A stretch of 36,234 nt of DNA, from positions 1 to 36,234 of the forward strand of contig CAMLKW010000018.1 in assembly GCA_946480605.1 (NCBI GenBank), given 5' to 3'. Source of the stretch: an uncultured Roseateles sp. GTDB taxonomy: Bacteria > Pseudomonadota > Gammaproteobacteria > Burkholderiales > Burkholderiaceae. A model generated the notes under the pieces. It had not been told where the DNA came from. It saw only the letters and a list, made by a program, of their open reading frames with translations, and made no database searches. The position numbers and the translations under genes are program-made. Shown one piece after another: positions 1 through 36,234 of the stretch (positions are counted from its first letter, which is position 1; each line of letters opens with the position of its first letter).

Positions 1-783
1 CGCCCGGCGCTGGACCTGCTGGCGCCCAACGTCGCCTGCACGACCGGCAGTGGCAACCCAGCGTTTCCTGGCGGTGACGGCACCGACGACTGCTCGGCCG
101 GCAACCCCGACCTGAAGCCCTATCGCGCCAGCAAGTACGACCTCAGCGTGGAGTACTACCCCAGCCGCGACACGCAGGTCAGCCTGGCCACCTTCCGCAC
201 CAACATCGACACCTATGTCCGCAAGGGTGTTCTGAGCCGTGGCGTGGATTTCTACGGCGACGGCCGCATCTTCGACGTGACCCAGGCCATCAACGGTGAG
301 GGCGCCAAGACCCAGGGCATCGAGCTGGCGGGCCGCACGGCGCTGTCCTTCCTGCCGGGCTGGCTGAGCGGCTTCGGCGTGGACGCCAACGTCACGCGCA
401 TGACCTTCAGCTACGCGCCTGGCAACCAGCTGATCAGCCCGCTGGACGAGTCGGTGCTGCCGTATCCGGGCCTGTCCAAGATGGCCTACAACCTGGGCCT
501 GTGGTACGACAACGGCGAGTTCAACGCCCGCGTGGCCTACCACCACCGCGACAAGTACTACACGGGCGGCAACGACGTGTCGGGCAACCCGAACTTCCGC
601 GACAAGACCGGCTACCTCGATGCCAAGTTCCAGTGGAAAGCGACCAAGAACCTGACGTTCTCGATCGAGGGCAAGAACCTGACCGACCAGGCCGAGCTGA
701 GCTACGCGGGCGACCTGTCGCGCCCCAACGAGCTGGCCTGGTCCGGCCGTCGCTACTACCTGACCATCGGCTACAAGCTGTGA
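1..783 (+). CDS. TonB-dependent outer-membrane receptor, C-terminal part (5' end outside window)
   Basis: The frame is open from the first base to the TGA at 781-783, giving the last 260 residues of a larger protein. The visible part is the outer-membrane beta-barrel of a TonB-dependent receptor. It contains the family-typical GNPDLKPYRASKYDLSVEYY-like stretch (about residues 36-55), alternating hydrophobic/aromatic strands, a late KNLTFSIEGKNLTDQ segment and a terminal strand ending YYLTIGYKL. Such receptors use the proton-motive force through TonB to import ligands too large for porins. Here the following genes encode pectin-degrading enzymes, so uptake of RG-I oligosaccharides is the likely job (inference from position). 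The plug domain and TonB box are not visible, so the substrate class cannot be refined. A strong terminator follows, so it is probably transcribed separately from the downstream lyase. Confidence 0.9.
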   Translation, partial: RPALDLLAPNVACTTGSGNPAFPGGDGTDDCSAGNPDLKPYRASKYDLSVEYYPSRDTQVSLATFRTNIDTYVRKGVLSRGVDFYGDGRIFDVTQAINGEGAKTQGIELAGRTALSFLPGWLSGFGVDANVTRMTFSYAPGNQLISPLDESVLPYPGLSKMAYNLGLWYDNGEFNARVAYHHRDKYYTGGNDVSGNPNFRDKTGYLDAKFQWKATKNLTFSIEGKNLTDQAELSYAGDLSRPNELAWSGRRYYLTIGYKL

Positions 784-837
784 TCTCCGGGCCTGGCCCG
801 AGCGGCCAATCCTGTTGCGCCTGATCACTCAGGTGCC

Positions 838-863
838 CGGCCTCGAAAGAGGCCGTTTTTTTT
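838..863 (+). terminator. Rho-independent terminator after the TonB receptor
   Basis: A perfect 7-bp GC-rich stem (CGGCCTC / GAGGCCG) with a GAAA tetraloop is followed at once by eight T residues (856-863). It starts 55 bp after the receptor stop codon. This is a textbook intrinsic terminator for the + strand. Confidence 0.93.
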
Positions 864-936
864 AATGGGTGGAGCCCCTCGCCAAGTCTGCCGCGCTGGA
901 CGCGGGCGGTCTGGTCGTCCCCCCGAGGGGCGGCGA

Positions 937-961
937 TGCTTGCCGGATTGACCGGCAAGCA
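937..961. promoter_or_regulatory. Inverted repeat upstream of the rhamnogalacturonan lyase, possible operator
   Basis: A perfect 10-bp inverted repeat, TGCTTGCCGG / CCGGCAAGCA, has a 5-nt spacer (ATTGA). With a 2-nt bulge it extends outward to GGCGATG / CATCGCC, covering about 932-968. It lies about 90 bp before the lyase start at 1050, in the only promoter-sized gap at the head of the left enzyme run. It could be an operator for a dimeric regulator or merely an mRNA hairpin. No regulator is assigned, and no convincing -35/-10 pair was seen. Confidence 0.35.
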
Positions 962-1049
962 CATCGCCAGACGGGCCGGCTCGGGAGCGGCCCGGCGCTC
1001 GGCCCGCGCAGATGCACGACGGCCGCTTGATCAAGAAATGGATTGCTGC

Positions 1050-2894
1050 ATGACACGCTCGATCTCCAAACTGGCCTGCGGCCTGATGTTCGCAGTGGCC
1101 GCCACCGCTCAAGCCGATGGCCTCCAGGTCGAAAAGCTGGACCGCGGCGTCGTCGCGCTGGCGACGCCGTCGGGCGTCTTCGTCAGCTGGCGCCTGCTGG
1201 GCACCGAACCGGCCGGCGTGCGCTTCAACGTCTACCGCGACGGCCGGCGGGTCAATGCGCAGCCGCAGGCGCTGACCAGCCTGACCGATGCCGCCGGGCG
1301 CCCCGACAGCCTCTACACGGTGCGCGCCGTCGTCGATGGCCGCGAGCAGGCCGGCGAGGCCGGCGTGGCGCCCTGGGCCCAGCCCTATCTGCGCGTCCCG
1401 GTGCAAAAACCCGAGGGCGGCACCACGCCAGACGGTGTCGCCTACACCTACCAGCTGAACGACGGTGCGCCGGCCGACCTGGACGGCGACGGCCAGTACG
1501 AGCTGGTGGTGAAGTGGCAGCCCACCAACGCCAAGGACAACTCGCAGCGCGGCTACACCGGCAACACCTTCGTCGATGCCTACAAGCTGGACGGCACGCG
1601 GCTGTGGCGCATCGACCTCGGGCGCAACATCCGCGCCGGGGCTCACTACACGCACATCGTGGCCTACGACCTGGACGGCGATGGCCGTGCCGAGGTGATG
1701 ATGAAGACCGCTGACGGCACGGTCGACGGACAGGGCAGGGTCATCGGCGACGCCAACGCCGACCACCGCAACGCGACCGGCTACATCCTGGCCGGGCCGG
1801 AGTGGATCACCGTGTTCAACGGCCTCACCGGCGCGGCCCTGGCCACGGCCGACTACGACCCGCCGCGCGGCGGCCAGGGCGAGGCCTGGGGCGACAGCTA
1901 CGGCAACCGCGTGGACCGCTTCCTGGCCGGCGTGGCCTACCTGGACGGCCAGCGGCCCAGCGCCGTGTTCTCGCGCGGCTACTACACGCGCGCCGTCATC
2001 GCCGCCTGGGACTGGCGCGACGGCAAGCTGAGCAAGCGCTGGACCTTCGATAGCGACCGCGATGCGGCCAGCAAACCCGCCGCAGGGCAGGGCGCGCACT
2101 GGTTCTCGGTGGCCGACGTGGACGGCGACGGCCGCGACGACATCGTCTACGGCGCGGCCACCATCGCCAGCACCGGCAAGCTGCTCTACAGCACCGGCCT
2201 GTGCCATGGCGACGCGCTGCACGTCAGCAGTCACGATCCGGCGCGCGCTGGCCAGCAGGTCTTCATGGTGCACGAGAGCCCGCGCTGCTACGGCGCGCAC
2301 GGCCTGGAGATGCACGACGCCGCCACCGGCAAGATCCTGTGGAGCCTGTCCGGCAACAACACCGACGTGGGCCGCGGCGTCTGCTTCGACATCGACGCCG
2401 CCCACCCTGGTGCCGAATGCTGGGGCAACGTCGGCGGCCTGATGAACGCCAGCGGCAAGCTCATCAGCGACAAGCACCCCAACCGCTACAACTTCGCCGT
2501 CTGGTGGGACGGCGACCTGCTGCGCGAGTCGCTGGACCATGTCGCCATCGACAAGTGGAACCCGGCTTCGTTCAAGTTCGAGCCGCTGTTGAACGGCAAG
2601 GCCTTTGGTGCAGCGTCCAACAACGGCACCAAGGGCAACCCGGTGCTGTCGGCCGACCTGTTCGGCGACTGGCGCGAGGAGGTCGTCTGGCGCAACGACG
2701 ACAGCACCGCGCTGCTGGTGTTCTCCACCGCCATCCCGACCGAACACAGGCTGGTGACGCTGATGCATGACCCGCAGTACCGCGTGCAGGTGGCCGCGCA
2801 GAACGCCGGCTACAACCAGCCGCCGCACACCAGCTACCACCTGGGCGCCGCCATGAAGGCGCCGCGCTACCTGCCCATCCAGACTACGCCATGA
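1050..2894 (+). CDS. Rhamnogalacturonan endolyase, polysaccharide lyase family 11-like
   Basis: The predicted protein has 614 residues, close to Bacillus YesW/YesX-type PL11 lyases. PL11 enzymes cleave the Rha-(1,4)-GalA bonds of RG-I by beta-elimination using calcium. A signal peptide is seen at residues 1-22 (MTRSISKLACGLMFAVAATA...). Next comes a fibronectin-like N-terminal domain, then an eight-bladed propeller with acidic calcium loops: DLDGDG at 143-148 and 207-212, DVDGDG at 356-361. I chose the ATG at 1050 because it gives a clean signal peptide; an in-frame ATG at 1038 and a more upstream one at 936 only add non-signal residues. No strong Shine-Dalgarno is visible, so the start is moderately sure. 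Its stop overlaps the next start (ATGA), suggesting translational coupling. It is probably secreted to the periplasm or outside and opens the RG-I backbone. Confidence 0.92.
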   Translation: MTRSISKLACGLMFAVAATAQADGLQVEKLDRGVVALATPSGVFVSWRLLGTEPAGVRFNVYRDGRRVNAQPQALTSLTDAAGRPDSLYTVRAVVDGREQAGEAGVAPWAQPYLRVPVQKPEGGTTPDGVAYTYQLNDGAPADLDGDGQYELVVKWQPTNAKDNSQRGYTGNTFVDAYKLDGTRLWRIDLGRNIRAGAHYTHIVAYDLDGDGRAEVMMKTADGTVDGQGRVIGDANADHRNATGYILAGPEWITVFNGLTGAALATADYDPPRGGQGEAWGDSYGNRVDRFLAGVAYLDGQRPSAVFSRGYYTRAVIAAWDWRDGKLSKRWTFDSDRDAASKPAAGQGAHWFSVADVDGDGRDDIVYGAATIASTGKLLYSTGLCHGDALHVSSHDPARAGQQVFMVHESPRCYGAHGLEMHDAATGKILWSLSGNNTDVGRGVCFDIDAAHPGAECWGNVGGLMNASGKLISDKHPNRYNFAVWWDGDLLRESLDHVAIDKWNPASFKFEPLLNGKAFGAASNNGTKGNPVLSADLFGDWREEVVWRNDDSTALLVFSTAIPTEHRLVTLMHDPQYRVQVAAQNAGYNQPPHTSYHLGAAMKAPRYLPIQTTP

Positions 2895-3886
2895 AACTCA
2901 TCGCCTCTCTCGCGCTGCTGGCGGCCCTCGTCGGTTGTGCATCCACACCGGAGCCCGCGCCGCGTCCGCTGTACCGCGACCCGACGCTGGACGGCGCGGC
3001 CGACGTGTCGCTGGTGTTCAACCGCGGCCTCAAGCGCTGGGAAATGTTCTACACCAACCGCCGCGCCACGCTGCGGCTGGACGACCCCAAGGACGTGAGC
3101 TGGGTGCACGGCACGCCCATCGGCATCGCGACGACCGACGACGGCAACCGCTGGCGCTTCGACCGCGAAGCGAAGTTCCCCGCCGAATGCACCGGCGTCA
3201 CGCTGTGGGCGCCGGAGATCCAGGACTTCGATGGCGTCTACCACCTGTGGCTCACCATCGTGCCGGGCGTGCACAAGAGCTGGACCGGCGAGCGCCGCAT
3301 CGAGCACCTGACCAGCACCGACCTGCGCAACTGGCAATGCGCCGGCAAGGCGGACCTGGGCTCGCCCAAGGTCATCGACGCGAGCGTCATCCGCGCGCCG
3401 CAGGGCGGATACCGGATGTGGTTCAAGGACGAGGCCGCCGGCAGCAAGCTGAAGTTCGCCGACAGCCCCGACCTGAAGGCCTGGACCGTGCGCGGACCGG
3501 TCAGCAGCCTGCCCGGCGAAGGCCCGACGGTCTTCCAGTTCGGCGGCAAGTGGTGGCTGGTGGCCGACCTGTGGAAGGGCCTGCTGGTGCTGCGCTCCGA
3601 CGACGCATTGAACTGGGAGGAGCAGCCCACGCGGCTGCTGGCCGGCGTGGGCCAGCATGCCACCGACCGCGCCAAGGGTCAGCACCCCGGCGTGACCGTG
3701 GTGGACGGCCGCGCCTACCTCTTCTACTTCACGCACCAGAGCGGCGAGCCCGAGGCGCAGGCGGACGACCGCTGGCACCAGCGCACGGTCATCCAGGCGG
3801 CCGAGCTGACCGTGAAGGATGGCTGGCTCAGCGTGGACCGCGACGCGCCGCCGCCCGACCTGCGTTCCGCCTTCAAGAGCCGTTGA
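2891..3886 (+). CDS. GH43-like five-bladed propeller lipoprotein
   Basis: The predicted 331-residue protein has a lipoprotein signal (lipobox LVGC, Cys16), so it is membrane-anchored, perhaps at the cell surface. The rest looks like a five-bladed beta-propeller of the GH43/GH32 type: repeated W/Y-rich blades such as MFYTNRRA, GVYHLWLTIVPG, GGYRMWFKDE and GGKWWLVADLWKG. Candidate catalytic acids by analogy with GH43 are Asp34 or Asp38, Asp163 (VIDASVI) and Glu210 (GEGPTVF). GH43 enzymes usually remove arabinose, xylose or galactose from polysaccharides. This protein does not match a subfamily I know, so its sugar is unknown. It overlaps the lyase by 4 bp and is followed 5 bp later by the GH115 gene, so it belongs to the same operon. 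It could be a binding protein rather than an enzyme. Confidence 0.8.
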   Translation: MKLIASLALLAALVGCASTPEPAPRPLYRDPTLDGAADVSLVFNRGLKRWEMFYTNRRATLRLDDPKDVSWVHGTPIGIATTDDGNRWRFDREAKFPAECTGVTLWAPEIQDFDGVYHLWLTIVPGVHKSWTGERRIEHLTSTDLRNWQCAGKADLGSPKVIDASVIRAPQGGYRMWFKDEAAGSKLKFADSPDLKAWTVRGPVSSLPGEGPTVFQFGGKWWLVADLWKGLLVLRSDDALNWEEQPTRLLAGVGQHATDRAKGQHPGVTVVDGRAYLFYFTHQSGEPEAQADDRWHQRTVIQAAELTVKDGWLSVDRDAPPPDLRSAFKSR

Positions 3887-3891
3887 CCACC

Positions 3892-6306
3892 ATGCGCCAG
3901 CTTCTGACTTCCCTGTTGTTGCTGGCGCTGGTCGGCGCCGCCCAGGCGGGCTTGGACGTGTCCACGCGGGCCACGCCAGACAGCCTGCCGCTCGACGGCA
4001 CCGTTATCGTCGCCAGCCCGAATGCCGATCCGCTGGAGGCCTTTGTCGCGCAAGACCTGGCCGACGACTTCAAGCGCCTGGGGCTGCGCACCAGCGCCAA
4101 GGGCCCGGTGCAGATCTGGGTCGGCACCGCAGGGCGCCATGCGCAGATCGATGCGGCCGGGCTGGATCTCTCCAGGCTCAAGAACTGCTGGGAGTGCTTC
4201 CACATCGAGCTGCTGCGCAAGCCCGCGCCGGGCGTGAGCCATGCGCTCGTCATCGCCGGCGCCGACCGGCGCGGCACGGCCTATGGCGTCTACACGCTGA
4301 GCCAGGCGCTGGGCGTGTCGCCGTGGGTCTGGTGGGCCGACCTGGCGCCACTCAAGCGCGGCCCGCTGCATGTCTCGCTCGCCGAGCCGCTGCGGGACGG
4401 CCCTGCGGTGAAGTACCGCGGCCTGTTCATCAACGATGAGGACTGGGGCCTGCAGCCCTGGGCCGCCAACACCTTCGAGCCCGAGGCCCGCAACATCGGT
4501 CCGCGCACCTACGAGCAGGTGTTCCGCCTGCTGCTGCGCCTGAAGGCCAACACGCTGTGGCCGGCCATGCACCAGGTGTCGGGCGCGTTCAACGCCAACC
4601 CGCGCAACGCGGAACTCGCGCAGCGCTACGGCATCGTCATGGGTTCCTCGCATGCCGAGCCGCTGCTGCGCAACAACGTGTCCGAATGGAAGGCGCCGCA
4701 CGACCAGTACAACTACGCGACGCACGGCGCCCAGGTGCGCGACTACTGGGCCCAGCGGCTGAAGGCCAACGGCCGGTACGAGAACCTCTACACGCTGGGC
4801 ATGCGCGGCATCCACGACAGCGGCATGCAGGGCGGCGGCACGGTGGCCGAAAAGCAGGCGCTGCTGAACCAGCTGCTGGCCGACCAGCGCGAGCTGCTGC
4901 GCCAGCATGTGGGCGACCCGGCAACGCTGCCGCAGGTCTTCGTGCCCTACAAGGAAGTACTGCCGCTGCTGCCCGGCCTGGCGCTGCCGGACGACGTGAC
5001 GCTGGTCTGGCCCGACGACAACTTCGGCTACATCAGGCAGTTCCCGGATGCCGCCCAGGCCCAGCGTCCGGGCGGCTCGGGCATCTACTACCACCTGAGC
5101 TACCTCGGCGCGCCGCTGTCCTACCTGTGGCTGGACACCACGCCGCCCGCGCTGGTCGCCGAGGAGATGGGCCGGGCCTTCGACGCGGGCGCGCGCAGAC
5201 TGTGGGTGGTGAACGCGGGTGACATCAAGCCGCACGAGGTCAACCTCAGCCACTGGTTCGACATGGCCTGGAACCCGGCCGCCGTGCGCGCGCAAGGCCA
5301 GCCGGCCTGGCTGCGCCAGCTGGCGCGGCAGCTGTTCGGCATCGAGGAGATCGCTGCGATCTGGGACGGCCACTACCGCATCAACTTCGAGCGCCGTCCC
5401 GAGCATCTGCAGTTCCACCTGGCCGGTGAGCGCATGAAGCGCAGCGGCTGGTCGGCCGCCGTGGTGGACGAGCGCCTGACCCGCTTCGCCCAGTTGCTGG
5501 CACGGCTGGACGCCGTGCGCCCGCGCGTGGCCGCGGCGCAGCGCGGCGCCTTCTTCCACCTCGTCGAATACCCGCTGCGCGCGGCGGCGCTGGCCAATGA
5601 ACGCTTCTTCGCACTGGAGCGCTACGCCGCCACGCTGGAGCGCGACCCCGCCGGCGCGCGCCCGCTGGCCGCCCGCGCGGTGCGTGCCGACCGGCGACTG
5701 AAAGCGCTGACCGCGCGCTACAACGCCGGCCGCTGGGCCGGCATGCTGGCCGAGGAGCCGGCCGACGGCCTTTGGACCAGCTTTCGCCAGCAGGCGCCGC
5801 TGCTGCCCGCGCCCGGCCTGGGCGGTGCCGCGCCTGACGCGCTGGCCGAGCTGACCCGCGCCGCGGCCGACCTGGCGCCGCTGCCGCTGCTGGAGCCCAT
5901 CGCGCCGTCTCTGCGCGTGACGGCCAGCGACGCCTGGCGCCGGGTGCCCGGCCTGGGGCGTGGCGACGGCGTGCTGGCCGCCCGCGAGCCCGGCGCCACG
6001 CTGGACCTCGCTGCCCCCGGCGCCGCGCCGGGCCCCAGCTGCCTGCGCGTGCATGTGCTGCCCAGCTACACCGCCACGCCGGGCGAAGCCTGGGCCGCCG
6101 ACGTGCTGCTGGATGGCCAGACGCTGCCGCTGCGCTGGCCGCGCGGCACGCAGGACGCGGCCTGGGCCCAGGGCGTGTTGTCCAATCGCCTGGCCGTGGC
6201 GGTCACGCTGCCCGCCCGCCCTGGCGCACTGACGCTGCAACTGCGCGCACAGCAGCGCGACCTGATGTTCGACGGCGCCGAGCTGCTGCCAGGCGCATGC
6301 CGCTGA
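3892..6306 (+). CDS. GH115-family alpha-glucuronidase-like protein
   Basis: The predicted protein has 804 residues, somewhat short for GH115. A signal peptide covers about residues 1-19. The N-terminal domain contains [17 protein letters not shown] (125-141) followed by SPWVWWAD, and a second family-typical block [13 protein letters not shown] (174-186) opens the TIM barrel. Later blocks [11 protein letters not shown] and [15 protein letters not shown] are also typical. GH115 enzymes remove glucuronic acid or its 4-O-methyl ether from xylan, and some Bacteroides members act on arabinogalactan. In this RG-I locus, glucuronate-capped galactan or arabinogalactan side chains are the more likely target (inference). 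The open frame runs upstream through the previous gene, but the ATG at 3892, 5 bp after that gene's stop, gives the signal peptide and is preferred. Confidence 0.88.
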
Positions 6307-6322
6307 ACACGAGGAGCCCGCG

Positions 6323-7747
6323 ATGACCTCTCGCCTGATCGCCTGCCTGCTCGCGCTGCTGCTGGCCCTGCCGGCGCTGGCCGCCGACAAGCCGCGCGTC
6401 TTCGTGCTGACCGACATCGAGAACGAGCCCGACGATGCGCAGTCGCTGGTGCGGCTGCTGACCTATGCCAACCAGTTCGACATCGAAGGCCTGGTCGCCA
6501 CCACCTCCGTGCACCAGCCGCGCAAGACGGCGGCCTGGCGCATCCGCGAGATCCTGGCCGCGTATGGACAGGTGCAGCCCAACCTGCTGCTGCACGAGCC
6601 GGGCTACCCGACGGCGCAGCAACTGCTGGCCGTCGTCACCGAGGGCCGCGCCGACTACGGCATGCAGGCGGTGGGGCAGGGCATGGACTCGGCCGGTTCC
6701 GACGCACTGATCGCCGCCGCCGACCGCGCCGACCCGCGCCCGCTGTGGGTGCCCGTCTGGGGCGGCCCCAACGTGCTGGCCCAGGCCTTGTGGAAGGTGC
6801 GCGCCACGCGCCCGCCCGAGGCGGTCGACCAGTTCGTCGCCAGGCTGCGCGTCTACGCCATCTCCGACCAGGACGACTCCGGCCCCTGGATACGCAAGAC
6901 CTTCCCCGGCCTGTTCTACATCGCCAGCCCCGGCTTCCACCCCGGCGGCGCCTACCACCACGCCACCTGGGCCGCGATGGGCGGCGACCTGTTCCACGGC
7001 CGCTTCGTCGGCGCCGACCCCACGCTGGTGGACAACGCCTGGATCGACCGCCACATCCGCCGCAACAAGGGCCCGCTGGGCGCGCAGTACCCGCACGTCG
7101 AATTCATGATGGAGGGCGACACGCCCAGCTTCCTCGGCCTCATCGCCAACGGCCTCAACGTGCCCGAGCAGCCGGACTGGGGCGGCTGGGGCGGGCGCTA
7201 CGAGTGGTACACGCCGCGCAAGCAGAAGTGGCACCTGGAGGCCGAGACCCGCCCGATGTGGGCCGACGCGGTGGACGAGGTGCGCGGTGCCGACGGCCGC
7301 TGGCACACCAGCAACCAGGCCACGCTGTGGCGCTGGCGCACCGCCGTGCAGAACGACTTCGCCGCCCGCATGGACTGGACGACCCAGCCCTATGCCAAGG
7401 CCAACCACCCGCCGATGGCGAAGCTGGCTCACGCCGACGAGCTGAGCGTCAGGCGCGGCGACACCGTCAAGCTCAGCGCCGCCGGCAGCAGCGACCCGGA
7501 TGGCGACGCGCTGTCCTACGAGTGGTTCTATTACGGCGAGGCCGGCAGCTTCACCGTGTCCAGCGGCCGTTCCGGCCAGCCGCTGGACATCCGCGGCTTC
7601 GACCAGCGCGAGGCTTCCTTCGTCGTACCCGCCCAGCGCGTGATGCCGCCGGGCACGGGCACGATGCACATCATCCTGGCCGTGACCGACCACGGCACGC
7701 CCCGCCTCACGCGCTACCGCCGCGTCATCGTGAAAGTCGAACCATGA
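6323..7747 (+). CDS. DUF1593 / Sde182-type nucleoside-hydrolase-like secreted protein
   Basis: The predicted protein has 474 residues, with a signal peptide at about 1-20. The N-terminal domain begins [19 protein letters not shown] (about 27-45). The acidic cluster Asp31, Glu35, Asp37 and Asp38 resembles the calcium-binding DTDxGxDD motif of nucleoside hydrolases but is altered, as in the DUF1593 family typified by the Saccharophagus protein Sde182. The last ~110 residues, from [20 protein letters not shown], form an Ig/PKD-like domain with [13 protein letters not shown]. The family recurs in polysaccharide-degradation loci, and no reaction is established that I can cite. A GAGGAG Shine-Dalgarno (6311-6316) lies 6 nt before the ATG. 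The stop overlaps the next start (ATGA). A glycosidase acting on side-chain sugars is a fair guess, not shown. Confidence 0.85.
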
Positions 7748-8736
7748 AGCTCCTGTCCCTCGTGCTCGCCGCGCTGCTCGCCACGTCGGCCTCCGCCCAG
7801 AATCCGCTGAACCTCGGCAAGGACCTGCGCACCGCCGACCCGTCCGGACATGTCTGGAAGGACGGCCGGATGTGGCTCTACACCTCGCACGACGAGGAAT
7901 GCCAGGCCGACTTCCACATGAAGGACTGGTACGCCTTCTCGTCCACCGACCTCGTCAACTGGACCAACCACGGCCCCGTGCTGTCGGTGAAAGACCTCAA
8001 GTGGGCCGACGACTACGCCTGGGCGCCCGATGCGGCCTACAAGAACGGCAAGTACTACCTTGTCTTCCCCGCCGGCACCGGCATCAAGGATCGCCAGAAC
8101 CCCAAGAACAGCACCAAGTGGATGGGCGTGGGCATCGCCGAGAGCGACAACCCCGCCGGCCCCTTCAAGGACATGATCGGCGCGCCGCTGTGGCGCAAGC
8201 CGTATGCGAACGACCCGGTGCTGTTCGTCGATGACGACAACCGTGCCTACCTCTACAGCCGCACGTCGGGCGTCAACTACCTCGTCGCCGAGATGGCCGA
8301 CGACATGCGCTCCCTCAAGGGCGAGCTGCAGAAGATGGACATGGGCGGCTACGAGCCGCCGATGGAGGGGCCGTGGGTGTTCAAGCGCAAGGGCCTCTAC
8401 TACTTCACGATGCCGGAGCACAACCGCATCCTGACCTACTACACGGCCACCTCGCCCAAGGGGCCCTGGAAGTACCAGGGCGTCATCATGGAGCAGGAGA
8501 ACAACGCCAACAACCACCACTCCATCGTGGAGTACAAGGGTCAGTGGATCCTGTTCTATCACCGCTGGCTGGACACGCCCGGCGCGGCCTGCAACAAGAA
8601 GCAGCGCCACGTGGCGGCGGAGTACCTGCACTTCAATGACGACGGCACGATCCGCAAGGTCGAGCGGACGATGGAAGGCGTCGGTGATTTTCCCCGTCGC
8701 GCAACACCTGGCACTGCCGCGGGCATGACAAAGTAG
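7744..8736 (+). CDS. Glycoside hydrolase family 43 enzyme (secreted)
   Basis: The predicted 330-residue protein has a signal peptide at about 1-18 (cleavage near ATSASA-Q). All three GH43 catalytic acids can be placed: base Asp32 (TADPSGHVW), pKa-modulating Asp157 (YANDPVLF) and acid Glu208 (PPMEGPWVF). Family blades are present ([40 protein letters not shown]). The length fits a single five-bladed propeller with no extra binding module. GH43 enzymes release arabinofuranose, xylose or galactose; the exact specificity cannot be read from sequence alone. It is translationally coupled to the DUF1593 gene by ATGA and is the last enzyme of the left arm. Deletion of arabinan or galactan branches from RG-I is the probable role. 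Confidence 0.9.
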
Positions 8737-8785
8737 CTCGCAAGCAATGGCCGAGCATGCGGTCGTGAAGGCAGGGAGACTTTTG

Positions 8786-9739
8786 ATGATGAAGCCGGGT
8801 GCTCGGAGTCTTGTTTGGCTGGGAGGCATGGCTGGCGCCGGTGCCATCGTTCTCGCGGTCTACAACTGGCGTGCCGATGGCGCCGCAGCGCCGCCGCAAG
8901 CACCAGCGTCCACGCCGGTGCCAGCGCCTCCCATGGCATCGCTCCCCCAGGCAGACCCGGCCCCTCCCGCCGCGGTGGCTGCCGCATCGACGCCGGTCGC
9001 TGCAAGCGCGGCGATGCCGGCTTCTGCCGTCTTGCGCGCCCAGCCTGGGGACGTCTCGCGCATGCAGCGCGACGTGCAGCTCGCCATCGGCAGCGATCAG
9101 CGTGGCAAGGCGGGGGAAGCCGCGCGGCACATCCAGAGATGCCTGGCGTTGGAGCGCGACCCGGAGCGGAATCGCCAGGCGATGGAGGCCATGCTGCGCC
9201 GCTTGCCCGAAGCCGCGGCTGGCTCCTTCAGAGCGAGCCACCAGGAGTTGGTCGCCTCCTGTCAGGCCGTGGATGAATCTTCTCGCGCCCAGCTGGTGCC
9301 GCTGCTTCGCCGCAGCCTGGCCGAGGGCGACAAGGGCGCGGCAGCAGGCCTGGTGCGGGCCTTGGGGAAGGACTTCAATCTGGCGGACGATCCCGACGTC
9401 CTTGCGGCGCTGCGGCGTGACGCCTGGGACTGCGACGACGGCTCACAACGTGCGCTGAGCAACCTAGCCCGACGTGATCCGCAACTGTTGCCTCCCAACG
9501 AGATCGGGGCCTTGCGCGATCTGGAGCGCATCCAGTTCAGCAAGAGCATGGAGGCTTTGCTGCGCCAGGCGGAGGGTGACACCAAGCGCCAGGCCGTCCT
9601 CCAAGCCATGCTGGCCACCTACAAGTCGCCGCCCGAGGCCGATCCCGCAGAAGTGGCGCGAATCTCGGCCGAGATCCAGAGCCGCTGCAAGGCTGGGCCG
9701 GCCCAAGCCGGCGGTGTGCGGCCCGCCGTGCCCGGCTGA
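8786..9739 (+). CDS. Membrane-anchored hypothetical protein with Ala/Pro linker
   Basis: I do not recognise this 317-residue protein. One N-terminal membrane segment is seen (about residues 7-24, SLVWLGGMAGAGAIVLAV), followed by an Ala/Pro-rich linker to about residue 70. The remainder is a mostly helical, charged domain with three or four Cys residues scattered through it (for example IQRCLAL and VASCQAV). It is probably anchored in the inner membrane with the domain in the periplasm. I chose ATG 8786 because AGGGAG (8773-8778) sits 7 nt upstream; an in-frame ATG at 8747 would add 13 residues without a good site. Base and codon use are slightly less GC-extreme than in the CAZyme genes. It starts 49 bp after the GH43 stop, so co-transcription is possible, but nothing links it to pectin. 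Confidence 0.72.
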   Translation: MMKPGARSLVWLGGMAGAGAIVLAVYNWRADGAAAPPQAPASTPVPAPPMASLPQADPAPPAAVAAASTPVAASAAMPASAVLRAQPGDVSRMQRDVQLAIGSDQRGKAGEAARHIQRCLALERDPERNRQAMEAMLRRLPEAAAGSFRASHQELVASCQAVDESSRAQLVPLLRRSLAEGDKGAAAGLVRALGKDFNLADDPDVLAALRRDAWDCDDGSQRALSNLARRDPQLLPPNEIGALRDLERIQFSKSMEALLRQAEGDTKRQAVLQAMLATYKSPPEADPAEVARISAEIQSRCKAGPAQAGGVRPAVPG

Positions 9740-9809
9740 TCGGGTGCGAGCAGAGCGCGGCTGACGGATCAGCCCTCGCGCGAACGGGCTGACCACGGTG
9801 CGGGACGCC

Positions 9810-10556
9810 TCAGAACCGGTACATCCACCCCGCAAACAGGCTCGCCTGGTAGCTCCGCTCCACCAGCGGACTGTCCTCCACGGCCTTGCCCAGCAGGCGG
9901 CCCGACACGTCCAGGAACAGCATCTCGTTGCTGCTGGTGGCGTAGGTGAATCTCAGCCCGCCTTCGGTCTGCAGGGTGGACTTGCCCAGGTAGGCTGGCC
10001 GGCCGGTGAGGGCCTCGGTGGGCTTCACGCCGAAGTAGTAGTCCACGTACTTGCGGTCCACGTGGCGCACGCCCAGCCGTGGCGTGACGGCCAGGTCGCC
10101 GAAGTCGAAGCGCTTCTCGTACTCCAGCGAGATCATGCGGCCCTTGCTGTTGCCCAGTGCATCGCCCTGCAACTCCAGCGAGAGCTCGCCCATGCCTGTG
10201 TCCCAGATGGCCGCGCCACCCACCCACAGGCTTTCCTTGCGGCGGTCCATGCCGCGCAGGAAGTCGGAGTCCTTGGCCTTGTAGCCGTCGAAGCCGAAGC
10301 GCCCGGTCAGCCGGTATTTCACCGGGCCCGTGCTGCCCAGCTTCAGGCCGACGCTGGGCAGTGCGACGGACACCCACTCGTTCTCGTAGATCAGCAGCGG
10401 CAGCACGCGCGCCTTGGTGTCCACGCCGCGGTAGGGCTCCAGCGTGGCGCCGGCGCCGATGCCGGCGATGGTCAGCGAGGTGGGCGGGCCGTTCTGGGCC
10501 AGGGCCGGCGAGGAGACAGCCAGCGCCGCAGCGAGGCGAAGGATATGGGCTTGCAT
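9810..10556 (-). CDS. MipA/OmpV family outer-membrane protein
   Basis: The predicted protein has 248 residues, the usual length of the MipA/OmpV family. A signal peptide ends near ALA-Q (residue 21). It continues as amphipathic strands typical of a small beta-barrel, including GIGAGATLEPYRGVDTKARVLPLL near the N-terminus, FDFGDLAVTPRLGVRHVDRKYVDYYFGV in the middle, and a terminal strand ending LFAGWMYRF with the C-terminal Phe used for outer-membrane assembly. Family members include the MltA-interacting scaffold MipA and OmpV-type porin-like proteins. An AAGGAAG ribosome site lies 6 nt before the ATG. It is divergent from a two-component pair, an arrangement in which the pair often controls the outer-membrane gene (inference). 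No link to pectin use is evident. Confidence 0.88.
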   Translation of the reverse strand: MQAHILRLAAALAVSSPALAQNGPPTSLTIAGIGAGATLEPYRGVDTKARVLPLLIYENEWVSVALPSVGLKLGSTGPVKYRLTGRFGFDGYKAKDSDFLRGMDRRKESLWVGGAAIWDTGMGELSLELQGDALGNSKGRMISLEYEKRFDFGDLAVTPRLGVRHVDRKYVDYYFGVKPTEALTGRPAYLGKSTLQTEGGLRFTYATSSNEMLFLDVSGRLLGKAVEDSPLVERSYQASLFAGWMYRF

Positions 10557-10704
10557 CGAGACTTCCTTGCAGGAGGGAATGGAACGCCGCGCAGGCTAGG
10601 CAGGCTGAATTAGTGCCGCGTTAAACCTTGGCTTCGCGAAGGCCGAGTCCCTTGTACGGAGGTCGCCTCATTTGGATCTAAGTCAACGCGCTTAAATTCC
10701 GCGC
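10557..10704. promoter_or_regulatory. Divergent intergenic region between the mipA-like gene and the two-component operon
   Basis: This 148-bp gap must hold the promoters of both divergent genes. It is locally less GC-rich, with TTAAACC (10621), a CTTCGCGAAG palindrome (10632-10641), TTTGGATCTAAG (10671-10682) and TTAAAT (10692-10697) close to the response-regulator start. The regulator lacks a clear Shine-Dalgarno. I could not place a sigma-70 -35/-10 pair with correct spacing. OmpR-type regulators bind tandem repeats, and autoregulation here is plausible but not demonstrated. Confidence 0.45.
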
Positions 10705-11379
10705 ATGCGCGCACTGCTGGTGGAAGACGACGACATGATCGGCAACAGCCTGACCCAGGCGCTGGGCCGGGCCGGCTGGTCGGTGGACTGGGTGCGCGAC
10801 GGCGAGCCCGCCCGCACCGCGCTGGCCGACGGCGGCTATGCCTGCGTGCTGCTGGACCTGGGCCTGCCGCGGCTGGACGGGCTCAGCCTGCTGCGCCAGC
10901 TGCGCGCCAAGGGCGAGCTGACGCCCGTGCTGGTGCTGACCGCGCGCGACGGCCTGGACGACCGCATCGCCGGGCTGGACCTGGGCGCCGACGACTACCT
11001 CGTCAAACCCTTCGAGCTGGGCGAGCTGCTGGCGCGCGTGCGCGCGCTGCTGCGCCGGGCCAGCGGTTCGGCCCAGGCGCTGCTGGGCGCGGGCGCCGCG
11101 CTGCAGCTGGACCTGAACACGCGCGAGGCCGTGCGCGGCGCGCAGCGCGAGGCGCTGACCGCCCGCGAGTTCGCGCTGCTGCGCGCGCTGCTGGAGCGGC
11201 CCGGCGCCATCCTGTCGCGCGAGCAGCTGGAGCAGCGCATCTACGGCTGGGGCGAGGAGATCGGCAGCAACATGATCGACGTGCTCATCCACGGCATGCG
11301 CCGCAAGCTCGGGGCCGACGCGATCCGCAACGTGCGCGGCCTGGGCTGGCGCATCGCACTGGTGGATGCCGCGGCATGA
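10705..11379 (+). CDS. OmpR/QseB-like two-component response regulator
   Basis: The predicted protein has 224 residues, standard for the OmpR/PhoB class. The receiver domain spans about 1-115, with acidic residues Glu7, Asp8 and Asp9 (LLVEDDD), phospho-acceptor Asp51 (VLLDLGLPRLDG), Thr79 and Lys101 (YLVKPFE). A winged-helix DNA-binding domain follows (about 125-220), with LTAREFALLRALLERPG, ILSREQLEQRIYGW and NMIDVLIHGMRRKLG, the QseB/PmrA/TctD-like pattern. It activates or represses genes after phosphorylation by the partner kinase encoded just downstream, whose ATG overlaps this stop (ATGA). The likely targets are its own operon and the divergent MipA-like gene. Control of the flanking pectin genes is possible but unsupported. 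Confidence 0.94.
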   Translation: MRALLVEDDDMIGNSLTQALGRAGWSVDWVRDGEPARTALADGGYACVLLDLGLPRLDGLSLLRQLRAKGELTPVLVLTARDGLDDRIAGLDLGADDYLVKPFELGELLARVRALLRRASGSAQALLGAGAALQLDLNTREAVRGAQREALTAREFALLRALLERPGAILSREQLEQRIYGWGEEIGSNMIDVLIHGMRRKLGADAIRNVRGLGWRIALVDAAA

Positions 11380-12725
11380 CGGGGCGGCTGGCGGGTTTGA
11401 GGCGCTGGCGCGGCTCGCTGCAAGGCCAGCTGGTGATGTGGCTGCTGCCACTGCATCTGCTGACGACGGCCGGGCTGGCCTGGCTGTTCCAGCGCAACTA
11501 CGCCGACACGGTCTGTCACTTCATGGACGGCCAGATGCAGGCACTGGCGCAGTCCAACGCGGCGCGCAGCTGTGCCAGCCTGGCCGAACCCATGCGGCGG
11601 CTGGTGCCCGAGGAGGTGCACGAGGGCGGTGAGTTCGTCGTGCAGCTTTGGTGCGCGCAAGACCCGGCGCGCCATGTCAGCGGCATGCCGTCGGTGCAGC
11701 TGCCGCTGCAGGCCGCGCCGGGTTGGTACGAGCGATCGGCCGCCGGGGCGCAATGGCGCGTGTACACGGCACCGGCCGGTGCCGGGGAGGTGCATGTGCA
11801 GGTGCTGCAGAGCTTTGCCTTCCGCGACATGGAGGTGGGCGGGCGCAGCTTCTTCGCCAGCCTGGTGGGCCTGCTGCTGCTGCCGGTGTCGCTGGGCGTG
11901 CTGGCACTGGTGGTGGGGCGCGCGTCGCGGCGACTGCAGCACTCGGCCCAGCAGCTAGCCCAGCGCGACGAGCACAGCGCGGCGGCGGATGCGCTGCAGG
12001 TGCCCTGCGAGATCGAGCCTTTGGTGGGCGCCTTCGAAAGCCTGCTGGCGCGGCTGCGCGGCGCGCTGGCCTCGCAGCGCCTGTTCGTGCAGGACGCCGC
12101 GCACGAGCTGCGCACGCCGCTGACCGCCTTGAGCCTGCAGCTGGAGAACCTGCGCCCGCACATGGCGAATGCCCCCGCCGAGTTCGAGCAACTGCAGCAG
12201 GGCATGCGCCGCGCCCGCCATCTGGTGGACCAGATGCTGAGCCTGTCCCGCCAGGACCTGGCGCCCCACGCGACGGCAGCACCGCTGGACCTGCGCGAGC
12301 TGCTGCGCGCCAGCATCGGCCAGGCGATGGCCGAGGCCGACCGGCGCGGCGTCGAGGTGGGCTTCGTCGATGCGGTCGACGGGCCGGTAGCGCTGCAAGG
12401 CCAGGAAGGCGACCTGCGCAGCCTGTTCGACAACCTCATCACCAACGCGCTGCGGCACTCCCAGCCCGGCAGCGAGGTGGAGCTGCGGCTGACGCCCCGG
12501 TGGGTGGACGTCATCGACAACGGCCCGGGCCTGCCCGAGGCCATGCGCGAGCGCGTGTTCGACCGCTTCTTCCGCATGCCCGACGCGCCGCCCGGCGGCA
12601 GCGGCCTGGGGCTGGCGATTGCGCGGCAGGCCGGGCTGCGGCATGGGCTGCGCATCGAGCTGCGCGGGCGGGATGACGGCCAGTCGGGGCTTGTCGCACG
12701 CGTCCATCTGCCTGGGGCCTGTTAA
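11376..12725 (+). CDS. QseC-like sensor histidine kinase
   Basis: The predicted protein has 449 residues. Two membrane segments (about 18-38 and 160-181) enclose a periplasmic sensor of about 120 residues carrying Cys47, Cys66 and Cys93. Then follow a short linker and the H-box FVQDAAHELRTPLTAL with phospho-accepting His243. The ATP-binding domain shows the N-box (FDNLITNALRHS), G1 (DNGPGLP) and G2 (GGSGLGLAIARQ). It autophosphorylates in response to an unknown periplasmic signal and phosphorylates the regulator encoded upstream, to which it is coupled by ATGA. The gene end is unusual: the TAA stop lies inside the left arm of a perfect 18-bp inverted repeat, so the last codons were probably set by that element. 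Confidence 0.94.
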   Translation: MTGRLAGLRRWRGSLQGQLVMWLLPLHLLTTAGLAWLFQRNYADTVCHFMDGQMQALAQSNAARSCASLAEPMRRLVPEEVHEGGEFVVQLWCAQDPARHVSGMPSVQLPLQAAPGWYERSAAGAQWRVYTAPAGAGEVHVQVLQSFAFRDMEVGGRSFFASLVGLLLLPVSLGVLALVVGRASRRLQHSAQQLAQRDEHSAAADALQVPCEIEPLVGAFESLLARLRGALASQRLFVQDAAHELRTPLTALSLQLENLRPHMANAPAEFEQLQQGMRRARHLVDQMLSLSRQDLAPHATAAPLDLRELLRASIGQAMAEADRRGVEVGFVDAVDGPVALQGQEGDLRSLFDNLITNALRHSQPGSEVELRLTPRWVDVIDNGPGLPEAMRERVFDRFFRMPDAPPGGSGLGLAIARQAGLRHGLRIELRGRDDGQSGLVARVHLPGAC

Positions 12726-12761
12726 CACTACGCGACCTGCTTCCGTAGTGTTAACAGGCCC
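12715..12761. repeat. Perfect 18-bp inverted repeat overlapping the kinase stop codon
   Basis: The left arm is GGGCCTGTTAACACTACG (12715-12732) and the right arm CGTAGTGTTAACAGGCCC (12744-12761), with an 11-nt loop CGACCTGCTTC. The arms match without error and each contains GTTAAC. The kinase stop TAA is at 12723-12725. It could act as a terminator between the kinase and the DUF2306 gene, though no T tract follows on either strand. It could also be a dispersed REP-like element or the paired ends of a deleted insertion sequence. The structure itself is certain; its role is not. Confidence 0.85.
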
Positions 12762-12799
12762 TAAGCCTCATCTCATTCATGCCGCCTAGATTGAGCGGC

Positions 12800-13474
12800 A
12801 TGAACACACGCCCACGCCCACGCTTGCGTCCCGTCCGCCTCGCTGCCTACGGGCTGTTGTTGGTGCTTGCCGTCCTGACCGGCGCGATGGCGCTGCGCTA
12901 TGCCTGGCCCGGCCAGCCCTGGGCGCCGCCGCTGCCCAATCTGACCTCGCAGCGCGAGCTGCTGGTGCTGCATGCCGTCGGCGGTGGTCTGGCGTTGATG
13001 CTGGGCCCGTGGCAGTTCTCCGCACGGCTGCGTCAGCGCCGGCCGCGGCTGCACCGGGCGCTGGGCTGGGCCTATGCGGCCTGCCTGCTGCTGGCTGGCC
13101 TGACGGCGCTGCCGCTGGCCACGCAGTCCGACGGCGGACCCATCGCGCAGGTGGGCTTCGCGCTGCTGGGCGTGCTGTGGCTGGTGACGACGTCCATCGC
13201 GCTGGTGCACATCCGCGCACGCCGTGTGGACCTGCACCGGCGCTGGATGCTGCGCAGCTTCGTGCTGACGGCCGGCGGCATCACGCTGCGGCTGCAGATC
13301 GTCGCAGGCAACGTGCTGGGCGTGCCCATCGAGGCCTACTATACGGCGCTGGCCTGGACCTCGTGGCTGCCGCAGGCGCTGCTGCTGGAGTGGTGGCTGC
13401 GGCGCCGGCCCGCACCGCGGCGCGAGCCGCCGCAGCCGTGGCCGGACACGCAGCTGGAGCCGGTCAACGAATGA
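12800..13474 (+). CDS. DUF2306 family multi-pass membrane protein
   Basis: The predicted 224-residue protein has four or more hydrophobic segments: LAAYGLLLVLAVLTGAMAL near the N-terminus, LVLHAVGGGLALMLGPWQF, a pair around YAACLLLAGL and VGFALLGVLWLVTTSIALVH, and a final one near the C-terminus. The pattern HAVGGGLALMLGPWQF ... LHRALGWAY ... DLHRRWMLRSFVLTAGGITLR matches the DUF2306 family, where the conserved histidines may bind haem or a metal (suggested by pattern only). Its function is unknown. The start at 12800 is preferred over 12779 because the first in-frame Met adds only a short Pro/Arg prefix. The 3' end overlaps the convergent pectate-lyase gene by 11 bp. No pectin role is evident. 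Confidence 0.78.
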   Translation: MNTRPRPRLRPVRLAAYGLLLVLAVLTGAMALRYAWPGQPWAPPLPNLTSQRELLVLHAVGGGLALMLGPWQFSARLRQRRPRLHRALGWAYAACLLLAGLTALPLATQSDGGPIAQVGFALLGVLWLVTTSIALVHIRARRVDLHRRWMLRSFVLTAGGITLRLQIVAGNVLGVPIEAYYTALAWTSWLPQALLLEWWLRRRPAPRREPPQPWPDTQLEPVNE

Positions 13475-14855
13475 GGTGCACCACCAGCCCGTTCAGGTAG
13501 CGCTCCAGCTGCGTGTAGCCGCTGGCGGGGTCGACGGCCTTGGCGTCGCTCGGGTCGCGGGGGTTCAGGCCGTGCGCCACCTCCCACGCGTCGGACATGC
13601 CGTCGCCGTCACTGTCCAGCGGCGCGGGCTTGCTCTTCAACTCGGGCCAGCCGCCCACCTCGGTCTGGCTGTTGATCAGCCGGCCGCGGCGCTGGCGCAC
13701 GTCGTCGACGAGGCGCTGGTCCACCGCGTCGCGCACGAGGGACGCGCCCACGCCGGCCAGCACGCGCTCCAGCGTCCTGTCGGGCGCATCCACCGTGACC
13801 GGCGCGAAGGGCAGGGCCGCCGCCAGCTTGTAGCCCTCGGGCAGGCCGCCCGGCAGGTGCTTCGCGTGCGCGCGCACCAGCGTCCACGGGTCGGCGGGCA
13901 CCTGTCCGTCCATGCTGTTGCCGGCGAAGAAGGCGCGCGCGCCGGGGTTGCTTTCCTCGAACGCGAAACTGCCTTTGGAGTTCGGGCCGCGCAGGTAGAC
14001 GTTGCCGACGAAGTTGTAGCTGGCGCGCTCGCCGCCCCGGTCCAGGTTGTAGCCGGCGCGCTCGGTGGCCCAGTTGTAGAAGACGTTGGCGCGCAGGTCG
14101 TAGAAGCCGCCCAGCGGGTCGGCCTCGGGCTTGAGGTAGTTGCCCGGGCGGGGCATGCGGTCCTGGTGGTGGGCCCACAGGTTGTGGTGCATGGACAGCC
14201 GCGTGCCGCGCGCGCCGCGCAGCAGGCTGCCGAAGCCGTGGCAGGCGCCCTTCTTGGCGGTGTTGCAGTTCAGCGATTCGCCGATCAGGCTCCACTGCAC
14301 GGTGACGTGCTGGTAGGCCGGCCGGCCCAGGTCCGGCCGGGCGACCGAGACGGACAGCGACTCGTCGCTGGACCAACTGGTGGACACGTGGTCCAGGATG
14401 ATGCGCTGGCCCGAGCCGACGCTGATGGCGTCGTCGTCGGCATTGGCCGCGTCGCCCAGGCGCGAGCGGATGAAGCGCACGACGACGTCGTCGGCGGCTA
14501 TCGTCAGCGGGTGGTCACGCAGCGTGATGCCGTCGCCGGGGGCGGTCTGGCCGGCGATGGTGATGCGGCCCTGCGTGATGTGCAGCGGCTTCTTCAGCGC
14601 GATGGTGCCGGACACGGCGAACACCACGGTGCGGGGGCCTGAGGCCTCCACGGCGGCGCGCAGCGAGCCGGGGCCGTCGTCGGCCAGCGTGGTCACGTAG
14701 ATCGTGCGGCCGCCGCGGCCACCCTGTGAGATGGCGCCTTCGCCCTCGGCGCCGGGGAAGGCGGGCAGCGTGGTGGGCGGCGCCGCTGTCGGCGCGTCGG
14801 GCGTCGCGCAGGCGGCAAGCAGCAGGGCGGCGGCGAGTGCAGTCAGGTTTCGCAT
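13464..14855 (-). CDS. Pectate lyase-like lipoprotein, polysaccharide lyase family 1
   Basis: The predicted protein has 463 residues with a lipobox LAAC (Cys16), so it is lipid-anchored. A right-handed parallel beta-helix of the PL1 type follows: AFPGAEGEGAISQGGRGG at the start, then calcium-site acids in DDDAISV and SSDESLS, and the catalytic-arginine region HNLWAHHQDRMPRPG. PL1 enzymes cleave polygalacturonate by calcium-dependent beta-elimination. The C-terminus carries an added calcium-binding module, DSDGDGMSDAWE from residue 414, resembling thrombospondin type-3/dockerin-like loops. It is the last gene of the right arm and starts 1 bp after the DUF5060 gene's stop. The homogalacturonan stretches of pectin are its expected substrate. 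Confidence 0.9.
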   Translation of the reverse strand: MRNLTALAAALLLAACATPDAPTAAPPTTLPAFPGAEGEGAISQGGRGGRTIYVTTLADDGPGSLRAAVEASGPRTVVFAVSGTIALKKPLHITQGRITIAGQTAPGDGITLRDHPLTIAADDVVVRFIRSRLGDAANADDDAISVGSGQRIILDHVSTSWSSDESLSVSVARPDLGRPAYQHVTVQWSLIGESLNCNTAKKGACHGFGSLLRGARGTRLSMHHNLWAHHQDRMPRPGNYLKPEADPLGGFYDLRANVFYNWATERAGYNLDRGGERASYNFVGNVYLRGPNSKGSFAFEESNPGARAFFAGNSMDGQVPADPWTLVRAHAKHLPGGLPEGYKLAAALPFAPVTVDAPDRTLERVLAGVGASLVRDAVDQRLVDDVRQRRGRLINSQTEVGGWPELKSKPAPLDSDGDGMSDAWEVAHGLNPRDPSDAKAVDPASGYTQLERYLNGLVVHLIR

Positions 14856-14856
14856 G

Positions 14857-16455
14857 TCAGTCGTCCAGGGCAGGGCGCGCGGCGGCGCCGGCGGGGGTGT
14901 CCAGCGCGGTCAGGCGCAGCGCGATGCCGGGCTTGCCCGGCAGCGGGATGGCGCCGGGTGCCACGAAGTCGTAGCGGCCCTGCGGCCTGAACTGCAGCGG
15001 CGCCTGGACCGGCGTGATCGTCATCGCCCAGGTGTCGATGATCTCGGCCTTGAAGCGCTGGCCGTCGCGCAGGCCGGTCAGGTAGAGCTTGGGCCGCCAC
15101 TCGGTGGGCGCACGGTCGCCGAAGTAGACCAGGTAGTGGCGCCCGGGCTGGCCGGCGATGAAGAGGTCGTCGAAGGCGTCGATGGGGTCCAGGCCTTCGG
15201 CCGGTGCGGCATCGAGGATCTGCTTCAGGAAGGCCAGCCGCGGCGGGCTGTCGCCGCGCAAGGCCACGCCCTGGGCAAGCCAGATCACACCGTCGGCATC
15301 GGGGATGAACTCGCTGTGCCCGCCATAGCCGCCCGCGATGGTGACCGACCAGAACGCGTGCACCATCTGCCGACCCGTCAGCTGCGCCCAGCGGCGGTCG
15401 TGGTTGCCTTCGTACTTCAGCTCGTCGAACACCACCGGCTTGCGCCAGGCCTCGCGGAACAGCACGGCGCGGTTGGCGTCGGCCGCCGCCATGCCGTGCT
15501 GCATGCTGACGTGGGTGATCCAGTCCTCGGCCTGGTTGTAGATGCGCTTGCCGTTGTGGATGGAGCGCAGGTGGCCGTAGGGGTCGATGCGCTGCACCAG
15601 CCGGCCCAGATGGGCCCAGTCCGCATCCGTCTTGGTGCGCACGAAATCGAACTCGTTGGCCAGCGACCACCACACGTTGCGGTAGGCCCCCAGCCGCGCG
15701 ACGACGTAGCGCACGTAGCGCTCGTCCTGCTCGCGGGTCATCGTGTCCAACCCCCACTCGCGCCGGTCGTCGTAGGGGTGCAGCAGGATGAGGTCGGCCT
15801 CGATGCCCAGATCGCGCAGCTGGCCCACGCGCTGCTCCAGGTGGCGGAAGAAGGCGGGGTTGAAACGCGTGTAGTCCGGCCTGGCGGGCGGCGTGCCGGT
15901 GCTGCTCTCGAAGGGCCAGAACTCGGGCGGGTGCCTGTCGACGCCGGCCGTCTGCGGGAACACCAGCATGCGCACCTTGTTGAACGGCGATGCGGCGAGC
16001 GCCTTCAGCGTCTGCTCCTCCAGCACGTTGCCGCGGTGGGCCCAGCTGTACATCGTCGTGCCGACCGGCTTGTACGGCGTGCCGTCGGCGTAGCCGAAAT
16101 GGTGCTGGAAGCGCACGCCCACCGGGCCGTGGTTGCCGGCCTTGGCCGGCGTCGCGGTGAACTCGCCCTGCTTGTTCGTCAGCGGCCAGCGGTTGCTGTG
16201 CGTGACCCAGGTCCAGCGGCCCGGGCGTGGTGGCATGAAGCGCAGGCGGTAGCTGCCGTCACCGTCGTAGAAGCCGTCCACCTCCACGGCCTGCGTGCCG
16301 TCGCTGAAGCGGGCACTCAGCTGCACCTCGGTGAAGGGGTTGCCGTCGGCCGGGCCCTTCAGCTCGACCTCGAAGACGCCCCATTGCTCGACGGCCTGCG
16401 CCGCTGCACTGCACAGCGCCAGCATCAGCAGGGCCACCACACGCCACAGTCTCAT
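14857..16455 (-). CDS. DUF5060-containing putative glycoside hydrolase (TIM barrel)
   Basis: The predicted protein has 532 residues with a signal peptide at about 1-21. The N-terminal beta-sandwich (about 22-105, WGVFEVELKGPADGNPF and FMPPRPGRWTWVTHSN) matches the DUF5060 family. The central region (about 115-450) reads as a DUF4038-like (beta/alpha)8 barrel of the GH-A clan. Glu268 in WWSLANEFDF fits the acid/base and Glu345 in VVFDELKYEG the nucleophile. A C-terminal beta domain follows, resembling DUF5605. DUF4038 includes the GH140 apiosidases, but this protein is not clearly one of them. GGAGTGA lies 6 nt before the ATG at 16455, which supports that start over 16488. Its place between an esterase and a pectate lyase points to a side-chain glycosidase of unknown sugar. 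Confidence 0.8.
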   Translation of the reverse strand: MRLWRVVALLMLALCSAAAQAVEQWGVFEVELKGPADGNPFTEVQLSARFSDGTQAVEVDGFYDGDGSYRLRFMPPRPGRWTWVTHSNRWPLTNKQGEFTATPAKAGNHGPVGVRFQHHFGYADGTPYKPVGTTMYSWAHRGNVLEEQTLKALAASPFNKVRMLVFPQTAGVDRHPPEFWPFESSTGTPPARPDYTRFNPAFFRHLEQRVGQLRDLGIEADLILLHPYDDRREWGLDTMTREQDERYVRYVVARLGAYRNVWWSLANEFDFVRTKTDADWAHLGRLVQRIDPYGHLRSIHNGKRIYNQAEDWITHVSMQHGMAAADANRAVLFREAWRKPVVFDELKYEGNHDRRWAQLTGRQMVHAFWSVTIAGGYGGHSEFIPDADGVIWLAQGVALRGDSPPRLAFLKQILDAAPAEGLDPIDAFDDLFIAGQPGRHYLVYFGDRAPTEWRPKLYLTGLRDGQRFKAEIIDTWAMTITPVQAPLQFRPQGRYDFVAPGAIPLPGKPGIALRLTALDTPAGAAARPALDD

Positions 16456-16494
16456 CAGGCTCACTCCATCAAGCACCGGCGCGGCCACCCGCGC

Positions 16495-17265
16495 TCAGCT
16501 CAGTCGATCCATCATCCAGCGGGCGGCGAGGCCGGGCCACTGGTCCTGCCTGCCGCCCAGCCCGCGCAGCGCAAAGCCGTGCTCGGCCTGCGGGAAGACG
16601 TGCGCCTCCACGTCCAGCCGGTGCTGCTGTGCCGCGACGATGAGGTTCAGCGCGTGCTGTACCGGCACGATGGGGTCATGCAGCGCATAGGCCAGGAACA
16701 CGGGGCAGCTCGGCAGGCCGTGCGGCTCGCCCGTGATGCCGATGGGCCAGGCGTCGTAGAAGGCCTGCTTCTCGGGCGGCGGGAAGTCGGGCTTCGCCGC
16801 AGGGAACTTGTGGTCGCGGTGGTTGGCGTTCAGTGGCGCGTAGGCGATGACGGCACCGGCAGACTCCCGCTGGCAGGCCATCACACCGGCCAGGTGGCCG
16901 CCGGAGGACAGGCCCACGTGCAGCAGCGGCAGTGGCGGCAGCGTGGCCAGCAGGTCCAGCGCGCGCAGGCCGTCCTGCAGCGCGATGTCGAAGGGATGGC
17001 CGTCCTGGCCCGGCAGGCGGTGCACCAGCACGTAGGCATCCAGCCCCAACGTGTTCAGCCACTGGGCGACCTCGACGCCTTCCTTGTCGTGCATCAGCTG
17101 CAGGTAGCCGCCGCCTGCGTAGACGATGGCGCGGCCCCTTGCGGGCGTGGGCGAGGGAAAGGCGTGCAGCTCGGCCCGCGTGGGGCGGCGGCAGATGCGG
17201 TCGGGGGCAGCGCCCTCGAAGACGTTGGCCGCACCGTCGGACAGAGGGATCACGACGCGGTTCAT
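16495..17265 (-). CDS. Alpha/beta-hydrolase, putative sugar acetylesterase (cytoplasmic)
   Basis: The predicted protein has 256 residues and no signal peptide. It shows the alpha/beta-hydrolase fold: oxyanion motif YAGGGY (49-54), nucleophile elbow GLSSG (118-122, Ser120), Asp197 (HDPIV) and His229 (AEHGF). The arrangement resembles BD-FAE/acetyl-xylan-esterase-like enzymes. Pectin galacturonates carry O-acetyl groups, so deacetylation of imported oligosaccharides is the likely role (inference). The start at 17265 overlaps the GH43 stop (ATGA), and the open frame upstream of it has no homology-like features. Lack of a signal, when most neighbours are exported, places this step inside the cell. 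Dienelactone-hydrolase-like or other esterase activity cannot be excluded. Confidence 0.85.
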   Translation of the reverse strand: MNRVVIPLSDGAANVFEGAAPDRICRRPTRAELHAFPSPTPARGRAIVYAGGGYLQLMHDKEGVEVAQWLNTLGLDAYVLVHRLPGQDGHPFDIALQDGLRALDLLATLPPLPLLHVGLSSGGHLAGVMACQRESAGAVIAYAPLNANHRDHKFPAAKPDFPPPEKQAFYDAWPIGITGEPHGLPSCPVFLAYALHDPIVPVQHALNLIVAAQQHRLDVEAHVFPQAEHGFALRGLGGRQDQWPGLAARWMMDRLS

Positions 17266-18308
17266 GGCTTCGCGGTCTCCTTCAGCGGCAGGCCGAAGTC
17301 CGGCATGCCGTCGGCGGTGAAGTTCAACGGTTGAACGCGCGTGGCGCGGCCCGTGTCCTTCAGCGGGTCGCCCTTCACGTCGCGATAGTTGCGCGCGTGG
17401 AAGACGTTCAGCACGGTGCCGTCGGGCTCGACGAGGAAGCTGTTGTGGCCGGGGCCGAACTGGCTGTTCTCGTCGCTGGTGGCGAACACCGGGCCGGGCG
17501 ACTTGCGCCAGCTTCTGGGGTCCAGCAGGTCGGCGTTCTCGTCGGCCCACAGCAGGCCCAGGCAGTACTCGGCACCGGTGCCGGCGGCCGAATAGGTCAT
17601 GAACACGCGGCCACCGTGGACCAGCACGGCCGGCGCCTCGTTGACCTGGTGACGCACCTTCTCCCACGCGTACTCGGGCCGGGTCAGCCGCACCTGCGGG
17701 CCCGTCAGCTCGGTGGGGCTCTTCATGAGCGACAGGTAGATGTTGGTGCTGTGGTTCTTGCTGGCGGGGTCGTCCTGCGCCCAGGCCATGTAGCGCTTGC
17801 CGCGGTGCTCGAACACCGTGGCGTCCAGCGTGAAGCTCTCCCACGCGGTCTTGATCTGGCCGCGCTCGGTCCACTCGCCCTGCATGGGGTCGGCGGACGC
17901 GTTCTCCAGCGTCCACAGGCGGATCTTCCACGGCTCCTTGGCCTCGCCGGCGCTGAAGTGGATGAACCAGCGGCCGTCCAGGAAGGCCAGCTCCGGCGCC
18001 CAGATGTGGCGGCTCATCGGGCCGCTGTCGTGCTTGCGCCAGACGACCTTAGGCTCGGCGGTGGCCAGGCCGGCGATGGACCTGGCGCGGCGCAGCTCCA
18101 GCAGGTCATAGGCGGGCACGGTGGCCATCAGGTAGTACCAGTCGCCGTGGCGCAGGATCTGCGGGTCGGCGCGCTGCGGGATCAGCGGGTTGGGCCAGGG
18201 CAGCGGCGCGGGCGCCGGCGCGGCGGGGGCTTGCGCCAGCACTGGCAGCGCCGGGGCTAGCACGGTGGCAGCGATCAGGCTGCGCCGGGTCAATGCGTTA
18301 GCGGTCAT
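17262..18308 (-). CDS. GH43 (subfamily 26-like) exo-arabinofuranosidase, Tat-like signal
   Basis: The predicted protein has 348 residues. The N-terminus TRRSLIAATVLAPALPVLAQA has twin arginines and may use the Tat route. GH43 catalytic residues are base Asp48 (QRADPQIL), Asp162 (FTLDATVF) and acid Glu224 (HQVNEAPAVL). The block from Glu224 to YSAAGTGAEYCLGLLWAD, together with FGPGHNSF near the end, resembles subfamily 26, whose characterised members release arabinose from alpha-1,5-arabinan in an exo manner. It lies 6 bp downstream of the GH95 gene and is coupled to the esterase by ATGA. Trimming of the arabinan branches of RG-I is the expected role. Confidence 0.88.
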   Translation of the reverse strand: MTANALTRRSLIAATVLAPALPVLAQAPAAPAPAPLPWPNPLIPQRADPQILRHGDWYYLMATVPAYDLLELRRARSIAGLATAEPKVVWRKHDSGPMSRHIWAPELAFLDGRWFIHFSAGEAKEPWKIRLWTLENASADPMQGEWTERGQIKTAWESFTLDATVFEHRGKRYMAWAQDDPASKNHSTNIYLSLMKSPTELTGPQVRLTRPEYAWEKVRHQVNEAPAVLVHGGRVFMTYSAAGTGAEYCLGLLWADENADLLDPRSWRKSPGPVFATSDENSQFGPGHNSFLVEPDGTVLNVFHARNYRDVKGDPLKDTGRATRVQPLNFTADGMPDFGLPLKETAKP

Positions 18309-18314
18309 GAACTC

Positions 18315-20699
18315 TCAAATGCGTTGCAGTGCGCCGTTGCGGCGCTCGAATCGGGCGGTCTGGCCGGCCGCGAGCTTCAGCGGCAGCTTGCCGCCGCGCC
18401 AGCGCAGCTCGGTGCTGCCGCCATTCTTGCTGGTGATGCTCAGGGCCTGCAGCTCGCCGCCCTGCCAGGCGAAGGCCAACTCGAAGCCGCCACGCGCGCA
18501 CAGGCCGGAGACATTGCCTGCGGGCCAGCCCTTGGGCAGGGCCGGCAGCAGCTGGATGCGGCCGCGGTGCGACTGCAGCAGCATCTCGGCGATGCCGGCC
18601 GCGCCGCCGAAGTTGCCGTCGATCTGGAAGGGCGGGTGGGCGTCGAACAGGTTGGGGTAGCTGCGGCTGGGATGCAGCAGGCGGTTCAGCGTGGCGTAGG
18701 CGTGCTCGCCGTCCTTCAGCCGCGCCCACAGGTTGATGCGCCAGCCTATGCCCCAGCCCGTGGTGTCGTCGCCGCGGCGCTCCATCACGTTGCGCGCGGC
18801 GGCGGCGAAGGCGGGCGTGTCCTCGGGCGTGATCTGCGCCGACGGGTACAGCGCGTACAGGTGCGACACGTGGCGGTGCTGCAGCTCGGGCGCTTCCATG
18901 TCCCAGTCCTCCATCCACTCCTGCAGCTGGCCGGCCTTGCCGATGCGGTCGGGCGGCAGGCGGTCGCGCATGGCCAGGCAGTCGCGCGCGAAGGGGCGGT
19001 CGGTGCGCAGCTCGCGCGCGGCTTCAGCGCAGTAGGCGAACAGGTCGCGCAGCAGCTGGCTGTCCATCGCCGGGCCGGCGCAGACCGAGGAGCCGTGCGG
19101 ATGGCTGTTCTCCGGCGACACGCTGGGGTTGGTGACCATGTGGCCGCTCTTGGGGTCCTTCACCAGCGTGGCGAGCTGGAACTCGGCTGCGCCCTTCAGC
19201 AGCGGGTACAGGCGCTTGAGCACGGCGGGGTCGCGTCGGAACAGCCAGCTCTCCCACAGCGTGTTCACCAGCCACACGCCACCCATGGGCCACAGGCCCC
19301 ACTTGGCGCCGTCGGTCGGCGCGGCGACTCGCCAGCCATCGGTGTTGTGGAAGGCCACCCAGCCCGGTGCGCCGAACATCTTCTGCGCCACGCCGGCGCC
19401 GGTGACGGCCAGGTCCTCCACCATCGCGAACAGCGGCTCCACGGTCTCGCCGATGTTGCACAGCTCGGCGGGCCAGTAGTTCATCTCCGTGTTGATGTTG
19501 ATGGTCCACTTGGACCCCCAGGACGGATTGGTCTTCTCGTTCCACAGACCCTGCAGGTTGGCCGGGAAGCGCGAGCCGGGCCGCGAGCAGGACAGCAGCA
19601 GGTAGCGGCCGTACTGCAGGTACAGCGCGGCGAGACCTGGGTCCTGGCCTTCGGCGAAGCGGGCGATGCGCTCGTCGGTGGGCAGCGTGGCGTTGGGGCC
19701 GGTGCCCAGATCGATGGCGACGCGCTTGAACAGCTTCTGGTGGTCGGCGCGATGGGCCTCGCGCACGGCTTGCGGCCCGCGGGCGACGGCGGCGGCCAGC
19801 GTCTGCCGGTTCAGCGCGGCCGGGTCGGCGGAGATGTCGTCGAAGCGCTTGTAGCCGGTGGCGCCGGCGATGAGGATGAAGACCTCGTCGGCGCCCTGTA
19901 CGAACAGGCCACCGTTGCGCGCCGTGACCTTGCCGCCGCGCGCCACCACCTGCAGCCGGCACTCGAACGGCAGTCGGCCCTCGATGCCGCCCACCGTCGG
20001 GCTGGTGCCCGCCACCCACAGCGTGTGGTTGCCCTCGGCGCCGCTGGTTCTCTGGTGCGGCGCGTTCAGAGTGATGTCCGTGGTGATCCACTTGGGCTTG
20101 TCGGCCGCCAGGCGCACGACGATGAGCTGGTCGGCCGCCGACGCGTAGACCTCGCGCGTCAGCGTCGCGCTGCCGGCGCGAAAGCGCGTGGTGGCCACGG
20201 CCTCGTCCAGGTCCAGGCTGCGCTCGTAGCCGCGCACGCCGTCCAGGCCGGGGAAGACCAGCAGCAGCTCGGCCAGCGGCTGGTAGCTCATCTGGCGGTT
20301 GGGCACGCCCAGCAGCGTCTCGTTGGCCAGCTTCTCGGCCTCGGCATAGCGGCCGGCAAAGATCAGCTCGCGCACCTTGGGCAGGCCTTCGCGCGCCCTC
20401 GGGTTGGCCGTGTCGTAGGGGCCGCCGGAGAAGAGGCTGTTCTCGTTGAGCTGCAGCCGCTCCGTGTGCGTGCCGCCGAACACCATCGCCCCCAGCCGCC
20501 CGTTGCCCACCGGCAGCGCCTGCACCCATTCGTCGGCGGGGCGGCGGTACCAGAGGCGATGGGGCTGGGGCTTGTCGTCCTGCGCGCTGGCCAGGGGAGC
20601 GGCGAGCAACGGGGCGAGCGGCGCGCCGAAACGCAGCAGCCCGGCCTGGGCCGCCTGCTGTTGGAGCCAGTCGCGGCGCGTGGGCTGTTGTCTCTTCAT
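18315..20699 (-). CDS. GH95 family alpha-L-fucosidase / alpha-L-galactosidase
   Basis: The predicted protein has 794 residues, normal for GH95. The N-terminus ([14 protein letters not shown] ... ASAQ) is a Tat-like export signal. The N-terminal beta-domain opens with [19 protein letters not shown], typical of the family. In the alpha-toroid, candidate catalytic residues by analogy with Bifidobacterium AfcA are Asn401 and Asn403 ([12 protein letters not shown]), general acid Glu530 (NPSVSPEN) and Asp694 (FQIDGNFGG); this mapping was made by eye. GH95 enzymes invert and release alpha-1,2-L-fucose, and some pectin-locus members release L-galactose. The start at 20699 overlaps the GH2 stop (ATGA). 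Fucose or L-galactose decorations on RG-I or RG-II side chains are plausible substrates. Confidence 0.93.
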
Positions 20700-23626
20700 G
20701 GTTTTTTGTAGAACTCGGCTTCGACGATGGACAAGACACCGCGGCCCAGTCGGGCGGCGCCGGTGTCGACGATCTTCTGGTTGGCGACCTCGGTATTGGC
20801 GGTCGCCATGCCGCCCTGGGCTTCGCCGGTCAGCTCGACGGTGACGTTCTGGCCGCGCTGGGGTTTCAGCGGCAGCGTGACGTAGCCCAGGCTGCGCTCG
20901 GTCAGGCCACGCCAGACCTCCACGCCATCGACGCTGATGCGCAGCGGGTAGCGGCGCTCGCGCCAGCCGCCCAGCTTCAGCGTGATCTCGCTGAGCATGG
21001 CCGGTTCGGCGAGGCGGAACTGTAGAGCGCCTTTGCCCGCCTCGCCGGTCCAGGCGGTGGATTCGTCGTCGTCGAAGGCGTTGGCCGCGTTGCCGCTGTT
21101 GGCCTCGGCGCTGGCCACCGGCACGGCAATGCGGCTGACCGCGAACGACGGCGTGGCGGGCGTGGGGCCACGCACGGATTGCGCGGGCACGCCGTCCGCC
21201 GGCATGCGCCGGGACAGCCCACCGCTGACAACGACCGGCTGCGAGCGCAGTTCGACGACGGCAGGCGCGAGGCCCTGCGCCTCGGCGCGCAGCTTGATGG
21301 CGCCGGCCTCGGTGGTGCTGCGCACCAGCACGCGGTTCACGCCGCCTTCCACCGGCAGCTCGCGCGCCAGCACGAAGTTGCCCGGTCCCTGGGCGATGCC
21401 GCCGCGCCATTCGGCCGGGCCGTCCAGCGTGAACTTCACGGTGTCCAGCGCGATGGGGTTGCGGTGGCCCTGGGCGTCCACCACCTCCACCTGCACCAGC
21501 GCCAGGTCCGCACCGTCGGCCTGCAGGCCTTGCGGATGGGTCTGCGCGGTCAGCTTCAGCGCGGCGGCGGCGCCGGCCGTGATGCGTGCGTCCTCGCAAA
21601 CCTTGTTGCCCGCGTCGTCCAGCCCCACGGCGCGCAGCTCGCCGGGCTGGAAGGCCACGCCGTCGAAACGGAACACAAAGGGCTCGACGGGCTCGGCGGT
21701 GGCGATGGGCTTGCCGTTCAGCAGCAGTTGCACGCGGCGCGCACTGGAGATCACGGTGACGGCTTTCACCGTGCCGGCCGCGTAGTTCCAGTGCCCCAGG
21801 ATGTGGGCGCGGGGCCGTTCCACGTCCACCCAGCCGTCCCACATCACCTGGTGGCCGAAGAAACCGTCCTTGGGAATGCGCATCGCGTCGACCTCGCCGC
21901 TGCGGCGGTAGTTCTCGGCGCCGCGGTGGTGGGTGTTGCTGTCGCTGAAGATGATGTTCACGCCGCCCGACGACACGCGCGTGCCGGTGCCGGGGCGCTC
22001 GCGCCAGTAGTCCACCCAGCGGCGCACGTTCTCCAGCGCGTGAGAGTCCTGGTTGTGGTTGTAGCTGGGCGCCGGCTGGCCCTTGTGCGGCGGGCCGTCG
22101 CCGTTCTTGTGGAAGGGCGGCGAGAGTTCGTCCCAGAACTTGCGGGCGCCCTCGTCGCGCGAGTACTCGGTGGCCCACAGCGGGCGGCGCGCGCTCTTGT
22201 TGATGTAGAGCATCTCGCCGCCGTACTCGGCCACGTCCTGCAGCGCCTTGGACAGCATCTCGCGGCTGCCCGCGGCGCGGCCGCCGTGCGGGTCGTAGCG
22301 GTCGCGGATGGCCTTGACCTCGGCCATGTGCTCGGCGCTGACGCCGCGGTTGCCCGCCTCAACCATGACGATGCTGGGGCTGTTGCGGAAGTAGATGACG
22401 GCGTCGCGCATGGCCTCCATGCGCTGCTCCCAGCGCCGGCCCGTCACGTCGGCCTCGGAGTCGCCGGCGGGCATGGCCTGCATCAGGCCGATGCGGTCCA
22501 GCGAGTCCACGTCCTGCTTCCACGGAGCGGTGTGCATCCAGCGCACGAGGTTGGCGTTGCTGGCCAGCATCTGGCCGTTGCTGTAGTCGCTGAGCCAGGC
22601 GGGCACGGACTGACCCGTGGCCGGCCATTCGTTGGACGTGCGCTGCGCATAGCCCTTCAGCTGGATGACGCGGCCGTTCAGCTTGACCATGCCGTTGGCG
22701 AACTCGGTCTGGCGGAAGCCGGTGCGGGTGACGACTTTGTCGGTGGGCTTGCCGTTGACGGTCAGCGTGGTTTCGACGTCGTACAGCGCGCCATGGCCCC
22801 AGCTCCAAAACTGCAGGCCGGTCACCGGCGCTTTTGCCGTCACGGTGGTGGTGGCGCCGGGCAGCACCGTTTGCGTGGGTGCTTTGAACGTGGCGGCGAG
22901 CTTGCCGGTGGCAGCATCGCGCAGCGTCACGGTGTAGCCGAAGCTGCGCGTGCGGTGGTGTTCGTTGCGGACCTGGGACTCGGCGGTGATGGTGGCTTTG
23001 CCCGCCTTGATGTCGAAGTCGGCCGCGTGGATGTAGACGCCCGTGGTGCGCAGGTTGGAGAACAGCGGCAGCGTCTGGTAGAGCTTGTCGGTGACGTGCA
23101 GCCGCAGGTTCTTGGGCAGGCCGCCGTAGTTGGCGTTGAAGTTCCTGTCGGCCCACTGGTAGCGCTGGTTGGTGGCGCGCTCGCGGTAGTCCCAGCGGTT
23201 GTCGGTGCGCACGGCGATGACGTTGTCGCCGGGCCTGATCTCGGCGCTGATGTCGAAGCCGAAGGCGGTGACGCCGTTCTCGTGCAGGCCGACGCGGCGG
23301 CCGTTGACCCAGACTTCGGCCGCCTGTCTTGCGCCTTCGAACTCGATGAAGACTTTGCGGGTGGTGACGTTGGTGGGGAGGGTGAAGCGCTTGCGGTACC
23401 AGGCGATGCCTGTGGTGTGGTCGACGATGTCCTTTGAAAAAGCGTCGTCTTCGTTCCAGGCGCGGGGGAGGGTGACTGGCTTCCACGCCTTGTCGTCGAA
23501 GGTGGGGCTTTCAGCGCCGGCGGGGTCGCCGACGTGGAGGCGCCAGCCCGGGTTGAAGTTGTAGACGTCGCGGGCGGCGATTGCGGGCGTTGCCAGCAGG
23601 GTGGCGATGAGCAGGAGGTGCTTCAT
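20696..23626 (-). CDS. GH2 family glycosidase (beta-galactosidase-like) with altered acid/base motif
   Basis: The predicted protein has 976 residues with a signal peptide at about 1-17. GH2 sugar-binding and immunoglobulin-like domains are seen at about 25-310, the TIM barrel at about 310-600, a DUF4982-like domain after it, and a C-terminal discoidin/CBM-like domain (about 800-976, from [20 protein letters not shown]). The nucleophile Glu487 is present (LWATEYS). The usual acid/base motif GNE reads GNR (425-427, in VEAGNRG), with a Glu at 423 instead. Either Glu423 serves, or the enzyme is altered. Beta-1,4-galactan side chains are the usual GH2 target in RG-I loci. No good Shine-Dalgarno is seen. 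It heads a sub-operon after a 361-bp gap and overlaps GH95 by ATGA. Confidence 0.87.
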
Positions 23627-23987
23627 GTGTTGGTTCGTTGCTGTGGCTTGATGGCCAGGCCCATGCCGGGATGCGCACCCGGCAGCTCGGTAACTTTGGC
23701 TTCGCCGAAACCTTCGGTTTTCTTCTGCGGACCAGAAGACAACGAAGTTGCGGCGAAGCCAAAGTCACCAAAGAAGAGGCGCTGAACCGCACCCCATCCC
23801 GACGCCGCAGCCAGCAGCGCGCGAAAACGGACAGCGGCATTGCGCGTGGACGCGAGCCGCTGCGCTCTCGCGGTTGTCCTTGTGACGGGCAGCGCAGATC
23901 GAACCTTCACGCCGCTTAACGCCGGCTGCACGCCGGGCTCATCCGCCGAATGCAGCGCCGCTCGGGCGGCGCGACGACGTTTGGAGT
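23627..23987. other. 361-bp intergenic gap splitting the right-arm operon
   Basis: This is the longest gene-free stretch in the window. It contains the long hairpin described separately (23689-23769) and otherwise GC-rich sequence with short in-frame stretches that look spurious. On the minus strand it must hold any promoter for the downstream GH2-to-PL1 group. I saw no convincing -10/-35 pair and no ribosome site for the GH2 start. Confidence 0.6.
23689..23769. repeat. Long imperfect hairpin / REP-like intergenic element
   Basis: Outer arms GGTAACTTTGGCTTCGCCG (23689-23707) and CGGCGAAGCCAAAGTCACC (23751-23769) pair over 19 bp with one mismatch. An inner stem TCTTCTG (23721-23727) / CAGAAGA (23733-23739) closes on the 5-nt loop CGGAC, with partial pairing between the two stems. 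The style resembles intergenic repeats common in Burkholderiales that read GGTAACTTT...AAAGTCACC, known to me only by general pattern. It may stop or stabilise the transcript between the two halves of the right arm. No T tract follows. Confidence 0.8.
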
Positions 23988-25376
23988 TCAAATCGAAACC
24001 TCGGCGGCGTTGAGATGGTCGTGCGGTTGCCCAAGCAGCCTGCCCACCGCGACGCGCCTCACCGTCACGCCCCGCACCGGCAGCGAAGCCTCACCGCGCA
24101 AGCGGCTCACATGCTTCGCCTCCACCACCTCAACGTCTGAAACGAACAAGCCCTCAACAGGCGTCAACCGCTTCTCCAGCGTCGGCATCAAGGTCCGCCA
24201 CTGATAGAGCACGTCCGTGTCCACGTCCAGCACGCTGCCCACCAGCCGGTGCGCCTTCACGCGCCGCAGGTGGATGTTGCGCACGAACCCGCCGCGCCGC
24301 TCGTTGGTCTTCACGAACAGCAGGTTGAACAGCTGCACCTTGTGCGTGCTGCCGCGGTTGTCGACCTCGCAGTCTTCCACCAGCACGTCCGAGATGCCGC
24401 CCGCCAGCTCGCTGCCGATGGCCATCAGCTGGTGGCCGTTCAGCACCTTGCAGCGCCGCACGACGATGTGGCGCGACGGCGTGGCCAGGCGCCAGCCGTC
24501 GCGCTCGCGGCCGGACTTGACGGAGATGGCGTCGTCGCCCTGGTCGAAGCTGCAGTCCTCGATGAGCACGCGCTGGCTCATCTCCGGGTCCACGCCGTCG
24601 TTGTTGTGGCCGTGGGCACGGATGTGCACGCCGCGGATCAGCACGTCCTCGCACAGGAAGGGGTGCACGGTCCAGAACGGGCTGTTGACGATGCGCACGC
24701 CCTCCAGCCGCACGCGCTTGCAGCGGTTGAAGTGCAGGAAGGGTGGGCGCAGCTGGGCCTGGCGCCCCAGCTCGCCGTCCGTCATGCGGCGCTCGCTGGC
24801 CGGCACGCCGTCGATGGACATGCGGTACAGCGCCACCAGTGCGTCCATGTGGCCCCTGGGCCGCGCGAACCACTGCTGCCAGACGTCCATCTGCGCCTCC
24901 AGCGTGCCGGCGCCGGTGATGGCGATGTCCTCGCAGCCCTGCGCGTAGACCAGCGGTGAATGGATCATGCACTCCAGCCCCTCCCAGCTCGCCAGCACGG
25001 CGGGCAGGTAGTCGGCCGGGTCGGGCGAGAAGCGCAGCGTCGCGCCGGCGTCCAGGTGCAGGTTGACGCGGCTCTTCAGGTGCACCGGGCCGCTGGGCCA
25101 GACGCCCGCCGGCACGACGACGATGCCGCCGCCCGCGTCGTGGGCGGCACGGACGGCCAGGGCCAGCGCGGCCGAGGTCAGCGCGAGGCTGGCCGGCTGC
25201 GCGCCGAAGTCGGTGATGACGAAGCGCGGCCGGCCGTCGAACACCGGCAGGCGCAGCGGCGGCATGTCGAACGGCGTGCCGCTGACCGCCAGCGTCTGCG
25301 TCGGGAAGCCGGCCCGCGCCGTCGCACAGCCGGCGAGCGCTGCGGTGGCGGCCAGCGCCGCGCGGCGGGTCAGCAT
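23988..25376 (-). CDS. GH28 family polygalacturonase-like lipoprotein
   Basis: The predicted protein has 462 residues. The N-terminus MLTRRAALAATAALAGC has twin arginines and a lipobox (Cys17), so it is an exported, lipid-anchored protein. The body is a parallel beta-helix with GH28 motifs: NND at 258-260 (usual NTD), Asp281-Asp282 (DQGDDAISVKSG) and Gly314-His315 (NGHQLMAIGSE, usual GHG). A FVKTNERRGG segment stands where RIK-type substrate-binding residues are expected. GH28 enzymes hydrolyse galacturonan or rhamnogalacturonan; the motif variants fit an exo- or RG-acting member (inference). The start is set by the lipobox and by a 1-bp overlap with the PL26-like gene (TGATG); the open frame extends further upstream without meaning. 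Confidence 0.9.
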   Translation of the reverse strand: MLTRRAALAATAALAGCATARAGFPTQTLAVSGTPFDMPPLRLPVFDGRPRFVITDFGAQPASLALTSAALALAVRAAHDAGGGIVVVPAGVWPSGPVHLKSRVNLHLDAGATLRFSPDPADYLPAVLASWEGLECMIHSPLVYAQGCEDIAITGAGTLEAQMDVWQQWFARPRGHMDALVALYRMSIDGVPASERRMTDGELGRQAQLRPPFLHFNRCKRVRLEGVRIVNSPFWTVHPFLCEDVLIRGVHIRAHGHNNDGVDPEMSQRVLIEDCSFDQGDDAISVKSGRERDGWRLATPSRHIVVRRCKVLNGHQLMAIGSELAGGISDVLVEDCEVDNRGSTHKVQLFNLLFVKTNERRGGFVRNIHLRRVKAHRLVGSVLDVDTDVLYQWRTLMPTLEKRLTPVEGLFVSDVEVVEAKHVSRLRGEASLPVRGVTVRRVAVGRLLGQPHDHLNAAEVSI

Positions 25377-28126
25377 CACTTCACCAGGCCGGCGGCCTTG
25401 GCCGCCTCGTCCAGCGTGTCGCCGATCAGCGCCAGGTTCTGGATGGCCGCCAGGCCCCATTGCGCGGCGCCGTTGGTGCCTATGCCCGGCTGCTCGTCCA
25501 GCGGGCGCAGCACGGCCACGCCGCCGATGCGCCGCGTCCTTGCGTCGCCCTTCAGCGCTCCGGAGGCGAAGAACTCCCTCCACGCCCGCAGCGCCAGCGC
25601 GCGGTCGCGCTCCTGGAAGGCCGCGTAGGCCGTCATGCGCGAGCCGGTGTCGCCCAGGCTGCGGCCGCCCGGGTCCTTGCCCAGCAGCGCCACGATGTCG
25701 GCCTTGGGGGCGTTGTAGTAGCGGCAGTACTCCAGCCATGCGCGGCGGTAGGCGGGCGCGTCCACCAGCGTCAGCAGCTCGGAGCTCATCTCGATGACGC
25801 CGAACACGCCGTTCAGGTGCGAGATGCTCACCGTGTCGCCCGGCCCGGCGAACTTGCCGGTGCGCGGATCGAACGGGGCGCCGCCGGCGAACCAGCGGCG
25901 CTTGAGCGCGCCGATGCTCTCCATGCCGTTGACGATCTTATCGCGCCAGCGCGTGTCGCCGGTGCGCTCCCATTCGGCCAGCCAGGCGGCGATCAGCGAA
26001 CCCCAGCTGGTGCCGAACGAGGTGTTGATGAGACCGTCCGGCGCCGGCTTGGGCGCCTTGTCGCCGAGCTTGCGCGAGATGTCCACCTTGTCGAGGTCGC
26101 GGTCCGACTCCAGCAGCTCGCGCATCAGGTCGCCCACGCGCTCGTCGGCGGTCAGGAAGTAGTAGATGCGGCGGTAGGCGGCGTTGGACACGCGCGGCTG
26201 CTTGGACGAGTCGGACCAGTGCTGCACGCCGTGCCGCGTGCCGAAGCCCTTGAAGCGGCCCAGGTGGTAGACGTCCACCTCGCCGGTGTGGCGCGTCATC
26301 GCCTCGGCCAGCTTGAACAGGTCGGCGCGGCCGGTGCGCAGGTAGCTCATCCACAGCCACAGGTCGGTGGACAGCTCCGAGTTGTCCCAGGCGTAGCCGC
26401 CGATGTCGTAGCGCCACATGTGGCGGTCGGCGTCGTAGCTGTGCATGACGTCGCCGTAGTTCCAGAAGCCGTACCAGCGGTGCTGCTCGACCTCCTTCAG
26501 GTACTGGTTGAGCTGCTGCGCGGCGCGGTCCTCGATGAGCTTGCGTGCGGGCGTGCCGGTGTCCACCGGGTCCCAGTCGCCGAACACGGCGCAGGCATGC
26601 AGGCGCTGCGGCGTCACCACCAGCCGCGCCGGGTTGGCGACCTGCTCGGCCATGTCCGAGAAGGCCTGGTGCGAGGGCGTGGCGGGCAGCGCCCACAGCT
26701 GCAGCTCGGAGGTGCGGGCGACGCCGTGGGCGTCGTCCCAGCCGGGCTCGTAGTCCTCGTAGGTGATGTTGAGGCCCTCGACCTGCTTCTCGAACGTGTC
26801 CATGTCGCCGGGCGAGCGGTAGGAGCGCATGTCCATGGCCGGGGCCGACGGCGACCACAGCCAGGCGGTGACCTCGGCCGTCGGCGTGGCCGCGCCGCGC
26901 ACGTCCAGCCGCACGGGCGCACGCTGCCAGAAGTCCTTGAAGCCCAGCGCCACGCCGCCGGACGCGCCGCCGGCGTAGACCAGGCCCTTGTTGCGCGTGC
27001 CCGCGTTGGACGCGATCCAGGCCTGGCCCGGCGCGGTGCGCTTGTTCAGCGTGTAGCCGTCGGGGCTGGACTGCGACAGCGAGAAGTCGCTCCACTCCGG
27101 GATCCACTGCAGCCGGTCCGACACGCGCTTGTCCATGCCGGAAAGCGGCGGCAGCGCCCGACCGGCGACCTGGGCGTCCTTGAACGCCTGGCCGGGGTCG
27201 CGGCGCAGGCCGGTGACGGGCCGCACGGCCTCGCCCCAGACGCCGACGCCTTCGCCGGTGAAGCGCACGTGGCGGTCGTAGGAGGCGTCGGTCATGGGCA
27301 CCTGGGCGGTGACACCCAGGCCGGCGATGAAGTCCTTGGCCGGCACGCCGTCGAAGACGAAGCTGTGCACGATGCGCACGCTGTCCGAGCCGGCGTAGAA
27401 GTACAGCCGCACCGAGAACGGCAGCCACTCGCGGCCGTGGCCGCTGTGCATGCCGTCCAGCTTGACGACCGCGCGCACGGGGCCGCGCTGCTCGACGGTG
27501 ACGGCGGTGACCTTGCTGGTGAAGGCCTGGCGCGCGACGCCGCCTTCGCCCTCCAGCTCGGCGCCGTCCTGGCGCAGCGCGACCAGCTTGACGGCCTTCA
27601 GCGTGGTGCGGCCGGCGCGTGTGGCCTCGGCGATGAGGTGCTCGCCGCGGGTGGGGATGGTCCAGCTCAGCTCACCGGCCGTGACGAGGATCTGCGCGTC
27701 GGTCTGCTTGACGCCGACATTGCCGGCCGTTCCGGCCGACGGGGCGCCGGGCTCCAGCTTCAGGCCCGCGGCGGGCGTGCCGCCGGCGACCGCGTGGGCG
27801 GTCCACTTCAGCGAGCCGTCGGGCCAATAGGCCAGCGGCCAGGACTGCACGGGCAGGTTGGACCCGGCCAGGCGGAACTGCAGTGCCTGCCCGGCCGCGG
27901 GCTTGCGAACCTGGCCGCGCGGCCAGGGCACGCCCAGCGTCGTGCCCTCGAAGCGGGCGGGCGGCGCACCGTCCAGCCAGGGCAGGGCGGTGTCGGCCAC
28001 CGGCGCACCGGGCTTGCTGGACAGGTTGGCCGTGGCGGCATGGCTCAGTGGCGGCAGCGCGCCGGCGAGCGAGACCGCCGCCGTGGTCTGCAGGAAGCCA
28101 CGGCGGGAACTTTTCGTCGATTGCAT
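25376..28126 (-). CDS. Exo-rhamnogalacturonan lyase-like protein (PL26 / PcRGLX family)
   Basis: The predicted protein has 916 residues with a Tat signal (SRRGFLQTT, residues 7-15). The layout matches the Penicillium RGLX family: an N-terminal RIFT-barrel domain (about 45-330; FEGTTLGVPWPRGQV, WPLAYWPDGSLKW), then a large (alpha/alpha) catalytic domain containing WYGFWNYGDVMHSYD, YAWDNSELSTDLWLWM, YHLGRFKGFGTRHGVQHWSD and NGVFGVIEMSSELL. PL26 removes unsaturated galacturonosyl-rhamnose units from the RG-I end by beta-elimination. It sits between GH2 and GH28 genes. GGAG precedes the ATG by about 6 nt. PL11 attacks internally and this enzyme exo-wise, so the pair would be complementary. Family assignment is from memory of motifs. 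Confidence 0.87.
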   Translation of the reverse strand: MQSTKSSRRGFLQTTAAVSLAGALPPLSHAATANLSSKPGAPVADTALPWLDGAPPARFEGTTLGVPWPRGQVRKPAAGQALQFRLAGSNLPVQSWPLAYWPDGSLKWTAHAVAGGTPAAGLKLEPGAPSAGTAGNVGVKQTDAQILVTAGELSWTIPTRGEHLIAEATRAGRTTLKAVKLVALRQDGAELEGEGGVARQAFTSKVTAVTVEQRGPVRAVVKLDGMHSGHGREWLPFSVRLYFYAGSDSVRIVHSFVFDGVPAKDFIAGLGVTAQVPMTDASYDRHVRFTGEGVGVWGEAVRPVTGLRRDPGQAFKDAQVAGRALPPLSGMDKRVSDRLQWIPEWSDFSLSQSSPDGYTLNKRTAPGQAWIASNAGTRNKGLVYAGGASGGVALGFKDFWQRAPVRLDVRGAATPTAEVTAWLWSPSAPAMDMRSYRSPGDMDTFEKQVEGLNITYEDYEPGWDDAHGVARTSELQLWALPATPSHQAFSDMAEQVANPARLVVTPQRLHACAVFGDWDPVDTGTPARKLIEDRAAQQLNQYLKEVEQHRWYGFWNYGDVMHSYDADRHMWRYDIGGYAWDNSELSTDLWLWMSYLRTGRADLFKLAEAMTRHTGEVDVYHLGRFKGFGTRHGVQHWSDSSKQPRVSNAAYRRIYYFLTADERVGDLMRELLESDRDLDKVDISRKLGDKAPKPAPDGLINTSFGTSWGSLIAAWLAEWERTGDTRWRDKIVNGMESIGALKRRWFAGGAPFDPRTGKFAGPGDTVSISHLNGVFGVIEMSSELLTLVDAPAYRRAWLEYCRYYNAPKADIVALLGKDPGGRSLGDTGSRMTAYAAFQERDRALALRAWREFFASGALKGDARTRRIGGVAVLRPLDEQPGIGTNGAAQWGLAAIQNLALIGDTLDEAAKAAGLVK

Positions 28127-28151
28127 GGGGGCTCCGGAAGGAGGTGCCGGC

Positions 28152-29993
28152 TCAGCGAGCCTGGCTCTTGTAGTGTTCGGCCATCACGTCGAAGGCCTGC
28201 TTGCGCTGGCCGGTCTCGGAGATCAGGCCCTTGCGGTTCCAGCCGTTCTGGAAAACGGGGTGCTCGCGGCGCGGCGACTTGAAGTCCTTCAGCACCCAGG
28301 GCGACAGGCCGCGCAGGTTGGGGATGGTCGCCAGCATCTTCAGCGTGGCGCGGTAGTAGGCGGCCTGGAACTCCTCACTCCATTTCTTCGGCTCGGCACC
28401 CAGGTCGTGGTGGCCGGCCAGTGCGTCGGCGCCGAACTCGGAGATGAGCAGCGGCTTGGTCGTCGGCAGGTCCCAGCGCACCTTGGCGAGGTCCGCCAGG
28501 CTGTCGTTGCCGTACCAGCCCGCGTAGGTGTTGACGGCCATCACGTCCAGGTGCGGCAGCAGCGGGTCGGCGATCTTGACCGTGTAGCCCTCGCGCTCCA
28601 CCAGCAGCGCGGCGCTGATGAGGCGGCTGGGGTCCAGCTCGCGCACGGTGGCGGCCAGCGCGGCGTGGAAGCGCGTGCGGTTCTCGGCCACCGGCGTTTC
28701 GTTGCCGACGCTCCACAGCGCCAGCGCGGCGCGGTTGCGGTCGCGGTAGATGGTCTCGGCCTGCTGGCGGCGGGCCTTCAGCAGCACGGCGGGGTTGTCC
28801 CAGTCCACGGTCCAGTAGACGGGAATCTCGCTCCAGACGATCAGGCCCAGTTCGTCGGCCACGCGCAGCATGGTCTCGCTGTGCGGGTAGTGCGACAGGC
28901 GCACGTAGTTGCCGTTCAGCCCGGTCTTGACCTCGTTCAGCAGCGCGCGCGCGGCGGACTCGGTCATGCGGCGGGCCGGGTTGCTGCCCAGCTCCTCCTC
29001 GTGGATGGACACGCCGCGCAGCGTGACGGGCTTGCCGTTGAGCAGGATGTCGGCGCCCTTCACGGCCAGCGTGCGAAAGCCGATGCGGTCGTTCACGGCG
29101 TCGGCGCCTGACGCAAAGCGCACCGCGTACAGCTGGGGCGACTCCGGCGACCAGAGCTTGAGCGTGGCCGGTGCAGGGATGTCGAAGCGCGCCTCGCCGT
29201 TGGCGTCGGTGGTCGCCTGCGCTTTCAGGTCCAGTCCATCGATCTGCACGCTGACCGGCTGGTTGCCGGCCTGCGCGCCGTTGAGCTGCAGGCTGCCCAC
29301 CAGGCGGCCGGCGTCGGTGAGGCGCAGCGTGGCGTCGTCGATGAAGGTGGCGGGCGTCTGGATCAGCCTCACCGGCCGCGTGATGCCGCCATAGAGGTCC
29401 CAGTCGGTGATCTCGCCGGGGATGCTCTGCGCGTCGTGCCTGGAATCGACGCCGACGACGAGGCGGTTGCCGCTGGCGCGCAGCGCCTCGGTCACTTCCA
29501 GCACGAAGGGCGTGAAGCCGCCTTCGTGTCGGCCGACTTCCTTGCCGTTCAGGTAGACGTAGGCGTGGTAGTTGACGCCCTCGAAGCGCAGGAAGCTGCG
29601 TGTGCCGGCCTTGGGCGCAGGCAGGTCGAAGCGGCGCTGGAACCAGATCAGCCCGTCGTACCAGCGCAGTTCCGGCTCGGCCGCGTTCCAGGCGCCGGGG
29701 ATCTGCATGCCGGGCGCGCGGTCGAGGTCGAACTCGAAGAAGCCGGTGCCGGGCTTGGCCTCCTCGGCGGCGATGTCCACGTCGCGGTGGCGCTGCATGC
29801 GCGACTTGGCGACCCAGCCGTTGATGTCGGTGAGGCCCGTGCGGTAGTAGTCCTTGGAGTAGGTCCAGCGGCCGGACAGGTCCTGCACCTCGGTGCGCTG
29901 GCCGGTCAGGAGCAGCAGCGGGCGGAGGTTGTCGGCAGCGGCGAAGGCGGGCGAGGCGATCAGCGCCAGCAGGGCCAGGGCGCGGCGGATCAC
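28152..29993 (-). CDS. GH2 family glycosidase (beta-glucuronidase/beta-galactosidase-like), GTG start
   Basis: The predicted protein has 613 residues, compact like bacterial beta-glucuronidases. A signal peptide covers about 1-19 (MIRRALALLALIASPAFA). GH2 domains in order are sugar-binding jelly roll (about 75-210, with GLIWFQRRFDLP and EITDWDLYGGITRPV), an Ig-like domain (about 215-310) and the TIM barrel. Both catalytic glutamates are present: acid/base Glu432 (LWSVGNET) and nucleophile Glu519 (LLISEFGAD). The start is a GTG overlapping the GH51 stop (GTGA); the open frame upstream of it overlies GH51 and has no signal. Glucuronate or galactose residues on RG-I side chains are likely substrates, and the compact form favours glucuronidase. 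Confidence 0.88.
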   Translation of the reverse strand: MIRRALALLALIASPAFAAADNLRPLLLLTGQRTEVQDLSGRWTYSKDYYRTGLTDINGWVAKSRMQRHRDVDIAAEEAKPGTGFFEFDLDRAPGMQIPGAWNAAEPELRWYDGLIWFQRRFDLPAPKAGTRSFLRFEGVNYHAYVYLNGKEVGRHEGGFTPFVLEVTEALRASGNRLVVGVDSRHDAQSIPGEITDWDLYGGITRPVRLIQTPATFIDDATLRLTDAGRLVGSLQLNGAQAGNQPVSVQIDGLDLKAQATTDANGEARFDIPAPATLKLWSPESPQLYAVRFASGADAVNDRIGFRTLAVKGADILLNGKPVTLRGVSIHEEELGSNPARRMTESAARALLNEVKTGLNGNYVRLSHYPHSETMLRVADELGLIVWSEIPVYWTVDWDNPAVLLKARRQQAETIYRDRNRAALALWSVGNETPVAENRTRFHAALAATVRELDPSRLISAALLVEREGYTVKIADPLLPHLDVMAVNTYAGWYGNDSLADLAKVRWDLPTTKPLLISEFGADALAGHHDLGAEPKKWSEEFQAAYYRATLKMLATIPNLRGLSPWVLKDFKSPRREHPVFQNGWNRKGLISETGQRKQAFDVMAEHYKSQAR

Positions 29994-31624
29994 TGCTGCA
30001 CCTCGATGACCAGCACCGACTTGGCCGGCAGCGTCAGCGCCAGCGTGCCGTTCTTCGCTTCGGCCTTGAAGGGCTGGGGCTTGACGCGGTCCGGCGCATC
30101 GAACCAGTTCTGGGCGTCCATCGCGGCAGCGGTCATCAGCTGGCCGCTCACGGCGCGCACGCCCTTGCCGCCGACGGCGAGTTGCACGGGCAGGTCCTGG
30201 CGCGGGTTGACGTTGGCGAGGCTCAGGATGAGCTTGCCGTCCGTTGACCGAGCGGCGCTGGCGCTGAGCGCGGGGATGCGGTAGTTGCCGTTCGGGCAGA
30301 CGAGCGAGGCGGGCGCGCAGACGGGCGTGGGCGTCGGGTAGATGGGCACGCCGGTCAGCACCGGCACCGTGGGAATGCCCTTGGGCAACTGGTAGCTCGG
30401 CACCTCGCTCATCTGCACGGGCAGCGAGGTGGCATCCATGAAGGGCAGGTGCATCGCGAACGCGTGGTAGGTCGGCGTCAGCACCATGCGCTCCTTGTCC
30501 GTGACGATCATGGCCTGCAGCACATTGACCATCTGCGCCATGTTGGCCATCTTCACGCGCTCGGCATGGCGGTGGAACACATGGAAGTGCAGCGCGGCCA
30601 GCACCGCGTCGCGCAGCGTGTTGCGCTGCACGAGGAAGCCGGGGTCGGTGCCGGGCTCGGGGTCGTACCAGCTGCCCCACTCGTCGAAGTAGATCGCGAA
30701 CTTCTTGGCCGGGTCGTTGCGGTCCAGGATCTCGCGGTGCTTGGCGAGGTAGCCGTCAATGGTCTGCGGCACGGCCAGCGTGGAGATCCACTCGGCCTCG
30801 GGGAAGCCCACGGCCGCGCCCTTCTTCTTCCAGTCGCGCGTGGGCAGCGAATACTGGTGGTGCGTGATGGCGCTCATCTGCTTGATCTCGGCGCTGAGCG
30901 TCTCGGTCCAGTGCAGCTCCAGCTCCTGGCCGCCGCTGGCGACGAGCTTGGGCCGGTTGCCGCGCGGTGCCTTGGCGAAGGTGGCCCACTGCTTGTAGAG
31001 GTCGGCGTAGTAGCTCGGCTTCATGTTGCCGCCGCAGCCCCAGCTCTCGTTGCCTATGCCCCAGTAGTGCACCTTCCAGGGCTGGTCGCGGCCGTTGGCG
31101 CGGCGCTCGCGGGCCAGCGCGGTGTCGCCCTCGGCCGTCAGGTACTCCAGCCATTGCGCCATCTCCGCCACCGTGCCTGAGCCCAGGTTGGCGTTGATGT
31201 AGACCTCGGTGCCGAGCTGGTCGGCCAGGTCCATGAACTCGTGCGTGCCCACCGTATTGGGCTCGATGACGCCGCCCCAGCTGGTGTTCACGCGCGGCGG
31301 GCGGCTGGCCTGCGGGCCGATGCCGTCGCGCCAGTGGTATTCGTCGGCGAAGCAGCCGCCGGGCCAGCGCAGCACCGGCACCTTGACCGCCTTCAGCGCG
31401 TTGACGACGTCGCTGCGCCAGCCGCGCACGTTGGGAATCTTGCTGTCCGTTCCCACCCACAGGCCGCCGTAGATGCCTGACCCGAGGTGCTCGGCGAACT
31501 GGCCGTAGATCTGGCGCGCGATGACCGGGCCGGGCTTGTCGGCCTGGATGTCGATCTTGACCGGTTCCGCCGCCTGCGCAGCGAGTGAGAGTGACAGGCT
31601 GAAGGCGGGGAGCAGGTGTTTCAT
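29990..31624 (-). CDS. GH51 family alpha-L-arabinofuranosidase (exported)
   Basis: The predicted protein has 544 residues with a signal peptide at about 1-18. The GH51 TIM barrel carries acid/base Glu193 (YWGIGNESWGCGG) and nucleophile Glu315 (IYFDEWGSWY), plus family blocks VLRWPGGCFADEYHWRDGIGP and NMAQMVNVLQAM. A C-terminal jelly roll follows (about 400-544). GH51 retaining enzymes remove terminal alpha-L-arabinofuranose from arabinan and arabinogalactan. Many bacterial GH51 enzymes are cytoplasmic, so the signal peptide is noteworthy. The ATG at 31624 overlaps the upstream gene's stop (ATGA); an alternative ATG at 31630 adds two residues and breaks that pattern. Confidence 0.93.
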   Translation of the reverse strand: MKHLLPAFSLSLSLAAQAAEPVKIDIQADKPGPVIARQIYGQFAEHLGSGIYGGLWVGTDSKIPNVRGWRSDVVNALKAVKVPVLRWPGGCFADEYHWRDGIGPQASRPPRVNTSWGGVIEPNTVGTHEFMDLADQLGTEVYINANLGSGTVAEMAQWLEYLTAEGDTALARERRANGRDQPWKVHYWGIGNESWGCGGNMKPSYYADLYKQWATFAKAPRGNRPKLVASGGQELELHWTETLSAEIKQMSAITHHQYSLPTRDWKKKGAAVGFPEAEWISTLAVPQTIDGYLAKHREILDRNDPAKKFAIYFDEWGSWYDPEPGTDPGFLVQRNTLRDAVLAALHFHVFHRHAERVKMANMAQMVNVLQAMIVTDKERMVLTPTYHAFAMHLPFMDATSLPVQMSEVPSYQLPKGIPTVPVLTGVPIYPTPTPVCAPASLVCPNGNYRIPALSASAARSTDGKLILSLANVNPRQDLPVQLAVGGKGVRAVSGQLMTAAAMDAQNWFDAPDRVKPQPFKAEAKNGTLALTLPAKSVLVIEVQQ

Positions 31625-32379
31625 CGGCATTGGAGGATTTGGAAATCTCTGATCTGCAAGCGGCTGGCCGTTGTCCTCAGCGCGAAGTAGCCGTGCAGGC
31701 GTGGATTGGCGTCTGCGCGTGTAAAGAGTTCGTTGCTGCCGGCGCGCCAGCGCAGGTGAACAGCGTTGTCGGACGTGGGGCGACGCGAAACAATCTCGAC
31801 GGTGAGCGGTTGGCCCAGGTGCAGACGGGTCTGCGGCGTCATCGGCCGCTCATGCGGCTCGGCGATGGCGCCGTCCGCAAAGCCCGCCAGCAGCCGCTTC
31901 TCGCTGCCGGTGTAGTGGCGCAGCCGGCTCGTCATGTTGGCGTTGGCGCCGAAGCCGACGTAATAGGTCGGCAGCGTGTCGTAGCCGGCGAACTTGCCGC
32001 TGCGCGGGTAGGGCTCGCTGCCGTCCAGTTCGAGCGCATTCCAGAACATGTTGAGGTCCGAGATGCGGCCGGCGTGTTCGCCGGCAGTGGCGGGCGCGGG
32101 CAGGGCCACGGCGGTGAAGCGGATGGCGTAGTCGCCGCTCAGCGGCTGGCGCCACCACAGCGACAGGCCGGCGGGCGTGGCGATATCCAGCACGCCGTTC
32201 TCGGCCGTGACGACGGCGCGCGCGTCCTCGGCCTCCAGCCGCCAGCGCGTGAGGCCAGCGCGGAAGTCGTCAGCGGCAACCGTTTCGAGCTTGCGCGGCG
32301 CCTCGCACCACGCGGCGGCTGCCAGCGGCAGCAGCGCGAGCGTCAGCCCGCAAAGTGAAAGACGGACGGCAGGTCCCAT
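31621..32379 (-). CDS. DUF6250-like exported jelly-roll protein, function unknown
   Basis: The predicted protein has 252 residues with a signal peptide at about 1-23. The rest is beta-rich, as in concanavalin-A-like jelly rolls: DDFRAGLTRWRLEAED near the start, ISDLNMFWNA (106-115), then YDTLPTYYVGFGANANMT (133-150), SRLRHYTG and a closing GYFALRTTASRLQIRDFQI. These blocks match the DUF6250 family as I remember it, for which I know no proven activity. Aromatic and Asn/Arg residues cluster in the conserved blocks, as expected of a sugar site. It overlaps rhaM by 37 bp and GH51 by ATGA, so it belongs firmly to the operon. It could be a lyase, a glycosidase or a binding protein. Confidence 0.75.
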   Translation of the reverse strand: MGPAVRLSLCGLTLALLPLAAAAWCEAPRKLETVAADDFRAGLTRWRLEAEDARAVVTAENGVLDIATPAGLSLWWRQPLSGDYAIRFTAVALPAPATAGEHAGRISDLNMFWNALELDGSEPYPRSGKFAGYDTLPTYYVGFGANANMTSRLRHYTGSEKRLLAGFADGAIAEPHERPMTPQTRLHLGQPLTVEIVSRRPTSDNAVHLRWRAGSNELFTRADANPRLHGYFALRTTASRLQIRDFQILQCR

Positions 32380-32666
32380 TGGCGCGGCTTGTTGTCGGGT
32401 TCCACTTCCATCAGCGGGGCCATGTAGTCCCACCAGCGGCGCATGACGGGCAGCGTGGGCAGCTCGTCGATGGGAAAGCCGGCTTTCAGCTTCAGCACCG
32501 CGAACAGGCTCAGCGTGCTCTCGTCCAGGAAGATGGAGTAGTCGTGGATGCCGGCGCCGCGCAGCGCCTCGGCCAGGTCGGGCCACAGCTCGTCGTGGCG
32601 CTTCTTGTACTCGGCGACCACGCCGGGTTTGAGCTGCATCTTGAAGGCGCGAATCTCGTCGCTCAT
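32343..32666 (-). CDS. rhaM: L-rhamnose mutarotase
   Basis: The predicted protein has 107 residues, the normal length for RhaM/YiiL. It is cytoplasmic with no signal. The ferredoxin-like family pattern is clear: MQLKPGVVAEYKKRHDELWPDL with candidate catalytic His24, IHDYSIFLDE, LFAVLKL and MRRWWDYMAPLME. It interconverts the alpha and beta anomers of L-rhamnose to feed the isomerase. AGGAGA lies 7 nt before the ATG, which defines the start within a longer open frame. It shares 37 bp with the DUF6250-like gene. Together with rhaI and the aldolase/dehydrogenase fusion it shows that rhamnose is the monosaccharide consumed by this locus. Confidence 0.95.
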   Translation of the reverse strand: MSDEIRAFKMQLKPGVVAEYKKRHDELWPDLAEALRGAGIHDYSIFLDESTLSLFAVLKLKAGFPIDELPTLPVMRRWWDYMAPLMEVEPDNKPRQWDLPSVFHFAG

Positions 32667-32676
32667 TCGTTGTCTC

Positions 32677-34059
32677 CTAAAGGATGTCTTGTTCAGCCAT
32701 CGGTCGGTCGGAAACGTCGCGCCGTTGCAGCGCTGCGTCCGCATGCCAATGGGATGAGGCCAGCCCGTCGAGCTGGCAGCTGGTTCCCGCCGCGATGGGC
32801 TCGCCCAACTGCAGGCGGCAGGCCGCGTCGAAGTGCCAGGCCAGCGCGTCCTGCACATGGCCGCCGCGCGCGGCCTCGATGTCGAGCGCGCGGAAGTCGA
32901 AGCGGCGCAGCGGCACCTCGGCCGTCGCGTCCACCTCGAACGCGGTCTGCGCACCGCGTGCGACGAGGCGCTGGATGCGCACGCCTTCGACGCGCGTGCG
33001 GCCCCGTTCGCGCGGCACGGGCTGGGCCAAGGTCTGCCAGTGGGGCGGGGCGTTGGGCAGCTCCGCCGCGGGGATCCGTGCCTGGCTGTAGGCGGGATTC
33101 CAGTTCATCGTCGCGCGCATGGCGACCGGCACGCCCAACAGCGTCAGGTCGCCGATGGACACGTCCTCGACGAAGCCGCCGCGCGTCGGTGCGCTCTTGA
33201 AGAGCAGGCCGACCGGCACCGGCGCATGCACCTCGATGCGCTGGGCGTTGATGCGCCGCAGGCCACCCGAGGTCTCGCTGCCGAAGGTCAGGCCCGCCGC
33301 GCCCTCGCGGACGATGCAGTCGCTGATGCTGATGTCCTCGCAGACGCGAGCGACGCGCAGGCCATCGGCGTCGCGGCCGGCCTTCAGGCACAGCGCGTCG
33401 TCGTTGACGGCGATGTCGGCGTGGCGGATGGTCACGCGGCGCGACGAGTCGATGTCGATGCCGTCGGTGGACGGGCCGTGCGCGTCCTCGTTGTTGCGGA
33501 TGGTGACGCCGTCAACAGTGATGTCCTCGCTGTAGCAGACGTGCAGTGTCCAGAAGCCCGAGCGGCGCAGCAGCAGGCCGTCGCCAATGTTCACGCGGGC
33601 GGACTCGAAGACCTGGATCAGGCGGGGCCGCTGGCAGTCGTAGTCCGACGCCCAGCGCAGGCCGCGCGGCTCGTAGGTGGCACGCAGCGCCCAGTAGCTG
33701 TCCCAGAAGACCTTGCCGTCGCCGTCGATGCAGCCTTCGCCCACGAGGCCCACGTCGTGCTCGCCGTAGATGTTGACGAGTGCCGCCGGCCAGCGCATCT
33801 CGATGCCAGCCACACGGGTGGGCAGCAGCGGGTAGTCGATCAGGTGGCGTGAGCCCAGCAGCGTGGCGCCGCGGTCCAGCCGCAGCGTCATGCCGCTCTT
33901 CAGGAACAGCGCGCCGGTCAGGTAGACGCCGGGGCCCAGACGCAACTCCGCGCCCTGCAGGGCCGCCGCGTCGATGGCGGCCTGCAGGGCGCGGGTGTTG
34001 AGCGTGCACCCGTCACCGCGTGCACCGTAGGCCTGCGCTTGCACGCAAGCCCGCGTCAT
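32677..34059 (-). CDS. GH28-like hydrolase without signal peptide (cytoplasmic)
   Basis: The predicted protein has 460 residues and starts MTRACVQAQAYGARGDG with no export signal. The parallel beta-helix and GH28 motifs are present but altered: STDGID (197-202, usual NTD), Asp220-Asp221 (NDDALCLKAG), and EGAAGLTFGSETSGG (252-266) where GHG is normally found, so the conserved His is absent. LLFKSAPTRGG follows. Rhamnogalacturonan-specific GH28 enzymes are known to lack parts of the polygalacturonase signature, which suggests action on imported RG-I oligosaccharides (inference). It lies between rhaI (TGATG overlap) and rhaM, in the intracellular catabolic part of the operon. A release of rhamnose or galacturonate from oligomers would fit. 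Confidence 0.83.
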   Translation of the reverse strand: MTRACVQAQAYGARGDGCTLNTRALQAAIDAAALQGAELRLGPGVYLTGALFLKSGMTLRLDRGATLLGSRHLIDYPLLPTRVAGIEMRWPAALVNIYGEHDVGLVGEGCIDGDGKVFWDSYWALRATYEPRGLRWASDYDCQRPRLIQVFESARVNIGDGLLLRRSGFWTLHVCYSEDITVDGVTIRNNEDAHGPSTDGIDIDSSRRVTIRHADIAVNDDALCLKAGRDADGLRVARVCEDISISDCIVREGAAGLTFGSETSGGLRRINAQRIEVHAPVPVGLLFKSAPTRGGFVEDVSIGDLTLLGVPVAMRATMNWNPAYSQARIPAAELPNAPPHWQTLAQPVPRERGRTRVEGVRIQRLVARGAQTAFEVDATAEVPLRRFDFRALDIEAARGGHVQDALAWHFDAACRLQLGEPIAAGTSCQLDGLASSHWHADAALQRRDVSDRPMAEQDIL

Positions 34060-35357
34060 CAGACGATGCCGGAGCCGGAGGCGCCCGCCTTGGGCGGACG
34101 CTTGACGGCCACCTGCTCGCGATAGCCGGCAGCGCGGTAGGCCGCCACCGGGTCGATCGCGCCGCCCGAACGCAGGCGGGCCATCGCCAGGATGGGGCTC
34201 ACGTCGGTGCGGAAAGCCTTCTTCAGCGTCTGCGCGGCCTGCAGCACGTCGTTGCTTTCCTGGAAGCCGGCCAGCGCGGCGCGGTCCACCAGCGCGGCCT
34301 GCACGAAGGCGCGCTGCACTTCGACGGCGCTGCTCATCAGGCTCTCGATCGGATCGGTCACGTTGTGCGACTGGTCCAGCATGTACGACGGGTTGAACGC
34401 CGCGCCGTCACGGGCCTGCGAATCGGCCAGCTCGTTGAAGATCAGGAAGAGCTGGAACGGGTCGATGGAGCCCGAGTCCAGGTCGTCATCGCCGTACTTG
34501 CTGTCGTTGAAGTGGAAGCCACCCAGCTTGCCGAACTGCGCCAGGCGGGCCACGATCATCTCGATGTTGGTGTTGGGCGCGTGGTGGCCCAGGTCCACCA
34601 GGCACTTGGCCTTCGGGCCCAGGGTCTGCGCGACGGCAAAGCTGGTGCCCCAGTCGGCGATGACGCTGCAGTAGAACGCCGGCTCGAACAGCTTGTGCTC
34701 GATGTACATCTGCCAGTCGTCGGGCAGCGCTGCGTAGATGCCCTTGGCGCTGTCGATGTAGCGCTCCAGCGCGCCACGCAGGTTGCTCTGGCCGGGGAAG
34801 TTGGCGCCGTCGCCCACCCACACCGTCAGGCCCTTGGAACCCAGCGTCTTGCCCAGCTCGATGCAGTCGATGTTGTGCTGCACGGCCAGCTCGCGCGAGG
34901 CCTTGTTCGTGCTGGTCAGGCTGCCGAACTTGTAGGTGGCGGACTGGCCGGCCTGGTCCTGGAAGGTGTTGGAGTTGACGGCGTCGAAGCCCAGGCCCAG
35001 CGAGTCGGCCTGTTCACGCAGACCCTTGGGATCGGTGGGCTTGTCCCACGGGAAGTGCAGCGACACGGCCGGCGTGGCGCGCGTCAGCTGGTTGATGACG
35101 GCGCAGTCTTCCAGCTTCTCGGTCACGTCACGCGGCTCGCCCTTGCCGGGGAAGCGCGCGAAGCGCGTGCCACCGGTGCCGGCGCCCCAGCTGGGCACGG
35201 CCACGCCGAAGGTCTGGGCCTTGGCGGTGAGGGCCTCGATGTCCACGCCGCGGCGGGACAGCATGCCGCCCAGCGCGTCGTAGTCGGCCTGCAGCTCGGC
35301 GCGCTGCTTGGCGTTGTGTTGCTCGACCTGGCCGGCGTCAATCATTTGCTTGGTCAT
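34059..35357 (-). CDS. rhaI: L-rhamnose isomerase (Pseudomonas stutzeri type)
   Basis: The predicted protein has 432 residues, against 430 in P. stutzeri RhaI. It converts L-rhamnose to L-rhamnulose in the cytoplasm. The metal-site residues known from that enzyme occur here with a one-residue offset: Glu220, Asp255, His258, His282, Asp290 and Asp328 (MYIEHK, VDLGHHAP, GGFHFND, MLDQSHN). The ATG at 35357 has GGAG 7 nt upstream and gives the family N-terminus MTKQMIDAGQVEQHN; a longer open frame to 35420 adds an unrelated prefix. It lies 28 bp after the aldolase/dehydrogenase fusion and overlaps GH28 by TGATG. It also accepts other sugars in related enzymes, but the context says rhamnose. Confidence 0.96.
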   Translation of the reverse strand: MTKQMIDAGQVEQHNAKQRAELQADYDALGGMLSRRGVDIEALTAKAQTFGVAVPSWGAGTGGTRFARFPGKGEPRDVTEKLEDCAVINQLTRATPAVSLHFPWDKPTDPKGLREQADSLGLGFDAVNSNTFQDQAGQSATYKFGSLTSTNKASRELAVQHNIDCIELGKTLGSKGLTVWVGDGANFPGQSNLRGALERYIDSAKGIYAALPDDWQMYIEHKLFEPAFYCSVIADWGTSFAVAQTLGPKAKCLVDLGHHAPNTNIEMIVARLAQFGKLGGFHFNDSKYGDDDLDSGSIDPFQLFLIFNELADSQARDGAAFNPSYMLDQSHNVTDPIESLMSSAVEVQRAFVQAALVDRAALAGFQESNDVLQAAQTLKKAFRTDVSPILAMARLRSGGAIDPVAAYRAAGYREQVAVKRPPKAGASGSGIV

Positions 35358-35385
35358 GAAAATCTCCAGTACAGCGGCAAGTGGC

Positions 35386-36234
35386 TCAACGAGTAAACGC
35401 CGCGGCGTTGCCGGCGTCAACGTTCAGCACGTTGCCCGTGCTCTTGCCCGACTTGTCGCTGGCCAGGAAGTACACCGCCTCGGCGATGTCTTCCGGCAGC
35501 ACGCTGAGCTTGAGCATGCTGCGCTGGCGGTAGAACTCTTCGATGTTGTCGCTGTCGATCTTGTTCGACGCGGCACGCTCTTCCTTCCACTTGCCGTCCC
35601 AGATGCGCGAGCCGCGGATGACGGCGTCGGGGTTGACGACGTTGACGCGCACGCCGATGGCCGCGCCTTCCAGCGCGATGCAGCGGGCCAGGTGGATTTC
35701 AGCGGCCTTGGCCGTGCAGTAGGCGGAGGCGCCAGCCGAGGCGACCAGGCCGTTCTTGCTGGCGACGAACACCATGCTGCCGCCGGTCTTCTGCTGCTTC
35801 ATCAGGCGGAAGGCGCCGCGGCCGACCAGGAAGTAGCCGGTGACCAGGATGTCCTGGTTGCGCTGCCAGATTTCCAGCGTCGTGTCTTCCAGCGGCGCGG
35901 CCGAGGCGATGCCGGCGTTGGAGACGAGGATGTCCAGGCCGCCGAAGCGCAGCGCGGTGGCCGACAGCACGGCTTCCACTTCAGCTTCGGAGGTGATGTT
36001 GCCCTGCACGGTGGCGATGGCGTCCTTGCCGCCGACCTTCACGAGGTTGGCGTGGGCCTCGGCCAGCGCGCCGGCGTCGATGTCGGTCAGCATGACGCAG
36101 GCGCCTTCCTGCAGCAGCTGGCGGGCGACGGCCTGGCCGATGCCACCGGCGCCGCCGGTGACCAGGGCCACGCGGCCGGCCAGGCTCTTGGGCTTGGGCA
36201 TGCGCTGCAGCTTGGCTTCTTCGAGCAGCCAGTA
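35386..36234 (-). CDS. Bifunctional rhamnulose-1-phosphate aldolase / short-chain dehydrogenase, C-terminal part
   Basis: The visible 282 residues end at the TGA at 35386-35388. A short-chain dehydrogenase is clear: VALVTGGAGGIGQAV (cofactor loop), SNAG, the catalytic Tyr/Lys in SAYCTAKAA and a C-terminal STGNVLNVDAG. The frame remains open to the window edge through YWLLEEAKLQRMPKPK, a linker typical of the fused RhaD-like aldolase/dehydrogenase (YuxG, RhaEW-type). The Met at 36201 is thus probably internal and the aldolase domain lies outside. Aldolase splits rhamnulose-1-phosphate into DHAP and lactaldehyde; the dehydrogenase oxidises lactaldehyde. A stand-alone dehydrogenase is the less likely alternative. 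Confidence 0.88.
   Translation of the reverse strand, partial: YWLLEEAKLQRMPKPKSLAGRVALVTGGAGGIGQAVARQLLQEGACVMLTDIDAGALAEAHANLVKVGGKDAIATVQGNITSEAEVEAVLSATALRFGGLDILVSNAGIASAAPLEDTTLEIWQRNQDILVTGYFLVGRGAFRLMKQQKTGGSMVFVASKNGLVASAGASAYCTAKAAEIHLARCIALEGAAIGVRVNVVNPDAVIRGSRIWDGKWKEERAASNKIDSDNIEEFYRQRSMLKLSVLPEDIAEAVYFLASDKSGKSTGNVLNVDAGNAAAFTR

What the first reader, a model, noticed from the sequence alone, without database searches (positions are those of the whole stretch)
31621..32379. Uncharacterised DUF6250-like protein locked into a rhamnose/RG-I operon
The gene overlaps rhaM by 37 bp and GH51 by ATGA, so its expression is tied to rhamnose and arabinan use. It has a signal peptide and a jelly-roll-like pattern with conserved aromatic and polar blocks (ISDLNMFWNA, YDTLPTYYVGFG). 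No activity is known to me. It is a good candidate for a new polysaccharide lyase, glycosidase or binding protein acting on RG-I.
Basis: partly seen in the sequence, partly recalled or inferred. Interest (0 to 1): 0.72.

Follow-up and report, generated by a model that had tools for sequence, protein, structure and literature searches.

The report
Lyase-partner protein in pectin operon
A small, apparently exported protein of unknown function in a pectin-degrading gene cluster looks like a relative of the Bacillus protein YesU, and its family often sits beside enzymes that cut acidic sugar polymers, which makes it a likely but untested extra step in breaking those polymers down.

The parts
31621..32379 (-). 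DUF6250 protein, 252 aa
   Evidence: (PF19763, 135.4 bits)
32311..32379 (-). putative signal peptide, residues 1-23
   Evidence: hydropathy scan; no dedicated predictor available
32035..32067 (-). motif RISDLNMFWNA (residues 105-115); the pattern [RM].SD.N.FW is in 260 of 263 family proteins
31912..31983 (-). motif YDTLPTYYVGFGANANMTSRLRHY (residues 133-156) with conserved Y133, Y140, N148, R152, R154, Y156
32343..32666 (-). rhaM, L-rhamnose mutarotase, overlaps DUF6250 by 37 bp
   Evidence: PF05336; TIGR02625 97.6 bits, just under its cut-off of 99.6
29990..31624 (-). alpha-L-arabinofuranosidase (GH51-type; family number recalled), ATGA overlap with DUF6250 (alternative ATG at 31630)
   Evidence: PF06964
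28152..30011 (-). GH2 enzyme (start chosen by me), nearest NCBIfam model beta-glucuronidase, below its cut-off
25376..28126 (-). PcRGLX-like rhamnogalacturonan lyase (called PL26-type here; family number recalled), the recurring partner class
   Evidence: PF21346 577 bits, PF21345 486 bits
32677..34059 (-). GH28, nearest NCBIfam model rhamnogalacturonidase, below its cut-off
34059..35357 (-). xylose-isomerase-like barrel, probable L-rhamnose isomerase (name recalled)
   Evidence: PF01261
35386..36201 (-). SDR-type dehydrogenase (its frame runs off the window), probably rhamnose catabolism (recalled)
936..2894 (+). PL11 rhamnogalacturonan lyase, same window, opposite strand, about 29 kb away
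   Evidence: PF21348 773 bits

Best explanation
The protein is an exported (here probably periplasmic) member of a YesU-like group of ConA-fold proteins (DUF6250 with DUF1961). It works alongside polysaccharide lyases that cut uronate polymers by beta-elimination. Here the lyase is the PcRGLX (PL26-type) rhamnogalacturonan lyase of the same gene run, and the sugar ends it handles are galacturonate-rhamnose oligosaccharides. A conserved arginine/asparagine/tyrosine/tryptophan set is inferred to hold the uronate carboxylate. The most likely role is catalytic, on the uronate at an oligosaccharide end, and the favoured chemistry is C4-C5 elimination (a uronyl dehydratase or small oligo-lyase) that turns saturated ends into the unsaturated ends which GH88/GH105 enzymes need. 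Shown by calls: gene, predicted fold, family relation, lyase context, conservation. Inferred: export, uronate binding, a single pocket. Guessed: the reaction.
Against: No activity data. The only biochemistry found for the group is binding, not catalysis (YesU). Much of the conserved polar set is not kept in YesU: D108, N110, Y140, N148, R152 and Y156 align with Leu, Met, His, Glu, Asn and Ser, so the two families need not share a reaction. No match to a known lyase model in Pfam or NCBIfam. In 6 of 31 loci no lyase was seen in the fetched stretch, and two genomes (G007, G009) have DUF6250 but no PL11, PcRGLX or GH88/105 match; in G009 the gene loses its frame near the end. One copy (L033) lacks a hydrophobic N-terminus. 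Most proteins come from two clades taken from lists capped at 120, so invariance there is partly kinship. Conserved residues were not placed in 3D. Chondroitin as substrate rests on annotation: the L038 lyase scores far below the NCBIfam chondroitinase-AC cut-off (72.8 vs 1000).
Confidence: 0.4

Rival explanations
1. Non-catalytic glycan-binding protein: a periplasmic lectin that captures lyase products (relieving product inhibition of the lyase or handing oligosaccharides on).
For: The closest fold match, YesU, binds glycans with KD from 0.14 to 7.6 uM, and its authors mention interaction with some GAGs and GAG fragments; many of the fold matches shown are lectin or CBM domains; PMC8511951 states that lyase products inhibit ulvan lyases.
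Against: A dense, nearly invariant set of D, N, Y, W, R side chains over loci for polymers with different neutral sugars is, in my judgement, more than lectins usually keep; YesU lacks a signal peptide by its authors' SignalP test, odd for the surface adhesin they propose.
Confidence: 0.36
2. Unsaturated uronyl hydrolase standing in for GH88/GH105.
For: 4 of 12 DUF6250 genomes gave no GH88/105 match, two of which (G008, G010) carry a DUF6250-PL11 pair.
Against: 8 of 12 genomes have GH88/105; a GH88-family gene is next to DUF6250 in L032 and one lies in the Vibrio diabolicus locus; the B. subtilis control genome rings for both GH88/105 and DUF1961. Absences may be assembly gaps.
Confidence: 0.08
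3. A 3-keto-glycoside eliminase/hydratase like DUF1080 proteins.
Against: The window protein itself has no DUF1080 match at 0.001; 9fbe is far below YesU in Z; no sugar 3-dehydrogenase type was seen among the window proteins scanned, which were not all of them.
Confidence: 0.07

Closest known systems
YesU of Bacillus subtilis (DUF1961, PDB 1oq1)
   Same: Best fold match, profile-level homology through a DUF1961 protein, RG context (beside an RG acetylesterase gene, PMC6120924), aligned Arg133/Arg200
   Different: YesU has no signal peptide (PMC6120924); the window protein has no Pfam match to DUF1961 at 0.001; D108, N110, Y140, N148, R152 and Y156 of DUF6250 are not kept in YesU
P29_PDnc oligosaccharide dehydratase (PMC8511951) and BcGDH/GH154 uronate dehydratase (PMC12269599)
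   Same: Accessory genes in uronan-lyase loci that act on the uronate at oligosaccharide ends for GH88/105
   Different: Other families: P29_PDnc homologues were predicted through PL37 and GH154 is unrelated to P29_PDnc by sequence; a sequence relation of either to DUF6250 was not tested here
DUF1080 / 3-keto-disaccharide hydrolase family (PF06439)
   Same: ConA-like fold group; weak profile hits from DUF6250 and DUF1961 relatives
   Different: The window protein is not matched at 0.001; different gene context
PL7, PL18, PL20 and other ConA-fold lyases (recalled)
   Same: Fold class and uronate substrates (recalled)
   Different: No profile match in Pfam or NCBIfam; residue arrangement could not be compared

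Membership tests
DUF6250 (PF19763) | Profile score above Pfam cut-off over the full domain | tested here: met
   135.4 vs 26.9 bits, profile 1-165
DUF1961 / YesU (PF09224) | Profile score above Pfam cut-off | tested here: not met
   No match at E<=0.001 for the window protein; no DUF1961 match in 12 of 12 DUF6250 genomes searched
YesU-like superfamily | Same fold and profile-level homology | tested here: met
YesU-like superfamily | Predicted YesU ligand residues kept | tested here: inconclusive
   R154 and R235 align with Arg133 and Arg200, but several other conserved DUF6250 residues are not kept in YesU; the YesU site itself is a prediction
YesU-like glycan binding | Direct binding of glycans | not testable with these tools
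   needs purified protein
3-keto-disaccharide hydrolase (PF06439) | Profile score above Pfam cut-off | tested here: not met
   Window protein: no match at 0.001; three of five DUF6250 relatives scanned hit it below the cut-off, 13.1, 22.4 and 18.6 vs 26.8
GH88/GH105 unsaturated uronyl hydrolase (PF07470) | Profile match | tested here: not met
   Only DUF6250 matched at 0.001
Known polysaccharide lyase families | Profile match to a lyase model in Pfam or NCBIfam | tested here: not met
   these libraries need not hold a model for every lyase family
ConA-fold lyases (PL7, PL18, PL20 ...) | Fold plus catalytic residue arrangement | tested here: inconclusive
Uronyl dehydratase (P29_PDnc, BcGDH) | Dehydration of saturated uronate ends, 232-235 nm signal | not testable with these tools
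   needs an assay
Uronyl dehydratase (P29_PDnc, BcGDH) | Sequence homology to P29_PDnc or BcGDH | not tested
   their sequences were not fetched

The most novel reading that the evidence does not exclude
DUF6250 and DUF1961 (YesU) together are a third, unrecognised class of cofactor-free uronyl dehydratases or oligo-uronide lyases on a ConA fold, serving as a general partner of beta-eliminating lyases for RG-I, chondroitin and ulvan; YesU would then be a pectin enzyme rather than a gut adhesin.
Probability: 0.2. Interest if true: 0.8.

Novelty: new variant of a known kind. Interest (0 to 1): 0.55.

Why it matters
A domain of unknown function gets a testable role: it travels with lyases for what look like three kinds of uronate polymer (RG-I, chondroitin, ulvan), and it is tied to YesU, whose published role (adhesion through fucose binding) fits poorly with its gene neighbours. 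If catalytic, it would fill a missing step in the breakdown of these polymers and change how such loci are read; if binding, it would show a shared product-capture protein for lyase systems.

Tried and rejected
Rejected or weakened: (1) RG-I-only role: chondroitinase- and ulvan-lyase-type loci. (2) GH88/105 substitute as the general role: 8 of 12 genomes have GH88/105, as has the Vibrio locus. (3) Identity with P29_PDnc: the paper predicts its homologues through PL37. (4) Sequence search of PDB: the window protein alone gave five hits at E 0.081 to 0.59, three of them antibody chains, taken as chance; the alignment gave none up to E 10. (5) Own-genome search: none held. (6) The second protein search, with alignment A1, found 288 proteins but listed only the best 120, without distant members. 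(7) KduI was found in 4 of 12 genomes, no clear pattern. (8) One regular expression matched 0 of 263 because its spacing was wrong; it is not used. (9) One search was an empty query of no use. (10) The label 'rhamnogalacturonan endolyase' given by one source to 29 of 120 listed relatives (hand count) was not used as evidence. (11) Papers looked at and not used: PMC8780550 (one passage: DUF1961 named once in a table of a fungal secretome) and PMC12343721 (passages: no DUF). Literature searches on PL43/PL44, on PL26 with hypothetical proteins, on lyase families with DUFs and on yesU with yesT gave nothing further used (listings only). (12) ConA-fold lyase families such as PL7, PL18 or PL20 were not seen among the 50 rows shown in each, which does not exclude them.

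Full report
Observation. The reading frame at 31621-32379 (minus strand) is a complete 252-aa gene with an ATG start; it shares 37 bp with rhaM, and its TGA stop overlaps an ATG of the GH51 gene as ATGA. Pfam gives DUF6250 at 135.4 bits, and the neighbours are rhaM, an arabinofuranosidase (GH51-type), GH2, a PcRGLX lyase, GH28, an isomerase-type barrel and an SDR. I call the PcRGLX proteins PL26-type and the annotated chondroitinases PL8-type; these two family numbers are recalled, not from a call. A hydropathy scan shows a signal-peptide-like start in 11 of the 12 DUF6250 proteins scanned; no dedicated predictor was at hand. There is no NCBIfam match at E 0.01, and 0 papers of the held library contain the word DUF6250.

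Which links are conserved. The scan of genome contigs gave 19 loci, titled Pelomonas, Roseateles, Paucibacter, Uliginosibacterium and the like. rhaM is directly upstream of DUF6250 in 12 of 19 (L001-L012). In the 9 that were checked base by base the overlap is exactly 37 bp in 9 of 9, with an ATGA-type end in 7 of 9, whatever gene follows. GH51 is the best hit at its downstream side in only 3 of 19. So the tie to rhamnose use is kept in this clade and the tie to arabinan is not. Outside it the family is rare in the samples searched: 4 of 299 Pseudomonadota genomes (two of them already in hand), 2 of 300 genomes of the order of G303 (both already known), and 1 of 247 of the order of G231 above the cut-off. 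Of 14 control genomes only Bacteroides ihuae rings.

Gene context beyond this clade. DUF6250 genes lie next to PcRGLX genes in L032 (with an ATGA overlap, and followed by GH88-family and PL22 genes), in L033 (a TonB receptor, PcRGLX, DUF6250 set), in Hymenobacter L034 and Sphingomonas L035, and in L041 and L053. In L015, L017 and L019 the next gene is PL11, and in L013 a PL11 gene faces it. In Bacteroides finegoldii L038 the next gene is annotated as a chondroitinase-family lyase, in a region with another chondroitinase-annotated gene and three proteins with a PL29-type N-terminal domain; its NCBIfam chondroitinase-AC score is far below the cut-off. In Vibrio diabolicus the gene lies in a locus with two annotated chondroitinase-family lyases, sulfatases, GalNAc PTS genes, kduI, kduD and GH88. 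In two Persicobacter plasmids it lies beside a protein related to Uly1040 (E 5.4e-33; L054 copy 63% identical), which is a PL40 ulvan lyase by the title and abstract of PMC12915356.

Counts. I hold 31 separate DUF6250 loci outside the window (L001-L019, L032-L041, L053, L054; L020-L031 are shorter copies of places already counted). A PcRGLX, PL11, chondroitinase-type or PL40-like gene is in the fetched stretch of 25 of 31, most of them plus/minus 8-10 kb (by tblastn; the Vibrio one by annotation); other lyase families were not counted. It is the next gene in 13 of 31. The six without are L007 and L010 (rhamnose cluster present), L039 and L040 (uronate or sulfatase genes nearby), L014 and L018. 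The last two belong to G007 and G009, which gave no match to PL11, PcRGLX or GH88/105; L018's gene loses its frame near its end. In 10 of 12 genomes a PL11 or PcRGLX domain lies within about 7 kb of DUF6250 (my reading of coordinates). By a rough estimate this is far above chance for genomes of 4-6 Mb with one to a few such domains, but it was not tested formally, and about half of these genomes are close kin by their record titles. These loci were found through DUF6250, not through lyases. Of the 10 genomes one (G010) has a second DUF6250 gene above the cut-off, about 4 kb from its PcRGLX gene.

The YesU side. Two DUF1961 genes turned up in 247 genomes of one order. One (L048/L055) lies between a PcRGLX gene and rhaM, in an island with PL22-like and GH88-like genes (tblastn matches). 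The other (L057) lies beside a protein that matches the PL25 ulvan lyase structures at E 9.1e-105. None of the 12 DUF6250 genomes has a DUF1961 match; the B. subtilis control has DUF1961 and is not named as ringing for DUF6250. So the two families look interchangeable next to lyases; the sample is small, and a wider search did not complete.

Residues. In 263 family proteins (254 from the capped lists and from loci, plus 9 plasmid proteins; the broken L018 and L040 were left out) W75, D108, W113, Y140, N148, R152 and R154 are present in all, N110 and R235 in 262, R105 and Y133 in 261, Y156 in 260. Most of these proteins come from two clades. In 14 diverse proteins from RG-I, chondroitinase and ulvan-lyase loci 17 columns are invariant, among them D108, N110, W113, Y133, Y140, N148, R152, R154 and R235 (given here in full-length numbering). 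Against YesU, R154 and R235 align with Arg133 and Arg200, which its authors list as predicted ligand residues, and W75 and Y133 with Trp51 and a Tyr; but D108, N110, Y140, N148, R152 and Y156 align with Leu, Met, His, Glu, Asn and Ser (the chain numbering is shifted by 3).

Function. YesU was shown by array and SPR to bind fucosylated glycans, with KD from 0.14 uM, and the authors mention GAG fragments; they propose adhesion, although YesU has no signal peptide (PMC6120924, parts 1-3 of 6 and passages). The recurring partner of both families is a lyase that leaves unsaturated uronate ends, over polymers whose neutral sugars differ. That points at the uronate as the shared thing handled. Two unrelated families in such loci are already known to dehydrate saturated uronate ends for GH88/105: P29_PDnc (PMC8511951, parts 1-3 of 5) and BcGDH, formerly GH154 (PMC12269599, abstract, passages and one section). 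DUF6250 keeps the same kind of company and has a residue set that could serve elimination chemistry. I therefore favour an enzyme on uronate ends (0.40 for the whole statement) over a pure binding protein (0.36), by a narrow margin. A GH88-family gene is present in the same locus in L032 and in the Vibrio locus, so replacing GH88/105 is not its general role.

Against this. No assay exists; YesU's only data are binding; most of the conserved polar set is not shared with YesU; 6 of 31 loci show no lyase; two genomes have DUF6250 without PL11 or PcRGLX; kinship and capped lists inflate conservation; and no known lyase model is matched. Work on DUF1080 (PMC9007349, passages) reports or proposes enzymes with that domain; since DUF1961 and some DUF6250 relatives hit that profile, catalysis in this fold group is plausible but not shown for DUF6250.

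Noticed in passing
L048/L055 (G491), L057 (G384): The two DUF1961 (YesU-family) genes found in 247 genomes of one order lie beside a PcRGLX gene plus rhaM and beside a PL25 ulvan lyase relative.
   Followed up: partly
L018:10001-10600: The DUF6250 gene of G009 loses its frame near the C-terminus, in a genome with no PL11, PcRGLX or GH88/105 match.
   Followed up: no
L040:7962-8367: Vibrio navarrensis plasmid DUF6250 is annotated in two pieces, a few genes from a transposase-domain gene, in a GalNAc-PTS/sulfatase locus.
   Followed up: no
L036:10673-13423 and L054:9019-11688: Persicobacter proteins related to the PL40 ulvan lyase Uly1040 (the L036 one has no Pfam match); a second, about 26-27% identical copy lies in each locus.
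   Followed up: partly
L033:8417-9145: DUF6250 copy with no hydrophobic N-terminus although the start of its PcRGLX partner looks Tat-like.
   Followed up: no
window 13464-14855: 463-aa protein with FPGAEGEGA..GGRGG near its start, which resembles PL1 pectate lyases from memory, but Pfam gives only a TSP3 repeat.
   Followed up: no
window 14857-16488, 18315-20666, 2935-6306: Apiosidase-like, GH95 and GH115 matches: the window as a whole looks like a broad pectin/hemicellulose locus.
   Followed up: no
relatives P0135-P0254: One source names 29 of 120 listed DUF6250 proteins 'rhamnogalacturonan endolyase' (hand count); origin of the label unknown.
   Followed up: no
G007-G010: Four DUF6250 genomes without any GH88/105 match, two of which have a DUF6250-PL11 pair.
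   Followed up: partly
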